The notes under the pieces were generated by a model. The model was not told where the DNA came from, did not search any database, and saw only the letters and a program-made list of their open reading frames with translations. Below are positions 1 to 64,000 of a stretch of 64,000 bases of DNA, one piece after another. The number at the start of each line of letters is the position of its first letter. The first letter of the stretch is position 1. Source of the stretch: Sediminibacterium salmoneum NBRC 103935 (GTDB taxonomy: Bacteria > Bacteroidota > Bacteroidia > Chitinophagales > Chitinophagaceae); assembly GCF_000511175.1 (NCBI RefSeq), contig NZ_KI866530.1, positions 1,807,336 to 1,871,335 on the forward strand. The letters are read 5' to 3'. The translations under genes were made by a program, and so were the position numbers.

Positions 1-41
1 GTAATAACTTCGTATAGCATACATTATACGAAGTTATACGA
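1..41. other. 454 paired-end library linker containing a perfect loxP site (artefact)
   Basis: Bases 4-37 are a perfect loxP site: 13-base arms at 4-16 and 25-37 around the 8-base spacer GCATACAT (17-24). The flanking bases 1-3 and 38-41 extend the match to the 42-base linker used in 454 Titanium mate-pair libraries, lacking only its first C; this identification is from memory of the linker. A natural Cre target in a Bacteroidota chromosome is very unlikely, so I read this as untrimmed linker at a contig end. Real genomic sequence starts at about base 42. Confidence 0.93.
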
Positions 42-500
42 GTCAATTTTACTTTATGGTAAGAAGCACCTTCGTCTTCTTCCTTTCCTAAATATTCTAC
101 GGTTGAACCTTTTTCCTTGTAGTTTTACAAACTCATCCTGCACATCCAATTCATCTAACTTCGTCTTTAATTCATCAGCTGGAATTTCTTCCAGACTGGT
201 TTTACCCATCAATGGATTCTGAGCCCATCCTTTGGTTGGAGTGGTGATATCAATAATTTTACTTCCCTGAAATTCTGCATCTACCCGCATACCCTTCATA
301 TGCACTGCCTGCATGGTAAATGGAATGGCAATTCCCTGCACTTCAATTTGACCTTCTACTTTAAGCGTCTGGACCTTACTCCATTTTTCTGCGCCTCCAA
401 TGGCCTGAACGTACTTATTAATTACTTCATCAACGGTTTGTGCCGATAAACTGATTACTGCAGTAAATAAAACGAATGCAGATAATAAAAGCTTTTTCAT
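42..500 (-). CDS. Secreted LolA-like/outer-membrane lipoprotein-sorting-type protein, 3' truncated and frameshifted
   Basis: The start at 500 opens a Sec signal peptide (MKKLLLSAFVLFTAVISLSA) followed by QTVDEVINKYVQAIGGAEKW, a beginning I associate with periplasmic Bacteroidota proteins annotated as outer-membrane lipoprotein-sorting-like; no catalytic motif is visible. An upstream in-frame start at 545 would only add a weak leader. The T5 run at 110-114 (A5 in the coding strand) breaks the frame: removing one base restores GKGSTVEYLGKEEDEGASYH, which continues the family pattern down to base 42, where the linker replaces the rest. The stop codon is therefore not in the window. Function unknown beyond a probable periplasmic lipid/lipoprotein-binding fold. 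Confidence 0.6.
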
Positions 501-612
501 GTTTGTTGGTTTAATTTTTCCCATTAGTATAATAACTAATACCAATATTACAGTTTTGGCATTGGTTTTAACTTTTATAAGTGTTAATGGTATATTAATT
601 CAACAAACGGTA

Positions 613-2271
613 TTATTTACAGGATTTCTCTAACTCAATGGTAGCAGCAAATACGCCCATAGCTGCTGCCTTTTGCAAATCCTCACAACCAGCTGCATTT
701 TGCTTTAAAATTACTTTTAGAATCCCTCTGTTTAAATAAATATCCCCGTTTTTGGGATCCTGGTCAATGGCTTTATCATAATCAGCGATAGCCGAGGCGA
801 ACTGTTTAAGTTGTCCCTTTACAATTCCTCGATTAAAAAATATATTGGGCATTTGCGGGTCTAGCTGAATTACCCGGTTATAATCTGCCAACGCACCTGC
901 CAGATCCTTTGCTGCATACTTGGCCAGCCCCCTGTTGTACCAGGCCCCTGCATTGCCGGGTCTTAAACGGATACAGCTGTTGTAATCTGCCAGTGCTCCT
1001 TTTTTATCTCCCAGTGCATTTTTTACATAGCCGCGATTGAAATATATATCGCCATAGTTGGGATTGAGTTTCAAAGCCTGATTGTAATCGTCCAAAGCAG
1101 CTTCAAAATCGCCGGAACGTTCGAATTGAAGGCCTCTGTTAAAATAGGCGCTTATATTCTTTTTATTTAAGTCAATGGCACTGGAGAAGTCGTCTACTGC
1201 AGCTGCTGTATCTGATAATTCCAGCTGAATTAATCCTCTGTTTACAAACAGGTCTGCGTTCTTTGGATTCAGTACAATTGCCCTGTCAAAGTCTTCCTTA
1301 GCCTCTTTATACAGCTTTTTGTTGCGATATAAAATTCCCCTGTTAAAATAGATATCCGGACTGGACTGATTGTTTTCCAGTGCCAGATCCAGATCGGGTA
1401 AAGCTCCATCAAAATCTTTCAACTGTATTTTACTGATTGCCCTGTTAAAAAACACATTCTCTACCGAAGAGTCAATGGCGATGACTTCATTGTAATCTTC
1501 TATAGCTGCTTTGTGATTATTTAATGCAGCTTTGGAAATGCCTCGGTTAAAATAAATATCTGCTGCCGGATCCAGGGAAATGGCTTTATCAAAATCTGAC
1601 AAAGCTGCTTTATGGTTATTCTGTCTGGCTTTTACATAGCCTCTGTTGAACCAGGCATCTGTGTTTTCCGGATTAAAAACAATGGCTTTGCTGTAGTCTG
1701 CCAAAGCACCAGCAATATCTTTTAAAGCGTATTTAACTACTCCTCTGTTAAAATACACTTCACCATAATTGGGCTTGAGCTGCAATGCGCGGTTGTAATC
1801 CTTCAGTGCCCCTGCATAGTCTTCTGTGCGTTCCTTTTCTATGCCCCTGTTAAAGAACATATTGGCGGTTGCAGGTCCTAAGCTTATGGCTTTATTGTAG
1901 TCTTCTACTGCACCGGCGGCATCCCCTGCAAGGCCTTTTATAATCCCTCTGTTAAAATACAGATTTGCATCGGAGTCTTTTACTTCCAATGCAAATCCGA
2001 TATCTTCAATTGCACCTTCATAATTTTTAAGCTCTCTTTTAGCAATCGCCCGATTCAGAAACAAATTGATATCATCCGGGGTTTCTTCCAAAGCCTGAGT
2101 AAAATCTTCTATTGCGCCCTTGTAATTCTTTACCGCCATTCTCTGCAGACCCCGCTTTACCAGCTGATCCAGGGTTTGTGCCGAACTTGAGATGGCTAAG
2201 CCAAGCAAAAGAAAAATAAACAACGATTTAACTATCCAGCGATTGATCATATATGAAGAGATTGGCCGCAA
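613..2271 (-). CDS. Secreted tetratricopeptide-repeat protein (about 15 TPRs)
   Basis: A 552-residue protein with an N-terminal hydrophobic signal segment (about residues 10-31, ending SSAQ) and then about fifteen 34-residue TPR units covering nearly the whole chain. The unit is strikingly regular, with a recurrent YFNRG helix-A motif (variants FFNRG, WFNRG, YLNRG) and AIxDYxxAI in helix B; the C-terminus ends in an NAAGCEDLQKAAAMG cap. TPR superhelices bind partner peptides, so this is probably a periplasmic scaffold; no enzyme domain is present. The stop of the adaptor gene's neighbour lies only 5 bases away and the genes are co-directional, so it may be transcribed with the metal-efflux genes, though nothing ties it to that function. 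Confidence 0.85.
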   Translation of the reverse strand: MRPISSYMINRWIVKSLFIFLLLGLAISSSAQTLDQLVKRGLQRMAVKNYKGAIEDFTQALEETPDDINLFLNRAIAKRELKNYEGAIEDIGFALEVKDSDANLYFNRGIIKGLAGDAAGAVEDYNKAISLGPATANMFFNRGIEKERTEDYAGALKDYNRALQLKPNYGEVYFNRGVVKYALKDIAGALADYSKAIVFNPENTDAWFNRGYVKARQNNHKAALSDFDKAISLDPAADIYFNRGISKAALNNHKAAIEDYNEVIAIDSSVENVFFNRAISKIQLKDFDGALPDLDLALENNQSSPDIYFNRGILYRNKKLYKEAKEDFDRAIVLNPKNADLFVNRGLIQLELSDTAAAVDDFSSAIDLNKKNISAYFNRGLQFERSGDFEAALDDYNQALKLNPNYGDIYFNRGYVKNALGDKKGALADYNSCIRLRPGNAGAWYNRGLAKYAAKDLAGALADYNRVIQLDPQMPNIFFNRGIVKGQLKQFASAIADYDKAIDQDPKNGDIYLNRGILKVILKQNAAGCEDLQKAAAMGVFAATIELEKSCK

Positions 2272-2276
2272 TTTAA

Positions 2277-3413
2277 TTACTCTGCCTCATTCTTTAACAT
2301 CATCAGCAAAGTATAGGCACCCTTTATAACATAATTGCCGGTTTCCTTCAGCATGGCTTCCGGAACCAATAGCTCTGTTAATCCATTTTCCGTTTCACCC
2401 ACTTCCACTTCCAACATGGCATATTTCTGTCTGGATACCTCTTTAAATATAAAGTGTTTTCCTTCATGTCGAACTATGGCATCAGCTGGCAGCACTATTG
2501 CCTGGCGGTTTTTAACTTTAATTTCCGCATTCATGTACGTTCCCGGAATCAAAATTTTATCGTACTGTTCAAAATGACAGTGCACATCGGTATATCCCTC
2601 TGCATTAATGTCTTTGCCCATTAACAAAACCTCACAATCGTACTTTTTATTCGGATTGTTATTGGTATAGGCAATCAGTTCCTGCCCAATAAACAATTTG
2701 GGTAAATCCTTTTCAAAGATTTTCAAAGCCAGATGTATATCTGTTGGATTAACCAATTCAAACATAATTTCTGTTGGAGAAATATACTTTCCAATGTTCA
2801 CATTCACTTTGGTTACATATCCATCGATGGGTGAATGTATATTGACACTTTTACTGATATTGTTCTCTGTTAGATTGGCTGGCTGTATTCCTACCAGCTG
2901 AAGTTTCTGTGCCAATGCTGCTGAAAGAATTCGATGTGATTTTAAATCGGCCTCGGCCTGCTGCAACATTTTATCGCTGGAGGCCTGACTGGCATTCAAC
3001 TCCTTTTGTCTGGCGTATTCCTTTTCTAACTGACTCTGTTTTACTTTTGCCATTAGATAATCCTGTTGCAACTGAATGTATTGCTGATCTTCCATGATGG
3101 CTAACACTTCTCCCTTGTTTACATGCATACCCGGCAGCAGCTTGCTGGTTTTTAAATACCCCCCTAATGGCACACTAATTGAAACCATATTCTGAGGTGG
3201 CACATCCACCTTACCATTTACTTTTAACAGAGAAGACATTTCACCTGTTTGTAATGGACCAGTTTGAAAATCGGCATTTTTAATTTGTGCATCTGTTACA
3301 CTTATGGTATCCGCTCCGGAAACTTCAGCCCCCTGCTCTTCTTCAGAACCCGATTTGGTTCCGCAGGCTAAAAAAGCAATAGAAAAAGCCAGTATAATAA
3401 AATATTGTTTCAT
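2277..3413 (-). CDS. RND efflux periplasmic adaptor lipoprotein (CusB/CzcB-type membrane fusion protein)
   Basis: A 378-residue membrane-fusion protein that would link the inner-membrane RND pump to the outer-membrane channel. The signal peptide ends in a lipobox (FLAC, Cys17), so it is lipid-anchored. After it come a beta-barrel/lipoyl half (GGYLKTSKLLPGMHVNKGEV, about residues 88-107), a helical hairpin rich in Q/K/E (about 110-180) with LQQDYLMAKVKQSQLEKEYA, and the second lipoyl half (SPIDGYVTKVNVNIGKYI). No His/Met-rich metal-binding N-terminal extension is visible, unlike CzcB or CusB of Proteobacteria. It starts 2 bases after the stop of the pump-channel fusion gene, so the two form an operon. 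The substrate is inferred to be a divalent or monovalent heavy metal from its HME-type partner. Confidence 0.88.
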   Translation of the reverse strand: MKQYFIILAFSIAFLACGTKSGSEEEQGAEVSGADTISVTDAQIKNADFQTGPLQTGEMSSLLKVNGKVDVPPQNMVSISVPLGGYLKTSKLLPGMHVNKGEVLAIMEDQQYIQLQQDYLMAKVKQSQLEKEYARQKELNASQASSDKMLQQAEADLKSHRILSAALAQKLQLVGIQPANLTENNISKSVNIHSPIDGYVTKVNVNIGKYISPTEIMFELVNPTDIHLALKIFEKDLPKLFIGQELIAYTNNNPNKKYDCEVLLMGKDINAEGYTDVHCHFEQYDKILIPGTYMNAEIKVKNRQAIVLPADAIVRHEGKHFIFKEVSRQKYAMLEVEVGETENGLTELLVPEAMLKETGNYVIKGAYTLLMMLKNEAE

Positions 3414-3415
3414 AA

Positions 3416-6400
3416 TTATTTGGATTGAATAAAGTAAATTAATTGAATGATGGCTTCATTTAAACTTCTAACCGCTTCTATATAATCGCTTTTTACAAGC
3501 GTTGCCTGATTAATCAACTGAACCCATTCCAGATAGTTGATTTCGCCTGCAGCCAATTGTTTGTTGGCGGTTTCGGTAATGATTTGTGCGTTTTTTAAAC
3601 CCGTCTTTTCCATGTACTGCACGGTGGCCAGAAATTTCTGATACTGTGACATTGCCACCTGGTACTCTGTATTAATCTGCTGCTTTACCTGCTGGTATTG
3701 TGATTGGGCAATTTTCTCGTTGAGTGTAGCACTATTAATTCTGGCTTTCTGCGCCTTATTGAAAATGGGAATACCTACACCCAGCTGAAATGCGCTGAAT
3801 CTTTTTCCTGCATAAAACTTATCATCGGCTCCAATTCCACGAATACTTCCATTCAGGTAACCTAGTGAAAGGTCTGGCAACAGTTTACTTTGCTCAAATG
3901 CTACACCGGCCTGTGCAATCTGTTGCTGCTGCTGTATGCTTTGTAATACCGGATGATTATTAATGAGTGCAGTATCTAAAATGGCAGATACTTCCAGCGG
4001 CCTGTCTTCGTTGGCAGGAACCATAAAATCACTTGTATTTAATAACAAATGAAACTGTAACTGCATAGCCGCTTCATCTTTTAGTAACTGTTCCTTTTGC
4101 ACATTAATTTGACCCAGCAAAGTTTCTGCACTTGTTTTTTCCAGAATATTGGTTTCCCCGGTTTTTAATCGCAAGGCAGATTTCTGGAAAAATGCAGCAT
4201 ACAGACTATCAGAAAACTGCAGAAGTGTTTTTTCTTTTGCATGTAAACCAAGGTATAATACACTTGCTGAACCTGTTTTCTCAGCACTGCTTCCTGAACA
4301 GCAATATTCAATACACTGCTTTTGAATTCTTCCTGCAGCAAAGCTTTTTCCCGCTTATACACCGTTGGAAATGCAGTTGACTGACTTACGCCAAACCGGG
4401 TATCATTGTATATACTGTTGATTTGTCCTATTTCACTAATTAGTGCAGTCTTTGGCAAATTACCGGCCGTACCAATCAGCAGCTCCTGGTATTTTGCTTT
4501 TAGTTGTTCATTCTTTAAAACCAGATTATTCTGGATAGCCGAATCAATGGCTGCTTTCAGCGTAATCTTTTTTGCTGAATAATCAGGGGTGTATCTGGAT
4601 AAAGTTGGCAGGTTACTATTTTGCGCCATTAAGTTAGTGGCGGCAAACAAAAATCCAATCACCAGGGTTGTGGCTTTCGCCGGTTTCACCGGATTGGAAA
4701 ATCCTTTCTCAAACATAATATACAATACAGGCAAAACAAATAAAGTGAGGAAAGTAGCAATTAACAACCCTCCTATTACAACAGTAGCCAAAGGCCTTTG
4801 TACTTCAGCACCCGCACCATTGCTTAATGCCATTGGTAAAAAGCCCAGAGAAGCAACAAAAGCGGTCATTAGCACCGGCCTTAATCGCAAACTGGTACCC
4901 ATTAATACAATCTCTCTAAGATCTTCCATCCCATCTTTTTTTAACCGGTTAAATTCTGCTATCAAAACAATACCATTTAATACAGCAACTCCAAACAAGG
5001 CTATAAAACCAACTCCCGCACTAATACTGAATGGCATATCTCTGAGTGCCAGGAAGAAGATACCTCCAATGGCAGATAAAGGAATGGCCGAGTAAATCAG
5101 CAACCCGTGCTTAATAGAATTAAAAGCAAAATACAATAACAGGAATATCAATAACAGAGAAACCGGCACTGCAATCATCAACCTTGCCTTTGCTGCATTT
5201 AAATTCTCAAATGCTCCTCCATAAGTAATATAATATCCCGGTGGAAACTTCACTTGCTTTTGTATTTTTTGCTGTAACTCTTTTACAATGCTTTCCACAT
5301 CTCTTCCGCGCACATTGAATCCAATGATGATTCTCCTCTTTGCATCTTCTCTTTGAATTTGATTGGGTCCATCTTTAATGGTTACGGTTGCCAATTGAGA
5401 CAATGGCACTTGTACTCCACTGGGTGTTGGAATTAATAATCGCTGAATATCGTTCAGGTTTTGTTTCAATTCCCCTTTAATTCTTACCACCAGATCAAAT
5501 CTTTTCTCTCCTTCAAAAAGCAATCCGGTACTTTGTCCGGCAAAAGATGCATTTACAATTTTGTTGATTTCACTTACGTTCAGATTAAACTGTGCAATGG
5601 TGTTGCGATTGTACTCGATCAGGATTTGAGGCATTCCGGTTACTGCTTCCACATACACACTTACAGCGCCATCAACGGTTCCCGCAATTTTACCAACGCT
5701 TGCTGCATACGCGGCAAGACTATCCAGATTTTCTCCGAATATTTTACAAACCACATCCTGCCTTGCTCCCGTCATTAATTCGTTAAAACGCATCTGTACC
5801 GGATATTGAAATCCGGTAGTAATGCCTGGTACAGCAGACATGGTATTACCCATCTTTTCTGCCAGTTCATTAAAGGTTTTGGCAGATGTCCACTCTTCTT
5901 TTGGTTTAAGAATTACCATCAAATCACTGGCTTCCATTGGCATAGGATCGGTAGGAATTTCACCACTGCCTATTTTAGTAACTATTTTTTCAATTTCCGG
6001 ATATTCTTTAATCAATAACCCTGCGGCTTTTTGTGTGCTCTCAATGGTAGTATTTAAATTACTGCCTGTAAGCACCCTGGTGTCCACGGCAAAGTCCCCT
6101 TCTTCTAAAGCTGGAATAAACTCTCCACCCAAACCCGATAAGATTACCATAGCGGTGATAAACAAACCAATTACAACCGATAAAACCATTTTTGGATAAC
6201 CAATTACAGTTGCCAGTAAATTTTTATACCGTTTCTCCAGCTGTGCCATGATTCTGTCGGACCAGGTTGCTTTATGCGAAATATTCTTACTTAGGAATAC
6301 CGAACTCATCATTGGGATATACGTAAGTGATAAGAGGAAAGCACCCAATAAAGCAAAAGCTACTGTTTGCGCCATCGGCTTGAACATTTTACCTTCAATA

Positions 6401-7812
6401 CCCTGCAAAGTAAAAATAGGCAGGTACACAACCAATATGATAATCTGTCCAAATACAGCGCTATTCATCATCTTACTGGCCGAATGATTCACTTCCTTAT
6501 CCATTTGCTGCTGCGACAATCGATTCACTACTGCAAACTTTTTACTGTGACTCAGCTGATGCATAACGGCTTCTACAATAATAACTGCTCCATCTACAAT
6601 CAAACCAAAATCCAGTGCACCTAAACTCATGAGATTCCCACTTACGCCAAACAGGTTCATCATGATAACAGCAAATAACATAGACAATGGAATCACCGAT
6701 GCCACAATTAATCCTGCTCTTATATTTCCCAGAAATATTACCAATACAAAAACCACAATCAAGGCACCTTCCAGCAAATTCTTTTCTACGGTTCCTATGG
6801 CATTGTTGACCATTTTGGTTCTGTCGAGAAAAGGCTCAATCACAACTCCCTTGGGCAGAGATTTCTGAATTTGTGCTATTCTTTCTTTTACATTTTTAAT
6901 TACCGTATTGCTATTTGCCCCCTTCAGCATCATCACAACTGCTCCTGCCACTTCACCCTGATCATTATAAGCCATGGCACCATAACGGGTGGCATGTCCA
7001 ATCTTAACTTCAGCAACATCTCTGACGAACAAGGGTGTACCACCCGCTATTTTCTTAATAGCAATATTCTGTATGTCTTCAATATTACCCAGCAAACCTT
7101 CAGAACGAATAAATAATACAGTTGGTCCTTTTTCAATGTATGCACCTCCTGTATTCTGATTATTCGTTTCCAAAGCATTGAAAACATCTGATATAGTAAT
7201 ATTATAGCTCAGTAATTTCGCCGGATCAACTTCTACAGAATACTGTTTTAATTTTCCTCCGAAAGAACTTACTTCTGCCACTCCTTTTACGCCTAGTAAT
7301 TGTCTTCTGACAATCCAATCCTGAATGGTTCTTAATTCGGTTATATCGTATTGCTTTTCGTAACCTTTCTCTGGTCGAACAACGTATTGATAAATTTCGC
7401 CCAGCCCCGTTGAAACAGGCCCCAGTTGGGGTGTTCCAATGCCTGCAGGTATCTGGGATTGCACCTGCAATAATCGCTCTGCTACCTGCTGTCTTGCCCA
7501 ATATATATCTGTATTATCGTCGAACACAATGGTTACCAGCGATAAGCCAAATCTGGAGAAACTCCTGATTTCAAGCAGTCCTGATATATTGTTATTCGCC
7601 TGTTCTATGGGGAAAGTTACCAGCCGTTCAATGTCAGTAGCACCAAATGAAGGAGCTACTGTAATCACCTGCACCTGGTTATTGGTAATATCTGGCACTG
7701 CATCTATAGGAAGTCTGGTTAATTCAATTGTACCATATCCAATGAGTGCTACCAGAAATAATCCTACTATGAGTTTATTCCGAACGGAAAACTCAATAAT
7801 TCTTGTTAGCAT
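3416..7812 (-). CDS. CzcA/CusA heavy-metal RND pump fused to a TolC-like outer-membrane factor; one apparent frameshift
   Basis: One gene of about 1465 codons if a single missing A is restored in the T6 run at 4228-4233 (coding-strand A6). The first ~1045 residues are an HME-type RND proton antiporter: N-terminal TM helix, two large periplasmic loops, and the TM4 signature DFGLIVDGAVIIVEA with the Asp/Asp/Glu proton-relay trio. After VLPVLYIMFEKGFSNP comes a second hydrophobic, signal-like segment (TTLVIGFLFAATNLMAQ) and then an outer-membrane efflux domain (LKAAIDSAIQNNLVLKNEQL and QLAAGEINYLEWVQLINQAT). The restored junction reads MQKKKTLLQFSDSLYAAFFQ, which fits the family. Without it the channel would be cut in half. 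CzcA-OMF fusions are known in Bacteroidota. The likely role is export of Co/Zn/Cd or Cu/Ag; I cannot choose the metal. Confidence 0.9.
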
Positions 7813-7863
7813 TATTGATTTTTAATTATAATTTGAAAATACCTATAAAAGGAAATCTTTGTG

Positions 7864-8259
7864 TTAAGAATTCACACAAAGCTTGGGGGGTTGCCAGATA
7901 TTGACCTGATAGTTCGAATTGAAATTAAAGGAGTGATGACCCTTAACCTGGTTTTCCGATAAAACGGAAGGATAAGGCAATACGATAATTGAATTTAATG
8001 GCACAAAAGGGGAAACCGAAGAAGTAAAGAATTCACCAGCCGTTTTAAATGGCAACTGCATATCTCTTGCATAATCATCATCCTGCACATCGTCTTGACC
8101 GTAATGAATTTTTAAAAACTGAAATACGGTGATGTTGTTGTCTTCGGACTGATGCTCAATAAAGTGCTGAAATATTACAGGTAGCTTCAACAACTCGTGC
8201 GCCTCTGTAACAGTGCAGAGGTAAATGGAAAGGAATAATATTGCTATGCCCTTTTTCAA
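7864..8259 (-). CDS. Small secreted hypothetical protein upstream of the metal efflux operon
   Basis: A 131-residue protein with a clear signal peptide (MKKGIAILFLSIYLCTVTEA). The mature part begins HELLKLPVIFQHFIEHQ and contains an acidic patch (QDDVQDDDYARD) and a short His-rich end (VKGHHSFNFNSNY). It lies 51 bases before the pump gene on the same strand. Small secreted proteins of this size often precede CusA/CzcA operons in Bacteroidota, so a periplasmic metal-related role is a reasonable guess, but no known fold or metal-binding motif is obvious. The LKLPVIFQHFIEHQ segment is the feature I would search with. Confidence 0.6.
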   Translation of the reverse strand: MKKGIAILFLSIYLCTVTEAHELLKLPVIFQHFIEHQSEDNNITVFQFLKIHYGQDDVQDDDYARDMQLPFKTAGEFFTSSVSPFVPLNSIIVLPYPSVLSENQVKGHHSFNFNSNYQVNIWQPPKLCVNS

Positions 8260-8280
8260 GTTCTAAAGGTACACTAATTA

Positions 8281-9015
8281 TTAATAATCTGAATATGCAG
8301 TGCTTTTAAGCAAATAGCTATGTAAAGCAGACATATTGTTCTTATAAAAGTCCATTGAAGACAATTTTTTCCAGGTGGCAGACTCCCCAAATTGTTTCCA
8401 ATGTTCATTTCTGCTTTCAATACTGCTGAAGCTGGTCATGTACATTAAATTTGGCATTGTGGAACCATATAAAACATCTGCATAAAAAACAGCATTGAAC
8501 CCAAGCTGATCGAATAATTTTATTTCGCCACCTTCATTAAACATATGAACCTTATTTCTATACGCCGATTCAGTTGGACTTTCATAACTTCTTAGTTCAA
8601 AAACCCTTTCATTTTTTGAAACTGCATCTGAAGGAACCTTCATTTTTGGCATATCCTTGAAAGCACTTAGTAATATTTGTTCGTATCGGGTATAAATGGG
8701 TTGAGCATAACTGCCTAATTCAGAGAGACCCCATTGCAAGGGCTGGCTCAACTTCTCTAATTTCTCATGATTCAATAAAACCAATATCTTTTTATCTTTT
8801 GCTGTATCATTAGCAATTGGCTTGAAGACGCCAATTTTAGTAAAACCCGTTTTATGCAGTTGAGGCAAATAAACAGAAGAAAGAAATTCATCTAACTGCT
8901 TCTCTTGTCTGGAATCAGCGTAATGGTAAACTATCAATTTGTAATACTCATTATTGGGGGCTGCGAAAGCAAATAATGTAAAAACGCATAGGATTAAAGT
9001 AAATCTCTTTTTCAT
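8281..9015 (-). CDS. NIPSNAP-family secreted protein
   Basis: About 244 residues from the start at 9015, which opens a signal peptide (MKKRFTLILCVFTLFAFAA); the open frame continues to 9141 but that part would be cytoplasmic junk ahead of the signal and would overlap the divergent kinase gene. The mature protein shows two ferredoxin-like NIPSNAP halves: YYKLIVYHYADSRQEKQLDE and, after a linker, VFELRSYESPTESAYRNK with the typical MFNEGGEIKLFDQLGFNAVF and WKQFGESATWKKLSSM. NIPSNAP proteins are small dimeric barrels of poorly known function. It faces away from the PAS kinase at 9080, and the two share a 64-base intergenic region. Confidence 0.8.
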   Translation of the reverse strand: MKKRFTLILCVFTLFAFAAPNNEYYKLIVYHYADSRQEKQLDEFLSSVYLPQLHKTGFTKIGVFKPIANDTAKDKKILVLLNHEKLEKLSQPLQWGLSELGSYAQPIYTRYEQILLSAFKDMPKMKVPSDAVSKNERVFELRSYESPTESAYRNKVHMFNEGGEIKLFDQLGFNAVFYADVLYGSTMPNLMYMTSFSSIESRNEHWKQFGESATWKKLSSMDFYKNNMSALHSYLLKSTAYSDY

Positions 9016-9079
9016 TGCAGCATATTTTGTTGTAAATTTAAGTGGGTTAGTACAAAATATCGTTAAACATCCCTTATCC

Positions 9080-12000
9080 ATGCCGACAAATAGAAATAAG
9101 GAGTTATTATCAGTTGCTGAATCCATTGCCCATTTCGGCACGTTTGAATACGATGTACATACAGGTCAACTGATTTGTTCGGAAGGTATTTACTTCATTT
9201 TTGGGTGGTCGGTCAAGCAGCCAATACCCAGTTTAACAAAAATTAAATCACAGATTCAAAAAGATCATCTTGATTCTATACAAGCTTTGATTGTAGAACT
9301 CTTAAAAACTGAAAAAGAAGCTAATATTGAATGTAAGATTGAGGATGTTGAGAAAAAAACACACTACATCAATTGTTATGTTTCATTAAAGAAGAACACA
9401 TCTACGAGCAGTCCAATTCTATTAGGGGTTGTTCAAGATATTACAAATTCAAAAGTAAAGGAACTTGAAATTTTACAGACCAAAAACAAACTCAATAAGA
9501 TTCTTGAATCATCGCTTGATATAATCTGTGCCGTTAACGAAATGGGGATTTATGAGTCTGTGAGTGCAGCAAGTTATACTATACTGGGATACAAACCAGA
9601 AGAAATGATTGGTAAACATTTCTCTGAATTTGTTTTTAAAGAGGACTTTCATACAACTCAAGTAGCCAGAAACTATATCATGGGCGGGAATAGTATGACT
9701 AATTTTGAAAATAAATTAGTAAGAAAAGATGGCGAAGTTGTAAATATTATTTGGTCAGCATACTGGGATACTGAAGATAAAACAATGTATTGTGTTGCAA
9801 GAGATGGAACTGAAATAAAGAAACAGGCAACTCTTCTATTAAAAAACGAAAAAAGGTTTCATGCACTGGTAGACAATGCATCAGATGCAATTCTAATCTT
9901 AAACAAAGAAGGTGAATCTATTTATGCCTCTCCATCTATATTTAAATTAACAGGATACACACAAGAAACAATTCTTAAAGCCAAACTCGTTGACCAAATT
10001 CATCCAAAAGATATCCCTTCTTTATTAAAGTATTATCAGTTTGCATTAGAAAAACCAGGTGATGTAATTATTGCAGATAATATTCAGTTTAAGCACAATA
10101 ATAATTATTGGATTATAGTAGAGTTTACTTTAACCAATCTTTTAGATGACCCTAATATAGAAGGTATTGTTATTAATTTCAGAGACGTAACACAAAGAGA
10201 AAAAGCCATTAGTGAATTAAAACTAATGGAATCGGTTATTAAGAATACCAGTGATGCCATCATCATAACGGAGGCTGAACCTTTTGATTTACCAGGCCCC
10301 AGGATCATTTTTGTTAATGAAGCTTTTACGGAAATGACAGGATACGGAAAAGAAGAAGTCATTGGTAAAACGCCAAGAATTCTTCAAGGACCTAAAACAG
10401 ACAAAGCTGAATTAACCAAACTTAGAGCCGCATTAAAAAATTGGCAAAGATTTGAAACAACACTGGTCAATTACAAGAAAGACGGAGAAGAGTTCTGGAA
10501 TAATTTTACTATTACCCCAGTTGCAGACGAAAAAGGTTGGTTTACACATTGGATTGCAGTTGAAAGAAATGTTACTGAAGCCAAAAAAGTAGAATTAGAA
10601 AAAATTCTTTTAACGGATATTAGTAATCTGTTTCTACAAGAGGCTACGCTTGAATCTATTCTAACTCAAACATTAAAAAGAATTATTGCCTCTGAAGAGT
10701 TCATCATAGGAGAAATATGGCTTTTAAGCGCCGGAAATGAAACATTATCCTTATCAGCATTTGCAGGCATAAGTGAAAAATACGCTGGATTCTATATAGA
10801 CAACAATCATTTTAAATACATCAACCAAAATATGGGTTTACCTGGCCATGTTTGGAAAAATAAAAAGATAGTATATTGGGATGACCTGTTAAATCATCCT
10901 GAATTCAGCCGTAAATCCTTGGCAGAGAAATATAAAATTAAAGCCATGTATGGCATTCCCTTAGTCAACGGGAACCAGGTAATAGGTGTAATGTGTTTAG
11001 GAATATCTAATCAACATAATCTAAAATATATATCTACCAATTTGTTTCAGCAAGTAAGCAAAGTGCTTTCGGCAGAAATCATTAGAAAAAGACTTACAAT
11101 TGAGTTAAACAAAATATTTACAACATCCGGAGATCTCATAGTTATTGCAGATGTTGAAGGTAATATCAAAAAAACCAACCCGTCAATTCAAAATATACTT
11201 GAATATCATCCTGAAGAAATTATTGATTTTCCTTTTACTCATTTCCTACATCCGGATGATGAAGAAAGAACCAGAAAAGAAGCTGAAAAACTCTCAAAAG
11301 GAGAAACCATTCATTACCTTGAAAATAGATTGATTACAAAAACTGGAACCATTAAATGGATTGCATGGACACTTGTACCTTCAAGTGAAGACAACTTGAT
11401 ATATGGTATTGGAAAAGACATTACAGAAAAGAAAAGTCTTGAAGACATCCTAAATAAATCGAATAGGCTGGCCAGAATTGGCAGTTGGGAAATTAATTTG
11501 TTAAATGGTACAGTATTCTGGTCTGATATCACAAAAGAAATAAGAGAAGCAGAACCTGATTTTATACCCACATTTGAAAAAGGAATTTCAAAATTTAAAG
11601 AGGGATTTCATAGAAATATGATTCAACAAAGGGTTCAGGAATGTATAGATAAAGGGATTCCTTGGGACGAAGAATTATTGATTGAAACATTTAAAGGGAA
11701 CTGGAAATGGGTTAGAAGTATTGGTGAAGGAGAATTCTTAAATGGTAAATGTATCAGGGTTTATGGAAGTTTTCAGGATATCAATGACAAAAAATTAGCA
11801 CAACAAAAAATATTTGAAAGTAATGAACGATTCAGTATGGTTGCCAAAGCGACCAATGACTTAATATGGGATTGGGATATCATTAGCGGAGAAACAATCC
11901 GTTTAGGGACTTCTTTTTTTGAAAATCTTGGATATACATCTAATTTTTCAAAAACCAATAAATCTCTCTGGCTAGACTTTATTCATCCAGAAGATTTGGA

Positions 12001-12937
12001 CAGAGTAGAAGAGAATCGAAATACCATCTTTAATGACCCCAATATTCACTATTGGGAAGATCAATACCGTTGTAAACGTGCGGATGGTTCTTATGCTATT
12101 GTTTATGACAGGGGGTATATTGTTAGAACCAGCACTGGAAAAGCTATTAAAATGATAGGTTCTACACAAGACATAAGCAAACTAAAACAAAATGAAATAG
12201 AGCTTGGAAAATTAAATGAAAAACTCATGAACCAAGCTAAAGATCTGGCTACGTCCAATAAAGAATTAGAAAATTTTGCTTATATCGCTTCACACGACTT
12301 ACAGGAACCCCTCAGAATGATTAGCAGTTTCCTTACACAGATAGAAAAGAAATATGGACATATTCTGGATGAAAAAGGTAAAAAATATATCTTTTTTGCG
12401 GTTGACGGAGCAAAGCGGATGAGGCAGATTATTCTAGATATTCTTGAATTCTCCCGAATTGGCCGACAAGAACTGAGTAAAGAAGAAGTAAATGTTAAAT
12501 TGGTATTAGAAGAAATAATTCAGTTATATAAAAAACAAATTGAAGAGAAAAATGCAACTATAGAAATTGGCCCGATGCCTGTAATAAATACTTATAAAAC
12601 TTCCTTAAGACAAATTTTTCAGAATCTGATTAGCAATGCTTTGAAATATCAGGAATCAAATAGTATCGCTAAAATTTCAATTGAATGTAATAAGGAAAAT
12701 GATTACTGGAAATTTAGCATTAAAGACAATGGCATTGGAATAGATGAAGAATTTCATGATAAAATTTTCGAGATATTTCAAAGACTACATAATAAAGAGG
12801 ACTATAGCGGAACAGGCATAGGGCTTGCTATAGTTAAAAAGATTATTGAAAATCAAGGCGGTAAAATATTTGTTGAATCTGAAAAAGAAAAAGGGAGCGT
12901 TTTTTATTTTACACTTCCAATAAATTCGAATAAATAA
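9080..12937 (+). CDS. Multi-PAS/GAF sensor histidine kinase (cytoplasmic)
   Basis: About 1285 residues with no TM segment, so a soluble sensor kinase. I chose the ATG at 9080 (MPTNRNKELLSVAESIAHFG) because the longer frame from 8954 would run antisense through the NIPSNAP signal peptide. By eye the order is four PAS domains, a GAF domain (about 515-675, ISNLFLQEATLESILTQTLK), three further PAS/PAC units, then DHp and ATPase. The fourth PAS resembles LOV (GKTPRILQGPKTDKAEL) but has Pro where the photoactive Cys would be, so it is not a blue-light sensor by that chemistry. The kinase core is intact: H-box SHDLQEPLRM (about residue 1072), N-box NLISNALKYQ, G1 DNGIGID and G2 GTGIGLAIVKK. It leads a four-gene signalling cluster. 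Confidence 0.88.
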   Translation: MPTNRNKELLSVAESIAHFGTFEYDVHTGQLICSEGIYFIFGWSVKQPIPSLTKIKSQIQKDHLDSIQALIVELLKTEKEANIECKIEDVEKKTHYINCYVSLKKNTSTSSPILLGVVQDITNSKVKELEILQTKNKLNKILESSLDIICAVNEMGIYESVSAASYTILGYKPEEMIGKHFSEFVFKEDFHTTQVARNYIMGGNSMTNFENKLVRKDGEVVNIIWSAYWDTEDKTMYCVARDGTEIKKQATLLLKNEKRFHALVDNASDAILILNKEGESIYASPSIFKLTGYTQETILKAKLVDQIHPKDIPSLLKYYQFALEKPGDVIIADNIQFKHNNNYWIIVEFTLTNLLDDPNIEGIVINFRDVTQREKAISELKLMESVIKNTSDAIIITEAEPFDLPGPRIIFVNEAFTEMTGYGKEEVIGKTPRILQGPKTDKAELTKLRAALKNWQRFETTLVNYKKDGEEFWNNFTITPVADEKGWFTHWIAVERNVTEAKKVELEKILLTDISNLFLQEATLESILTQTLKRIIASEEFIIGEIWLLSAGNETLSLSAFAGISEKYAGFYIDNNHFKYINQNMGLPGHVWKNKKIVYWDDLLNHPEFSRKSLAEKYKIKAMYGIPLVNGNQVIGVMCLGISNQHNLKYISTNLFQQVSKVLSAEIIRKRLTIELNKIFTTSGDLIVIADVEGNIKKTNPSIQNILEYHPEEIIDFPFTHFLHPDDEERTRKEAEKLSKGETIHYLENRLITKTGTIKWIAWTLVPSSEDNLIYGIGKDITEKKSLEDILNKSNRLARIGSWEINLLNGTVFWSDITKEIREAEPDFIPTFEKGISKFKEGFHRNMIQQRVQECIDKGIPWDEELLIETFKGNWKWVRSIGEGEFLNGKCIRVYGSFQDINDKKLAQQKIFESNERFSMVAKATNDLIWDWDIISGETIRLGTSFFENLGYTSNFSKTNKSLWLDFIHPEDLDRVEENRNTIFNDPNIHYWEDQYRCKRADGSYAIVYDRGYIVRTSTGKAIKMIGSTQDISKLKQNEIELGKLNEKLMNQAKDLATSNKELENFAYIASHDLQEPLRMISSFLTQIEKKYGHILDEKGKKYIFFAVDGAKRMRQIILDILEFSRIGRQELSKEEVNVKLVLEEIIQLYKKQIEEKNATIEIGPMPVINTYKTSLRQIFQNLISNALKYQESNSIAKISIECNKENDYWKFSIKDNGIGIDEEFHDKIFEIFQRLHNKEDYSGTGIGLAIVKKIIENQGGKIFVESEKEKGSVFYFTLPINSNK

Positions 12938-12950
12938 AATATTTTAAACA

Positions 12951-14461
12951 TTGAATAGTATAAGTAACGATATAAGTAGATTGGAAAAATTAAATGCTTT
13001 ATTTGAAGAGAGCAATAAAGCTGCTAAAATAGGTGTTTGGGAAGTTGATTTAATTAATGATACTGTATTCTGGTCTTCTACGACAAAAAAATACATGGAG
13101 TATCGGATGATTATACCCCGAATATTAAAGAGGCGTTTGATTTTATAAAAAAAGATGAAAATCAAGTAAAATTAATTGCGTTGTTTAATGAAGCCATAAA
13201 AAATGGCAAAGCCTACGAAACAGATGTAAAACTTATAAAAAAAGACGGATCAGAACTTTGGACAAAAGCAAAGGGAACCCCTGAATTCAAAGATAACAGA
13301 TGTATTCGGATTTATGGTACTTTTCAGGATATACAAGAGCAAAAAGACAGAGAAGAAGCACTAATGAAAGCCCAAAATGAATTAGCTGAAGTTGCCAGAA
13401 AATTCAAAGGTATTTTTAATTCTGCTTTTCAGTTTATTGGATTTTTAACGCCTGACGGAACTCTTACTGAAGCTAATGAATCAGCCATTTCATTTGCTGG
13501 TCTTAAACCCGAAGATGTAATTGGCAAAAAATTCTGGGATTGTCATTGGTGGACAATTTCAAAAGCTACTCAGGAAGAGTTGAAGAAAAATATCGAGAGA
13601 GCTTCAAAAGGAGAATTTATTCAATACGAAGTTGAAATATTAGGAAAAGAGGGCGCTACAACTACTATCTTGTTTAACCTAAAACCACTAACAAATGACA
13701 ATAACGAAGTATTTTCCATTATTCCTGAAGGCAGATTAATACAAGATATAGTTGATACAAGAAAAGAACTCATTAATAAAAACAATGAATTGTCACAGTT
13801 TTCAACAATTGTTTCACATGATCTGAAAGAACCATTAAGAATGATTAATCAGTTCATGCAAAAAATTGATCATAAATATTCTGGAAGCCTGGACGATAAA
13901 GCAAGACAATATATATATTACGCAGTAGATGGAGCCAAAAGAATGAGTAAAATGATAGACGAACTACTGAACTATTCAAAATTAACAGAGAAAGACAAAA
14001 TCATTGAATTGGTACACACTAATTCTTTAGTAAATGAAATACTAAAGGGATCTGAACAATTGATACAGGAAAAAAATATAATAGTTGAAAAGACAGATTT
14101 ACCAGATATTAATGGTAATATAACTGGCATTAAGGTTTTATTTAACAACCTAATCAACAATGCAATCAAATATGCAGATCTGTCTAAAATGGCCTTAATT
14201 AAAATTTCCTGTATATCTCACCCATCAGAATGGGAATTTTGTATTGAAGACAATGGCATTGGAATAGAGCCAGAAAATCACCAAAAAATATTTGAGCTTT
14301 TTTACAAAATCAATAAATACAAGGATGAAGATACTAGTGGAATTGGGTTAGCAATTTGCAAAAAAATTGTATCCTTACATAAAGGAAATATAAGAGTTGA
14401 ATCTGATTTAGGTAAGGGGAGTAAGTTTTATTTTACTATTAAAAAGATTATCCATGCATAA
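12951..14461 (+). CDS. PAS sensor histidine kinase, one apparent homopolymer frameshift
   Basis: A 503-residue kinase if one A is added to the A7 run at 13085-13091; as written the frame ends at 13148 and resumes downstream. The restored segment reads KKIHGVSDDYTPNIKEAFDF, continuous with the second PAS half (IKKDGSELWTKAKGTPEFKD). Order: PAS (about 1-130), PAS (about 145-265), DHp with SHDLKEPLRMINQFMQK, then ATPase with NLINNAIKYAD, DNGIGIEPEN and SGIGLAICKK. The only in-frame starts are TTG codons (12951, 12981) since TAA lies at 12945. It begins 13 bases after the previous kinase and overlaps the downstream receiver gene by 8 bases, so it is translationally coupled. Confidence 0.82.
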
Positions 14462-14887
14462 TTTAAAGCCAAATCATATATTATTGATAGAAGATAATGA
14501 AGGTGACATTCTATTAACTACAGAAGCATTAGAGGAAAAATTATTTGCCAACAAAATCAGTGTAATTCGAGATGGAAAACAAGCGATTGACTATCTTGAC
14601 AATCTTGCAAATATAGAACAGAATGAATTGCCCGATTTTATTCTATTAGATATTAATTTGCCAAAAAAAACGGACATGAAGTACTACACCATATTAAAGA
14701 ATCTGAAACATTAAAACAGATTCCTGTAATTATGCTAACTACTTCTTCATCCGAACAAGATGTATTAACTTCTTATAAAAACCATGCTAATTGTTACATC
14801 ACCAAACCAACGGATGTTGATGGATTTAATACAGTAATGGAATCTATTGAAAATTTCTGGGTACAAACGGTTACTTTGCCTCATTAA
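14454..14887 (+). CDS. Single-domain response regulator (receiver), one apparent homopolymer frameshift
   Basis: A 144-residue receiver of the Rcp1/CheY-like type paired with PAS kinases. The frame breaks at the A8 run 14663-14670; adding one A gives PKKNGHEVLHHIKESETLKQ and then IPVIMLTTSSSEQDVLTSYK, ending at the TAA of 14885-14887. The acidic pocket is IEDNEGD, the phospho-acceptor is the Asp in FILLDINLPK, the Thr/Ser switch is MLTTSS and the conserved Lys is in CYITKPTD. With no output domain it probably relays phosphate or acts by protein contact. It overlaps the kinase before it and lies 6 bases before the next receiver protein. Confidence 0.85.
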
Positions 14888-14893
14888 ACAACT

Positions 14894-15904
14894 ATGATCA
14901 AAGACAAAAAACTATACAATATTTTAATTGTTGAGGATAATCCGGGAGATTTTCTTTTAATTACTGATTATTTAGAGGAGCATATCAATGCCCCGAATAT
15001 CGTTCATGCGCAAAGTTTTAAAGAAACAAAAAAATGTATTGAAAATACATTGAATAAATTTGACGTAGTATTATTAGACCTTTCACTATCCGATAAAAGT
15101 GGAGATGAGTTAATTGAAAATATTCTGGAAATCTGTATTGATACTCCAGTAATTGTGTTAACAGGTTATTCGGATATAGATTTTAGCATCAATTCCATTT
15201 CCAAAGGAATTGCCGATTACTTATTAAAAGACGAACTAACAGGAGATGGCTTATATAAAAGCATCATATATTGTATTGAGCGTTTAAAAAAGAGCAATGA
15301 ACTAACTGAGTCAGAAAAAAGATACAGTGAACTTTTCCATTTAAGCCCACTACCAATGTGGGTATATGATATTGATACGCTGGAATTTTTAGACGTAAAT
15401 GAAGCAGCACAAAAACACTATGGATATACAGAATCTGAATTCCTGCAAATGACCCTAAAAGACATAAGACCACAACAAGACATGTCAGCTTTTGAAGATC
15501 AATTAAAAATTGCGAGAGCTCATCCAAAGGAATTTTTATCAGGTTTATTCAGACATATTAAAAAAAACGGCACAATCATAGACGTAGATGTTCAAAGTAA
15601 TTTTATTCATTACAAAGGTAGAAATGCCAGGGTAATTCTTGTTAATGATATCACCGACCGATTGGAATATATAAGTGCTATTGAAACAAAGAACAAAGAG
15701 TTACAGGATATAGCCTGGCTTCAGTCGCATGTTATGAGAGCTCCTGTTGCTAAAATTATGGGCATTGTTCATCTGCTACAAAGGATTGATTTAGATGAAG
15801 TTGAAAAATCCATCTTACTGAATGACCTGAATGTCTGCGCAACAGAAATTGACCAGGTGATTCACGATATTGCTACAAAAACACATAAGGCCAGACTAAA
15901 ATAA
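14894..15904 (+). CDS. Receiver-PAS protein with a lone DHp-like tail and no ATPase domain
   Basis: A 336-residue protein. Residues 1-125 are a receiver (IVEDNPGDFLLI pocket, acceptor Asp in VVLLDLSLSD, switch Thr in VIVLTGYSD, Lys in DYLLKDEL). Residues about 137-260 are a PAS/PAC pair (LFHLSPLPMWVYDIDTLEFL, VNDITDRLEYI). The last 70 residues have a DHp-like helix (WLQSHVMRAPVAKIMGIVHL) with a His in the H-box position, but the gene ends with no N or G boxes. So it cannot be a self-contained kinase: it may be a phosphotransfer or dimerisation partner for the kinases upstream. I see no homopolymer break at its end, so the short form looks real. Confidence 0.8.
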   Translation: MIKDKKLYNILIVEDNPGDFLLITDYLEEHINAPNIVHAQSFKETKKCIENTLNKFDVVLLDLSLSDKSGDELIENILEICIDTPVIVLTGYSDIDFSINSISKGIADYLLKDELTGDGLYKSIIYCIERLKKSNELTESEKRYSELFHLSPLPMWVYDIDTLEFLDVNEAAQKHYGYTESEFLQMTLKDIRPQQDMSAFEDQLKIARAHPKEFLSGLFRHIKKNGTIIDVDVQSNFIHYKGRNARVILVNDITDRLEYISAIETKNKELQDIAWLQSHVMRAPVAKIMGIVHLLQRIDLDEVEKSILLNDLNVCATEIDQVIHDIATKTHKARLK

Positions 15905-15924
15905 AGTCATTACCTGCCAACAGC

Positions 15925-17253
15925 TCATTGCCAGCTCAATTCAACAATCGTATCGATTGAATCAAATGCAATACCTTCCATATAAAGAAAAACTCCTTCA
16001 GGAACCTGCTTAAAATTGACAGATTTTCCATTGGAGTAAAGCGATGCCTTCTTTAATTTCTTTCCGGCCAGAGGAATAAAAACAAATGGATTCTTTTGTG
16101 CGCTAAGCAAATGAATATAATGGGAATTGTCTTTTGCAGTAATAACACCCCATTCCTGAGCAGGTAATATATTTCCGTATGTACCCTGAATAGTGGCTCC
16201 GTATTTTTCCATCCATAGTCCTACCTGCTTTAGTGTATCCAGATTCTCTGGCTGTATTTTTCCATTCGGCATTGGTCCTACATTCAATAACAAGTTTGTA
16301 TTTAAAGCTGCTGCTTTTACTAAATAATGAATGATTTGTCTGGTAGATTTATAGGCGTGATCGGTAATATTATACCCCCATGAATTATTCATGGTTTCAC
16401 AGGTCTCTAATGGCAACTGGTCAGAAGGTTTTTGAAAACTCAAACCAGTATGATTTTGACCAGGCAAATCCTTTTCGAACATTTGGAAATCTTCACCGGG
16501 AATCGGATCCAGATGATGGTTGTTCCCAATTAGACATTGCGGTTGCAACTGATGAATCAGAGAATAAATTTCTTCGTATTTCCAGTTGATTCTGGAAGAC
16601 CGGTCTGCTGAACCTTCGGGATTGGTCTGATCCCAGTGACCATCGAACCAGATAGACATAATATCTCCATAATTGGTTAACAATTCAGTCAGCTGGGCCT
16701 TCATGAATTGCAAATAAGAGCCGTAGTTGCCTCCAGTCTTCCTGCCGGTACCCTGCCCTGTTCTACCAGTTGAATAAGGATAGTCTTCTCTGAACCAATC
16801 AAGGGTTGAATAGTATAAACCTAATTGCATTCCTTGTTTTTTACATTCATCCGCAAGCATTTTCAATACGTCTTTTCCATATGGGGTATTCGTTATCTTC
16901 CAGTCGGATTGCTTCGTGTCCCAATTGGAAAATCCATCATGGTGTCTGGTAATAAAAACTATATACTTCATACCGGCTGATTTGGCAGCAGACACCCATT
17001 CTGCAGCATTATACTGATTGGGATAAAAAGTCTCTTTTAATTGTAAATAGTCTTTCACTTTGATGTTACGATTCTGCATAACCCATTCACCCGAACCCAG
17101 CATGCTCGATACCCCCCAGTGTACAAACAATCCAAATCGGTTATCCTGAAATTGCTTCCTGGCCTGAAGATTGGCGCTTGTTGGCTGGTAAGTTTGGGCC
17201 TCCATTTGCAGCGAAAAAACAGCAAAAAACAAGTAGAGTATAAAGCGCATCAT
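15925..17253 (-). CDS. Secreted alpha-L-fucosidase, GH29
   Basis: A 442-residue glycoside hydrolase of family 29 that removes alpha-linked L-fucose from glycans by a retaining mechanism. It has a signal peptide (MRFILYLFFAVFSLQMEAQ) so it acts in the periplasm or beyond. Family marks are FGLFVHWGVSSMLGSGEW near the N-terminus, YIVFITRHHDGFSNWDT, and the nucleophile region SIWFDGHWD, whose first Asp is the expected nucleophile; NVGPMPNGKI follows in the second half of the barrel. A short beta-sandwich remnant ends the protein. Its start overlaps the stop of the sugar-kinase gene (ATGA), so it is the last gene of the GH109-kinase-GH29 operon. Confidence 0.93.
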   Translation of the reverse strand: MMRFILYLFFAVFSLQMEAQTYQPTSANLQARKQFQDNRFGLFVHWGVSSMLGSGEWVMQNRNIKVKDYLQLKETFYPNQYNAAEWVSAAKSAGMKYIVFITRHHDGFSNWDTKQSDWKITNTPYGKDVLKMLADECKKQGMQLGLYYSTLDWFREDYPYSTGRTGQGTGRKTGGNYGSYLQFMKAQLTELLTNYGDIMSIWFDGHWDQTNPEGSADRSSRINWKYEEIYSLIHQLQPQCLIGNNHHLDPIPGEDFQMFEKDLPGQNHTGLSFQKPSDQLPLETCETMNNSWGYNITDHAYKSTRQIIHYLVKAAALNTNLLLNVGPMPNGKIQPENLDTLKQVGLWMEKYGATIQGTYGNILPAQEWGVITAKDNSHYIHLLSAQKNPFVFIPLAGKKLKKASLYSNGKSVNFKQVPEGVFLYMEGIAFDSIDTIVELSWQ

Positions 17254-18290
17254 AATTTCATTTTTTTAAACTCAGTTTCGTATTCCATTAATCGTTCCAG
17301 TAAAACAACCTGATTAATAGCCCGTACTAAATTATGGGTTGGATACTGAATCTGATAATACCTGTCATTATGCAGATAATCTGTTAAAAATCTCAAAGCC
17401 TGCATGTAAATCATGAACTGACCAGCGAAGAAGAAATGCTTTTTCTCTTCATTGGTTAATTCATTTTGCATCTCTTTATAATACCCTTCTACAATTGCAT
17501 AATAGTAATCTGGTCTTATTTTAATTTTACTGATATCTTCTTCATTCTCAGAAACCTCGCACAGGTAGGTACGCATCATGTCTCCTACATCGCTGATAAA
17601 ATAACCAGGCATTACCGTATCTAAATCGATGATACAAACTGCATTGTCTTGCTCATTAAACAGTACATTGCTGATTTTTGTATCATGGTGTGTTACCCGT
17701 TTCTTAAATGAATTATTTTTTGTTATGGCATCGTATTGCTTCACCAAAAATTGCAGTCTGGTGAGTTTATCAATCAGGCTTTTCTCGTTATGGATTCTTT
17801 CGGCATTTCCTGATTTCAGTGCTTCCTGAAATTGCTGATAGCGATAGCTAAGGTTATGAAAATCGGGTATGGTAACATTGAGCTGGTTACAATTAAATCC
17901 ACCCAAATAAGCAGTAAACCTTCCGAACTGTTCCGCCGCTTCAAAAGCCTGCTTAGGATTGGCTACTACATCAATGGTATGTGTTCCTTCAATAAAAGGG
18001 AACACTCTGAAATAACCAACTCCCGGCTCTTTTAATAATTGACTCCCGGCTGAATGCAGAATGGGAGCCGGAAACAAATAACTACTATAATTTTTCTTTA
18101 AATAGCTTGCAATAACAGTAATATTACCGTGAATCAATTCCGGATTAACGAATACATGATCATTAATTTGCTGCAGAATATAATTCCCATTTACACTACA
18201 AACTTTCCAGGTTTTATTGATAATACCGGATGTTATAGGGATGATAAGGGCATCTGATGGAATGCCAAATTTCTGCAGAACTGCTTCCAT
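17250..18290 (-). CDS. APH-fold phosphotransferase, likely N-acetylhexosamine kinase (NahK-like)
   Basis: A 346-residue aminoglycoside-phosphotransferase-fold kinase. The ATG at 18290 is preferred to the TTG one codon before it. Visible motifs are the Brenner-type loop THHDTKISNVLF (catalytic Asp, then Asn) and the metal-binding CIIDLDTVMPG; an N-terminal NYILQQIN gives the strand with the nucleotide Lys/Gln. Proteins of this type are annotated as mucin desulfatase or phosphotransferase enzyme family and include N-acetylhexosamine 1-kinases. Placed between a GalNAc-releasing enzyme and a fucosidase, phosphorylation of released GalNAc is the best inference. It overlaps GH109's stop by one base. 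Confidence 0.78.
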   Translation of the reverse strand: MEAVLQKFGIPSDALIIPITSGIINKTWKVCSVNGNYILQQINDHVFVNPELIHGNITVIASYLKKNYSSYLFPAPILHSAGSQLLKEPGVGYFRVFPFIEGTHTIDVVANPKQAFEAAEQFGRFTAYLGGFNCNQLNVTIPDFHNLSYRYQQFQEALKSGNAERIHNEKSLIDKLTRLQFLVKQYDAITKNNSFKKRVTHHDTKISNVLFNEQDNAVCIIDLDTVMPGYFISDVGDMMRTYLCEVSENEEDISKIKIRPDYYYAIVEGYYKEMQNELTNEEKKHFFFAGQFMIYMQALRFLTDYLHNDRYYQIQYPTHNLVRAINQVVLLERLMEYETEFKKMKL

Positions 18291-19642
18291 CAATATTGAT
18301 CGTTTAGTGCGAATACAGGTTTACGATACATCCATTGACCTCCGGTAAAATCAGGGAATTCAACTGTTTGATTTCCCATTTCAATTGACTGTTCACTCAA
18401 TGGGGTAATAGCGCTCCAGGAAGCTGCATCATACACATCCATTGGCGTGGGTGTCTGATTTTTGATAGACTCTACAAAAGCATGAATTACAAAAAAATCC
18501 ATGCCACCATGCCCTGCACCTGCGGTTTCTTTACTCCATCTTACCCAAAGCGGATGATCATATTTATTAAACCACTCGGTCTGTGATTCCCATTGATGCG
18601 CTTTAGGTGATTTACCCTCTATATAAACAGATTTATTCAAATCCATCCAGATACCATCCGTTCCCTGTACCCTGAATCCCAGTGAATAAGGTCTGGGTAA
18701 ATTAGTATCGTGTTGCAACAAAATAGTTTCTCCGTTATTACAGTCAATGGAAGTAGTAACTACATCCCCTAACTTAAACTGAACTTTTGCATTGGGATGC
18801 GATTCGCCGCCTTTTTTAACAATATAATTATGCAAGCCTTTTGCCTTAGAGGAAAAAGAGCAGAGAGATAAAAACCGGTTTCCCCGATTGATATTGATAT
18901 AATGTGCAATAGGTCCAATACCATGGGTGGGATATAAATCGCCGTTTCTGTAAACCGAATGGGTTGTTCTCCACGCCGCTTCTGAAAAGCCTTTCTCTCC
19001 AAATTCAACACCGCCTCCATAGGGCTTAACACCATCATTGAATTTAACTTCTCTCAGGTCATGTTGGTAACCACCCTGCAAATGAACAATTTCTCCAAAC
19101 AATCCCTGTCTAACCATATTTAAAGCAGCCATCACATCTCTTCGATAGCATACATTCTCGAGCATCATTACCTGACCATTGAATTGCTCTGCTGCTTTTA
19201 CCACATCCCAGTGATCTTGCAATGTAGTACCCAGCATCACTTCTGTTCCTACGTATTTTATACCTGCCTGCAGAGAGCCAACAATCATTTCTTTATGCAA
19301 CTCCCATGGCGTAGCAATAATTACCCCATCTGGTTTCTCCTTGGCAATCATTTCCTTCCAAATAACCGGAGAACCTGTGTAAATCTTCGGCATTTTTTTA
19401 CCAGACTTATCAATCATACCCTTTGCAGTGGACAGCATTCTGTCGTTGATATCGCAAATAGCTGTCAACTCTACATCTTCTCTTCTCAGCAAAAGATCCA
19501 GGTGGTTTTGTCCCCGCAAACCAGTTCCGATAATTACTATTTTCACTTTAGAAGCCAAGGGGCTTGCAGATAAGCTATTAGCCGATAATACCATTGCACC
19601 AGACGCCATGGCCGTTTTTTGCAGGAAGTCTTTTCGATTCAT
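18290..19642 (-). CDS. Secreted GH109 alpha-N-acetylgalactosaminidase (Gfo/Idh/MocA fold)
   Basis: A 450-residue NAD-dependent glycosidase that cleaves terminal alpha-GalNAc by an oxidation-elimination mechanism. A Tat-like signal (MNRKDFLQKTAMASGAMVLS) suggests export folded with its cofactor, as known for this family. The Rossmann motif is VIIGTGLRGQNHLDLL, followed by AICDINDRML and IIATPWELHKE. GH109-type marks include VCYRRDVMAALNMVRQGLFG, LQGGYQHDLREVKFN and DLYPTHGIGPIAHYI. Plain oxidoreductases of the same fold are the alternative, but these blocks resemble the Elizabethkingia enzyme closely as I remember it. It is first in the three-gene glycan operon. Confidence 0.87.
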   Translation of the reverse strand: MNRKDFLQKTAMASGAMVLSANSLSASPLASKVKIVIIGTGLRGQNHLDLLLRREDVELTAICDINDRMLSTAKGMIDKSGKKMPKIYTGSPVIWKEMIAKEKPDGVIIATPWELHKEMIVGSLQAGIKYVGTEVMLGTTLQDHWDVVKAAEQFNGQVMMLENVCYRRDVMAALNMVRQGLFGEIVHLQGGYQHDLREVKFNDGVKPYGGGVEFGEKGFSEAAWRTTHSVYRNGDLYPTHGIGPIAHYININRGNRFLSLCSFSSKAKGLHNYIVKKGGESHPNAKVQFKLGDVVTTSIDCNNGETILLQHDTNLPRPYSLGFRVQGTDGIWMDLNKSVYIEGKSPKAHQWESQTEWFNKYDHPLWVRWSKETAGAGHGGMDFFVIHAFVESIKNQTPTPMDVYDAASWSAITPLSEQSIEMGNQTVEFPDFTGGQWMYRKPVFALNDQY

Positions 19643-19734
19643 TTTTGTGGGATTAATTATTGTATTGGTTAGGAAGTGTCAAATTTGCCTGAGAAATTAA
19701 AGTATTGATGACGACATGTTCAAGAGATTATTCC

Positions 19735-20169
19735 TTATCGAGCTGTATTTTCCCATTCTGCATAGGAATCACTGGTTTCATAAATCTTTAATTTTCTAAG
19801 TTTTATATCCGAAGGCAATTCGGCAAGTAGTACATTCCGGATATACAGGAGTATATTTTCCGCAGTAGGTTCCATTTCCCAAACAATCAGGTTCTCAGAA
19901 GCAGCAGCATGTGGATGTTCAGCCAGAAAGTCGTTGGATAATATTAACCGGTGATCCAGCTGCTCAACGATGATCCGGTTCACGATCTTTTTTAAATCTT
20001 TAAAGTCAATCACAAATCCCGGCTTGGGAAGATAGGCCATATCATCTGTATCTGACCCTACAGTAACATGTAACACATAAGAATGTCCGTGTATATTTCT
20101 GCAATGTCCATTATATCCATGAATGGCATGTGCGGTCTCGAATCTGAATATTTTTGTAACTTGTATCAT
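19735..20169 (-). CDS. queD: 6-carboxy-5,6,7,8-tetrahydropterin synthase (QueD/PTPS family)
   Basis: A 144-residue enzyme of the 6-pyruvoyl-tetrahydropterin synthase family, acting in queuosine/7-deazaguanine biosynthesis on dihydroneopterin triphosphate. The start at 20169 (MIQVTKIFRFETAHAIHG) matches the family's N-terminus; the frame opens at 20190. Zinc ligands are the His of FETAHAIHG and the two of NIHGHSY; the catalytic Cys sits in the CxxxHGH motif (CRNIHGH), which marks QueD rather than mammalian-type PTPS. DFKDLKKIV, LDHRLIL and PTAENI complete the signature. It is divergent from the membrane kinase at 20280. Confidence 0.93.
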   Translation of the reverse strand: MIQVTKIFRFETAHAIHGYNGHCRNIHGHSYVLHVTVGSDTDDMAYLPKPGFVIDFKDLKKIVNRIIVEQLDHRLILSNDFLAEHPHAAASENLIVWEMEPTAENILLYIRNVLLAELPSDIKLRKLKIYETSDSYAEWENTAR

Positions 20170-20279
20170 CCAATCAGCTTTAAAATCCAAATCAAAGTAA
20201 ACCTTAATTTGGAATTTAATGAAAAAACAAGGAAGAAAGTTTAACCATCAATTTCCGTCCTCCTCTCAACTATACTTCT

Positions 20280-22163
20280 ATGTTTATTAAACAGAGATTT
20301 TTATACTTACACTTACTGGGCTATGTCCCGGTTATTTTATCAGTATTGGTATTAATTGGCTGGCAATTCAATATTACGGTACTAAAGAGCATTAGCGCTG
20401 AAATGACTGCAATGAACCCTTTAACTGCCATTACTTTTATCCTATCAGGATATTGGCTCATACGTTTCAGGGAAGCCAAAGAAGAATCCGTTTTTATTGA
20501 AATGATTATTGCTGCAACTGTTTTTCTGGTTGGCACTTTGCATACGTTCGCTTATTTACTCAATTTAGATTGGTTAAGATTGGATCATTTTTTATTTAAG
20601 AATAAAATAGAGTCGAGCGTTATCAATTCACATATGGCTCCAATAACAGCATTCCTGTTTATCCTAACTGGTTTCAATATGCTTTCGATTAACACCAGCC
20701 AAAAATGGATTTTAAAACTACGCTCATTTTTTAGTATAGTAATATTTACATTAGCCTACACTTCTATTTTAGGTTACCTTTATGGAAGAGATTCAGCATA
20801 CAGAATAGAAGGGATTTCCACAATAGCCCTTACTACAGCCATTCTGTTTCTTTTCTTAAGCGCCGGATTGTTTTTAACTAATATTAAAGCCGGTACACCC
20901 AAATTATTTGCCTCATTATTAGAAGGTAGTACTTTATTAAGAAGATCATCTATTCTGATTCTATTCTTACCACCCATGCTGGGTTATTTTCGCCTGAAAG
21001 GAGAACATTTGGGTCTCTATAATACTGAAATAGGAACTGAATTATTTACAATTGCATTAACCCTAATTACTTATATTTTAATCTATACTTACGCCAATCT
21101 GCTGAATAAAAAACAAAAAGCAAGTATGGCATTAGAGAAAAAAATAAGTGCCAGTGAGCGAAAATTCAGGGAACTGGTTGCTTCACTAAAAGAAGGTGTA
21201 GGTAGCATAGATTACGAAGGCAGGTTAATTTATTGCAACTCAAGCTATTGTAAAATTCTGGGATATGCTGAGCAGGAATTAATTGGAAAAGTGGTAATTG
21301 ATATGATTATTCCTCAGGAGAGGCGAAAAGAATTTTATGAAAGACTGGAAAATAGAAAAAAAGGGATTTCTGAAAATTACCAAACAGAAATCATTCGAAA
21401 AGACGGAGAAAAAATTGTATTAGATATCAAGAGCAATTCGCTGATGGACGAACAAGGTTCCAGAGTAGCCTATGTTGTTAGTATAAACGATATTACAGAA
21501 GAAATAAGACAACTGGAAGATATTAAGGCATTTTCCTCTTCAGCTGCACATGACTTAAACAATCCAATCAATAAAATAATCACAGTGGTTGACCTGGTTG
21601 ATCCCAGCACACTCAACGAAGAGAACAGAGAATTTTTACAAATGGTAAAAGCAACTGTGCTGAATATGAAAGTATTAACACAGGATCTGTTAACCTTTTC
21701 CCGCTTAGGAAAACAACCATTGGAAAAAGCAGATGTACATCTTCAGGCTTTGGTTGAAGATGTAATTAAACAACAGCAACCGATAGACTTTAAGGGAACT
21801 GTTCAACTACAAAATTTACCGAACGCCAATGGCAATGAAGCTGCTTTAAAACAGCTATTCAATAACTTAATTTCCAATGCTTTTAAATATTCTTCCAAAA
21901 AAGAAAATCCGGTTATTGAAATTGGCTCTTATCAAAAGGAACACCAGACTTTTTATTATGTAAAAGACAATGGTGTTGGATTAAACCAGGAACAAATGAA
22001 AACCCTGTTTACTCCTTTTAAAAGATACCACAGCAAATTTGAAGGGAATGGGTTAGGACTGGCTATTGTAAAAAGAATTATTGACAAACATGGAGGTACC
22101 ATTTATGCTGAATCGGATACCGACAAAGGACTTACTTTCCATTTTACGCTATCACACAACTAG
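20280..22163 (+). CDS. Membrane-bound PAS sensor histidine kinase
   Basis: A 627-residue kinase with an N-terminal integral-membrane sensor region of about seven to eight helices (residues 10-275; examples LLGYVPVILSVLVLIGW and IMLLFLS-like ISTIALTTAILFLFLSAGLF), one PAS domain (about 300-415, LVASLKEGVGSIDYEGRLIY, SINDITEEI) and a kinase core. The H-box is AAHDLNNPINKIIT, the N-box NLISNAFKYSS, G1 DNGVGLNQEQ and G2 EGNGLGLAIVKRI. No receiver gene is adjacent, so it is an orphan here. It ends 23 bases before the convergent galK stop. The ligand of its membrane region is unknown. Confidence 0.87.
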   Translation: MFIKQRFLYLHLLGYVPVILSVLVLIGWQFNITVLKSISAEMTAMNPLTAITFILSGYWLIRFREAKEESVFIEMIIAATVFLVGTLHTFAYLLNLDWLRLDHFLFKNKIESSVINSHMAPITAFLFILTGFNMLSINTSQKWILKLRSFFSIVIFTLAYTSILGYLYGRDSAYRIEGISTIALTTAILFLFLSAGLFLTNIKAGTPKLFASLLEGSTLLRRSSILILFLPPMLGYFRLKGEHLGLYNTEIGTELFTIALTLITYILIYTYANLLNKKQKASMALEKKISASERKFRELVASLKEGVGSIDYEGRLIYCNSSYCKILGYAEQELIGKVVIDMIIPQERRKEFYERLENRKKGISENYQTEIIRKDGEKIVLDIKSNSLMDEQGSRVAYVVSINDITEEIRQLEDIKAFSSSAAHDLNNPINKIITVVDLVDPSTLNEENREFLQMVKATVLNMKVLTQDLLTFSRLGKQPLEKADVHLQALVEDVIKQQQPIDFKGTVQLQNLPNANGNEAALKQLFNNLISNAFKYSSKKENPVIEIGSYQKEHQTFYYVKDNGVGLNQEQMKTLFTPFKRYHSKFEGNGLGLAIVKRIIDKHGGTIYAESDTDKGLTFHFTLSHN

Positions 22164-22186
22164 TAAGTAATGATAAAATAATAGTA

Positions 22187-23338
22187 TTAAAGGATTTCAG
22201 TTCCGTTTTCAATGGATGCGATATAAAAATCTAATGGCAAATTCATAGCAGTTTCATACGCTGTTTTTATATCACGAGTTAGCCGGTCAATATGGTTTTC
22301 CTCTACAAGGTTAATGGTGCATCCCCCAAATCCACCTCCCATCATTCTGGCACCCAATACTTCCGGTTTATCTTTTACATAATCAACCAGAAAATCCAAC
22401 TCTTTACAACTTACCTCATATTGCTTACTTAGTCCTTCATGGGTTTCAAACATGCATTCGCCCATTGAGGCAATATCGTTTTTCTCTAAATAGCTGCAAA
22501 CTTTTGTTAATCTATCCATTTCATCAATCACAAACCGACTTCTCCGATACACCAACTCATTCACCGGTAAAACATATTCATCCAGCATTTCAACTGTTAT
22601 ATCTCTGAGAGAACTTACATTTGAATAATGGGATTTAATTAATTCAACCGCCTGTGTACATTCGGCTCTTCTTGTATTATATTCTGTGGAAGCCAGTGAA
22701 TGTTTTACGTTGGTATTGAATAAGAGAATTTTAATGCCATCTAATTTAAAAGGCACATATTCGTATTCTAATGAACGACAGTCCAGTTTAATTACCTGAC
22801 TTGCTTTACCCATCATAGAAGCGAACTGATCCATAATTCCGCACATTACACCGGCATACTCGTGCTCTGCCTTTTGTGCCATACTTACCATTTCAATCCT
22901 ATTGTATCCTGTATGCAACAAATAATTCAAAGCAAAGACCGTAGCGCATTCCAAAGCGGCTGATGATGAAAGTCCCGCACCTATTGGCACATCACTGGAT
23001 AGCAACAGGTTAAATCCCTTCAGGGATACTCCCTTTTTTACAAATTGGGCAGCACAGCCTAAAATATAATTAGGCCAGCTAACTTCTTCAATGGGTCTTA
23101 TATTAGAAACCGTAGTAGCAAAATTTTCTTTCAAGTCTACTGCTCTCAAATGGATTTCGTCATCCTCCCGTAAAGACAATGCTATATATGCTGCCTTATC
23201 AATTGCAGCTGGCAACACAAAGCCATTATTATAATCTGCATGTTCCCCAATTATATTAACCCTTCCCGGAGAACGAACAATTACTTCGGGTAAATGCCCA
23301 AATTCTGCTACAAACTCGTTTTCTAATTTCTTTTTCAA
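22187..23338 (-). CDS. galK: Galactokinase
   Basis: A 383-residue GHMP kinase that phosphorylates D-galactose at C1 in the Leloir pathway. The galactokinase signature is GRVNIIGEHADYNNGFVLP (residues 25-43), the ATP-binding GHMP loop is PIGAGLSSSAALE, the catalytic Asp lies in CGIMDQFASMMG, and motif 3 is GARMMGGGFGGCTINLV. Length matches the family. It overlaps the upstream FGE-like gene by four bases (ATGA), an odd operon partner. It may serve galactose released by the nearby glycan enzymes, though it is not in the same operon. Confidence 0.95.
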   Translation of the reverse strand: MKKKLENEFVAEFGHLPEVIVRSPGRVNIIGEHADYNNGFVLPAAIDKAAYIALSLREDDEIHLRAVDLKENFATTVSNIRPIEEVSWPNYILGCAAQFVKKGVSLKGFNLLLSSDVPIGAGLSSSAALECATVFALNYLLHTGYNRIEMVSMAQKAEHEYAGVMCGIMDQFASMMGKASQVIKLDCRSLEYEYVPFKLDGIKILLFNTNVKHSLASTEYNTRRAECTQAVELIKSHYSNVSSLRDITVEMLDEYVLPVNELVYRRSRFVIDEMDRLTKVCSYLEKNDIASMGECMFETHEGLSKQYEVSCKELDFLVDYVKDKPEVLGARMMGGGFGGCTINLVEENHIDRLTRDIKTAYETAMNLPLDFYIASIENGTEIL

Positions 23339-24399
23339 TTATTTTTCGCTTTACTATCTTTTACACACCTGAATCCAGTATGTTCCAATCCGGTATCAGG
23401 ACTGCTTTTCATTCTTCTGGCTACACGATAACCACTGCAATAATCATCATTACATAAGAAACTTCCACCTCGCAATACCCGCTTGGCTGTATAAGGTTCC
23501 TGTGGATCAAAGCTTTGCTCAGGCCCCCTGGGATTCACTGTATTTTTATTGGCTAAGGTATTGTAATAATCGGCATGATACCAGTCGCTGCACCATTCCC
23601 ATACATTACCTGCCATATCAAAAAGCCCATAACCATTACAGATAAATGATTTAACTGGTGCATACTTCAAAAAGCCATCTTTCTGTTCGTTGTAATATGG
23701 AAAGATTCCCTCCCAGCTATTGGTCTTTGGTTTACCCTGATTCACAGGCTCATTCCCCCATGGATACATTTGATTTACTTTTCCTCCTCTGGCTGCATAT
23801 TCCCATTCAGCTTCTGTTGGCAGTCGCTTACCCGCCCATTTACAATAGGCCATAGCATCGTCCCAGCTTACCTGCACAACCGGAAAGTTTTCCTTGCCAT
23901 TGATATTGCTACCTGGTCCCTGCGGATGTTTCCAGTTTGTTCCTTCCACCCAACTCCACCACTGACTGTAATTATTTAAATCAACCAGACCACTGGCTTG
24001 TGTAAAGACCAGCGAAGCTGCTACAAGTAAACTATCCGGAGGTTTAGGCGTTCCGGGAGGCAAGGTCTTTTTCATTTCTTCCCATACTGGCTTTCTTTCT
24101 GCCGTTGTAATGTACCCGGTTGCCTTTATAAAAGCAGCAAATTCAGCATTAGTTACTTCGGTAATGTCCATATAAAAAGAATCAACCGTTACCTGATGTT
24201 TGGGAAACTCATCTTTGTCTGCCTGTTCATTATCCCCTCCCATGTAAAAACTCCCACCTGGAATTAATGCCATATTCCGGTATGAAGTATCCCCATTAAA
24301 AGAAATAGGAGCATGTGCAGCATCTATTGGCTGATTCAACCTTTCTGCTGAAGAATCACCCGCTTCATTGTTATTACAGCTGAAACCTGAAAATATCAA
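23335..24399 (-). CDS. Formylglycine-generating-enzyme (sulfatase-modifying factor)-like lipoprotein; start unclear
   Basis: An SUMF1/FGE-fold protein of at least 354 residues. Blocks: MALIPGGSFYMGGDNEQ, SFYMDITEVTNAEFAAFI, NFPVVQVSWDDAMAYCKWAG, RLPTEAEWEYAARGG, and GLFDMAGNVWEWCSDWY. Near the end RVLRGGSFLCNDDYCSGYR keeps the Cys-x4-Cys pair of the catalytic site of true FGE, which converts the sulfatase Cys/Ser to formylglycine; many paralogues lack it. A lipobox-like SGFSC follows a hydrophobic run that extends upstream of the only usual start (TTG 24399) into 24400-24420, yet no ATG occurs before the in-frame stop at about 24466. The true start is therefore a rare codon or lost to a base error. 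No sulfatase gene is in the window. Confidence 0.82.
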   Translation of the reverse strand: MIFSGFSCNNNEAGDSSAERLNQPIDAAHAPISFNGDTSYRNMALIPGGSFYMGGDNEQADKDEFPKHQVTVDSFYMDITEVTNAEFAAFIKATGYITTAERKPVWEEMKKTLPPGTPKPPDSLLVAASLVFTQASGLVDLNNYSQWWSWVEGTNWKHPQGPGSNINGKENFPVVQVSWDDAMAYCKWAGKRLPTEAEWEYAARGGKVNQMYPWGNEPVNQGKPKTNSWEGIFPYYNEQKDGFLKYAPVKSFICNGYGLFDMAGNVWEWCSDWYHADYYNTLANKNTVNPRGPEQSFDPQEPYTAKRVLRGGSFLCNDDYCSGYRVARRMKSSPDTGLEHTGFRCVKDSKAKNN

Positions 24400-24575
24400 G
24401 AAAATAAAAAGAACAAATCTTTGTTTAAAGAAAAGAGGATTGTGTGGTATATCAGTAAATTTTGTCTTTAAAGATACGCCGGATTCAGGATTTCCCGATT
24501 ATGTAAACTGAATTCCTGATTTAATAAGCCATAAAAATGGGGAAGACTGACATTCGCAGCTCAAAATTTTAAAAA

Positions 24576-26768
24576 ATGAGAGGAATAGCAGTGTTGACAT
24601 TGGTATGTGCAGCTTTAGTTTTAAACGGACAAACCCCGTCTTCAACATCAGATACAATTGCAACGAAGAACTTACCAGATATTACTGTTGTTGGCAGAAA
24701 CAGCAAAAGCGATTATCAGCAAATGCCTGAGATAGTAGGCACCAATATTTATGCAGGTAAGAAAAATGCCCTGATTGTAATGGACAATGTGCAGGGTAAT
24801 GTGGTGAATAATACCATGAGGCAGGTTATGGCAAAAATTCCGGGCATACATGTTTGGGAAAGTGATCCCAGTGGTATTCAGATAGGCATTGCAGCAAGAG
24901 GATTAAGTCCTAACAGAAGTTGGGAATTTAACGTTAGGCAAAACGGGTATGATATTGCTGCCGACCCCTATGGTTATCCTGAAGCTTACTATAACCCCCA
25001 ATTACAGGCAGTGCAAAGAATTGAAGTGGTCAGAGGTCAGGGATCCTTACAATACGGACCGCAGTTTGGAGGATTAATTAATTATATCCTGAGAAATGGT
25101 AGTGAAATGAATAAACCCATAGAGCTGGAAACACAACAGAGTTTCGGAAGCAATGGTCTTTTTAATTCCTATAATGCCATTGGAGGCAAAAAAGGTAAGA
25201 TTCACTATTACTCCTTCTTTGATCACAGAGAAGGAAATGGATGGAGAGACAACAGTCGATTTTACAATAACTCCGGATATGCAACCATCACTTATCAGTT
25301 TACCAGCAAATTTTCTTTGACTGCTGAAATCATGCGATCCAATATGCGTTCTCAACAGCCAGGCGGATTAACAGACGCTCAGGTTTTACAAGACGCTCAA
25401 CAAAGTTTAAGAAGCAGAAACTGGTTTGATGTTACTTGGACTACACCCGCACTGATTGCGAATTATCAGATTAATGAAAACACCAGATGGAACACAAAAC
25501 TTTTTGCTACCATAGGTAATAGAAACAGTGTTGGTTTCATGTTGCCAGTTACAGTAAGAGATACCATTAATCCCCTTACTGGGAATTATAATTCCAGAAC
25601 AGTCAGCTTAGATCAATACAGAAATTATGGATTGGAGAGCCGCATAATAACCAGCTATACTTTGGGTAAAATGCAACATAATTTGTCGGCAGGTATTCGA
25701 TTGTACACCGGAACTACCAGCAGACAGGCTGATGGAGTGGGTACAAACGGAACAGGTCATGATATCAGCATCAGTGGTAAACATCCAAGAGATATTGTTT
25801 TTAAATCTAATAATGTAGCAGCATTTGTAGAAAACATTTTCCGTATTAACGAAAAACTAATCATCATACCGGGCATTAGGTACGAATGGATTCAAGGTTC
25901 AGCTTCCGGAAGAAACGGTTTTGCAGCAAACGGTAATGAAATTCTTTTACAGAATATCACAAGAAACAGAGACTTTTTATTAGCGGGCATTGGTGCTGAA
26001 TACCATATAACGAATACAACTGAGATTTATGCCAATTATTCACAGGCTTACCGACCTATTCAGTTTGCTAATTTACAGGCACCACCCACTACCGATATAG
26101 TAGATCCGGATTTAAGAGATTCCAAGGGTTATAATTTAGATTTTGGATACAGAGGAAAAATTAAAAACTTTTTGCAGTTTGACATCAGTGGATTTGTGTT
26201 ACAGTATAACAATCGGGTTGGCGTAATTGTGCCAAACGGAACCAGCAATCGTTTAATCACCAATGTTGGCGCAAGCACCAGTAAAGGAATTGAAAGCTAT
26301 CTGGAGTTTAATCCTGCACGAGCCTTCAAAGCACCTACTTCGTTTGACCTTATTGTTTTTAGCTCTTATGGTTATACGGACGCCAGATACAGTGGTAACC
26401 ACAAAGATGCCAATACAAAAGGGAAGCGTGTTGAAAATGCACCTGAACATATTATGAGAGCAGGCATTACCGCAGGATATAAAAAATGGTTGATTAGCTG
26501 GCAATACAGTCATGTTTCACAGGTATTCAGTGATGCCAATAACACCCTTACTCCAACGGCAAACGGTAATAATGGTTTAATACCATCATACGATATCACG
26601 GATATTACCCTGACCTTTAAAATGAATAACAAATTCAATATAAAAAGCGGGTTAAATAACGTATTCGATGCAAGATACTTCACCAGAAGAGCAGGAGGAT
26701 ATCCCGGACCAGGTGCATTACCGGGTGATGGCAGAACATTTTTTATTTCGCTGCAGGCTAAGCTTTAA
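24576..26768 (+). CDS. TonB-dependent outer-membrane receptor, FecA-like
   Basis: A 730-residue receptor with signal peptide (MRGIAVLTLVCAALVLNGQ), plug domain (about residues 60-170: VMAKIPGIHVWESDPSGIQI, GIAARGLSPNRSWEF, QAVQRIEVVRGQGSLQYGPQ, FGGLINYILRNG) and a 22-strand-type barrel ending in the aromatic GDGRTFFISLQAKL. The plug resembles ferric-dicitrate receptors, so siderophore or iron-citrate uptake is likely; substrate not certain. There is no carboxypeptidase-like N-terminal extension and no SusD partner, so it is not a SusC-type glycan importer. It would depend on TonB/ExbBD such as those at 61.5-64 kb. Its stop overlaps the convergent YgiD-like gene by four bases. Confidence 0.9.
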   Translation: MRGIAVLTLVCAALVLNGQTPSSTSDTIATKNLPDITVVGRNSKSDYQQMPEIVGTNIYAGKKNALIVMDNVQGNVVNNTMRQVMAKIPGIHVWESDPSGIQIGIAARGLSPNRSWEFNVRQNGYDIAADPYGYPEAYYNPQLQAVQRIEVVRGQGSLQYGPQFGGLINYILRNGSEMNKPIELETQQSFGSNGLFNSYNAIGGKKGKIHYYSFFDHREGNGWRDNSRFYNNSGYATITYQFTSKFSLTAEIMRSNMRSQQPGGLTDAQVLQDAQQSLRSRNWFDVTWTTPALIANYQINENTRWNTKLFATIGNRNSVGFMLPVTVRDTINPLTGNYNSRTVSLDQYRNYGLESRIITSYTLGKMQHNLSAGIRLYTGTTSRQADGVGTNGTGHDISISGKHPRDIVFKSNNVAAFVENIFRINEKLIIIPGIRYEWIQGSASGRNGFAANGNEILLQNITRNRDFLLAGIGAEYHITNTTEIYANYSQAYRPIQFANLQAPPTTDIVDPDLRDSKGYNLDFGYRGKIKNFLQFDISGFVLQYNNRVGVIVPNGTSNRLITNVGASTSKGIESYLEFNPARAFKAPTSFDLIVFSSYGYTDARYSGNHKDANTKGKRVENAPEHIMRAGITAGYKKWLISWQYSHVSQVFSDANNTLTPTANGNNGLIPSYDITDITLTFKMNNKFNIKSGLNNVFDARYFTRRAGGYPGPGALPGDGRTFFISLQAKL

Positions 26769-27646
26769 CCCAATTTAACCGAGGTCATAGTTAATGATCC
26801 CCCGACTGCTTTATCATTAAAAAAAGAAATTTTATCCCTGGTTGTTCCTACTCCTAAAGTATACATTAATGGCAGATAATGTTCCGGAGTGGGAATAGCA
26901 AGCAGGGCTTCCCTGCCTAATTGGGTGTAATTGATTAAAGGTGTATGATTGCCTGATTCTATTAAAAACTTAAACTGACTATTCATTTGAATTGCCCAAT
27001 CATATCCATATTGATCTTCATTTAATTTATCCCAGGCAACCATTCTTAAATTGTGTACCATATTTCCGCTACCAATAATTAACACGCCTTTCTTTCTTAA
27101 TGCATATAATTCCTTAGCTAAATCATAGTGAAATTGTGGCCCCTTTGTATAATCAATACTCAATTGTAATACAGGAATATTGGCTTCGGGATACATATGC
27201 CTCACAACGGTCCAGGTGCCATGATCTAATCCCCAATCATGATCCAGTTCTACCTGTGTTGATACAATCATGGATGCAGTTTCTTTAGCTAAAGCGGGAT
27301 TACCAGGAGCATTGTATTGAACATCAAACAAAGCCTGCGGGAACCCGCCGAAGTCATGAATGGTCTTTGGAAAATCCATGGCTGTAATTTGCGTACCCCG
27401 TGTAAACCAATGCGCAGAAATCACCAAAACAGCAGCAGGTGTAGGAATTTCAGAAGCCATTTTTTTCCAGCCACGGCTGAATTCAGTATCTTCTATTCCA
27501 TTCATAGGCGAGCCATGCCCAACAAATAATACCGGCATCAGATAATCGTTCTGTGGTAATTGCTGTGTAAAATTTTTGAATTCAGATAGTGTTGTCATAC
27601 CTGCGGTTGTTAGGATTAATGATTGAATAAATGTCATTCGTTTCAT
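26765..27646 (-). CDS. LigB-fold aromatic-ring dioxygenase, YgiD/DODA type
   Basis: A 293-residue protein of the extradiol 4,5-DOPA dioxygenase-like family (LigB superfamily). Metal-site and family marks: PVLFVGHGSPMNGIEDTEF (His), VLVISAHWFTRGTQITAM (His), DHDWGLDHGTWTVVRHMYP and LIIGSGNMVHNLRMVAW. A 20-residue N-terminal extension (MTFIQSLILTTAGMTTLSEF) is weakly signal-like, unusual for E. coli YgiD, so it may be exported. Ring-cleaving activity on catechols is the family's known reaction; the natural substrate in bacteria is unclear. It runs in the same direction as the DsbA-like gene, 9 bases downstream of it. Confidence 0.88.
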   Translation of the reverse strand: MKRMTFIQSLILTTAGMTTLSEFKNFTQQLPQNDYLMPVLFVGHGSPMNGIEDTEFSRGWKKMASEIPTPAAVLVISAHWFTRGTQITAMDFPKTIHDFGGFPQALFDVQYNAPGNPALAKETASMIVSTQVELDHDWGLDHGTWTVVRHMYPEANIPVLQLSIDYTKGPQFHYDLAKELYALRKKGVLIIGSGNMVHNLRMVAWDKLNEDQYGYDWAIQMNSQFKFLIESGNHTPLINYTQLGREALLAIPTPEHYLPLMYTLGVGTTRDKISFFNDKAVGGSLTMTSVKLG

Positions 27647-27655
27647 AAGATATGC

Positions 27656-28630
27656 CTACTTATTCCTGTGCCAAATTTGTCCTGCTCTTGAAGTGGATTT
27701 TTCAATTATTTTTTCAGCCGCTAATTTCTCTAACTCAATCAGTGCATCTGATTCTGAAAGATTATAGAACAATGCATATTCCTGCAAAGTAGCAGAATTA
27801 AATTGATTGAATATGTCCAGCGAATGTTGCGATATATTTTTAACGACAGGTACACTCAGTAATTTCAACAAAGTTTGTTCATACACTTCGTAAGGCTTAC
27901 TGCCATATACTTTCAACTGACTGCCTTCTTCATCCAGAAAAAATATAGTAGGAAAACCTCTCACGCCCCACTCTCTTGCCATTGCAAGATCTTTATTAAA
28001 TAAATCTTTTGCCAGGCCATTGTAGTCTGTTTCAAACTGCTCAGTATTGAGTCCTGCTTCCAATGCAGCCTGTTTCAGGAATTCCCATTTGGTAATATTC
28101 TTTTTCTCAATGAAAACCTTCTCTTTGATTCTACGCAGGAATATGATTGCCTTTTCTGTTTCCTGCATTTGAGCTGCTTTAAAAGCAACTGAAGGAGGAT
28201 ATGAGGATGCTAAAGGATCTTCCAGCCATACTGATCCATCTATGGGCATATTGTATTGCTTACTAGCTTCATCCCAATGAGCGGCAACGCTGGCAGGTCC
28301 ATTTACATCAGAACCGCCATAACTATCCCAGCTCTTTAACAAGCCACCCATTCTGTATTCTATGGTTATATATTGTCCATATTCGTTTTTCAGTTTCCGC
28401 AATTGAGGGTCTATCCCCCAACAGGAAGAACAAATGGGATCTGTAAAATATAATAGTTTTACTGGTTTCTTCTGATTTGTCGCCAATTGTTTATCGGTTA
28501 ACCCTTGCATATCAACCACTTCCCCAATTTCAGGTTGGTTGATTTTTGAACCAGCGCCAGGCACTTCGCAAATGCCCGTATTCGGGTCACATTGCATTCC
28601 ATTCAGAAACTCTTTCTCCATAGGATACAT
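27656..28630 (-). CDS. DsbA-family thioredoxin-like protein (FrnE/SpxH type) with C-terminal helical domain
   Basis: A 324-residue cytoplasmic-looking protein (no signal peptide). The thioredoxin active site is TDPICSSCWGIDPQLRKL with CxxC, and the cis-Pro region is GVRGFPTIFFLDEEG; between them lies the alpha-helical insertion typical of DsbA relatives. The GMQCDPNTGICEVPG N-terminal stretch holds two further cysteines. It resembles FrnE/YjbH (SpxH) proteins, which act as oxidoreductases or ClpXP adaptors. The last ~70 residues (FYNLSESDALIELEKLAAEK) look like a small winged-helix-type extension. Start could also be 28621. It is the last host gene before the mobile element. Confidence 0.82.
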   Translation of the reverse strand: MYPMEKEFLNGMQCDPNTGICEVPGAGSKINQPEIGEVVDMQGLTDKQLATNQKKPVKLLYFTDPICSSCWGIDPQLRKLKNEYGQYITIEYRMGGLLKSWDSYGGSDVNGPASVAAHWDEASKQYNMPIDGSVWLEDPLASSYPPSVAFKAAQMQETEKAIIFLRRIKEKVFIEKKNITKWEFLKQAALEAGLNTEQFETDYNGLAKDLFNKDLAMAREWGVRGFPTIFFLDEEGSQLKVYGSKPYEVYEQTLLKLLSVPVVKNISQHSLDIFNQFNSATLQEYALFYNLSESDALIELEKLAAEKIIEKSTSRAGQIWHRNK

Positions 28631-28717
28631 CTTGTTGATTGTATCACAAAATTAAGCAGGAGGCTTGCCCCGAAACAATGATATTAGGCAATAAAAAGGA
28701 TTGACTTAAATCAAGCC

Positions 28718-28739
28718 TATCCCGACTAAAGTCGGGATA
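28718..28739. repeat. 10-bp perfect inverted repeat near the left element boundary
   Basis: TATCCCGACT (28718-28727) and AGTCGGGATA (28730-28739) are exact reverse complements with a two-base gap. Neither strand has a T-run after it, so it is not a standard intrinsic terminator. In the uninserted chromosome this hairpin would lie about 25 bases after the mnmE stop, so it may be the original 3' end structure of mnmE, now 31 kb away. The stretch 28631-28944 holds this hairpin, the att copy and arm-type boxes but no gene. Confidence 0.6.
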
Positions 28740-28761
28740 ACCTCCTCGCTTTGCTCGTCGG

Positions 28762-28779
28762 TTACTTCCCGATGCAAAA
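28762..28779 (-). other. Left attachment site copy (mnmE 3'-end mimic)
   Basis: Read on the minus strand this encodes F-C-I-G-K and stop, the conserved C-terminus of MnmE, with synonymous changes from the intact gene. The upstream minus-strand codons do not continue the MnmE sequence, so only the tip is mimicked. The longest identical run shared with the right site is GTTACTT (28761-28767 and 60000-60006), long enough for a tyrosine recombinase crossover region. Confidence 0.75.
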
Positions 28780-28817
28780 AATAGTGAACCCTTAATTATC
28801 AAGGCTTTCAGCTAATT

Positions 28818-28869
28818 GGGCAACAAATAGCCAACAAAGGCTGTATTATCAAAGGAAACTACCCAACAA
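28818..28869 (+). promoter_or_regulatory. Left-end cluster of GGCAACAA-like boxes (putative integrase arm-type sites)
   Basis: Three copies in one orientation: GGGCAACAA (28818-28826), GCCAACAA (28830-28837), CCCAACAA (28862-28869). They lie 40-105 bases inside the left att copy and match the box repeated five times at the right end. Arm-type sites that flank the core are known for tyrosine recombinases of the lambda/CTnDOT kind; the assignment here is inference. Confidence 0.5.
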
Positions 28870-28944
28870 AGAAAGGAAAAAAAGTTGTTGAGTTGAGAGT
28901 GTGCTGTGCCTTATCATAAGCAAAAGCAAAGATAAGGTTACAAC

Positions 28945-29133
28945 CTATCGAAGTTGCTTGACAACCGTTTCCGGTTGCAAGCCCATGTACTGGCAGAACT
29001 CTTCAACAGTAACAACCTGGTGCTGCTGCTTGTTGAAATGGTCCTTGATCTTCTTAATAAGGTTTCTACCATACCTGTCGCTTCTGCCTGTGATTACCTG
29101 AATGTCTTTCGGATAAATGCACAGTCTATTCAT
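28945..29133 (-). CDS. Small conserved Bacteroidota protein, DNA-binding-like (62 aa)
   Basis: A 62-residue basic protein (MNRLCIYPKDIQVITGRSD, then RYGRNLIKKIKDHFNKQ, ending TVEEFCQYMGLQPETVVKQL). The arrangement of two short helices around ITGRS-x-RYGR and VEEFCQYMGL suggests a helix-turn-helix-like or MerR-excisionase-like small protein; I remember very similar small proteins in many Sphingobacteriia genomes without a known function. A possible minus-strand promoter box TATATTTG lies at 29209-29202. It sits alone just inside the element's left end, opposite in direction to the next gene. Confidence 0.6.
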   Translation of the reverse strand: MNRLCIYPKDIQVITGRSDRYGRNLIKKIKDHFNKQQHQVVTVEEFCQYMGLQPETVVKQLR

Positions 29134-29282
29134 TATTTCAATTATTCAACTTCATACACTAACCATACCGATGATATACTTCAAATATGGAAGTGACATT
29201 GCAAATATAAATCTTTTTTAAGGGCGGTAAAAGTGTGTTTGTTGGAATAATGCGGAACAATCGGCACAGATGGCACGGCTCA

Positions 29283-29314
29283 TTTGCAGAGGCTTTACTG
29301 TGCTTCTAATTTTG
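29283..29314 (+). promoter_or_regulatory. Bacteroidota-type promoter upstream of the 249-aa gene
   Basis: TTTG at 29283-29286 and TAATTTTG at 29307-29314 fit the Bacteroidota sigma-ABfr consensus (TTTG, about 20 bases, TAnnTTTG) with a 20-base spacer. The predicted start would give an untranslated leader of roughly 55-60 bases before the ATG at 29380. Confidence 0.5.
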
Positions 29315-29379
29315 TTTTCGTAAGCTGATTAAAGCGTATCAGTCGAAACAAATTTACTAACTCATAAAAGTTTAAAGCA

Positions 29380-30129
29380 ATGGCAAAACTTAAAGGTATT
29401 CTCAAAATTGAAGGCACTCTGGATGAGCTGACCTTCTACAAAACACAAGATGGTCACTTGGTAAAAACCAAAGGTGGCGTATCTGCTGAACGTATTGCAA
29501 ATGACCCGAACTTCCAGCGTACCCGTGAAAACGGAGCTGAGTTTGGCAGTTCTGCAACTGCCGGCAAGTTGCTTCGCAACGCTGTCCGTAACCTCATGAT
29601 GAACGCTGCTGACAATCGTGTTACCAGTCGTTTAACCCAAATCATGACGCAGATTAAAAACTATGACGTTACATCTCCAAGGGGTGAACGTACTGTAGCA
29701 ATTGGTATTGCTGACCCTGCGGCATTGGCTCTGTTGAAAGATTTTGATTTCAATGACAGTGCAGCTTTGGGTGGTGTTCTTTTTGCTCCCTTCACCGTAA
29801 CAGGTGTATCCGGAGCAATCAACATTCCGGCCTTCATTCCGATCAATGATATTGCATATCCGTCTGGTGCAACTCATGTGAGCTTCAAGTCTGCGTATGC
29901 AGTTGTTGACTTCACCAACGGAACCAGTGCAATTGAGTACAGCCCGGTCACCAATCTTCCTATTGACGGAACCAACACACCTGTAACTCTTACTCCTGCT
30001 GGTGTACCTGCCGGAACTGGAACTAAGTTCTACCTGATGCTGATTGAGTTCTTCCAGGAAGTAAACGGAGTTCAGTACTCTCTCAAAAACGGTGCTTACA
30101 ACGTGTTGAACATTGTTGAAGTAGCATAA
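29380..30129 (+). CDS. Conserved Bacteroidota hypothetical protein, apparently well expressed
   Basis: A 249-residue protein with no signal peptide or TM segment. The N-terminal half is basic and repetitive in style (KLKGILKIEGTLDELTFYKT, RIANDPNFQRTRENGAEFGS, LLRNAVRNLMMNAADNRVTS); the C-terminal half looks beta-rich (ALGGVLFAPFTVTGVSGAIN, GTGTKFYLMLIEFFQEVNGV). I have seen close relatives, often in several copies, in Bacteroidota genomes, without a function. It uses more GC-rich, seemingly optimal codons than its neighbours, and has its own promoter and a good terminator, which suggests strong expression as a single gene. It is the only plus-strand gene of the element. Confidence 0.7.
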   Translation: MAKLKGILKIEGTLDELTFYKTQDGHLVKTKGGVSAERIANDPNFQRTRENGAEFGSSATAGKLLRNAVRNLMMNAADNRVTSRLTQIMTQIKNYDVTSPRGERTVAIGIADPAALALLKDFDFNDSAALGGVLFAPFTVTGVSGAINIPAFIPINDIAYPSGATHVSFKSAYAVVDFTNGTSAIEYSPVTNLPIDGTNTPVTLTPAGVPAGTGTKFYLMLIEFFQEVNGVQYSLKNGAYNVLNIVEVA

Positions 30130-30158
30130 ACGCTGTTCTTTCTTTCAGTTAGGAAATG

Positions 30159-30188
30159 GCCTCACCAGTTTGGTGGGGCTTTTTCTTT
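30159..30188 (+). terminator. Rho-independent terminator of the 249-aa gene
   Basis: A nine-pair stem, GCCTCACCA (30159-30167) against TGGTGGGGC (30171-30179) with one G-T pair and a three-base loop, followed by a T-rich tract (30180-30188). It starts 29 bases after the stop codon. Confidence 0.85.
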
Positions 30189-30189
30189 T

Positions 30190-30428
30190 CAGCAAAGCCC
30201 CTAAAAGGGCAATGCTGAAAGCTCACGAACACCTGAAGGATAACGCCAAACATAGCAGCCACATGGAAGGCGGTAAACCTTGATGCCAAAAACTGGCTGA
30301 TGGGCTAATGATGACCTGCGGATGTAACGCTGAAACGCAAAGGGTGACAAAGGCAAGTGCTGATGAAGTACCTGCGGAGTGAATGGGCAAATACCTGAAT
30401 GGCTGCCTGAACTGATACGAGGATGCTT
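30190..30428. other. Gene-free stretch with no convincing feature
   Basis: No open frame here looks coding: the minus-strand frames are short, lack family resemblance and show biased, repeat-like composition. The DNA has scattered CTGAA/CTGATG words (for example near 30220, 30295, 30360 and 30395), which hint at degraded repeats. It leads directly into the first long hairpin. Confidence 0.5.
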
Positions 30429-30614
30429 GTGCATAGTAAATAAATTTTATGTGCATCTCTCTGCATGGCGGATAAAAAAACCAAAAGGAAACGGAATAAA
30501 TGAAAGCCTTGTGCGGTGGGTCTGTGTTTATGCCGTAGTCTTTTGGTTTTTTTGGGTCGGGCTTGTGCGTCTGGCCGCCATGCTACCTTTGCACATCAAA
30601 ATTTATTTATGCAC
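30429..30614. repeat. Long nested inverted-repeat structure A (186 bases)
   Basis: Four arm pairs nest in order: GTGCATAGTAAATAAATTTT... (30429-30456) with 30591-30614; GCATGGCGG (30463-30471) with CCGCCATGC (30575-30583); AAAAAAACCAAAAG (30474-30487) with CTTTTGGTTTTTTT (30540-30553); ACGGAATAA (30491-30499) with TTATGCCGT (30528-30536, one mismatch). The correct nesting over 186 bases makes chance unlikely. It could be a structured RNA, a cruciform site or a non-autonomous element. Structure B repeats the inner arms with a different loop. Confidence 0.75.
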
Positions 30615-30643
30615 GGTGCAGCATCATGTCAAAGTCAGCCTTA

Positions 30644-31069
30644 CTATTTGCTTTTAAGATGCCGGTAAATCATTGCCCTTTTCAAATCATTGATTAAAGC
30701 CAGATTTTGGCGGATGGCTCTTTCCTTCTCTTCCAGCTGCTTGATTTTATCAACTGTGTTTTTATATTCCTTTTCCTGCTTACTTACTTTTTCAGCCTGA
30801 GTAAGTATTTCATTTTTCAAATCAGATAAGCGGATAAAGGGAATTACAGAACCAGTGAGGAACTGATGAAAATATTTTGCCTTCCACAGGCCAAAGAGTA
30901 ACCAGAAATAAAAGTCCTTCTGCTCCTGGCTTTTGCAAATACAAACAAATGAGTTAGGGCAGGGAGTTAAAAGAGACTTACCACTGTTCAGCCCTTTTGA
31001 TAAAATGTAAAATTCAAAACCTGTGCTTTGATGCTTTACGCTGTACGTTTGAAACTTCGGAATGTGCAT
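30644..31069 (-). CDS. Hypothetical protein of Bacteroidota mobile elements (141 aa)
   Basis: A 141-residue protein with an N-terminal globular part containing FEFYILSKGLNSGKSLLTPC, NSFVCICKSQEQKDFYFWL and LFGLWKAKYFHQFLTGSVIP, then a charged coiled-coil tail (KVSKQEKEYKNTVDKIKQLE). The KGLNSGKPL...CPNSFVC and FHxxLxGSVIPFIR blocks remind me of DUF6943-type proteins seen in Bacteroidota conjugative elements; that name is from memory and unsure. No catalytic motif. It sits between hairpin structures A and B on the minus strand and has no operon partner. Confidence 0.6.
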   Translation of the reverse strand: MHIPKFQTYSVKHQSTGFEFYILSKGLNSGKSLLTPCPNSFVCICKSQEQKDFYFWLLFGLWKAKYFHQFLTGSVIPFIRLSDLKNEILTQAEKVSKQEKEYKNTVDKIKQLEEKERAIRQNLALINDLKRAMIYRHLKSK

Positions 31070-31192
31070 AATGACTGCTTAAATTTTGAGCCTGTTTTAA
31101 GCCTTTGCCGCAGCCCTGCTTCGCTTACGCTCCGCAGCACACATATAATTTGACAAAGAAAAAAAACAGAAAAAAAAGAAAGCAATCCCACA

Positions 31193-31338
31193 GGTGGCGT
31201 GGCTAAAAAACCAAAAGGAAACGGAATAAGTCCCGAAGGGTGAAAGGCAAATACCACTATAAAAAACAACAGCTTATTTGCCTTTCATTATGCCGTAGTC
31301 TTTTGGTTTTTTAAGTGCGTTGGCCTGTGCCAGCCACC
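31193..31338. repeat. Long nested inverted-repeat structure B, sister of A
   Basis: Arms in order: GGTGGCGTGGC (31193-31203) with GCCAGCCACC (31329-31338); AAAAAACCAAAAG (31205-31217) with CTTTTGGTTTTTT (31300-31312); ACGGAATAA (31221-31229) with TTATGCCGT (31288-31296); and a perfect 13-base pair TGAAAGGCAAATA (31241-31253) with TATTTGCCTTTCA (31275-31287). The ACCAAAAGGAAACGGAATAA / TTATGCCGTAGTCTTTTGGT inner arms match structure A almost exactly while the outer stem differs in sequence but still pairs. An A-rich stretch (31153-31180) and a T-rich one (31350-31373) may extend the stem. Confidence 0.78.
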
Positions 31339-31512
31339 TAACTTTGCTGCACTTTTTATTTTTATTTTTTTCAAGCAGATCCTCCTTATCTGCATTCCTC
31401 TTCTGAAATCAGAAAATTCGTTTACTACACTTCATCAACCGTATTTCAATTCAACCGGATATATTGTTCGGAGTTGTGTTTTGTGGGTTGGCTGGGGTAA
31501 ACAATTCGCAGG

Positions 31513-31917
31513 AAAAAATAAAGCATACCGCTTTCTATGGTGCGGTGGGTCAAGAGCAAATGCAATGACTGAACGGAATGAAGCAAATCGGGTTGGAGGC
31601 TTGTAGTGGCATGAGCAGTTTGTTTAGAAGCGTTGGCAGCTTTTGTAACTTTTCAAAAAACAAAAGCTATTGTAGCGTGGGTTAAGCAAACGCCATGACA
31701 CGGAAAGCCTGTGTGTTGGCTTTGCGGAATGAAGAGAAGGAATTGCTTTTGCTGTGCGGTGCTGAGGTTGGTGAAATGAACGTAGGCGAAATGCAGTGAA
31801 GGATAGTGTAGTGAATGAAGCAAAGCGGAATGAACGAAACGCCTGAACGAAATGGAGATGAAGTGAATGAACCTACCGCAAGCACATAGCCGTAAAACAA
31901 ATCATGCTTTATTTTTT
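31513..31917. repeat. 14-bp inverted repeat enclosing a gene-free 377-base interval (structure C)
   Basis: AAAAAATAAAGCAT (31513-31526) and ATGCTTTATTTTTT (31904-31917) are exact reverse complements. Inside is a smaller stem, AGCTTTTGT (31638-31646) with ACAAAAGCT (31660-31668). The interval 31690-31880 is purine-rich on the plus strand with many GAATGAA/GAAATG words, resembling degraded short repeats. I see no gene from 31070 to 32501; minus-strand frames here are short and of odd composition. Possible terminal repeats of a decayed or non-autonomous element. Confidence 0.5.
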
Positions 31918-32019
31918 ACTGCACCGCTGAAAGGGTGGCGGGGTGTCGTGGGTCTTCGGGTGGGGTGCGTTGGCAGAAGCACGGCTTCACTTTTGATAAA
32001 AAGTGCTATGGTGTTGGCT

Positions 32020-32124
32020 ACTTAACATAATGGCGACTTATGTGACAGCCACTGCGTTGGGATGCTTGCATAAGCGTGGGGTGGCTGTGCAAAGCGAACA
32101 CATAAGACCGCATTATGTTTAAGT
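32020..32124. repeat. Nested inverted-repeat structure D
   Basis: Outer arms are 32020-32044 (ACTTAACATAATGGCGACTT and ATGTG) and 32099-32124, complementary except for a few mismatches and one bulge. Inner arms ACAGCCAC (32045-32052) and GTGGCTGT (32081-32088) pair exactly. The hairpin shows the same design as A and B but unrelated sequence. Confidence 0.7.
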
Positions 32125-32130
32125 ATGCTT

Positions 32131-32305
32131 CCGCCATTTTTTATACTGGCATAAGCGAAACGGTGGTGGTGGTTGGAGTGTAGCGGCTTTTTGTTGCTAT
32201 GCTTGGGTTGGCTTGGCTCTTTGGCTGTGTAGCGAAGCGGAACAGGCAATGTGCCAAAAGCGTGGGGAGCATAGCCACAAAAAGTATGACAGTTAAAAAT
32301 GGCGG
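32131..32305. repeat. Nested inverted-repeat structure E
   Basis: Outer arms CCGCCATTTTTTATACTG (32131-32148) and CAGTTAAAAATGGCGG (32290-32305) pair with small bulges. Inner arms CTTTTTGTTGCTATGCT (32187-32203) and AGCATAGCCACAAAAAG (32268-32284) pair at 16 of 17 positions. The structure starts 6 bases after D ends. Confidence 0.7.
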
Positions 32306-32316
32306 CAACACCATAG

Positions 32317-32356
32317 ATGCAGTGGAAGGGTTGGCTTTGTGGGTTAGCCACTGCAT
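32317..32356. repeat. Inverted-repeat structure F
   Basis: ATGCAGTGG (32317-32325) and CCACTGCAT (32348-32356) are exact reverse complements around a 22-base loop that itself contains TTGGCT and AGCCA. It follows structure E by 11 bases. Confidence 0.6.
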
Positions 32357-32422
32357 AAGCCGTGCTTGTGCGTTGGCCGGGTGGGTTCAATAAATTCGTG
32401 AGGAACGAACACCGCTTTCTTA

Positions 32423-32501
32423 GGCATTAGGGATTGAAGCGGAAATCCTTTTGCCTTCAGCAAAAGATTGTAGCGGAAAGCCCGACCCGAAGGGGAATGC
32501 C
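32423..32501 (-). repeat. Two-box GATTGnAGCGGAAA element at the 3' end of the helicase gene
   Basis: Direct repeats GATTGAAGCGGAAA (32432-32445) and GATTGTAGCGGAAA (32466-32479), 34 bases apart, sit inside an outer stem GGCATT (32423-32428) / AATGCC (32496-32501); between them CCTTTTGC pairs with GCAAAAG. On the minus strand it directly follows the helicase stop codon. I remember very similar double-box elements downstream of genes across Bacteroidota. It may act as a transcript 3' end or be an interspersed repeat; no T-run is present. Confidence 0.6.
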
Positions 32502-33929
32502 CTATATGATATGCTCCTTCAGCTTTTCTTCAAGTTCCTTTTTACGGTGATACCAAAAACCAATTTTGTAATTGCAGCCTTCTTTATTCAATCGCCTGTG
32601 GCAATACTTAATTTCAAACTCAGTAAAGTTGGCATTCTGTGATAGCAAATAGTCTGAATATTTATAAACTACTGAAACCATTTTGTGCTCCTGTGCTTTT
32701 GCAAACCTGATGAAACTTTCAAAGATTAATAGCCTTTCAAGGTCTTCGCTTATTTCAACAAGTTCAAGCCCCTCTGCTTCAGTTGGACGGGTTATTTCTC
32801 GTATTCGTTCTTCTTCGTCAAAACCTATCTGCTTTTCAATAGCAACCTTACGCTTAGCCTTGTTGATGCCTTTTAAAGACCAATCTCTGTCAATATAACA
32901 AATGCCATGCTCCAACCACAAACCTGCATTATCAAGGACCAAACCAAATTCCTTATTTGGTGATGGACGCATACAACGGCCCACCTGTTGTAAATAAAGC
33001 ACTAATGACTTTGTTGGTCTTGCCAACTGAACTGCTTCGCAATCGGGAACATCGAAACCTTCTGAAACAATATCAACGTTACTCAGCACAAGTATTTCAC
33101 CTTTCTTGAATTGTTCTAAGATTGCTTTCCTTTCCGTTTTAGGAGTAGTAGCATCAATATGGGCAGATGGTATACCAGCTCCCAAATAACGTTCTACAAT
33201 GCTTTTACTGTGTTCAATATCCACAGCAAATACGATTGTCTTTTTTCCGTTTGCAAACTTTTTATAACTCTCCACCAGGTTAGCCATAATGGAGTTGTCT
33301 AACATTACATTTTTAAGCATTTGCAAGTCGTAATCCCTCATTCTTTGCTTCACCTTTGAAACATCAGGGATGCCACAAACCAAATGCTTCATCTTGGCAA
33401 GATGCCCCTCGTTAATGAAGTAGCTGAGTTTACCTAAAGGAATGAGTATTTCAAATAAGTCATCGAAGCCCTCACCATTGATACGAACCGGAGTTGCGGT
33501 AACACCTAAGAACCTTGCATCGGGATATATTTCCCATAGTTTTTTGTAAGTATCAGCCTTTGAATGATGGCACTCGTCAATAATCACTATGTCAGCCGGA
33601 GGATAGTTTCTTCTTGATAGGGTTTGAATTGTAGCTACCTGAACTGCTTTATCAGGTTCTGCCTTGTTACCTGCTGAAATAATGCCTACAGAAACACCGA
33701 ATGACTGTAAACGTTCAGCAATCTGCTCTACCAATTCAATGCGGTGAACAACAATCAGAACAAACTTTTCTTTAAGATGGGCTTTGCGTACTATTGCAGA
33801 AAACACAGTTGTTTTGCCTGTTCCGGTAGGCATTTGGAATAAAACATTTTTCAGATTAGACCTCTTTGGATCCCATGCCTCAAATATTTTCTTTATTCCC
33901 TCTGTCTGGTATTCTCTAAGTACGACCAT
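32502..33929 (-). CDS. SF2 DEAD/DEAH-type helicase (XPB/RapA-like), last gene of the defence operon
   Basis: A 475-residue SF2 ATPase. Motifs: Q-like LREYQTEGIKKIFEAW at the start, Walker A QMPTGTGKTTVFSAI (about residue 34), VVHRIELVEQIAERL (Ia), VIIDECHHSKADTYKKLW (DECH, about 118), LGVTATPVR (III), VLSNVDIVSEGFDVPDCEAV (V) and QQVGRCMRPSPNKEFG (VI). A C-terminal ~100 residues are charged and lack a known domain. It is short for the helicases of Hachiman or DISARM. It starts 25 bases after the PD-(D/E)XK-like gene, so a helicase-nuclease pair is likely; I do not recognise the pair as a named system. Confidence 0.85.
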   Translation of the reverse strand: MVVLREYQTEGIKKIFEAWDPKRSNLKNVLFQMPTGTGKTTVFSAIVRKAHLKEKFVLIVVHRIELVEQIAERLQSFGVSVGIISAGNKAEPDKAVQVATIQTLSRRNYPPADIVIIDECHHSKADTYKKLWEIYPDARFLGVTATPVRINGEGFDDLFEILIPLGKLSYFINEGHLAKMKHLVCGIPDVSKVKQRMRDYDLQMLKNVMLDNSIMANLVESYKKFANGKKTIVFAVDIEHSKSIVERYLGAGIPSAHIDATTPKTERKAILEQFKKGEILVLSNVDIVSEGFDVPDCEAVQLARPTKSLVLYLQQVGRCMRPSPNKEFGLVLDNAGLWLEHGICYIDRDWSLKGINKAKRKVAIEKQIGFDEEERIREITRPTEAEGLELVEISEDLERLLIFESFIRFAKAQEHKMVSVVYKYSDYLLSQNANFTEFEIKYCHRRLNKEGCNYKIGFWYHRKKELEEKLKEHII

Positions 33930-33954
33930 TTATTGTTTGTGAAAAAGACAATGG

Positions 33955-34977
33955 TTAAGGTTGGTTGAAGAAATATTGCTTCAGCTTATCTTCTAATTCA
34001 CCTTTGATATAGTCTGCTATTCTTCTGCTGTCCTTTACTTCTTCTTCAGCAGTGCCGGGCATATTCCAAAGTCTTAAACCTGCATTTTGGTTATGGCATA
34101 TTTTCAACAATTCTGCTACTGCCGCATCCTTCTTTTGCTTTGCAAACGGGTTAATAAAAATCAGATTAAAGCAGTTGCCAAAATCCCATGAGTTCAATAG
34201 TTTTTTATTGAAGTATTCGTAGTGCTTGAAATAGAGGTTGTTTAAAATAACCACATCAACATTCTCAAACTCGGAAACAGGATGGAATGATGATGATGTA
34301 AACAAACCTTGGTCTTTGAACATATAGTAGTACCACAATTGCATGTCCTCAGCATCATTACACGAAACAGACAGGATATTCAGTTCTTTGTCGGATGCAG
34401 CAGGATTGAATTTTTTATTTGCACTTAAAAGAAAATCTTTCAGGCTGTTATCCATGTTCTTTGTTGCTACAATGGCATCCAAATTCAATTTCTCAGCAAC
34501 CGGCTTTAAGAGTTCCTGCAATTCAGCAAGGGTATCACCAAAACCATCTAAGCGGCCTACAGGCTGAATTTTAAGCGTATTGCTTGCATCAATAGCCTCC
34601 TTTGCATTAAAATCTGAACACTTAATCTCGATATTGAATGTAAACCCGTTTTCAGAAAATACCAGGTCAACATCCATCTTGTTAGCAGGATTTATTTTCT
34701 TCTCAATTGCAAGGTCTGTTTTGTATTTGTCGGCAAAGAATTTCACTATGGTAGCTTCACAAGCAAACTGAACATACTGTTTGACGTTGAATGGAAGAGC
34801 ATTTAACATCATTTTGTTTTGTAACCAGTTATTCAGTTCACTCGGAAAGTTAGCTGCATAGCAGGCATAAACTTCCTCGAAGTCATTTATGTATTGATGA
34901 CCGCCATTGTTTGCTGTTACCAGATAATTATTGGTGTCGGTAGTTTGTGAAATGTATTTCTGCAATGTTGCGTCCAT
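33955..34977 (-). CDS. Putative PD-(D/E)XK-type nuclease partner of the helicase (340 aa, unrecognised)
   Basis: I do not recognise a named family. Residues about 70-125 look like a restriction-endonuclease core: a helix with an acidic residue (CEATIVKFFADKYKTDLAIE), then MDVDLVFSENGFTFNIEIKC, giving D...E-x-K spaced as in PD-(D/E)XK enzymes. The second half (VDVVILNNLYFKHYEYFNKK, CFNLIFINPFAKQKKDAAVA) looks alpha/beta. No signal peptide or TM. It lies 57 bases after the PLD gene and 25 before the helicase, all co-directional. It is not a clear DUF1837 (HamA) relative to my eye. The nuclease call rests on one motif. Confidence 0.55.
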   Translation of the reverse strand: MDATLQKYISQTTDTNNYLVTANNGGHQYINDFEEVYACYAANFPSELNNWLQNKMMLNALPFNVKQYVQFACEATIVKFFADKYKTDLAIEKKINPANKMDVDLVFSENGFTFNIEIKCSDFNAKEAIDASNTLKIQPVGRLDGFGDTLAELQELLKPVAEKLNLDAIVATKNMDNSLKDFLLSANKKFNPAASDKELNILSVSCNDAEDMQLWYYYMFKDQGLFTSSSFHPVSEFENVDVVILNNLYFKHYEYFNKKLLNSWDFGNCFNLIFINPFAKQKKDAAVAELLKICHNQNAGLRLWNMPGTAEEEVKDSRRIADYIKGELEDKLKQYFFNQP

Positions 34978-35034
34978 ATTATTATTTGTTATGTATCATA
35001 CAGCCACCTCAGTAACCTTGATACAAATTTGCTA

Positions 35035-36498
35035 TTACGAAAAGTTTAAAAGAGAAAGTTCAAATTGGTAATCATGGAACACCTTTTTCCAAAACTGTTC
35101 GACATTATCAAAAAACTGAGTACCTTCTTCTACTGCGTAATTTTCATTTTCATTCCCGCTATACGAAAGCCAGTTGTAGCTGCCTTTTATATAATACTCA
35201 AAATCCTTTATTAGAATTTTTCTGTGGCTACCATCACGGTTAGGGAACTTGTTTTTGAAATGAGTTGGCAAGTGAAATATAAATACACGAGAAGGGTATT
35301 TTGATTTCAACTCTTGGATTTTCTCAAATGTCTCTTTGTGCGGAGCATTTTTGAAACTTGAATCTATGCCATAGGCAATAAATAATTTGGTGTCCTTCTT
35401 TTTCAAAAAGAACTCCATCGCAGGCAAGTAATCCATTGTAGCCTTTCTAATCCATGGGCTTTCAATATAAACCGCTGTGTCAGCGGTGAAAAGTGCCTCT
35501 TTGATAAGTTCCTTATGCTCGAAAGTTGAAATATCTTGATACTTACCCGTCAACTTTTCATCGGTGATTTGGACAGCAGCGTCAATGAACAGCTTTTTGT
35601 ATTCCTCAACGCCTTCAAGTTCATTTGTGAAATCAAACAGATATTTATTTGAAGAGTATAAAGAACTCAACGATTCTGTATGAGATTTGAGCAGCTTCGA
35701 TTCACTGTTGTAAACCTTTAATTGTATTTTCTTGCCTGACTTGTCCTTAGGATAGTATATTAACACATAATATTTGACAAATAAATCCCTTCTTGCAGTA
35801 ATACTGCGTTTGTAGTTAGCTAAATCTACAATCTCCTTATCGCCAGCATTTGCCCTCGTGTAGCATTTGTTTATTTTCAACCATTGCTCCTGGATAAAAT
35901 CAAAATCTACTTTTACTGATGGTGCAAGTCTATTGGGAGTATTGGTAGTTTCAGATGGCATTTCATAGTAAATATCTTTTGTAAGACCATCAACATAGAA
36001 CTTAAAGTCCTCTTGGGTTGTAACAGGTATAAACTTCTTTTCCTCAATGAAAATGTCTCCTTTCGTTGTAACTCTGTATTTTTCCTCATCTGAAATGGCT
36101 ATGATGCCGTTTTCCAATAAGGTGTATAATTCATCCAGTATAAAGTCGTTTTCCGATACACCAAGAAACTGAGCCAATGCTCCTTTTGAATCAACACCAG
36201 TGTTAATCAGCTCAATAAGCAAAATGTGAACTTCCTGAAGTATATCGCTCGGCTTGCCTGAGGAAATGACTTCAATAGTTGTTTCAACAATTGGATAGCC
36301 TATTTCAAGAATATCATTTAATGAATATTCCGAACCGAGATCATCCTTGTGATTATCGAATAGCACAGCCGTTTTAGACAAATTCTTTGATTTGCTGTGT
36401 GCTATTTTCGGGTTCTTAAAGTGCTTTTGCCCTTTGTTGTATTGCACCTTATGCTGCTTTTGATTATTTCCTTTCTGATTATTCATAGAATATTTCAT
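35035..36498 (-). CDS. mkoB: PLD-type nuclease, Mokosh type I MkoB-like
   Basis: A 487-residue protein. The last ~160 residues are a phospholipase-D nuclease domain with one HKD motif: SHRKILIKDFEYYIKGSYNW gives H-x-K-x4-D followed by G-S-x-N (about residue 433), preceded by TAVYIESPWIRKATMDYL. The N-terminus is basic (NNQKGNNQKQHKVQYNKGQK), perhaps nucleic-acid binding, and the middle has a winged-helix-like stretch (LLENGIIAISDEEKYRVTTK). It overlaps the kinase-helicase by 20 bases, the pairing that defines Mokosh type I (MkoA kinase-RNA helicase plus MkoB PLD). One HKD per chain implies a dimer. Confidence 0.75.
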   Translation of the reverse strand: MKYSMNNQKGNNQKQHKVQYNKGQKHFKNPKIAHSKSKNLSKTAVLFDNHKDDLGSEYSLNDILEIGYPIVETTIEVISSGKPSDILQEVHILLIELINTGVDSKGALAQFLGVSENDFILDELYTLLENGIIAISDEEKYRVTTKGDIFIEEKKFIPVTTQEDFKFYVDGLTKDIYYEMPSETTNTPNRLAPSVKVDFDFIQEQWLKINKCYTRANAGDKEIVDLANYKRSITARRDLFVKYYVLIYYPKDKSGKKIQLKVYNSESKLLKSHTESLSSLYSSNKYLFDFTNELEGVEEYKKLFIDAAVQITDEKLTGKYQDISTFEHKELIKEALFTADTAVYIESPWIRKATMDYLPAMEFFLKKKDTKLFIAYGIDSSFKNAPHKETFEKIQELKSKYPSRVFIFHLPTHFKNKFPNRDGSHRKILIKDFEYYIKGSYNWLSYSGNENENYAVEEGTQFFDNVEQFWKKVFHDYQFELSLLNFS

Positions 36499-39400
36499 TT
36501 AGGCTATTATAGATAAATCCAGCTTTGTGCAATTGAGATACAAACTCCTTCAATAACAAAGGCTTTTGAGGATTATTTGAGATCCAGGAAAAACTTGGAT
36601 TAACGTTTAAAATGTAATCTGCATCACCCACAACAATAAGAAGGCGTTTTACCCTTGTTAAAGCCACATTTATTCTGTTAGGCATTTCGAGGAAACCCAA
36701 CCCGGTGTTATCCTTCGCTTTTGCACTACGGACAATGTCATAAATGATAATATCCTTTTCTGAACCCTGAAAACTATCAACAGTAGCAATTGTAAGATTC
36801 TTGTTCAATTGCAAATTTTTGAAATAAGCATTCTCGATTTCATTACTTAAATACTCAGCTTGCTTACCATAGCCAGTAATTACACCAACTTCATACGGCT
36901 TATCATTTTCAGATTCAGTGAAGATTTCTGGGATATTATCAATTTTTGTAAGTATTTCAGTTATTGCTTTCGCACTTACAGGATTGTATGATGACCTACT
37001 GACAGGATCAATTCTGTGGAAACGGTCAGGATATTTGTTTATGTCGCACATAAACATTGAAGTGGTTGCCTTTAATTTTATGTTGTGAGGCTTCCCACTC
37101 TTTTCTGTAGATTTTAATTTGTTGTGGTATACTAAACTTGAAATTATATCGCCAATCTGTTTAGGCATTCTAAATTGCAGATCAAGCATTTCTTTATACT
37201 CTTCCGGTGAACCATCATACATAATTTGGAATAAACTTGGCTGGTCATAGTAGATTTTGTCAAAGTCTACCATTTCACCCTCATTATTCAATTTCGCCTG
37301 TACCTGTTTTTTCACTGCTTCTGTTGCTGTTACTAAAGGAGGCAACTGCTCATGGTCACCAACAAGTACAAGATTATGTGCCATGTTTATAGGAACCAAC
37401 GTTTCAGCAGGTGTAGCCTTTGCAGCTTCATCCATGATAACATAATCAAACTCAAACTTAAAATCCTTGTACATACCGGCAGCTATGTGATTAGCAGTTG
37501 CACCAACTATATTGATGCTGGATATGTATTTCGATTTTAGTTCGTCCTTATTTTCAATATTCGATAGTATTGAAATCCACTTACGCTTTAGAAGCTCAAG
37601 TTTGTTAAGAAACACATGCTCATCTCCAATATACTTAGAAAGCTCAGCCTCAAAATTTTGCTTGTTATCAATATGCTCAACCAAACTCTCAAAACCCTTT
37701 GCAAAATGACCTGTTAGAACTTGCTTTAAGTACTTCTTAGTAATATCCCAAGATTGTTTCTTATTTATTTCCTGTAAAATGAGGTTCAAAAATGGGGATA
37801 TGTTCTTCTCCTGAGATAGTGCCTGTTTTTTTTGTGCTGCGAAATTCTTCTCACAATTACCCTTAGTTTTTCGAGCCCATAGATTCAGTTTTTTATCAAA
37901 AGAGTGGCTGTCAATAACGGCATCTTCAATGTTTCTACCCAACCTAATAAAATTTACACCTGGAACATCAACCATTCTGGAAAGCACATTGTCAACCGCA
38001 AGGTTGGTTTGCGATGTTATGAGAATCTTAGACTGCTTATCCTTAGCAAGTATCTGCTTTATGAGTTCTGTAATTACTGTTGTTTTACCAGTACCCGGAG
38101 GGCCTTGAATAAGAGTTATTGGTGGACGATATAGAGATTTTAAAATTGCAAACTTCTGAGCATCCTGAAACTGAACTGGTTTACCATTCTTCTCAGTTGA
38201 AATGACATTAAGTTCTGCATCAAGCTCCCCAACCTCATCTGCTAATTGCTTTAGATTTTCAGGTTGAAACAAATACCTCCTGAGTTGGGAGTTTGTAATA
38301 TTATCGTTCTCGTAATTCTTAATAGCATTAAGCTGACGCTTGTATTGTATTTCAAGAAGTGAAGTATCCTCAATTAAAAAACCTTTGACTGCTACTTCCT
38401 CTTTTTTAGAAATCGGAAAATCCTTGACAAATAATTTATTGGTTCTACTGTCGTAACGGGTACTAAAACCAATGCTTTGTTTTGATTTTGTACCTTGTTC
38501 ATCTTCACTACTGCAAAGTGATATTTCTGTACCCTTTCTGAAAGATGCCTGAGAACGTTTAAGGAAATTATTGACCTTTTCTATCGTAACCTTTTCGTCA
38601 AACACGACTTTAAAAGCTGCCTCATTATTTGAATTTACCTCAAATTCAGAGTACCTAACCTTAAAGGCATCATTTCTAAGATAATTGATCTCTTCCTGCA
38701 AAAGCGTTTTATAGGTTTGAAGTATTTCTCTTGGCTGCCTTTGCAATGCAGAACGAGTAGTATCTCGTTTATCAATGAATAGTTTCTCCAAAAGATTGTA
38801 AACATCATAATGGTTTTGAAAGTCCGCATCTGAAGGCTCTTTAGACACAAAGTTTACCTCAGACAATTGAAACCCATTTGCCAAAATCCATGCATGATTT
38901 TTTTGTTCGTTTGGCTCAAGGTTATCTATTTTCTTGAATCCTTTGATTTCAAGGCAATTGCCTCTATTAGATAAAAAGCAATGGTTAACGTAAAAATTAG
39001 TTGATGCTATTTTTGCAATTACATTCTTATGAACCTGATGTCGTAATTCATTCACTGCGATAAAAACACCTTCGCTGTTAATTTCTCGAATAAATTCAAC
39101 GGGATTGATGCCCGGTTCAAAATGTAATGCAAATGGTTTATCTGGTGTGTGGTTGATTACTTCAAACAATGAATTGATTGCATCTCTCAACTCTGTGTAT
39201 CTGAAATATCTTTTATTGTGGTCTGAATCAAACGACTTCCTGAAAACTTCCTGAAACTGCTTTAGACCATTTTCAGAAAGATAGGATTTATAAAGGTTGA
39301 CCACTTTTTGCAATCTGCTTTCATTATTCTCGTCTTCGTAGAATAACTGATGGCCAAGTAAAGAATACAAAACACAGAGGGATAATGAATAAAAATCAGT

Positions 39401-39985
39401 ACGACTTTGAAGTTTTGATTCTTCCTTCCTTATGTACTCAGGTGCTGAAAAGCGTGTAGTGTATTCATTTTCTGTTGGCCTTTTTGAAATAGTGTGCTCC
39501 AGTAATGATATTCCAAAATCAATTATTACTGGTTTTCTATCTTCCGTAATCAGGATATTTCTTGGGTGGATATCCTTATGAAATATATTCTTTGAAGCTG
39601 CAAGGTCTAACGCTTCCGAACAGTTATACAAAACTTGTAGAATGTATTTTAGGTATTGGGGAGATACTTCATTTTCAGCAGCAACAAATTGTTCCAGTGT
39701 TTTACCATTATCAATCTTTTCCAATATCATAAAATAACAACCGGCAGTAGCCTCATCGCCTGAATCAATTACTTTATTGATAAACTCACTATTGATTTTC
39801 TTTAGATGACGGGATACAGAACTAAACTGCCGAGCTGCTGAACTGCTGGCATCTAAATTCTTTGGCACTTTTGCAAAATAGATTTTTGCATCAGGACCTT
39901 GCACATCGAATAAATATGCATTGTTGGTTTCTGTTATCTCGCTAACCCTAAGGTAAGCTCCTATTTTTTCCAAGTTCATTTCCAT
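36479..39985 (-). CDS. mkoA: Ser/Thr-kinase plus SF1 (Upf1-like) helicase fusion, Mokosh type I MkoA-like
   Basis: A 1168-residue fusion. Residues about 10-270 are a protein kinase: AKVPKN with the ATP Lys, catalytic loop FHKDIHPRNILITED (HKD variant of HRD, Asp and Asn kept) and IIDFGIS (DFG). A long middle region has no known motif. From about 610 comes a COG1112-type SF1 helicase: Walker A LIQGPPGTGKTTVITELI (about 628), VIMDEAAKATPAETL (motif II), LVGDHEQLPPLV (III), and TVDSFQGSEKDIIIYDIVRS with VALTRVKRLLIVVGD (V-VI). This architecture with a PLD partner fits Mokosh type I anti-phage systems. It begins 36 bases after the Argonaute stop, so co-transcription is likely. Confidence 0.85.
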   Translation of the reverse strand: MEMNLEKIGAYLRVSEITETNNAYLFDVQGPDAKIYFAKVPKNLDASSSAARQFSSVSRHLKKINSEFINKVIDSGDEATAGCYFMILEKIDNGKTLEQFVAAENEVSPQYLKYILQVLYNCSEALDLAASKNIFHKDIHPRNILITEDRKPVIIDFGISLLEHTISKRPTENEYTTRFSAPEYIRKEESKLQSRTDFYSLSLCVLYSLLGHQLFYEDENNESRLQKVVNLYKSYLSENGLKQFQEVFRKSFDSDHNKRYFRYTELRDAINSLFEVINHTPDKPFALHFEPGINPVEFIREINSEGVFIAVNELRHQVHKNVIAKIASTNFYVNHCFLSNRGNCLEIKGFKKIDNLEPNEQKNHAWILANGFQLSEVNFVSKEPSDADFQNHYDVYNLLEKLFIDKRDTTRSALQRQPREILQTYKTLLQEEINYLRNDAFKVRYSEFEVNSNNEAAFKVVFDEKVTIEKVNNFLKRSQASFRKGTEISLCSSEDEQGTKSKQSIGFSTRYDSRTNKLFVKDFPISKKEEVAVKGFLIEDTSLLEIQYKRQLNAIKNYENDNITNSQLRRYLFQPENLKQLADEVGELDAELNVISTEKNGKPVQFQDAQKFAILKSLYRPPITLIQGPPGTGKTTVITELIKQILAKDKQSKILITSQTNLAVDNVLSRMVDVPGVNFIRLGRNIEDAVIDSHSFDKKLNLWARKTKGNCEKNFAAQKKQALSQEKNISPFLNLILQEINKKQSWDITKKYLKQVLTGHFAKGFESLVEHIDNKQNFEAELSKYIGDEHVFLNKLELLKRKWISILSNIENKDELKSKYISSINIVGATANHIAAGMYKDFKFEFDYVIMDEAAKATPAETLVPINMAHNLVLVGDHEQLPPLVTATEAVKKQVQAKLNNEGEMVDFDKIYYDQPSLFQIMYDGSPEEYKEMLDLQFRMPKQIGDIISSLVYHNKLKSTEKSGKPHNIKLKATTSMFMCDINKYPDRFHRIDPVSRSSYNPVSAKAITEILTKIDNIPEIFTESENDKPYEVGVITGYGKQAEYLSNEIENAYFKNLQLNKNLTIATVDSFQGSEKDIIIYDIVRSAKAKDNTGLGFLEMPNRINVALTRVKRLLIVVGDADYILNVNPSFSWISNNPQKPLLLKEFVSQLHKAGFIYNSLNEIFYE

Positions 39986-40021
39986 GATGTGCTTGTTAAT
40001 TCAGATTGTTATTCAAGGCTT

Positions 40022-42100
40022 TTATAAAAACCAAAGACTCTCCTTACCAAAGTCAGGCAGTTTGTCGTGTTGGAAATAGGGGTAAATCTCGGCCACCATT
40101 TCAGGGTACTTGATGGTAACCGGCAAACTCTGCTGGTTGGTGCTTTTCCAATACATGCGGCTGAACTGATAAACCTGGTCTATTAGCTGCTCTACCAAGT
40201 TCATATCATCTAACATGCCTTCCACTGTTGAGGATAAAGCAATCTTCACCGGAAAGTGATATTCCTTTTGTGCAGGCTTTGAGGTTGCATCGTATCGGGT
40301 ATTGTTGAATAGCAGGTATTCGGATTTGCCCACTTTTACAATTGTTCCGCTGTAAGGCATTAAGTTCTCCGCATCGCTCACATCAAAGCCTAACAACTCT
40401 TTGCTTTCTGTTTTATTGATTGTAACTACAATAACAGGAATGTTCAAGCCTAATGTGTGTAAAGTCCGCAGGATGGGTTCTAATTCCTTTTTCCCTATGT
40501 CTTTATAGAAGTGAATAACCAACCTTGAAGCTGTATAATTGACGGCTATAAACTTTGCTACCGCTTCCCTGATGGAACCTGCAAGGCTAATGGTATCATC
40601 TCCTTTAAAGCAATCAAAGCCTTTGAAAATTCCCTCGTTATTGAAACAGAAAGCCGAACCTACAAACCTTGATTTTCGGGTAACAGAATAGAATGCACCC
40701 ACACCCACAATAAGCTCATTGTTGGTTGGTCTGTTCAGCCTCCAGGGTACACCACCCAATTTTGCCAGCATGGCAATTTCTATGTGTGGAAGGAATGTAT
40801 TGAAGAAAGAATTAGGCTTACCGTTTTTGTACAGGTGTTCGCTTTTGATTACTTGTGAAAGCACACCTTCATACAAAAGGATTTCTTTGATCTTATAGTA
40901 GATGTTCTTTTTGCCATCGTCCTTCTCTAATTTAGGCACTGGGTTTACAAAGAGTGCCATGTATTGCGTATCAGGTTGCCAATCTGCGTTCTTTACAGCA
41001 TTGCGAACACTGGCTACTGCATTTTCAACGGTATCAAATTCTACATTCTTTGAAATGTCTAACTCAAAAGGAACTTTGATGTAGTCCTGCATTTTGGGGA
41101 AAGGGAAACGGTCGTCTTTCCAACCACTATGTAAATACCTGTACAGTTCAGTTACCGCAGTAGGTTTGTCTGCCTTTTGATAAATGAAAAAGAATTTGAA
41201 GTTGCTGGGCTTCTGCGGCAATTGGTAAGGACCTTTTGACTTAAAATCTTTCTTGGGTTCTTTCCCTGTTCTACCTCCGGCATACAACAAATCGTTGGAG
41301 CTTGAATTGATAACACGGTGCTGCTCTGCCTTTGGCCGATAAAAGCCTTCCTCGGTTATAGGAATGATTTTGCGAAATGCCGGTGTGTTGAGATACTTGC
41401 TGTAAAAATCTTGTAGAATATCCAAGTATTTTGGATAGCGGTTTTTTAAGTCCGGTACATCAAAGGCAATTTCTAAATGCGGTTTGAGTTCGTTGCTTAA
41501 AATAGGGTAACAATTCTGTGGTTGATTGATTACCTCCTGTGGTCTGAACTTCCATTTATAGATAACACCATTGCAAACTATCCAATTGTACAGGTTGGTA
41601 TTGAAGTTGTAAATCTCGGAAACCGGCTTTGCAAATACTTTAGTTGTACCATCGTAAGAAAGTACCAACTCGGGTGTATCTGTTACCCTGCCATATTGAA
41701 CTTTGAGTGTAAACTGGTTATACACTTTGTATTTGGAGGTACTCTTTTCAGGACTGTGAAACCATACTTCTGTTTCACTGGTGAAGTCCTGATGCATGAT
41801 GTCTGCAATTCCTTCAAAGTGCTTTCGTATCAGGTAGCGGTAGTAATGATTGGCAAAACGGGTGCTAACCGATAAATCAATGTCCAAAAGGATTGCTTCT
41901 TCTCTGGGTGGCTGAAAATCGGTGTATAGCTTTTCTAATTCCAGCAATTCCAATGCAGAAAACTTATCATCAAGAAGCCCTTGCAAATCACCCTTAAACA
42001 CCGGATAAAAGCCAGGCTGCTTCTGCCTGTAGAATGCAAAAGTTTGATTACCTGCCGGAGGATTGAAAGGAATGATATTTAAGAGTAAATCTTGCTGCAT
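40022..42100 (-). CDS. Prokaryotic Argonaute (MID-PIWI) with a degenerate catalytic tetrad
   Basis: A 692-residue protein whose C-terminal half is MID-PIWI. MID keeps the 5'-guide-end pocket pattern: YYKIKEILLYEGVLSQVIKS (Tyr, Lys, Gln; about 402-421) and IEIAMLAKLGGVPWRL (Lys; about 438-453). PIWI follows: NELIVGVGAFYSV, where the first Asp is replaced (normally GIDVS); RLVIHFYKDIGKKELEPI, where the second (HRDG) is replaced; and SLPVTIKYPEMVAEI, with Glu or Pro at the fourth site. I find no good glutamate-finger residue. So guide binding is likely kept and slicing lost, as in long-B pAgos. The N-terminal 270 residues fit N/L1/L2 with a reduced PAZ. It starts on the base after RhuM's stop. 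Confidence 0.82.
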   Translation of the reverse strand: MQQDLLLNIIPFNPPAGNQTFAFYRQKQPGFYPVFKGDLQGLLDDKFSALELLELEKLYTDFQPPREEAILLDIDLSVSTRFANHYYRYLIRKHFEGIADIMHQDFTSETEVWFHSPEKSTSKYKVYNQFTLKVQYGRVTDTPELVLSYDGTTKVFAKPVSEIYNFNTNLYNWIVCNGVIYKWKFRPQEVINQPQNCYPILSNELKPHLEIAFDVPDLKNRYPKYLDILQDFYSKYLNTPAFRKIIPITEEGFYRPKAEQHRVINSSSNDLLYAGGRTGKEPKKDFKSKGPYQLPQKPSNFKFFFIYQKADKPTAVTELYRYLHSGWKDDRFPFPKMQDYIKVPFELDISKNVEFDTVENAVASVRNAVKNADWQPDTQYMALFVNPVPKLEKDDGKKNIYYKIKEILLYEGVLSQVIKSEHLYKNGKPNSFFNTFLPHIEIAMLAKLGGVPWRLNRPTNNELIVGVGAFYSVTRKSRFVGSAFCFNNEGIFKGFDCFKGDDTISLAGSIREAVAKFIAVNYTASRLVIHFYKDIGKKELEPILRTLHTLGLNIPVIVVTINKTESKELLGFDVSDAENLMPYSGTIVKVGKSEYLLFNNTRYDATSKPAQKEYHFPVKIALSSTVEGMLDDMNLVEQLIDQVYQFSRMYWKSTNQQSLPVTIKYPEMVAEIYPYFQHDKLPDFGKESLWFL

Positions 42101-43129
42101 TTATTTCTTTTTCTTTTTTGGTTTATCGGTTATCTTTTTTACTTCTTTTTCAAAATCACTTTCAAAATTTCTATCCTGAATTATTCTGAATTTTTCATAT
42201 TCTTTCTCTGCCAATTTCATGGCTACTTCATGGCTCACTTTACCTGCATCTTTTAAAATCTGGTATTCATTGAATTGAAGGAATGCATCCAAACGGGTAA
42301 CCCAATCTGCCATTTTCATCGGGATCTGTCTTTCGGCTTGCAGTTCAGCAAAATCGAGGTACATTGTAACGATACGTTCCAGTTCTTTGATTTCCTTTTC
42401 CTGCAGGTAATTTTTGGCTGTTCCAATATCTGTTTTCAGGATTTTACCTTTGGGGGCATTCTTCCAGGTGGTTAAGCCCATATTGGGCTGAGAAGCATCG
42501 GCTCGGTCTGCAATCAGTTCTGCTGCTGTTTTGCCAGTAATGGCCCAATGCAACTTGTTCTGAACCGTTTTAAAGAATTTTTGGGTTATTTCTGCATCCT
42601 TGTTATAGTCGATACTACACTGTTCGTAGATGTCGGTTATTTTGAGGTAGAAACGCCTTTCACTTGCCCGAATCTCCCGGATGCGTTCCAAAAGTTCGTC
42701 AAAGTAGTCCTTGCCAAAGCGTTTTCCTTGTTTAAGCCTTTCATCGTCCAATACAAAACCCTTGATAATGAACTCTCTAAGGGTTTTAGTAGCCCAAATG
42801 CGGAACTGAGTGGCTTGATGGCTGTTTACCCTATAGCCAACGGCTATTATGGCATCCAGATTGTAAAACTCCACATTCCTCTTTACCATCCGGGTGCCTT
42901 CCTGCTGAACTGTTTCCAAAATGGAAATAGTTGCCTTTTCGTCCAGTTCGCCCGTTTCGTAAATATTACTGAGGTGTTTGTTGATAGCAGGAACTTCCAC
43001 ACCAAACAATTCCGCCATCCGCTTTTGAGTGAGCCAAAAGGTTTCGTCATTAAAAATCACCTCAATTTTCACATCACCTGTGGGGGTGTTGTAAAATATG
43101 ATGTCGCTATGTTGTGGTGTATCACTCAT
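42101..43129 (-). CDS. RhuM-family protein (KilA-N/Fic-like virulence-associated protein)
   Basis: About 342 residues from the Met of MSDTPQHSDIIFYNTPTGDV; an ATG 13 codons earlier (43168) would overlap HsdR by 14 bases. The family marks are clear: IEVIFNDETFWLTQKRMAEL, FGVEVPAINKHLSNIYETGE, VEFYNLDAIIAVGYRVNSHQ, ATQFRIWATKTLREFIIKGF and IYEQCSIDYN. RhuM proteins combine an HTH-like N-terminus with a conserved Bro/KilA-like core; biochemical function unknown. They are frequent neighbours of type I R-M genes, which fits here. A Lys-rich tail (ITDKPKKKKK) ends the protein. Confidence 0.85.
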   Translation of the reverse strand: MSDTPQHSDIIFYNTPTGDVKIEVIFNDETFWLTQKRMAELFGVEVPAINKHLSNIYETGELDEKATISILETVQQEGTRMVKRNVEFYNLDAIIAVGYRVNSHQATQFRIWATKTLREFIIKGFVLDDERLKQGKRFGKDYFDELLERIREIRASERRFYLKITDIYEQCSIDYNKDAEITQKFFKTVQNKLHWAITGKTAAELIADRADASQPNMGLTTWKNAPKGKILKTDIGTAKNYLQEKEIKELERIVTMYLDFAELQAERQIPMKMADWVTRLDAFLQFNEYQILKDAGKVSHEVAMKLAEKEYEKFRIIQDRNFESDFEKEVKKITDKPKKKKK

Positions 43130-43154
43130 TTTCAATTTATTATTTTTTAAACGC

Positions 43155-46100
43155 TTACTTATTGGCATTGAACTTCATAAAATCTCTCTGCATTATCTGG
43201 AACATGGTTCCGGCAAAGAAATCCCTGAACTCCTTGTTATCATTATACTCCTTAAACACTTCAAAATTGGTTTCTATGTGGTCTATTAGCTTTCGCTTTA
43301 GCACATCTTCAAATGTAATCCTGGCATTTTGGGTGTCTGAGTGCTGGAAAGCATTAACAAACTCACTATCATTAGCTACATCTTGCATTAAATCTTCTGT
43401 CATTTTCTTCACCTTATCTTCATTGGTAAAGGCAGTACCAAATCTGTCGTTAAATGCTTTTACGATGTTTGACAAATACTCCATTTCAGGCTCAGCAACT
43501 CCACCTCTCATCTCAGTGGGGATAGGTTTTAATTCATCACCCTGCTCAAGTGCGATATTGGTGGTGGCCTCTAATTGGTATCGAAGGTTCTCCATGTCTA
43601 TGTTATCCAAAATACCTTGTGCTAAATCTTCCTCCCTCTGACGGCCTAACTTATTCTGTAAATGATTTAAGAAGAGGTATAGCCTTTCCAGATATGGATT
43701 GATAAAAGGAACTATTTGAGCAAGGAAAACATACAGACGTACATAGGTTTTGCATTTGGCACGGAAATCTTCTTGCTGTTCTTCGTTCAGGTGGCTTCTG
43801 AAAACTTCGGCAGCAGCATCCAAAATGCTGTGTAACTGATCAACCGGAACATTGGTAATTAGGCGTTGTGAAAACTCCTGCACCTGCTCGGGTGTGTAAA
43901 CCTGAAAAGCATCTAATGCGGATTGCAGGTCGAATAGTTTATTTGGGTCTGTTGCCTCACCCAAAATCGTTGTTTCGTAGAATGGGTCGAAAGACTTTTT
44001 GATGTCTTCTGCCTTGTTTGCAAAGTCTAATACGAATGTGTCTGTTTTACCAGCCGTTGTTCTGTTCAGCCTTGAAAGGGTTTGAACAGCATTTACACCG
44101 CCCAATTTTTTATCAACATACATAGTATGTAAAAGTGGCTGGTCGAACCCTGTTTGGTATTTGTTGGCTACAATCAGAAAGCGATACTCTGACTTCTTAA
44201 ACTCATCTGGTATTGCTGAACTTGAAAAGCCATTCAATGAGGCTTCGGTTTGCCCGTCAATTTCACCTGAAAAGGCAACAATGGCTTTGAAAGGATTTCC
44301 AGTGTCAGCAAGGTATCTGTCAAATGCTTTTTTATACTTAACTGCATTTTTACGGCTGCTGGTAACCAGCATCGCTTTTGCCAAACCATTTATTTTTTTA
44401 CGCTTAATCACCGAATCCATGAAGTGTTCAATCATGATGGCAGTTTTCTTCTCAATAGCCAGGTCATGACTTTCCACATAGATGCGTAGTTTCTTTTGTG
44501 CCTTTACCTTATCGAACAGTGGATCATCTTCAATGCGTTTGTACAACCCATAAAAACTTTGGTAGGTAGTATAATTTTCCAGCACATCACGAATGAAGTT
44601 TTCTTCAATGGCTTGCTTCATTGAGTATAAATGAAAAGCCCTGAATTTTTCTTTGCCGTTATCGTTAAACCTTTCACCAAACAATTCCAGTGTTTTGTTC
44701 TTAGGAGTAGCGGTAAAGGCGAAGTAGCTTGCATTGGTCAGCATCTTCCTACCTTTTACAATATCTACCACCAAATCTTCGGAAGTAAGTTCATCATACT
44801 GGTCTTTATCCACAAAAATGTATTCATCCCCATCCACCTGCACTTTTTCAAAATCTTTGGCAAGGGTTTCATTGAGCTTACCGGCAGTATTACCGCTTTG
44901 GCTACTATGTGCTTCATCAATGATGATAGCAAACTTGTTGCCCGGCAACTCTCCAATTTCATTAACGATGTAGGGAAACTTCTGAATGGTTGTAATAATA
45001 ATCTTCTTACCTTCTTCCAAAGCAGTTTTTAGCTGCTTACTACCTTCAGTAATAGCTTCTACTACCCCTTTTACCTGCTCAAATTGTTTGATGTTATTCC
45101 GTATCTGTGCATCTAGTACTTTACGGTCGGTGACTACAATGACCGTATCAAATACAGTGTTGGTATTTGAGTTATCAAATAAACCTACTAACTGGTGAGC
45201 CAGCCAGCTGATTGAGTTACTCTTACCAGAACCTGCGGAATGTTGAATAAGGTATCTGCGGCCTGCACCGTTTAGTTTTGCATTTTGCAACAGACTGTTT
45301 ACTGCAAATAATTGGTGATAACGAGGGAATATGAGTTTCTTGACTTTCTCCTTTTTGATTTTACCATCAGGTAATATCTTCTCTACTTCCTCTTCAAACA
45401 ACTGCACATAATTCTGAATGATATTGGTAAGGCTGTCTTTGGTCAATATTTCCTTCCACAGGTAGTCAGTTTTAATGCCCGATGAATTGGGGGGATTTCC
45501 TGCTCCATTATTGTGTCCTTTATTGAAGGGAAGAAAATATGTACTGCCATTCTTTAAGTGAGTGGTCATCCAAACCTGCTCTGTATCTACGGCAAAGTGC
45601 ACCATGCATCTTCCGAGGCGAAACAGTTCTTCTTTGCTATCTCTGCTTGTTTTGTATTGTTTGATAGCATCTTTTACATTCTGTTTGGTAAGCTCATTTT
45701 TTAATTCAAAAGTGATGATGGGTAAGCCATTGATGAAAACAACCATATCGAGGCTATTTTCATTTTGTGTGCTGTAATGCACCTGTCGGGTTACAGAGAA
45801 TATATTCTTGTTGTAGAGTTCAGTGTCTTGCTGATTGAGGTTCGAAACGGGTTTATCATAAAAGAATTTCAGTTTTACATTATTGTCAGTAATTCCTTTA
45901 CGCAAAACTTCAATAATGCCCAACAGCTTGATCTGACTGTTGAGGCGGTACAATATTTTACTACGGTAATTACCGCCATGAATGGTCTGCAATTTAAGTA
46001 CTGCCTTTTCCTGTGTTGCTTCTAAAAAACTGAAAAGCAATTCTTCATCTACACACTCAACACGATTGTATTGGGTGTTTTGGCGAAGCTGATATGAGTT

Positions 46101-46172
46101 ACCGGCAATCGTATCGCAGAGATACGCTGCAATAAGTGCTTCTAATCCTTTTTCTGATGTATCTGTTTTCAT
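43155..46172 (-). CDS. hsdR: Type I restriction enzyme R subunit
   Basis: A 1005-residue motor-nuclease subunit. The N-terminal PD-(D/E)XK core is SLDMVVFINGLPIITFELKN (D...E-x-K, about residues 143-163). The SF2 translocase has Walker A QHSAGSGKSNSISWLAH (about 319), VIVVTDRKVLDAQI (Ia), FAIIIDEAHSSQSGN (DEAH, about 419), YFAFTATPKNKTLELFG (III) and VNAVQTLSRLNRTTAG (VI). The C-terminal helical part (ITNVPVDQLHSILDAAAEVF) contacts the methylase. With HsdM and HsdS it cuts unmodified DNA after translocation. It lies 3 bases after the PHP-ATPase gene. Intact length. Confidence 0.95.
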   Translation of the reverse strand: MKTDTSEKGLEALIAAYLCDTIAGNSYQLRQNTQYNRVECVDEELLFSFLEATQEKAVLKLQTIHGGNYRSKILYRLNSQIKLLGIIEVLRKGITDNNVKLKFFYDKPVSNLNQQDTELYNKNIFSVTRQVHYSTQNENSLDMVVFINGLPIITFELKNELTKQNVKDAIKQYKTSRDSKEELFRLGRCMVHFAVDTEQVWMTTHLKNGSTYFLPFNKGHNNGAGNPPNSSGIKTDYLWKEILTKDSLTNIIQNYVQLFEEEVEKILPDGKIKKEKVKKLIFPRYHQLFAVNSLLQNAKLNGAGRRYLIQHSAGSGKSNSISWLAHQLVGLFDNSNTNTVFDTVIVVTDRKVLDAQIRNNIKQFEQVKGVVEAITEGSKQLKTALEEGKKIIITTIQKFPYIVNEIGELPGNKFAIIIDEAHSSQSGNTAGKLNETLAKDFEKVQVDGDEYIFVDKDQYDELTSEDLVVDIVKGRKMLTNASYFAFTATPKNKTLELFGERFNDNGKEKFRAFHLYSMKQAIEENFIRDVLENYTTYQSFYGLYKRIEDDPLFDKVKAQKKLRIYVESHDLAIEKKTAIMIEHFMDSVIKRKKINGLAKAMLVTSSRKNAVKYKKAFDRYLADTGNPFKAIVAFSGEIDGQTEASLNGFSSSAIPDEFKKSEYRFLIVANKYQTGFDQPLLHTMYVDKKLGGVNAVQTLSRLNRTTAGKTDTFVLDFANKAEDIKKSFDPFYETTILGEATDPNKLFDLQSALDAFQVYTPEQVQEFSQRLITNVPVDQLHSILDAAAEVFRSHLNEEQQEDFRAKCKTYVRLYVFLAQIVPFINPYLERLYLFLNHLQNKLGRQREEDLAQGILDNIDMENLRYQLEATTNIALEQGDELKPIPTEMRGGVAEPEMEYLSNIVKAFNDRFGTAFTNEDKVKKMTEDLMQDVANDSEFVNAFQHSDTQNARITFEDVLKRKLIDHIETNFEVFKEYNDNKEFRDFFAGTMFQIMQRDFMKFNANK

Positions 46173-46175
46173 TAC

Positions 46176-48923
46176 TTAAAAGTCATATTTTGTTTTACGC
46201 ATCTCAAAGGCAATAACACCGCCTTCCATAATGTCCTTTACTTGCAATTTGATTTCATCCTTATCAATTGAACCACTGCCAATAATTTCCCCTGCGGACT
46301 TATCAGAATTATGGTCAAATGTTAGGATTAATTCTGCATCACCATTCACTGCAATATTTGCATTATGACTACTGAAAATGAGCTGTCTCTTGTGCTTGGC
46401 CGAAACAATATTCTCAGTTATCTGATGAATAACTTTATTATCAAGATCATCTTCAGGTTGGTCAATTATTAAAGGACCAAATTCCTGATTCAACAATATT
46501 GTGAGGATTGAACCAGCTTGTTGACCATAAGAGGCATCTTCAAACGGTATTTTATTTGAAGGGTCTTTACAGTAAAGAAGTTTTAAATCATAAGTGGGAA
46601 GTTCCAATGCAAAGTCAATTATGGCTGACGTATTCAGGCTTTCATTAATTCTTTCAAAATCAGTTTCAAGAAGTGAGGCATTTTGCAAGCCATACTCTGA
46701 AATTATGTTTTCGATTTTAAGCTTTTCAGTTTGAGCCTTGTATATCGAGAACCAAAACTTCAACAGTTCCTTATATGTATTTTCACCCTTTAAGAGTGTC
46801 TGGAAAAACGATTGTGTTCTTGCGGGCTGGCCTTTACTTCCTGTAACTTTAGCTAAGAAACCTTTGACAATATGTTCTATATTATCTAACGGTGTTAACT
46901 CAATTTCAAGAGAACCTTCGCTCTTACCGCATATCTCAGCTACTGCACTATTAATTAAAGTGTGTAGACTTATATTTAGTTGATGCCTCTGGTAAAACAG
47001 CTTCTGCAAATTCCTTCTAACACCCTTTTCAGATTCCAAAGTTTCAAGTATCCTGTTCCTATCCTCAATCAAAACAGCCAAACGCTTTCTGAGTTCTTCA
47101 AGCTCTTTTATTATCTGCTCAAACTTTGTCTGTCTGCCTTTTGCTTCAACATACTCAGCATCATGTAAACCATGCAAATCAGTTAATACCTTCTTATCAG
47201 CAACTAAAACTGAAGAACTTGCCTTGTTTCGTGCATCATCTAATGCGGCTTTTATATTTTTAACTATCTCATCATGGCTGGCAGCATACTTTTTTATCTC
47301 TTCGGTATTCTTAACATTTTCAGAATCAAATTGTAAACCGTTGAAATTTCCGTTTGTCAGTATATTACCTATCTGATTAAATAATGCTGCAATCTGAGCT
47401 TCAGAAGATTTTATTATCAATTTTTCGTTTGCAACAAGACTATTGTTTTTGATTATAGTCTGGTCGCCTGAGGGAACTTCAGATAATTGCTCATTCAAGG
47501 ATTTAATTTGTTCCTCAATTGATTCTATTTGTGTCTTTAAATCTTCTGATGATTTTAGATTTGAAAGATAGGTTTCATAAGAAGCGGCTACTTCCTTAAT
47601 CCTGTTGCCATTTTCATTGATCTGTCTTTTGATTGATTCAACACCACTATTTACTGCATTTTCAATGATCCTGGTAAGCTGTGCCGTTTTATCTTTCTCA
47701 TGCTTACTAAGTTCCTTTTGTGCAAATGAATCTGCCCGTATAATTGAAACAATATTTTGGCTATTGGTTGGCTGCCAATCGTCATTGCCAATTTTTATTT
47801 CGTAAGAATTAATTGACCGCCTGATGATATGGGTGGTACCAGTTTTAATAATTGTAACCTCAACAGTACCCGTGCCAAGTGTATTACTAATAAACGTTTC
47901 AAGGTCAGTTTTCTTCTCTTCATTACTGTCTTTACCCAAAGCCCAAGAAATATATTGGAGTAAGGAAGATTTTCCTGTTCCTCTACCTCCAATGCATACA
48001 TTAAACTGAGGGTTAAATTTAATTTCTAAGTCTTTCAAAAAGCTGCTGCCCAATATTCTCACCTCGCTAATTCTTGTAGATGGCAACTTTGGTTCATCTT
48101 GTAAAATTCTGGACTTTTTTGCCAGGCAGGCTTGCCGTAACCCTTCAGCAGTAGGTGTGGACCATTTGACCCAAGTAGCAGAAATGCCTAAATGCTCAAA
48201 TGTATCCGTTCTGTTGTCCGATGTTTGAAAAAAGCCGATTGATCTATTACCATAAGCCGAAACCCTGCCCTCAATTACATTATTCCAACCCGTATTATTT
48301 TTATGCGATTCATACAATCCTCTATCTAAATAACCGCCCACAAATAAACCTTTAGCATACTCATTGTGAAATCCATTTCTTATAATAGTACTTGTTCCGC
48401 CATCTTTAATGTTTGGGAAAATAATAAATCTTCCTTTCAATTCCTTTACACCATTAAGAGCATCATAAACATCATTGATGCTCTTAAACGCAAGCCTGTT
48501 GGTTGGGCCTGTCTTTGCTTCTGATTTACTTGTATAATCTGAAATACCAAGTGCTGTATAGATTTTTATTCTCGTCTCATCATCTATTACTAAATCAGCG
48601 TCAAAAATTAAAAGAGCCTGACAGGGAACATCAAGCGTCAATTCCATTCCCGGGAAGACAACTATACGTTCATGCTCTGATATTGGATGGCCATGTATGT
48701 CTTTCTCATTATTGCTCGCATCATTGATGTAATTGTAAAAACACAAATCGTGGTGATCTGTAATTGCTACTGCATCAATTCTTTTATCACGGCAAGCCTT
48801 AATAAACCGCTCTGAATAAGCAATTCTATCGGCATCAGAAACATAATCCTGGCCAGAGAACTGAAGGTCTCTCGGGGTGTGAACCTGAAAGTCACATTTA
48901 AAATATCTTGCTCCTTTGTCCAT
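46176..48923 (-). CDS. PHP phosphoesterase plus SMC-like ATPase (TrlF family, Ppl-type defence protein)
   Basis: A 915-residue fusion. Residues about 8-110 are a PHP metal-dependent phosphoesterase (CDFQVHTPRDLQFSG, VAITDHHDLCFYNYI, VVFPGMELTL). From about 295 a SMC/ABC-type ATPase begins: FNVCIGGRGTGKSSLLQYIS (Walker A), a long coiled coil (about 430-650, rich in E/K/Q), signature-like DASYGQQAGSILTILL, Walker B FGPLIIDQPEDDLDNKVI and QLIFSSHNANIAVNGDAEL. This matches TrlF-type AAA-like ATPases and the single-protein Ppl defence design, names given from memory. It is fused tightly between hsdS (0-base gap) and hsdR. Confidence 0.85.
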   Translation of the reverse strand: MDKGARYFKCDFQVHTPRDLQFSGQDYVSDADRIAYSERFIKACRDKRIDAVAITDHHDLCFYNYINDASNNEKDIHGHPISEHERIVVFPGMELTLDVPCQALLIFDADLVIDDETRIKIYTALGISDYTSKSEAKTGPTNRLAFKSINDVYDALNGVKELKGRFIIFPNIKDGGTSTIIRNGFHNEYAKGLFVGGYLDRGLYESHKNNTGWNNVIEGRVSAYGNRSIGFFQTSDNRTDTFEHLGISATWVKWSTPTAEGLRQACLAKKSRILQDEPKLPSTRISEVRILGSSFLKDLEIKFNPQFNVCIGGRGTGKSSLLQYISWALGKDSNEEKKTDLETFISNTLGTGTVEVTIIKTGTTHIIRRSINSYEIKIGNDDWQPTNSQNIVSIIRADSFAQKELSKHEKDKTAQLTRIIENAVNSGVESIKRQINENGNRIKEVAASYETYLSNLKSSEDLKTQIESIEEQIKSLNEQLSEVPSGDQTIIKNNSLVANEKLIIKSSEAQIAALFNQIGNILTNGNFNGLQFDSENVKNTEEIKKYAASHDEIVKNIKAALDDARNKASSSVLVADKKVLTDLHGLHDAEYVEAKGRQTKFEQIIKELEELRKRLAVLIEDRNRILETLESEKGVRRNLQKLFYQRHQLNISLHTLINSAVAEICGKSEGSLEIELTPLDNIEHIVKGFLAKVTGSKGQPARTQSFFQTLLKGENTYKELLKFWFSIYKAQTEKLKIENIISEYGLQNASLLETDFERINESLNTSAIIDFALELPTYDLKLLYCKDPSNKIPFEDASYGQQAGSILTILLNQEFGPLIIDQPEDDLDNKVIHQITENIVSAKHKRQLIFSSHNANIAVNGDAELILTFDHNSDKSAGEIIGSGSIDKDEIKLQVKDIMEGGVIAFEMRKTKYDF

Positions 48924-50228
48924 TTAAACTATTTTTCTTTTTCCCATCACCGCTTCGGCTATCATCGCTTCTTTATGTTCTCTGATTAATTCAATTTCTC
49001 GTTCAGCTTTGGTAATTGCTTTATCAATAATTTCTGTTTCATTCTTAATATGCAGAACAATTTTCAGTTGCTCATCAATTGGTGGAATGACTAAGAATAT
49101 TTTTCTAAAGTCGCCTTTGCCTATATTCGGCTGTCCAGTCTCTCTAACATGATAATATATTTGTTTTTGAATGAATGGAGAACTTAGCTGGAGATATAAA
49201 AAGTCCTTGTCAAGTTCAGCAGAATTTAAAGGAATAAAATTACCTACACGGTAATTCTGCAATAGAACCTCTTCGTTTATGTCAGCTCTGATAATTTTAC
49301 CTATTGTACCTCCTGTAAGTGCCATCAAAATATCACCTTCATCAATAATAATGTCCCTAAACTCCTCCAAACGAGAACTATCTATTGTATTTGCCTTTGA
49401 TAAATCCAAGTAACCAGATGGATTAAGCTGCGTGATTTTCACAACCTTTAAGCCATCATCAGTAAAGTCATAGTCTCTAAACTGATAGCCGTGTCTCAAA
49501 TAAACATACTTATTAAATTTCTCAACTTTATAATGTGCAGGGAACTTATCAGCAAATGGTATCTCTGATTGCTTAAACATTATGGAATCATCTAAGCCGC
49601 CAGTTATTATCTGATAAATCAAAGAATACTTTTGCTCTCGCAACAACTCAATAAATCTTTTTTTCTTTTCAATAAAGCGGTTTACCTTTTCCTCTTGTGT
49701 TTTGATGTATTGTACAATTACATCCTGCTCGGTCTTTGGCGGTACAATTGAAAATATGCTGAAAAATTTATCGGAGTATAAACGTAGGCGGCTATCAATA
49801 ATACCTGTACTGTGTCTGCGGAACTCCGCTTTGAATAATGCAGTAGTAAACAAGTAGCCAAAATATTCCGGATTATTATCTCCCTTAATACGATACACAC
49901 AATAGGCAGGGCTTGTAATTCCGCTGTATAGTGAAATGCCCATACTCCCATTCCAAGCCAGCATAATGTTTACTACCAGATCACCCGGTTCTACCAGCTT
50001 ATAGCCTACAAGGCTTTCTGCATTGGTTAAATGTTCGTCCTCACTTTCCAGGCTTTCCCTCTTGAGAGTAACTCCAGTATAATGAGAAACAGAAAGCAGT
50101 TCTTCACTACCTGTTTCGCTTCGGCTATCTACCTCCTGAAACAGATTTTTAATGCGAAGCACCTGCCAGTGTGATGGGAACTCACCCAGCCATGCTATTT
50201 TATTATTGTCTACTGCCGTTGCTGTCAT
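48924..50228 (-). CDS. hsdS: Type I restriction-modification specificity subunit
   Basis: A 434-residue protein with two target-recognition domains and two conserved helices. TRD1 runs about 10-150 (HWQVLRIKNLFQEVDSRSET, IVPPKTEQDVIVQYIKTQEE then VNRFIEKKKRFIELLREQKY as spacer helix); TRD2 about 215-390 (HYKVEKFNKYVYLRHGYQFR, DGLKVVKITQLNPSGYLDLS, LVIPPIDEQLKIVLHIKNET), ending with IELIREHKEAMIAEAVMGK. TRDs set the bipartite DNA target, which cannot be read from sequence here. The 5-base gap to the HNH gene and 0-base gap to the PHP-ATPase show it is embedded among accessory genes. Confidence 0.93.
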   Translation of the reverse strand: MTATAVDNNKIAWLGEFPSHWQVLRIKNLFQEVDSRSETGSEELLSVSHYTGVTLKRESLESEDEHLTNAESLVGYKLVEPGDLVVNIMLAWNGSMGISLYSGITSPAYCVYRIKGDNNPEYFGYLFTTALFKAEFRRHSTGIIDSRLRLYSDKFFSIFSIVPPKTEQDVIVQYIKTQEEKVNRFIEKKKRFIELLREQKYSLIYQIITGGLDDSIMFKQSEIPFADKFPAHYKVEKFNKYVYLRHGYQFRDYDFTDDGLKVVKITQLNPSGYLDLSKANTIDSSRLEEFRDIIIDEGDILMALTGGTIGKIIRADINEEVLLQNYRVGNFIPLNSAELDKDFLYLQLSSPFIQKQIYYHVRETGQPNIGKGDFRKIFLVIPPIDEQLKIVLHIKNETEIIDKAITKAEREIELIREHKEAMIAEAVMGKRKIV

Positions 50229-50233
50229 ATCTT

Positions 50234-50986
50234 CTAAATTGTATCAACCGGGTCTGCCGGTCTACGGTGTTGTGGATTAAAATTGGCATCAAAACAAGCC
50301 ATTGATGTATTAGGCAGACTGTTTACAATGACCCTTAAAACATCTGTTACACCAGTAAAGGCATCAAACCAGATTGAAAAGAAACCATTCTTTTCAATCA
50401 TTGGCGGTATAGCTGCTAAATAGGCTGCCCTTTGCTGTGGCGTTGTTAATGTATTCCATAATGCTCTTTGGGTGTTTGCAACTTGATATGCAGTATACCT
50501 GTTTAGCCATCTTACATCCGTCATTTTTCTTTGGCGAACTGGCGTTTGCTCAATGCGGTTCAACTCGGTATATGTAATTGTATTAATTGCTTTGGTTCTC
50601 TGATTTGGATTTAAAATCGGATTGAACACAGGAATACATGCATATTTGCCGTTCTTCTTATGCTTTCTAATTGTGTAAGAAAAAATCATGTGCGTATTAT
50701 TTGCGTTTGGCAAATAATGTGTTGCTGCTGTAGCAACTCTTGCAGACTTAGCCAAATTACACGGACCACAAGCCAGAAATAAGTTATTCCATGCAAGAGG
50801 GGGAACTATTCCTAAAGATTGAGCTACTAAATGCTCTACCTCAAACCTACTTTGTAACCTGTCATTGCAAAAAACACAATGTTGACCGTATGCATCAGCC
50901 AGGTCTTCACGCCATTCCTGATAATTGGCAAATGTTTTATTTACACCATTTACCTGAGGTATTGGGCTATTCTCTATCGGTCTCAT
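50234..50986 (-). CDS. HNH endonuclease, Septu PtuB-like
   Basis: A 250-residue HNH nuclease. The zinc-stabilised core is HCVFCNDRLQSRFEVEHLVA (Cys-x2-Cys, then the catalytic His in VEHLVAQS), WNNLFLACGPCNLAKSARVA (Asn, then Cys-x2-Cys and Asn/Lys). The rest is helical (MTDVRWLNRYTAYQVANTQR). Its start shares one base with the stop of the ATPase gene. A short SMC-like ATPase followed by an HNH protein is the layout of Septu (PtuA/PtuB), so I take the pair as a Septu-like module inserted between hsdM and hsdS. Confidence 0.72.
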   Translation of the reverse strand: MRPIENSPIPQVNGVNKTFANYQEWREDLADAYGQHCVFCNDRLQSRFEVEHLVAQSLGIVPPLAWNNLFLACGPCNLAKSARVATAATHYLPNANNTHMIFSYTIRKHKKNGKYACIPVFNPILNPNQRTKAINTITYTELNRIEQTPVRQRKMTDVRWLNRYTAYQVANTQRALWNTLTTPQQRAAYLAAIPPMIEKNGFFSIWFDAFTGVTDVLRVIVNSLPNTSMACFDANFNPQHRRPADPVDTI

Positions 50987-52305
50987 TAAATGATGTTTTT
51001 AGCTATTCTGTGAGTTTTTAAATAAGCCCGCAATCCAGTATCAGTGATTGAGTTCTCAAGTTGCTCCAATTGGATTTTATAGGCATCCTTATTATTGCTT
51101 TTTTCGGCTTCACTTAAAAGATGGAAGTAGTCAACACTTTGCTTTTCTTCTTCCTTTTTATCTGTGCCATAAGATGCTTCTACATTCATTACTTCCTCAG
51201 AAATTACCTCTATTGGATAATCCTTCGGATTTATAGTGGTGTGAACATCAAGATTAATCAATTCATCTGCATTTATACTTTGCACTATAAATGGCGAATG
51301 AGTTGTTACCACAAACTGCATATTCGGGAAAGCAGCTTTCAAATCTTTGATAACATGCCGCTGCCATGTGGGATGCAAGTGCATGTCTAATTCATCAATC
51401 AATACTACGCCAGGGCTTTTCACAACTGCATCATAACCCAACTTTCCATTCAACATGATGCAGCGGTAAGCAATTTCTGCCACCATGTTCAACATAGCCT
51501 TCATACCATCGCTGAGCATCGAGGCAATCTTTCTTTCAACCGGCTGCCCGTCATTAAAATCTACCAACACTTCAAACTCATCATACTTTGAGTTGTATTC
51601 AATTTCTTTTATATAGGGTATGGCGGTTGTAATGGCATCATACATTGCTTGTATTGTGCCCTCAAATTCTACCTCATCTTTTACCTTCTTTTCGTAACTG
51701 TATAACCATTCATACACACCTGTAAAATCAACACTATCTCCAAGTGCAGTGTAATATCCTTTCTCCAGCCGAGACATTCTACGCCACTTTTTATCAACCC
51801 TTCTTACCTGTGCATTGGTTCGATTAATATAGAAGTTAGCTAATACAGGGTAAAGCACATTCTTTTTGCTTGCATGATTATCGAACAAATAATTTGCATA
51901 CTGAATAATATCAGCAGAGTGCTCCTTTTTATGTGTGGTAGCATTACTAGGGAGATAGTGTCTTTCCCAGCGGAACGGCACAGGTATTTCATCAACTACA
52001 TCTTTTGGATACCATTTTGCAGCTACTATTAAAGACGGATTCTCCTTATTAGGCAGATAGTCTTTTCTTTCAGGATAATATTTTTTAAACCGTTCTCCTT
52101 TCTTAAACTGCCTTCTGTAAATATAGTTTGCAGGTAGTGTAGGCATTGACTGTAAAAAAGCACCTAAACCCACTTGCAATGCATTGAGCAAGGTTGATTT
52201 ACCAAGACCATTATTTCCTATGGCCACAGTAAATCTTTCCTTGAACTCAAAAGACTTTTCTTCAAAGCCCTTAAAGTTTTTTATGTGTATGTGTGTTATC
52301 TGCAT
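50986..52305 (-). CDS. ABC/SMC-like ATPase, Septu PtuA-like
   Basis: A 439-residue AAA_21-type ATPase. Walker A is VAIGNNGLGKSTLLNALQVG (about residues 28-47), a DUF-like middle (YYPERKDYLPNKENPSLIVA, TALGDSVDFTGVYEWLYSYE), MLSDGMKAMLNMVAEIAYR as ABC-signature helix, Walker B GVVLIDELDMHLHPTWQRHV (about 300-319), and the H-loop FVVTTHSPFIVQSI. No TOPRIM domain, so not an OLD nuclease by itself; its nuclease is presumably the HNH partner. The gene follows hsdM by 1 base. Alternative: ATPase of another HNH-paired abortive system. Confidence 0.75.
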   Translation of the reverse strand: MQITHIHIKNFKGFEEKSFEFKERFTVAIGNNGLGKSTLLNALQVGLGAFLQSMPTLPANYIYRRQFKKGERFKKYYPERKDYLPNKENPSLIVAAKWYPKDVVDEIPVPFRWERHYLPSNATTHKKEHSADIIQYANYLFDNHASKKNVLYPVLANFYINRTNAQVRRVDKKWRRMSRLEKGYYTALGDSVDFTGVYEWLYSYEKKVKDEVEFEGTIQAMYDAITTAIPYIKEIEYNSKYDEFEVLVDFNDGQPVERKIASMLSDGMKAMLNMVAEIAYRCIMLNGKLGYDAVVKSPGVVLIDELDMHLHPTWQRHVIKDLKAAFPNMQFVVTTHSPFIVQSINADELINLDVHTTINPKDYPIEVISEEVMNVEASYGTDKKEEEKQSVDYFHLLSEAEKSNNKDAYKIQLEQLENSITDTGLRAYLKTHRIAKNII

Positions 52306-52306
52306 C

Positions 52307-54091
52307 TTATTCGATTATTTCTTTTAATAGCCCCTCTGTTTCTTCTTCAATAGCCAGAATATCTTTTGCAATTTCCGCTAATGTCCTTGGGGGCTGGTGT
52401 TTATAGAAGTATTTAGCAAAATTGATTTCATAACCCACCTTGATATCCTTTTCATCCCACCATGCATCAGGAGCAAAAGGCAATACTTCTCTTTCAAAAA
52501 ACTCCTGAATATCTTCTTTCAAAGGAATGTTCTCTGTGTCCTTCAATTTGCTATCTGCCTTTGGTTTCCCTTTACTTGCATAAATAATATTACCGTTTTC
52601 ATCTCTTTCCGGACGGTTCACAGTAATTTGTGTGTAGCCAAAATCCTCGTTATCGAAAATTTTACTGTATTCATTCTCCTCAAAGTCGAGGTACATTTTT
52701 TCAATTACCGGTATATGACTTTCTGAAAACTCAACCCTCTTTTTGCCCAAAGGTTTCCGCATCTTAGTGTAGAACTTTTCAGATGTAGCATTAATCAGCT
52801 GAACCTTTCCTATACGGTGTTTTGCCTTTCTATTGGTGATAACGAAAATGTAAGTGGGAATACCCGTATTGTAGAACATATCATTAGGCAATGCAATGAT
52901 GGCTTCCAACAAATCATTTGAAATGATATGCTTTCTGATTTCGCTTTCACCTTGACCTGCATCACCAGTAAATAAGGCTGAACCATTGTGAACTGAAGCA
53001 ATACGACTGCCGAGTTCGGTATCCTTCATTTTACTGAGCATGTGTAATACAAACATCAACTGACCATCATTAACCCGACTGGTTACAGCTTCATTCTTAT
53101 AGGTGCCATTCAGTATAAAACGCTTATCAATGATCTTTCCTTTTTCGCCTACTCCAAGGGCTTTCTTGTCGGGAGCCCACGTTTTGCCATAAGGCGGGTT
53201 AGTGAGCATGAAATCGAACTTCAAATCAGAAGGAAAACCGTAAGCACTCAATGTACTGCCATAGGCAATTTTGTTTGGGTCTTCACCTTTAATCAGCATA
53301 TCGCTTTTACAGGTAGCGTATATGAATGGCGTACTTTCCTGCCCGTATAAATGAACTGTTGCATTGCTTTTAATTGGACCTTCCGGATTCAACATGAAGT
53401 TCTTTGCGATTGTGAGCATACCACCAGAACCAACGCAAGGGTCGTAAAGCAAATATGTACCTTGTTTGATTTGATCTTTTACGGGAACAAAAACAAGATG
53501 CGTCATTAAATCGATGATTTCCCTTGGTGTAAAGTGCTCTCCTGCTTCTTCGTTATTTTCTTCATTAAAACGCCTTACTAAATCTTCATAAACATAACCC
53601 ATAGCTAATGGTGGTAGCTTATCTGGATGTAGTTCAACTTTGGGAGAACAAAACTTTTCGATTAAAGAGAATAGAATTTGAGCTTCTTCGAGTGTTTCTA
53701 TTTCATTTCTAAACTTAAACTTATTGATAATGTCTTGTACATTATCTGAAAAGCCATTGAGGTAGTTTTCAAAATTAGAACGCAAGTTTTTTGGATCTTG
53801 CATTAGTTTCTTCAATGTGAATGGCGAGGTGTTATAAAAGGCCAGTCCTGAACCATGCTTACTGTTCGTTAACAATGAATCAAGATTTTGCAGCTTGTCC
53901 TTATACTCCGAAAATGTTTTAAGAACCTGGTCTTTCGTAGGCTCTAATAGTAAGTCTAATCTGCGAATAACAATCATTGGCAGAATAACATCTTTGTATT
54001 TACCCTTCTGATAGGTATTAACTAAAACATCATCAGCAACCGTCCAGAGAAAGTTGATAATTGGTTGAAGTGATTGTGTATTTAAAGCCAT
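52307..54091 (-). CDS. hsdM: Type I DNA adenine-N6 methyltransferase subunit M
   Basis: A 594-residue N6-adenine methylase. N-terminal helical domain (LQPIINFLWTVADDVLVNTY, VILPMIVIRRLDLLLEPT), motif region EHFTPREIIDLMTHLVF, SAM-binding YDPCVGSGGMLTIAKNF (about residue 220) and catalytic MLTNPPYGKTWAPDK (NPPY, about 300), then GVGEKGKIID and ALPNDMFYNTGIPTYIFVI. The C-terminal tail contacts HsdS. It starts 3 bases after the HTH regulator stop and is the first enzyme of the operon, so methylation would be expressed before restriction. Confidence 0.95.
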   Translation of the reverse strand: MALNTQSLQPIINFLWTVADDVLVNTYQKGKYKDVILPMIVIRRLDLLLEPTKDQVLKTFSEYKDKLQNLDSLLTNSKHGSGLAFYNTSPFTLKKLMQDPKNLRSNFENYLNGFSDNVQDIINKFKFRNEIETLEEAQILFSLIEKFCSPKVELHPDKLPPLAMGYVYEDLVRRFNEENNEEAGEHFTPREIIDLMTHLVFVPVKDQIKQGTYLLYDPCVGSGGMLTIAKNFMLNPEGPIKSNATVHLYGQESTPFIYATCKSDMLIKGEDPNKIAYGSTLSAYGFPSDLKFDFMLTNPPYGKTWAPDKKALGVGEKGKIIDKRFILNGTYKNEAVTSRVNDGQLMFVLHMLSKMKDTELGSRIASVHNGSALFTGDAGQGESEIRKHIISNDLLEAIIALPNDMFYNTGIPTYIFVITNRKAKHRIGKVQLINATSEKFYTKMRKPLGKKRVEFSESHIPVIEKMYLDFEENEYSKIFDNEDFGYTQITVNRPERDENGNIIYASKGKPKADSKLKDTENIPLKEDIQEFFEREVLPFAPDAWWDEKDIKVGYEINFAKYFYKHQPPRTLAEIAKDILAIEEETEGLLKEIIE

Positions 54092-54094
54092 GAG

Positions 54095-54406
54095 TTATTT
54101 ATTTCTTTTGTTTCTTTTATTAGATTTCAATGTTTCTTGAGCAGCATCCATAGCCTTTAGTGCTACATCTTCATCCTTGACCACTTCATACAACTGATCG
54201 GCCAACCAAAGCACCAGCAACTCGTTTGAATCAGCTTTCAGAATGTCAGCCAAAACTTGTATCTGCTCCCTCTTAATTAATCTGCTCCCTTTTTCAATTT
54301 TACTCAGTTGTGCCGTATCCATTTCCAGCAATGGTGCTACCTGCCGCAAATACAAGTTTTGCTTTTCTCTGAGCTCCCTTACCCTCTCACCAAATTGACT
54401 TTTCAT
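54095..54406 (-). CDS. XRE-type HTH regulator heading the defence operon
   Basis: A 103-residue protein with an N-terminal XRE helix-turn-helix (FGERVRELREKQNLYLRQVA, PLLEMDTAQLSKIEKGSRLI) and a helical, Lys-rich tail (TLKSNKRNKRNK). R-M operons often carry such C-protein-like regulators in front of the methylase. A dyad, TTGnCAA-N3-TTGnCAA, lies 16-32 bases before its start and overlaps a promoter box, so autoregulation of the whole operon is likely. It is separated from the element's replication/integration genes by 160 bases. Confidence 0.88.
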   Translation of the reverse strand: MKSQFGERVRELREKQNLYLRQVAPLLEMDTAQLSKIEKGSRLIKREQIQVLADILKADSNELLVLWLADQLYEVVKDEDVALKAMDAAQETLKSNKRNKRNK

Positions 54407-54421
54407 TGTTTTATTATTGAC

Positions 54422-54443
54422 TTGTCAAATATTGGCAAATATA
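54422..54443 (-). promoter_or_regulatory. Promoter box with overlapping operator dyad for the defence operon
   Basis: On the minus strand TATATTTG (54443-54436) fits the Bacteroidota -7 box TAnnTTTG. The dyad TTGTCAAATATTGGCAA (54422-54438 on the plus strand) has two TTGnCAA half-sites around a 3-base centre and overlaps the box, the normal geometry for a repressor site. No clear -33 TTTG is seen. It probably binds the XRE protein encoded just downstream. Confidence 0.55.
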
Positions 54444-54568
54444 AGAAATCAAAAACAAGATTTTACTAAAAAGAATAGCAGGGTTGCAAACCTTGCAAAG
54501 TCTGCAAACAAAGCAAAAACCCCATCGGGTATGCCGTATGGGGAGCTATGCCAGGGAAAAGATGCTGG

Positions 54569-56818
54569 TTAAATTTTGCGGTAGTGGCCGGCTTTCAGTT
54601 TTTCCAAAGCCTTGCCAGTGGCATTGTGGAGAATATCGTCCACGGTACGGGGTGAAAGCTGAAACTGTTTGCCGATTTCAACGGCCTGCTGGCGGGTAAA
54701 CTCTGCCGGCAAAGTCTCAAAGAATTTGCGTTTGCTGTCGCCTGTTTTAAACTGGGTGGCTTCGCTCTGCTTGGGCAGATTGTTGAACATGAGGATGCTG
54801 TGGTGGAGGTAGATTTCTGCCAAACGCAGGGCGGTATTAAAATCTTCATCGGTACACACTATCAGGGTGGCTGCCTCACCGTTCTCAAATTTGCGGAGAG
54901 AAGTAAAAATCATGGCCATGCGGTACAGGATCAAGCCCAGGCGTTTTACAATACTGGCAGCTTCCTCGGCTGTGAACATGGTTACCTCGTTCAGCCATCC
55001 CTCACAGTGATGGTTTAGCTGCTGCCATTGCTCTGTTGTTAGTTCGATAATGGTTTCTTCCCGTTGCAGGAACTGGACCATATTGAACACCCTGCCTGAA
55101 AGGACTTTGAAATGCTCGGTTAGGTTAATGTTATTGGCATTAGGCGAAACATCTTTCCAACGCTGCTCCACCTTGAAGGCATAGAATAGGAAACGGCTGA
55201 ACAAACCATCTTCGGAAGAGGCTATCAAACCCGTTACCTGATTGGGTGTACCCGATAGGGCAATGGACAAGCTGGGGGCATTTACTTCGGTAAATTCATT
55301 GTTGCCTTTACGGGAACTGGAAAGCCTCTCATGGTGAAACGATTTGCGAAGCATATCGGAATAGGAACCCCATTCCTGTTTGAATACATTGCCCAGGGTA
55401 TCAGCTTCGGTTTCGCAAATGATGCCTGTTCCCTCGTTCTGCTCCAAGTGCCAAAGGATTTTTGCATAGCTGGTATTGGCAGGAATGTACACCACTTTAA
55501 AAGTGGGTTTGGTGGGTGGCTCTTCTGTGGAAGTGTCGCCTTTTTTCTTGCTGCTGATACGCTGCTTGTGTTCTGACAATTCCTGATTGTACAGCATCTC
55601 TGCCTCACGGCTTGCCTTTAGTACAAAGCTGTGGTAATCATCTGCCAGCATTTTGGCGAATTTCAAAGCACCCTTGCCACTGGCAGCCGGTGCAATGGCA
55701 AAAGAAAATACATTGGGGAATACTTCATTTCCTGCATACACTCCCTTTACACCGGGCAAACATCCGCTGAGAATAGCCAATGCACCTGTCAGGAAAACAT
55801 CTCTTTCCCTTTCATCTGTAAAAGCCATTGCACCATGCTGCAAAAGGTCAGGAATTTGCAAATAGAGTTCTTCGGGAATGGTGGGTGTTGCCTTCAGGTA
55901 GTCTTCCTGTGGGGGCTGCTGTTCTGTACTTTGCAGCTTTGCAGTGTTTGCAAACTTTGCAAACTCGGGTTTATGGTGGGTGTAGGCGCTCTTTATCGCT
56001 TCGAGAATTTCTCTTTCAGGTAGGTCAAAATGCTGTGTACATAAAAGTTCAACATCGGACTGCGATAAACCAGCTCGGTTGCAATTAGAAGCAAGCCGAT
56101 AAATATAATTGTTCCTGTTTCCATCGGTGTATTGTGATTTTTGATTAGTGAATTGAATTTGTTGGTTGAAGATGAAAGCGGTATTCAGATCCTCTTCGGG
56201 TTCGCTTTGTTGCAGTGGTGAAATCGTCTCTGTCGTTTCCCTTACCGGCTCCTGCATTTTGGTTTCAGGTAGCTGCACTTTGAATTTCTCGTTACGGATA
56301 TTCTTGTACAGTCCGGGATGGTAACTCATGAAGCAAAGGCGTGTAATGTCTTTGCAGCTTGGGTCGGCCTTTAATCCTGTGGCTTCTTCGTAAAACTGCT
56401 GCACCTGCAAATAGGCTGTGTCATGGTGCTCAATGTCTGTATTCACTTCAATGAATACTTTGAGGCCGTTGCCGCTGGGGCTGATGAAGCATAAGAATGT
56501 GTAGGGAATTTCGGCAATGACTTTGAAGGCTGTATCTAACTGCTCCGGTGTCAGCTTATCAAAATCAAGATGCACAAAGCCGCTGTACATTTCCAGGAAA
56601 GGCATTTGCCTTTTCTCGGTGAATACTGCGGATGGAGTGAAAGCCAACAATTGCTTTTTCTTACTGGCGGCTTCCTCCGCTTTACCCTGTTCCAGCAATG
56701 CCCTGATTTCTTCAACCTCGGCTTTGTATTTGCCGTTGGCTATATCATTGCCAATAAGAAGCAATGATCTCTTTTCAACCGGAACGGTAAAGTTTCTGAA
56801 TATGGTACTTGATGCCAT
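54569..56818 (-). CDS. BT4734/VirE-N plus DUF3987 protein (mobile-element primase/helicase-like)
   Basis: A 749-residue protein common in Bacteroidota integrative elements. The N-terminal BT4734-like region (LLAFTPSAVFTEKRQMPFLE, YSGFVHLDFDKLTPEQLDTA, FLCFISPSGNGLKVFIEV, about 60-140) resembles primase-polymerase folds; CKDITRLCFMSYHPGLYKN follows. After a linker the DUF3987 region has FLTGALAILSGCLPGVKGVY, FAIAPAASGKGALKFAKMLA (a P-loop-like A-x4-GKG), GTGIICETEADTLGNVFKQE and SIALSGTPNQVTGLI. These proteins are thought to help element replication or transfer; the biochemical role is not established. It precedes nothing downstream but the R-M regulator 160 bases on. Confidence 0.85.
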   Translation of the reverse strand: MASSTIFRNFTVPVEKRSLLLIGNDIANGKYKAEVEEIRALLEQGKAEEAASKKKQLLAFTPSAVFTEKRQMPFLEMYSGFVHLDFDKLTPEQLDTAFKVIAEIPYTFLCFISPSGNGLKVFIEVNTDIEHHDTAYLQVQQFYEEATGLKADPSCKDITRLCFMSYHPGLYKNIRNEKFKVQLPETKMQEPVRETTETISPLQQSEPEEDLNTAFIFNQQIQFTNQKSQYTDGNRNNYIYRLASNCNRAGLSQSDVELLCTQHFDLPEREILEAIKSAYTHHKPEFAKFANTAKLQSTEQQPPQEDYLKATPTIPEELYLQIPDLLQHGAMAFTDERERDVFLTGALAILSGCLPGVKGVYAGNEVFPNVFSFAIAPAASGKGALKFAKMLADDYHSFVLKASREAEMLYNQELSEHKQRISSKKKGDTSTEEPPTKPTFKVVYIPANTSYAKILWHLEQNEGTGIICETEADTLGNVFKQEWGSYSDMLRKSFHHERLSSSRKGNNEFTEVNAPSLSIALSGTPNQVTGLIASSEDGLFSRFLFYAFKVEQRWKDVSPNANNINLTEHFKVLSGRVFNMVQFLQREETIIELTTEQWQQLNHHCEGWLNEVTMFTAEEAASIVKRLGLILYRMAMIFTSLRKFENGEAATLIVCTDEDFNTALRLAEIYLHHSILMFNNLPKQSEATQFKTGDSKRKFFETLPAEFTRQQAVEIGKQFQLSPRTVDDILHNATGKALEKLKAGHYRKI

Positions 56819-56848
56819 TGTTCTGTTCTTTCAGTTAATAAAAAATTC

Positions 56849-57154
56849 TTACTTCTTGCGTTTGTTGCGGATAACATAGTCGGCTGCCATCTGATCAATT
56901 TCATCGGCTGCTGATTTTCGGTTACGCTGTAACCAGTTATCCAATTCCTCCCGTTTGAAGTAGAGTTTCTTACCCTGAGGACAGAAATGGGGGATGTGCT
57001 TTGTACTGGTGAGTTTGTACAAATGCGATGGGCTTACATCCAAATACTTGCAAGCCTCATTAAAGTTCAGTACTGTTTTTTGTAACAGGTTTTGCTCATC
57101 CAGCTTGTTAGCGATTTCGGTGAGCTTGTCTAAGATTAAATCTTCGTTTGCCAT
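56849..57154 (-). CDS. Excisionase-like helix-turn-helix protein
   Basis: A 101-residue protein starting at 57154 (MANEDLILDKLTEIANKLDE). Residues 25-80 are a MerR/HTH_17-type winged helix (VLNFNEACKYLDVSPSHLYK, LTSTKHIPHFCPQGKKLYFK, REELDNWLQRNR), the form of excisionase/topology proteins in Bacteroidota elements (Xis/RteA-less type). Such proteins bend att DNA or regulate transfer genes. It sits 30 bases before the VirE/DUF3987 gene in the same direction, so the two are an operon. Confidence 0.85.
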   Translation of the reverse strand: MANEDLILDKLTEIANKLDEQNLLQKTVLNFNEACKYLDVSPSHLYKLTSTKHIPHFCPQGKKLYFKREELDNWLQRNRKSAADEIDQMAADYVIRNKRKK

Positions 57155-57259
57155 CTTTTTACTTTTTAAAGTTTGATGGCACAAACCTCTCAAATGCTTG
57201 AGGGGCAAAGGTTAAGGGGTTAATCCCTTACTCAGATTACTGAATAATCTTAATGTTTT

Positions 57260-58327
57260 TTATTGCAGATATTTGAAGATTTTGTCAATGGTTGCCTTTT
57301 CCTTCGGTTCAATTCTGTTCTTTGAACCACTGGCAGAAAGGTTGTTTGCTGTAATAGGGGTGTCCTTCTTTGAATAGAAGATTTTTGACTTCTCTATGTT
57401 GGCCAGTGAAAGGCTATTGAAGTATGGCATGAACTTATCAATGCAGTAGCGGAAGTGTTTTGTTTCGCAGCCTAATTGAATTTTAACTGCACCCGGCAGG
57501 ATGCTTTTTGCTGTGAAGGCTTTTATCAATTCATCAGCATTAGCAACATCCTCATTCAGGAACTCTATCTGATAGCACAACTGATTTACAACAGTTTTCA
57601 GTTTTTCAATATCATCTTTGAAGCCGAAGCAAATTGTTTCCTGGCTTTCGGTGAATTCCTCGCTTTGCTTGCCGACTGGCACTACCTGCCCAATGTATTC
57701 TAATTCTTGGATGCTTGACAATGGCAGTTCCAAATCCAACACATAAAAGTCTTCTAAACTTGTGGTGTGCTGCAAGCTGTTTTCAAATGAATGTTGAACG
57801 CTAAAATAAAGCTGTATCAAACTATGCTTTAAGCAATGAAGGGCATAATGTACATGATTGCTTTGCTCATTGGGATCTGTTGTAAAATCCCTTTCAATTA
57901 ACTCGGCTGCGGTTTGCTTTGCCAATACTTTGATACTGTTGAGCACCTTGTTAATCTGATACTGAATATCAACCAACTCAGTAAGTGATGCAGCTTTCAA
58001 AAGGATGGAATTATATACCCTGAGTGTTTCCGCTGTGATTACTAAAAAATAAAAGTTGGTGATGGGGTCTGTGTACTTGGGTAAAACTGTTTTATATGAA
58101 AGCGGTTGTATTGTGTCGTTTGTAATTGCACTATCGGCCAGCACTTTCTTTAACTGCGGATAGTCGGCCAGCAATGCGGTCATTTGTGACTGCAATTCTG
58201 CAATAGTTTTCGGTGTAGCTGCTTTTGCAGCTTTCACCAATTCAGTGAACCGCCTTGAGTTGGTGGTATCCATTTTCCACGGTTTCAAAGCACCGTGCAT
58301 TATGCTGTCTAATACTTTTATCTCCAT
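57260..58327 (-). CDS. Hypothetical protein of Bacteroidota integrative elements (RteC-like position)
   Basis: A 355-residue, mostly helical protein of unknown function (AKAATPKTIAELQSQMTALL, SIKVLAKQTAAELIERDFTT, HCLKHSLIQLYFSVQHSFEN). The end has KFMPYFNSLSLANIEKSKIF followed by KEKATIDKIFKYLQ. Proteins of this size and position, directly after the integrase, recur in small Bacteroidota islands; some resemble RteC-type regulators but I see no clear HTH. It starts 2 bases after the integrase stop, so it is co-expressed with it. Confidence 0.65.
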   Translation of the reverse strand: MEIKVLDSIMHGALKPWKMDTTNSRRFTELVKAAKAATPKTIAELQSQMTALLADYPQLKKVLADSAITNDTIQPLSYKTVLPKYTDPITNFYFLVITAETLRVYNSILLKAASLTELVDIQYQINKVLNSIKVLAKQTAAELIERDFTTDPNEQSNHVHYALHCLKHSLIQLYFSVQHSFENSLQHTTSLEDFYVLDLELPLSSIQELEYIGQVVPVGKQSEEFTESQETICFGFKDDIEKLKTVVNQLCYQIEFLNEDVANADELIKAFTAKSILPGAVKIQLGCETKHFRYCIDKFMPYFNSLSLANIEKSKIFYSKKDTPITANNLSASGSKNRIEPKEKATIDKIFKYLQ

Positions 58328-58329
58328 CG

Positions 58330-59436
58330 CTATAAGTCTAATTTGATTTTATTCGCTGCCTCCTGTTTTTTATGGTCAATCACCTTAGCGTAAATTTCGG
58401 TTGTTTTCAGGTGCCTGTGTCCTAAGAGTTTTGAAACAGTGTAAATGTCTGTACCCAATGTAATTTGAAGGGTGGCGTAGGTATGCCTTGCACAGTGAAA
58501 GGTGATGTGTTTTGTGATACCTGCTTTCATTACCCATTCACGAAGTTTCAAGTTATGCCAGGCACTGTAATACAAGCCTTCAAATACTTTATCCTCGGGC
58601 TTCCTTCTATTGCCTAACAACTGAAAAGCCTGTTCTGAAATGGGCAAGGTTTCTGCTCCCTTTGTTTTCTTCTGCCTGAAACGGATGTAATACCCGGACT
58701 GCTCGGAGTGCTGCACTTCTGACCAAACCAGCTTTTCAATATCTGACCAACGCAAACCCGTTAAGGCAGAAAAGATGAAAGCATCTTTCAACACCGGCAT
58801 TTCACATTCCACTTTAGCGGCTGCCTGTAGTTCTTCCAATGTCAGGAACTCCCTATCTGGATCATCCGCTTTGATGCCTTCCACTTGGTTTGCCGGGTTG
58901 GTTTGGATGATGCCTTCTTTTACGGCTTCTTTCAAAGCTGCTGTTACCTTGCTGAAATAGGAAGATTGAGAGTTCTGCGAAAGGCGTTTATTGGTTTTGC
59001 TCTTGGCTTCATACTGGAGGTAGTTCTTGAAATCTTCCAGCCAGTTTTTATCAATTTCTTTGAATGATGCTCCGTTCTTGGCAAACTTCTTCAAGTGTTT
59101 CAATACGCTATCCCAGTTGCCCCAATTACCCTGGCTGTTTCTCCTTTTCTCTGTGAGGCGTTCAAAGTAGGCAATGAAACTGCCTTTGGCTTTATCGGTA
59201 TCACGAAAGCCGTATTCCTCATTCTTTATCTGTAACAAACGCTTCGACCTGATGGCTTCTGCCAATACAAGTGTTTTGCAGTTCTCTTCCTTCTGCTCTT
59301 TGGTGAGCTTGCCTTTCTCCGGCTCGGGTATCAGGTAGAGTTGCAGGTATTCGTAATCTCTTTTACCATCACTGTAGTAATCAAGATACAGGCTGATTTT
59401 ATCGCCCTTTTTGCGTTGCCTAAGTGTTACTGTCAT
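58330..59436 (-). CDS. Tyrosine recombinase (integrase) of the element
   Basis: A 368-residue site-specific recombinase. N-terminal arm/core-binding region (LRQRKKGDKISLYLDYYSDG, a SAM-like FIAYFERLTEKRRNSQGNWG), then the catalytic domain with ALTGLRWSDIEKLVW (Arg I, about 224), a Lys in the beta-hairpin RQKKTKGAETLPIS, ITFHCARHTYATLQI (H-x-x-R box) and the nucleophile in HLKTTEIYAKV. All catalytic residues are present. It overlaps the zinc-ribbon/HTH gene by 4 bases. Likely catalyses integration at the mnmE 3' end 560 bases away. Confidence 0.94.
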   Translation of the reverse strand: MTVTLRQRKKGDKISLYLDYYSDGKRDYEYLQLYLIPEPEKGKLTKEQKEENCKTLVLAEAIRSKRLLQIKNEEYGFRDTDKAKGSFIAYFERLTEKRRNSQGNWGNWDSVLKHLKKFAKNGASFKEIDKNWLEDFKNYLQYEAKSKTNKRLSQNSQSSYFSKVTAALKEAVKEGIIQTNPANQVEGIKADDPDREFLTLEELQAAAKVECEMPVLKDAFIFSALTGLRWSDIEKLVWSEVQHSEQSGYYIRFRQKKTKGAETLPISEQAFQLLGNRRKPEDKVFEGLYYSAWHNLKLREWVMKAGITKHITFHCARHTYATLQITLGTDIYTVSKLLGHRHLKTTEIYAKVIDHKKQEAANKIKLDL

Positions 59437-59792
59437 GCTTCAGTTAGTTTGAATAATTCATTGATAGCTGCCCGGGGAATACGGGTACTTCTGCCCAGTT
59501 TACCTGCTTTGAGTTCGCCTTTCACAATGAGCCTGTAAATGGTCCATCGGCTGGCGTTGATTAACTGGCAGGCTTCTTCAACGGTTAGAAATTCCTTTTG
59601 AGCAATGGCAGGGTTGTAAAGTGCTTTCTCGGTTTCTTCCTTGATGGCCACTTCAATTTTTTCGTTCCGCTTCCGCTGCTTGTATGCTCGTTTGGCACAG
59701 GTATCTGAGCAAAACTGTGTAACGGTAGTCTTTGCGGTAAAGCGATTACCGCAGTGCTGACAAGTTTTTTGAAGACGAATGTTACTGCTCAT
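59433..59792 (-). CDS. Zinc-ribbon plus HTH (excisionase-type) protein upstream of the integrase
   Basis: A 119-residue protein from the start at 59792 (MSSNIRLQKTCQHCGNRFTA); the longer frame to 59903 reads through the GGCAACAA boxes and is unlikely. Residues 11-32 hold a treble-clef-like zinc site (CQHCGNRF...FCSDTCAKRAY, Cys-x2-Cys and Cys-x3-Cys), followed by a charged helix and a HTH_17 domain (FLTVEEACQLINASRWTIYR, LIVKGELKAGKLGRSTRIPR). It probably binds att-region DNA and directs integration or excision. Its promoter region contains the right-hand arm-type boxes, so it may autoregulate. Confidence 0.85.
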   Translation of the reverse strand: MSSNIRLQKTCQHCGNRFTAKTTVTQFCSDTCAKRAYKQRKRNEKIEVAIKEETEKALYNPAIAQKEFLTVEEACQLINASRWTIYRLIVKGELKAGKLGRSTRIPRAAINELFKLTEA

Positions 59793-59870
59793 TTTGTTGC
59801 CTGTTGTTGCTCCATGTTGCAGCTTGTAGCTGTATGTAGCATGTTCTCTCCCGACTGTTGCCTGATTTGT

Positions 59871-59968
59871 GGGCAACAAATCTGGGCAACAATTAGGCAA
59901 CAAATATAGGTAAAAAAGTAGAGTTGGGCAACAAAAAAGAGAAGGATAAATCAGCTAAAACCCAACAA
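59871..59968 (+). promoter_or_regulatory. Right-end cluster of GGCAACAA boxes (putative arm-type sites)
   Basis: Five copies in one orientation: GGGCAACAA (59871-59879, 59884-59892, 59926-59934), AGGCAACAA (59895-59903) and CCCAACAA (59961-59968). The first three are spaced 13 and 12 bases, near one helical turn. They lie between the excisionase-like gene start and the mnmE stop and match the box at the left end, so they are the best candidates for integrase or excisionase arm sites. The interval 59793-60000 holds no other feature. Confidence 0.6.
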
Positions 59969-60000
59969 AAACAAGCATTTATGAAACAAAGGAAAGATAG

Positions 60001-60018
60001 TTACTTTCCGATACAGAA
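60001..60018 (-). other. Right attachment site (end of intact mnmE)
   Basis: The last five codons and stop of mnmE (F-C-I-G-K-stop) form the target; the copy at 28762-28779 differs at three positions, all silent in that reading. Because the mnmE side is intact, the host gene was kept functional after insertion. Confidence 0.75.
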
Positions 60019-61383
60019 CTTACTAAAGATGTAGTCCAGCTGATCTTCGTGTGTAATGGTACCAGTAATGGTTCCTAAATGGTGAAGGCATTGCCTTATA
60101 TCCAGCGCAAGCAAATCACCGGGGACTCTGTTCTGCAGACCAGCTTCCACTTCTTCAACAGACTGTAACAAAGCTACCAATGCTGCATTGTGACGTGCAT
60201 TGGTTACTATTGTTGACTCTGCATGTATGTTTCCGTGAATGGTTTTATTCACCAGTTCCTTTTTCAAGGCTTCAATCTGCTCATTGTTCTTTGCAGAAAT
60301 AAACAACTGATGAGAAAATTGTTCAAAGTATGCTAGTTGCTCTTTTGAAGCAAGGTCAGCCTTATTTCCTACAAGTATATATTGAATATTTTCTGCTTCA
60401 AATTCTGCAACCACCTGTGCCAGCTCTTCTGCTGTTGTTGTTAATACATCAAAGAGATATATCACCAGTTCAGCAGCCCGCATTTTTTCCTTGCTCTTGC
60501 TTACCCCAATCTGTTCAATTGCATCAGAGGTATGCTCTCTAATTCCTGCCGTGTCTATCAATCTGAATAATACACCGTCAATGTTCAACACTTCTTCAAT
60601 TGTATCTCTGGTTGTACCGGCAATATCACTTACAATGGCCCGGTTTTCATTCAGTAAAGTATTGAGTAAAGTTGATTTGCCTGCATTGGGCTTTCCGATT
60701 ATAGCAACCTGAACCCCATTTTTGATTACGTTCCCGAGCTTGAAAGAAGCAATTAATTGTTGCGTGGCGGTTTTTAATTGAGCAATCAAGTCTGCAAATG
60801 CTGACCGGTCTGCGAATTCTACATCTTCTTGCGAAAAGTCCAGTTCCAGCTCAATCAGCGCCGAAAAACGAATCAAAGTTTCTCTTAATTGCGAAAGATC
60901 GGAAGAGAAGCCTCCCCGCATGGTATGTAATGCAGCTCTTTTACTTGCTTCCGTGTTACTGGCAATTAAATCGGCCACTGCTTCCGCCTGTGCCAGATCC
61001 ATTTTCCCTTTCAAAAAAGCTCTTTGCGTAAACTCACCTGGTTTTGCCAGTCGGATTCCTCTGGAAGTAATTACCTGTATTATTTGTTCCTGTATATAAG
61101 GAGAACCATGACAACTGATTTCAATTACATCTTCCCCAGTATAAGACTTTGGGCCTTTGTATAAAGAAAGAACTACTTCGTCAATAACGGTATCCCCATC
61201 TTTCAGCAGACCTACATGAAGCGTATGAGATGCCTGTTTCAATAAATCCTTAGAAGGAAATAGTTGATTCAGCACCATAAAACTGGAAGGACCGCTAACT
61301 CTGATTACTCCAATGGCACCAATACCAGGTGCTGTTGCCAATGCCACTATTGTATCGTCCCAGCCTTGAAGTGTCGTATTCAT
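60001..61383 (-). CDS. mnmE: tRNA uridine-5-carboxymethylaminomethyl modification GTPase MnmE
   Basis: A 460-residue GTPase that with MnmG modifies the wobble uridine of several tRNAs. I chose the start at 61383 (MNTTLQGWDDTIVALATAPG), which matches the family; the frame opens at 61422. N-terminal folate-binding domain (IGAIGVIRVSGPSS, YTGEDVIEISCHGSPY), then the G domain: GKPNAGKSTLLN (P-loop), AGTTRDT (G2), DTAGIREH (G3), NKAD (G4). The C-terminus is CIGK, the conserved catalytic Cys motif, overlapping the element's attachment site. Its original downstream region is now 31 kb away. Confidence 0.97.
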   Translation of the reverse strand: MNTTLQGWDDTIVALATAPGIGAIGVIRVSGPSSFMVLNQLFPSKDLLKQASHTLHVGLLKDGDTVIDEVVLSLYKGPKSYTGEDVIEISCHGSPYIQEQIIQVITSRGIRLAKPGEFTQRAFLKGKMDLAQAEAVADLIASNTEASKRAALHTMRGGFSSDLSQLRETLIRFSALIELELDFSQEDVEFADRSAFADLIAQLKTATQQLIASFKLGNVIKNGVQVAIIGKPNAGKSTLLNTLLNENRAIVSDIAGTTRDTIEEVLNIDGVLFRLIDTAGIREHTSDAIEQIGVSKSKEKMRAAELVIYLFDVLTTTAEELAQVVAEFEAENIQYILVGNKADLASKEQLAYFEQFSHQLFISAKNNEQIEALKKELVNKTIHGNIHAESTIVTNARHNAALVALLQSVEEVEAGLQNRVPGDLLALDIRQCLHHLGTITGTITHEDQLDYIFSKFCIGK

Positions 61384-61440
61384 AAAGTAAAGATAGCCGC
61401 TTTTGTGAATTGTCATTGACATGCAGGAACAGGGAAATAA

Positions 61441-61471
61441 AAAACCCCGGCACTTTGCAGAACCGGGGTTT
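61441..61471 (-). terminator. Terminator after tonB
   Basis: AAACCCCGG (61442-61450) and CCGGGGTTT (61463-61471) form a nine-pair stem with a 12-base loop. On the minus strand it lies 21 bases after the tonB stop and is followed by a T-rich tract (TTTTTTATTT). It can work from either side since AAACC flanks the plus-strand arm. Confidence 0.85.
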
Positions 61472-61492
61472 GTAAGATTATTATTTCGGAGA

Positions 61493-62323
61493 TTACTCTT
61501 CAGAAACCATGAATGTAATGCTCTGCTTGTGACGATAGATTACGTTTCTACCGTTCTGTACCGCAGGCTTCCAACTTGGACCTCTGGTAATTACACGTAT
61601 CGCTTCATTCTTAGTACCATAACCAGGATCGTTTTCAGCAACAACGTCACTGATTTTACCATCTTTCGCTACAATAAAAGAAACCACTACTGTGTACTTT
61701 CCCGGAGGCGCACCGTTTTCAACGGGTAAGTCTCTGTTCAAGTTACGCTCCAGGTATTTTGCCCATGCAGGCAAACCACCAGGGAATTCTGCCGGGATTT
61801 GTACCACGGTGAAAATCTTATCGTAATCTTCTTCTTTTTTAGGAGCTTCTACCACACCAGTACCTGATTCAACCGGAGGAGCAACGATACCTTCGTCTTT
61901 AGCACCTTCCTGATTAATTGTACCAATCTTGGTATCTTCTAATTTTTCAACCTCTTTAATTTCATCTTCTTCCTTCACTTCCTCATCTTTTACAATTTTA
62001 GGAGGAGTGAACTTTGTGATTTCCACTTTTGGAGGCTCTTGCTTTGGTGGCGGTGGGGGTGGCGGCGGTTCAGGCTTTTTCTCTTCCTGCTGCACGTTTT
62101 CCAACGACACATCCTGCACTATTAATTCTGTCTTCGAACTTGAGGTAGAATTGGCAAGCAGGTTGCCAAGTACAGCAAGCAATATGATAAGAATCGTTCC
62201 TACTAAAGCCTTAACCATACGCTTGTTGTAGGTTTTACGCAAATCATAAGCGCCATACTCTTTGTTTCTTCCATCAAATATGATGTCGAGAATGTCTGCT
62301 GATTGAATTTTATTTACGTCCAT
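61493..62323 (-). CDS. tonB: TonB energy transducer
   Basis: A 276-residue TonB with a Bacteroidota-type N-terminus (DIIFDGRNKEYGAYDLRKTY, then TM VKALVGTILIILLAVLG), a Pro/Lys/Glu-rich periplasmic spacer (PEPPPPPPPPKQEPPKVEIT) and the C-terminal TonB domain (FPGGLPAWAKYLERNLN, VVSFIVAKDGKISDVVAE, WKPAVQNGRNVIYRHKQSIT). It transmits proton-motive force from ExbB/ExbD to TonB-dependent receptors such as the one at 24576. It is last in the exbB-exbD-exbD-tonB operon. Confidence 0.95.
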   Translation of the reverse strand: MDVNKIQSADILDIIFDGRNKEYGAYDLRKTYNKRMVKALVGTILIILLAVLGNLLANSTSSSKTELIVQDVSLENVQQEEKKPEPPPPPPPPKQEPPKVEITKFTPPKIVKDEEVKEEDEIKEVEKLEDTKIGTINQEGAKDEGIVAPPVESGTGVVEAPKKEEDYDKIFTVVQIPAEFPGGLPAWAKYLERNLNRDLPVENGAPPGKYTVVVSFIVAKDGKISDVVAENDPGYGTKNEAIRVITRGPSWKPAVQNGRNVIYRHKQSITFMVSEE

Positions 62324-62358
62324 TGTAAAAAATGTTATTAATTAGTTGCTTGTTGATA

Positions 62359-62913
62359 TTAATTAGATGCGCCACCTGCTGTAGCACTTGCATCTGATAT
62401 TTTAACCAACTGTGCTTCAGGGTCTGAAATATCTACTAGTGCATAACGCTTCAACACATTGATTGCCATCTCATCTAAAATATCTACTACATTTTTGTAA
62501 GTACAGTCAACTGAAGGCTTAATCACCACTACTAAATCCTTTTCAGGAGTATTGCGCTTCTTGTCGATCAGAACAGTTCTGATTTCCTTGAAGGTGGATG
62601 ATTTAAAGTTTGAAGCATCTGATGCTAATTGACCTTCATAATAGAAAACGTTGTTGTCTTTTCCTAGTAACAAGGTAATAACACCTGATTCTTTCGCCTT
62701 ATTTTGTTCCTCCGGTTTATCTGCATCTTTTGGTAAAAAGAGCTTCATAGCCGTTGGCTGACTCATGGTTGTAGTGAAGATAAAAAAGGTAATCAACAAG
62801 AAACCTAAGTCCACCATGGGTGTTAAGTCAACCCTGGTTGATAATTTTTTCCCTTTCTTGACCCCGGGGCCTTTCTTGTGGCCACCACTGTCGGAGGTAT
62901 CCATTTCTGCCAT
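62359..62913 (-). CDS. exbD: ExbD/TolR biopolymer transport protein (second copy)
   Basis: A 184-residue ExbD with a cytoplasmic tail (GGHKKGPGVKKGKKLSTR), one TM helix whose DLTPMVDLGFLLITFFIF carries the essential Asp, and a periplasmic domain (LLLGKDNNVFYYEGQLASDA, VVVIKPSVDCTYKNVVDILD, ALVDISDPEAQLVKI). It forms part of the TonB proton channel. It follows the first exbD by 33 bases. Confidence 0.93.
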   Translation of the reverse strand: MAEMDTSDSGGHKKGPGVKKGKKLSTRVDLTPMVDLGFLLITFFIFTTTMSQPTAMKLFLPKDADKPEEQNKAKESGVITLLLGKDNNVFYYEGQLASDASNFKSSTFKEIRTVLIDKKRNTPEKDLVVVIKPSVDCTYKNVVDILDEMAINVLKRYALVDISDPEAQLVKISDASATAGGASN

Positions 62914-62946
62914 GTCGGTAGAATTTAGTTTTCGTTATAAATTATT

Positions 62947-63597
62947 TTACTCTTCTATTTTTTCACCTTTCTGATTCATCTTCCAAAGATCAGTACCTAC
63001 AGGAGCTGCTTCCGGACTGGTAACCATCTGAAACTTCAGGATATCATTCTTCTTGAAAGCATCAATAATGGCTTTGAAAGCAGGAAACTTAGCTGCATTA
63101 TCGCCTTTTAAAAGGAATGCAGGTTCTTTTTCGCCCATGTAAACTTCTTTAGTAACTCTCATCCAGGTAACCAATTCATTGTTTGCTGTATCCAATACCG
63201 GGATACCAGGCAACTTATCACCCTTGCGCTGATCTTCTGGCAATGCAAGGAATGAAGATAGACTGCCGAATGGTGCTCCGAAAAACAGTGACTTTTTAAA
63301 AGCAGCTGTATTTAATCCAAGATTTCTGCTGGAATTCAAGGCATTGGCAATAGCTTCCTTCTTAGACTCATCGTCCATTTCAAGAAATACTTTACCATTT
63401 GCATCCAGAATTACCATTACATAATCTTTCTGGGGCGCCACTTTCGCGGCAACAGAATTGGGTGTAGTAACAGCAATAGCTTCTGCGGGTTTAAACTTGG
63501 TCGTTAAGATAAAGAACGACAACAAGAGAAAGGCCACGTCGCACATCGCCGTCATGTCAATATTTGTACTCTTCCGAGGTAATTTGGCTCTACCCAT
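62947..63597 (-). CDS. exbD: ExbD/TolR biopolymer transport protein (first copy)
   Basis: A 216-residue ExbD. TM helix DMTAMCDVAFLLLSFFILTT with its Asp, then a longer periplasmic domain than its neighbour (VMVILDANGKVFLEMDDESK, ELVTWMRVTKEVYMGEKEPA, FPAFKAIIDAFKKNDILKFQ). Two ExbD paralogues side by side are normal in Bacteroidota Ton systems. Start at 63597 (MGRAKLPRKSTNI) is well placed. It lies 68 bases after exbB. Confidence 0.93.
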   Translation of the reverse strand: MGRAKLPRKSTNIDMTAMCDVAFLLLSFFILTTKFKPAEAIAVTTPNSVAAKVAPQKDYVMVILDANGKVFLEMDDESKKEAIANALNSSRNLGLNTAAFKKSLFFGAPFGSLSSFLALPEDQRKGDKLPGIPVLDTANNELVTWMRVTKEVYMGEKEPAFLLKGDNAAKFPAFKAIIDAFKKNDILKFQMVTSPEAAPVGTDLWKMNQKGEKIEE

Positions 63598-63665
63598 TGT
63601 TTTGTTTTTTACTGTTCACTTATATAGGATTCAAATCTTTGCAGATTCCACAAATAATTTCAAAA

Positions 63666-64000
63666 TTATTTGTAGTTAGCAGCGAAGCTTTGAGTTAAAG
63701 TGAAACCAGACTCATCAATACCATAAGTAATACCATCGATACGAGTAGTAAATACGTTATAGAAAATGATAGCTACAGCAGAAGTACCGATACCCAATGC
63801 AGTGTTGAACAATGCTTCAGAGATACCTTTTGACAATTCACGAGCAGCATCACCACCACCTTCGTCACCTAGGGCAGAGAATGATTTAATCATACCTAAT
63901 ACCGTTCCGAACAAACCTAATAGAGTTGCTACAGAAGCGATAGTTGATAAGAACACAAGGTTCTTTTCTAACATTGGTAATTCAAGCGCAGTTGCTTCTT
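63666..64000 (-). CDS. exbB: ExbB/TolQ/MotA proton channel, start beyond the window
   Basis: The frame runs open to base 64000, so only the C-terminal ~111 residues are seen. EATALELPMLEKNLVFLSTI and ASVATLLGLFGTVLGMIKSF are the classic ExbB/TolQ TM2 region with its conserved Thr/Gly; GISEALFNTALGIGTSAVAI is TM3. An internal Met at 63974 is not the start, because conserved residues precede it. Stop at 63666-63668. Confidence 0.93.
   Translation of the reverse strand, partial: EATALELPMLEKNLVFLSTIASVATLLGLFGTVLGMIKSFSALGDEGGGDAARELSKGISEALFNTALGIGTSAVAIIFYNVFTTRIDGITYGIDESGFTLTQSFAANYK

Follow-up and report, generated by a model that had tools for sequence, protein, structure and literature searches.

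The 64,000-nt stretch of the Sediminibacterium salmoneum NBRC 103935 genome analyzed here (the window; NCBI RefSeq assembly GCF_000511175.1, contig NZ_KI866530.1, positions 1,807,336 to 1,871,335 of the forward strand) codes for a prokaryotic Argonaute (pAgo) that lies between two regions of cargo genes, termed here slot 1 (upstream) and slot 2 (downstream), in an integrative element inserted at the mnmE 3' end. The features, listed from mnmE toward the far end of the element with matching models and E values in parentheses, are as follows.

60001..61422, minus strand: host mnmE/trmE, the insertion site (Pfam TrmE_N, MnmE_helical)
60001..60018, minus strand: left att-like copy, the last codons of mnmE, TTCTGTATCGGAAAGTAA
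28762..60018, minus strand: complete integrative element of about 31.3 kb at the mnmE 3' end, with putative limits set by the two att-like 18-mers
59433..59903, minus strand: HTH_17 protein, putatively excisionase-like (Pfam)
58330..59436, minus strand: tyrosine integrase (Pfam Phage_integrase)
57260..58327, minus strand: DUF6617 protein (Pfam)
54569..56818, minus strand: primase/helicase-like protein with BT4734-like_N and DUF3987 domains, element backbone (Pfam)
54095..54406, minus strand: HTH_31 regulator, left edge of the restriction-modification (R-M) slot (Pfam)
52307..54091, minus strand: HsdM, slot 1 cargo (PADLOC MTase_I, 6.7e-235; Pfam)
50986..52305, minus strand: PtuA-like ATPase, slot 1 cargo (PADLOC PtuA, 1.7e-115)
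50234..50986, minus strand: PtuB-like HNH protein, slot 1 cargo (PADLOC PtuB, 1.4e-45)
48924..50228, minus strand: HsdS, slot 1 cargo (PADLOC Specificity_I, 8.8e-81)
46176..48923, minus strand: TrlF-family ATPase, slot 1 cargo (NCBIfam TrlF_fam_ATP, 1.9e-142)
43155..46172, minus strand: HsdR, slot 1 cargo (PADLOC REase_I, 3.3e-41; HSDR_N)
42101..43168, minus strand: RhuM-family protein, slot 1 cargo (Pfam Virulence_RhuM, 1.9e-117)
40022..42100, minus strand: long-B-type pAgo of 692 aa with an intact MID domain and lost PIWI catalytic sites (Pfam, PADLOC, profile, fold)
36479..39985, minus strand: MkoA-like kinase-helicase, slot 2 cargo (PADLOC MkoA, 2.1e-147; Pkinase and AAA_11/12)
35035..36498, minus strand: MkoB-like PLD-type protein, slot 2 cargo (PADLOC MkoB, 1.6e-28)
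33955..34977, minus strand: 340-aa protein, slot 2 cargo, with no significant family match in Pfam, PADLOC, or NCBIfam
32502..33929, minus strand: RadD-like helicase, last slot 2 gene before the right backbone block (NCBIfam RadD, 1e-43, below cutoff)
28759..32505, no single strand: right backbone block, with a DUF6943 gene (30644-31069), a 249-aa ORF (29380-30129), and a 122-aa ORF (32022-32390)
28762..28779, minus strand: right att-like copy, TTTTGCATCGGGAAGTAA, differing from the left copy at 3 of 18 bases

The three type I R-M genes are co-directional, the ATG of the pAgo is, by ORF calls, the first base past the RhuM stop codon, and the MkoA-like and MkoB-like ORFs, an adjacent kinase-helicase and PLD pair of the kind that defines Mokosh type I, overlap by 20 nt. 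The neighboring genes and the start of the pAgo just past RhuM are as an earlier note on this DNA had described them.

A long-B-type pAgo without catalytic residues

The protein is a full-length pAgo and the sole Piwi match in its genome. The Pfam Piwi model matches residues 396-672 (E 1.8e-14), the PADLOC pAgo model PDLC02385 covers the whole protein (E 4.3e-273), and the best profile matches, AfAgo (1.1e-27), EcAgo (2.3e-26), and RsAgo (1e-17), are all long-B. An AF2 model (pLDDT 81.8) retrieves RsAgo as its top structural match in VIA-align (Z 31.1 over 618 aligned residues, model range 3-692), with RsAgo matches spanning Z 29.9-31.1 over 614-624 residues; in Foldseek, the PIWI protein Siwi comes out on top, followed by RsAgo chains. 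At this level, the model conforms to the full-length architecture of long-B pAgos, which comprises N, L1, L2, MID, and PIWI and usually a short PAZ*.

In an alignment of 77 sequences of at least 600 aa (the window protein and 76 relatives from loci L052-L130, drawn from the best 80 of 320 relatives), the guide-pocket residues Y401, K405, Q416, and K447 of the MID domain are invariant, and long-B pAgos in general almost exclusively have a YK-type MID domain, according to the survey in PMC6299218. The first PIWI catalytic site is occupied by G468 in all 77 sequences, and the GVG of the window protein aligns to the GID of MIWI, which is a slicer. The other two positions, placed by alignment to AfAgo alone and, partly on prior knowledge, presumed to be the third and fourth catalytic sites, are Y532 (Tyr in 75, Phe in 2) and E667 (Glu in 70, Ala in 3, Ser in 2, and a gap in 2). 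Sites 1 and 3 are hence nonacidic throughout. The earlier note had held that GVGAF, HFYK, and KYPEM stand where DEDX residues would be expected and that the MID pocket is kept; both readings are upheld, and the three motifs are fixed in a pAgo clade. As dN/dS against six close relatives is 0.027-0.058 (a seventh pair, with L060, is saturated), this full-length long-B-type pAgo without catalytic residues is kept by strong purifying selection.

Insertion of the element at the mnmE 3' end

The insertion site is recognizable from its two ends. No exact duplicate of the mnmE end was found within the window by 13-mers, and the att-like duplication is seen only as the 18-mer with three mismatches. 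Across 81 loci (the best 80 of 320 relatives plus the window), this 18-mer pattern was counted 20 times, spread over 19 loci and always on the strand of the pAgo gene, 11 times at the mnmE end and 9 times at the far end; it occurs once each in two related loci that lack the pAgo (L172 and L175). A 16-nt repeat also sits near both ends and was not taken as att. Where the available DNA extends past the integrase, mnmE lies upstream of it in 11 of 13 loci (exceptions L103 and L107), a count that leaves out four loci cut at the integrase. The HTH_31 cluster occurs in 32 of the 81 loci, and at the opposite end the right backbone block is nearly whole in L052, a Cyclobacteriaceae metagenome-assembled genome (MAG) whose homology to the window starts at 28759, and partial in L054 and L059.

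Both occupied and near-empty sites were found. A genome of the same genus (G381), without pAgo or a strong primase match, has mnmE about 1.4 kb from a relative of the window's 27656-28630 gene, these two genes being 31 kb apart in the window; the empty site is imperfect, as its flanks enclose two genes, one coding for a cNMP-binding-domain protein and one for DoxX. The genome of L060 (G807) shows the same flanks as the window around a 30-kb sister element whose integrase is 87% and pAgo 84% identical and which carries a type III R-M system and RND efflux. With integrase, att duplication, and both kinds of sites in evidence, this is an integrative element at mnmE. DUF3987 domains, as in its primase, have been predicted to be helicases in mobile-element replication (PMC5862659). 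A phage origin was considered and rejected, since none of 50,697 phage records matched and viral contigs yielded one relative (L131); a plasmid search for the pAgo returned five remote pAgos only.

The pAgo belongs to the element backbone

Genome samples at two ranks, 396 genomes from the order and 395 from the phylum, link the pAgo to the primase. The pAgo has matches in 24 of the order genomes, 17 of them with a full-length member of the clade; the rest are one 33% identical protein with SIR2 alongside (G084), four broken or fragmentary copies (G002, G018, G231, and G349), and two remote matches. In all 17 genomes with a full-length clade member, a primase (E <= 1e-60) lies upstream on the same contig and strand at about 0.4-16 kb. 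Conversely, at 1e-60 the primase matches 32 genomes of the order sample, and 15 of the 17 primase matches above 560 bits are accompanied by the pAgo; the two strong-primase elements without it are in G072 and G376 (L162 and L163).

In the phylum sample, the pAgo profile at 1e-10 matches 22 genomes, and six of the nine matches above 600 bits have a linked primase; of the other three, G523 has only a weaker, unlinked primase, and neither G693 nor G644 has one at 1e-40, the G644 pAgo contig being 3.9 kb long. For two deeper members (L226 and L227), the DNA retrieved matched neither the primase nor R-M. As the phylum-level matches are partly without a linked primase, the link characterizes the main clade. 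For 27 loci in which a slot edge is unseen, the primase was found at 1e-60 in 18 of 26 source genomes, many of these being fragmented MAGs. We conclude that, in Bacteroidota, the pAgo forms part of the backbone of an integrative element found at the mnmE 3' end and that it separates two exchangeable cargo regions.

Slot 1 is predominantly occupied by R-M systems

ORFs of the 81 loci were called, clustered, and classed by HMMs built from those clusters, with representatives anchored by Pfam and PADLOC. The surveyed loci being the best 80 of 320 relatives plus the window, close kin are overrepresented among them. Slot 1 is visible from the element core to the pAgo in 53 loci and not fully so in 28. 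Among the 53, it holds R-M in 38: type I in 21, type III in 13, and IIG/DISARM-like in 4; Gabija accounts for 1, other cargo for 5, and 9 have nothing, such that R-M makes up 38 of the 44 filled slots. Over all 81 loci, unseen parts included, the counts are 33 type I, 20 type III, 6 IIG-like, 1 Gabija, 12 other or unseen, and 9 with nothing. An R-M class was assigned on any one component, as by a methyltransferase in L055 and L124, a SNF2-type helicase in L091, and an HsdM-like protein in L120. Besides Gabija, Abi_2 and Fic proteins also occur in this slot. The upstream neighbor of the pAgo is co-directional in 73 of 74 loci, with a median gap of 16 nt. RhuM was considered as a constant partner and rejected: 9 of the 81 loci contain its cluster, and only in 7 of 77 does it immediately precede the pAgo.

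R-M is a very common defense system in general. A comparison was made with 14 related elements that lack the pAgo (L162-L175). Past the primase and on the same strand, 3 of the 14 have R-M (that of L162 by a weak match); one more has R-M on the opposite strand, and one has Gabija. The difference from 38 of 53 gives a Fisher p of 0.0013, or 0.0048 if the fourth element is counted, both values ignoring relatedness and resting on a control that is small, more distantly related, and partly short (L166, L169, L171, and L173). On the other side of the pAgo, matches to R-M models occur in 3 of the 81 loci (the window, L051, and L072), and all are RadD-like helicases. Since 9 of the 53 visible slots lack R-M, R-M is not required by the pAgo. 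The tie to R-M drawn in the earlier note is thus recurrent; its specificity for this type I system or for HsdR was not supported, with any type I component in 33 and HsdR in 25 of the 81 slots, 28 of which are partly unseen.

The R-M type changes beside nearly identical pAgos

Even among pAgos with 96-98% identity, the adjoining system may be type I, type III, or DISARM-like. Four loci with such close pAgos (L052, L053, L054, and L055) differ from the window in their neighbors on both sides. In blastn comparisons of the window with L053-L061, the match stops within 3 nt of the pAgo stop codon in all nine and ends within 5 nt of its start in seven, falling 15 nt (L055) and 88 nt (L061) short in the other two. 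L052 shares RhuM and pAgo with the window; upstream of these are DISARM-like genes, and downstream are genes unlike the window's until the right backbone block. An exchange of cassettes driven by the pAgo itself was considered and set aside, because homology limits at ORF ends fit ordinary recombination combined with selection for intact ORFs.

On a quick pAgo tree of 79 rows, which carried long-branch warnings and had 72 rows labeled with six cargo classes, these classes require 33 changes, against a mean of 35.5 in shuffled labels (34 of 200 shuffles as low). Type III alone requires 14 changes, against a shuffled mean of 17.0 (as low in 14 of 500). The R-M type is thus close to random on the pAgo tree, with type III mildly clustered. 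L051, a near copy of the window, was left out of the tree and of the distance tests. Among pairs with a pAgo distance below 0.35, the median distance is 0.16 for the primase (41 pairs), 0.77 for hsdR, and 0.80 for hsdM (18 pairs each), and 0.11 and 0.72 for the type III R and M proteins (5 pairs each): close pAgos keep the primase, not hsdR. Mantel correlations with pAgo distances, which ignore host phylogeny, are 0.64 for the primase (n = 37), 0.57 for the integrase (n = 14), 0.34 for hsdR (n = 23), 0.19 for hsdM, 0.49 for type III R, and 0.37 for type III M (p < 0.02); type III R also correlates with the primase (r 0.65, n = 9). As type III is mildly clustered and its R protein tracks both pAgo and primase, the swapping is clearest for type I.

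Slot 2 and the search for an effector

Slot 2 holds varied cargo, which is a Mokosh-like pair in the window and often RND/HlyD efflux elsewhere. Among the 81 loci (best 80 of 320 relatives plus the window), an RND cluster lies somewhere downstream of the pAgo in 22, and a kinase-helicase lies downstream in 3, which are L067, the window, and L051 (a near copy of the window); a weak helicase match, at 28 bits, was obtained in L053. At 3 of 81 loci, Mokosh was discarded as a general effector partner. In 38 of 75 loci, the first downstream gene falls outside any shared cluster; FUR-family, the cluster most often seen at this position, accounts for 10. No recurring effector gene was found among the annotated downstream genes and first-downstream clusters of these 75 loci. 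Two further candidates were dropped: the 13-nt overlaps of the pAgo with many downstream ORFs are probably an artifact of TTG starts at the conserved C terminus, and a deaminase assignment for cluster #17, found in 10 loci, is at odds with an HAE motif in only 4 of them (L070, L091, L106, and L109).

No SIR2 gene lies beside a clade pAgo in the 81 loci, the one weak match (L075) being separated from it by five genes. Seven distant relatives have a SIR2-type gene immediately after the pAgo (L045, L049, L050 [by phmmer], L229, L233, L236, and a Hymenobacter monticola plasmid); these relatives lie across one branch from the clade with support of 45 on a quick, midpoint-rooted tree with long branches. 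In L229 and the Hymenobacter plasmid, a DNA methyltransferase gene lies upstream of the pAgo.

The idea in the earlier note, that the pAgo is tied specifically to this type I system and to Mokosh and takes guides from their products, follows the gene order of the window and its abutting RhuM and pAgo ORFs but is highly improbable, with 96-98% identical pAgos differing in their neighbors on both sides and a kinase-helicase in 3 of 81 loci contradicting it as a general rule. Where the note asked whether the pAgo always lies between hsdR/rhuM and mkoA, the neighbors proved variable; the relatives have no constant link to Mokosh, a link to R-M that is not specific to one system, and no private effector that we could find, so that by the note's own standard its idea is refuted by half. 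With the kind of R-M near random, the slot empty in 9 of 53 loci, and the kinase-helicase so rare, guides from HsdR or Mokosh products are ruled out as the general mechanism of the clade.

Possible functions of the pAgo

The reading that we favor, at about an even chance of being correct, is that the pAgo is a nonslicing, guided DNA binder that backs up whatever R-M system the element carries. Because the YK-type MID pocket is intact and the fold is RsAgo-like, it would be expected to load short 5'-phosphorylated guides; RsAgo structures contain a guide RNA and a target DNA. It could then bind complementary invader DNA without cutting it, and the bound pAgo might hamper plasmids, phages, or rival elements that have passed the current R-M system, with the DNA being removed by host or cargo nucleases rather than a dedicated partner. 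The pAgo would constitute a constant second layer beside a repeatedly replaced R-M system, the replacement probably occurring via recombination between the conserved primase/HTH block and the pAgo gene.

A closer partnership is conceivable, if unlikely, in which the inactive pAgo is a universal companion of restriction that works with any R-M system the element carries. It might take guides from restriction-broken DNA, mark such DNA, or hold DNA for restriction, and element and pAgo would together make up the unchanging portion of an immune device with two layers and a replaceable restriction module. The order R-M, pAgo, and in some cases SIR2, as in L229 and the Hymenobacter plasmid, may on this view be older than the clade.

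Alternatively, the pAgo could serve the element and not host defense, acting with the primase and integrase in replication, segregation, or exclusion of rivals at mnmE. Its linkage to the primase, the closer tracking of its distances with primase and integrase than with hsdR, and the 9 of 53 loci in which it lies directly behind the primase or HTH gene with no R-M all point this way. We nevertheless consider it unlikely, given the R-M systems in 38 of the 53 visible slots and the two strong-primase elements that do without the pAgo; moreover, the correlations ignore host phylogeny.

We find it equally unlikely that the pAgo is an independent, hitchhiking defense gene whose adjacency to R-M reflects the tendency of mobile elements to gather defense genes. 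A near-random spread of cargo classes over the tree as a whole, the failure to find a fixed effector among the annotated downstream genes, and the Gabija, Abi_2, and Fic proteins in the slot would fit such a gene, but the pAgo holds a fixed position linked to the primase, R-M occupies 38 of 44 filled slots compared with 3 of 14 elements without the pAgo, and the only R-M-model matches on its downstream side are the RadD-like helicases.

The place of SIR2 could have been taken by a dedicated effector whose gene lies elsewhere, in the element or the genome, giving abortive infection as in BPAN, BPAS, and BPAM. The SIR2-linked pAgos across a single branch and the use of effectors by characterized long-B systems (PMC10620215) speak for this possibility; we regard it as distinctly unlikely in view of the first downstream gene, which is outside all shared clusters in 38 of the 75 loci and in the commonest one in just 10.

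Relationship to known systems and implications

The clade resembles the long-B pAgos RsAgo, AfAgo, and EcAgo, its best fold and profile matches, in the lost PIWI catalytic residues and the YK-type MID domain, and differs from them in its mobile-element setting. Characterized inactive long-B pAgos act with an effector partner, and a predicted nuclease gene lies downstream of RsAgo and the nuclease bAgaN accompanies EcAgo, according to PMC10620215; no such partner was found to recur in this clade. In BPAS, described in the same paper as a long-B pAgo with SIR2, the partner is of the type seen directly downstream in the outgroups here, which are BPAS-like by gene order, whereas the clade itself is without a SIR2 gene beside the pAgo. 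The window's slot 2 pair matches both models of Mokosh type I, a system that rarely lies beside this pAgo, and the PLD proteins reported with active pAgos (PMC11442185) are a different case. Islands of the SGI1 type in Gammaproteobacteria integrate at the same trmE 3' end (PMC8409611), a likeness in insertion site to this element of another phylum.

Parts of the element have been noticed before as neighbors of pAgos. A long-B subclade marked by og_54, a protein with a VirE N-terminal domain (Song 2023, PMC10620215), probably owes this marker to the BT4734 primase of the element. HsdS, type III restriction proteins, lambda-type HTH proteins, and RND transporters were listed near pAgos or long-B pAgos by Ryazansky (2018, PMC6299218), with RND transporters in 14% of long-B operons, their role being given as unknown, and with no defined operon compositions revealed; we read several of these neighbors as parts of the mnmE element. 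The portions of these two papers drawn on here describe no integrative element, mnmE site, cargo slots, or R-M swapping. Searches on Argonaute with Mokosh, DUF3987, or VirE, on long-B pAgos with R-M or integrase, and on mnmE islands, which covered titles and the beginnings of abstracts, with preprints outside their scope and few subscription papers, returned no description of the element. What was known already are the neighbors at the orthogroup level; neither the element nor the R-M swapping was found described in the literature searched.

These observations give a clade of catalytically inactive long-B pAgos a home, an element at mnmE with an R-M slot before the pAgo and cargo, often RND efflux, after it. 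Because the element carries both an R-M slot and a cargo region, the scattered neighbors of these pAgos would be accounted for. With a near-constant pAgo, 96-98% identical in the closest cases, set beside many natural R-M partners of type I, type III, and DISARM-like kinds, a clean test becomes possible.

Genes and conserved DNA in the vicinity of the inactivated Ago

A DNA stretch of about 60 nt is conserved ahead of the gene preceding the Ago, even where a DUF1016 protein occurs in place of RhuM. It lies as follows:
Window, 43067-43135: conserved stretch
L054 (locus of an Ago relative), 8801-8869: conserved stretch
L055, 8405-8467: conserved stretch
L053, from 8869: conserved stretch

Efflux genes of the RND (AcrB-type) and HlyD types are recurrent in the Ago loci and fall into ORF clusters #6 and #12, found by ORF clustering in 22 and 15, respectively, of the 81 loci (the window and the 80 best of 320 relatives). 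They are mostly downstream of the Ago and are often accompanied by a FUR-family gene. In the window, hsdM and hsdS are separated by a nested PtuA/PtuB-like (Septu-like) pair (50234-52305).

The DUF6943 gene of the window's right backbone block is flanked on both sides by two exact 25-nt direct repeats:
Window, 30475-30499 and 31205-31229: first pair
Window, 30528-30552 and 31288-31312: second pair

Upstream of the inactivated Ago in L070, L091, L106, and L109 is a protein of about 500 aa (cluster #17), in which a cytidine deaminase domain is fused to a RecG-C-type HATPase domain (domains assigned with Pfam on the L109 protein); in L091 and L106 it is the immediate neighbor of the Ago. In these four members the deaminase domain carries an HAE motif, which is absent from six others of the cluster.

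Within the present Ago clade, L226, L227, and L228 form a subclade with a 431- to 460-aa protein upstream of the Ago; that of L226 had no Pfam match, and the DNA fetched around the three Agos contained no primase or R-M match.

Outside this clade, two distant Agos are preceded by a DNA methyltransferase and immediately followed by SIR2: that of L229, in genome G742, and that of L180, on the Hymenobacter monticola plasmid NZ_CP094537. The gene order R-M, Ago, SIR2 occurs in these two beyond the present clade.
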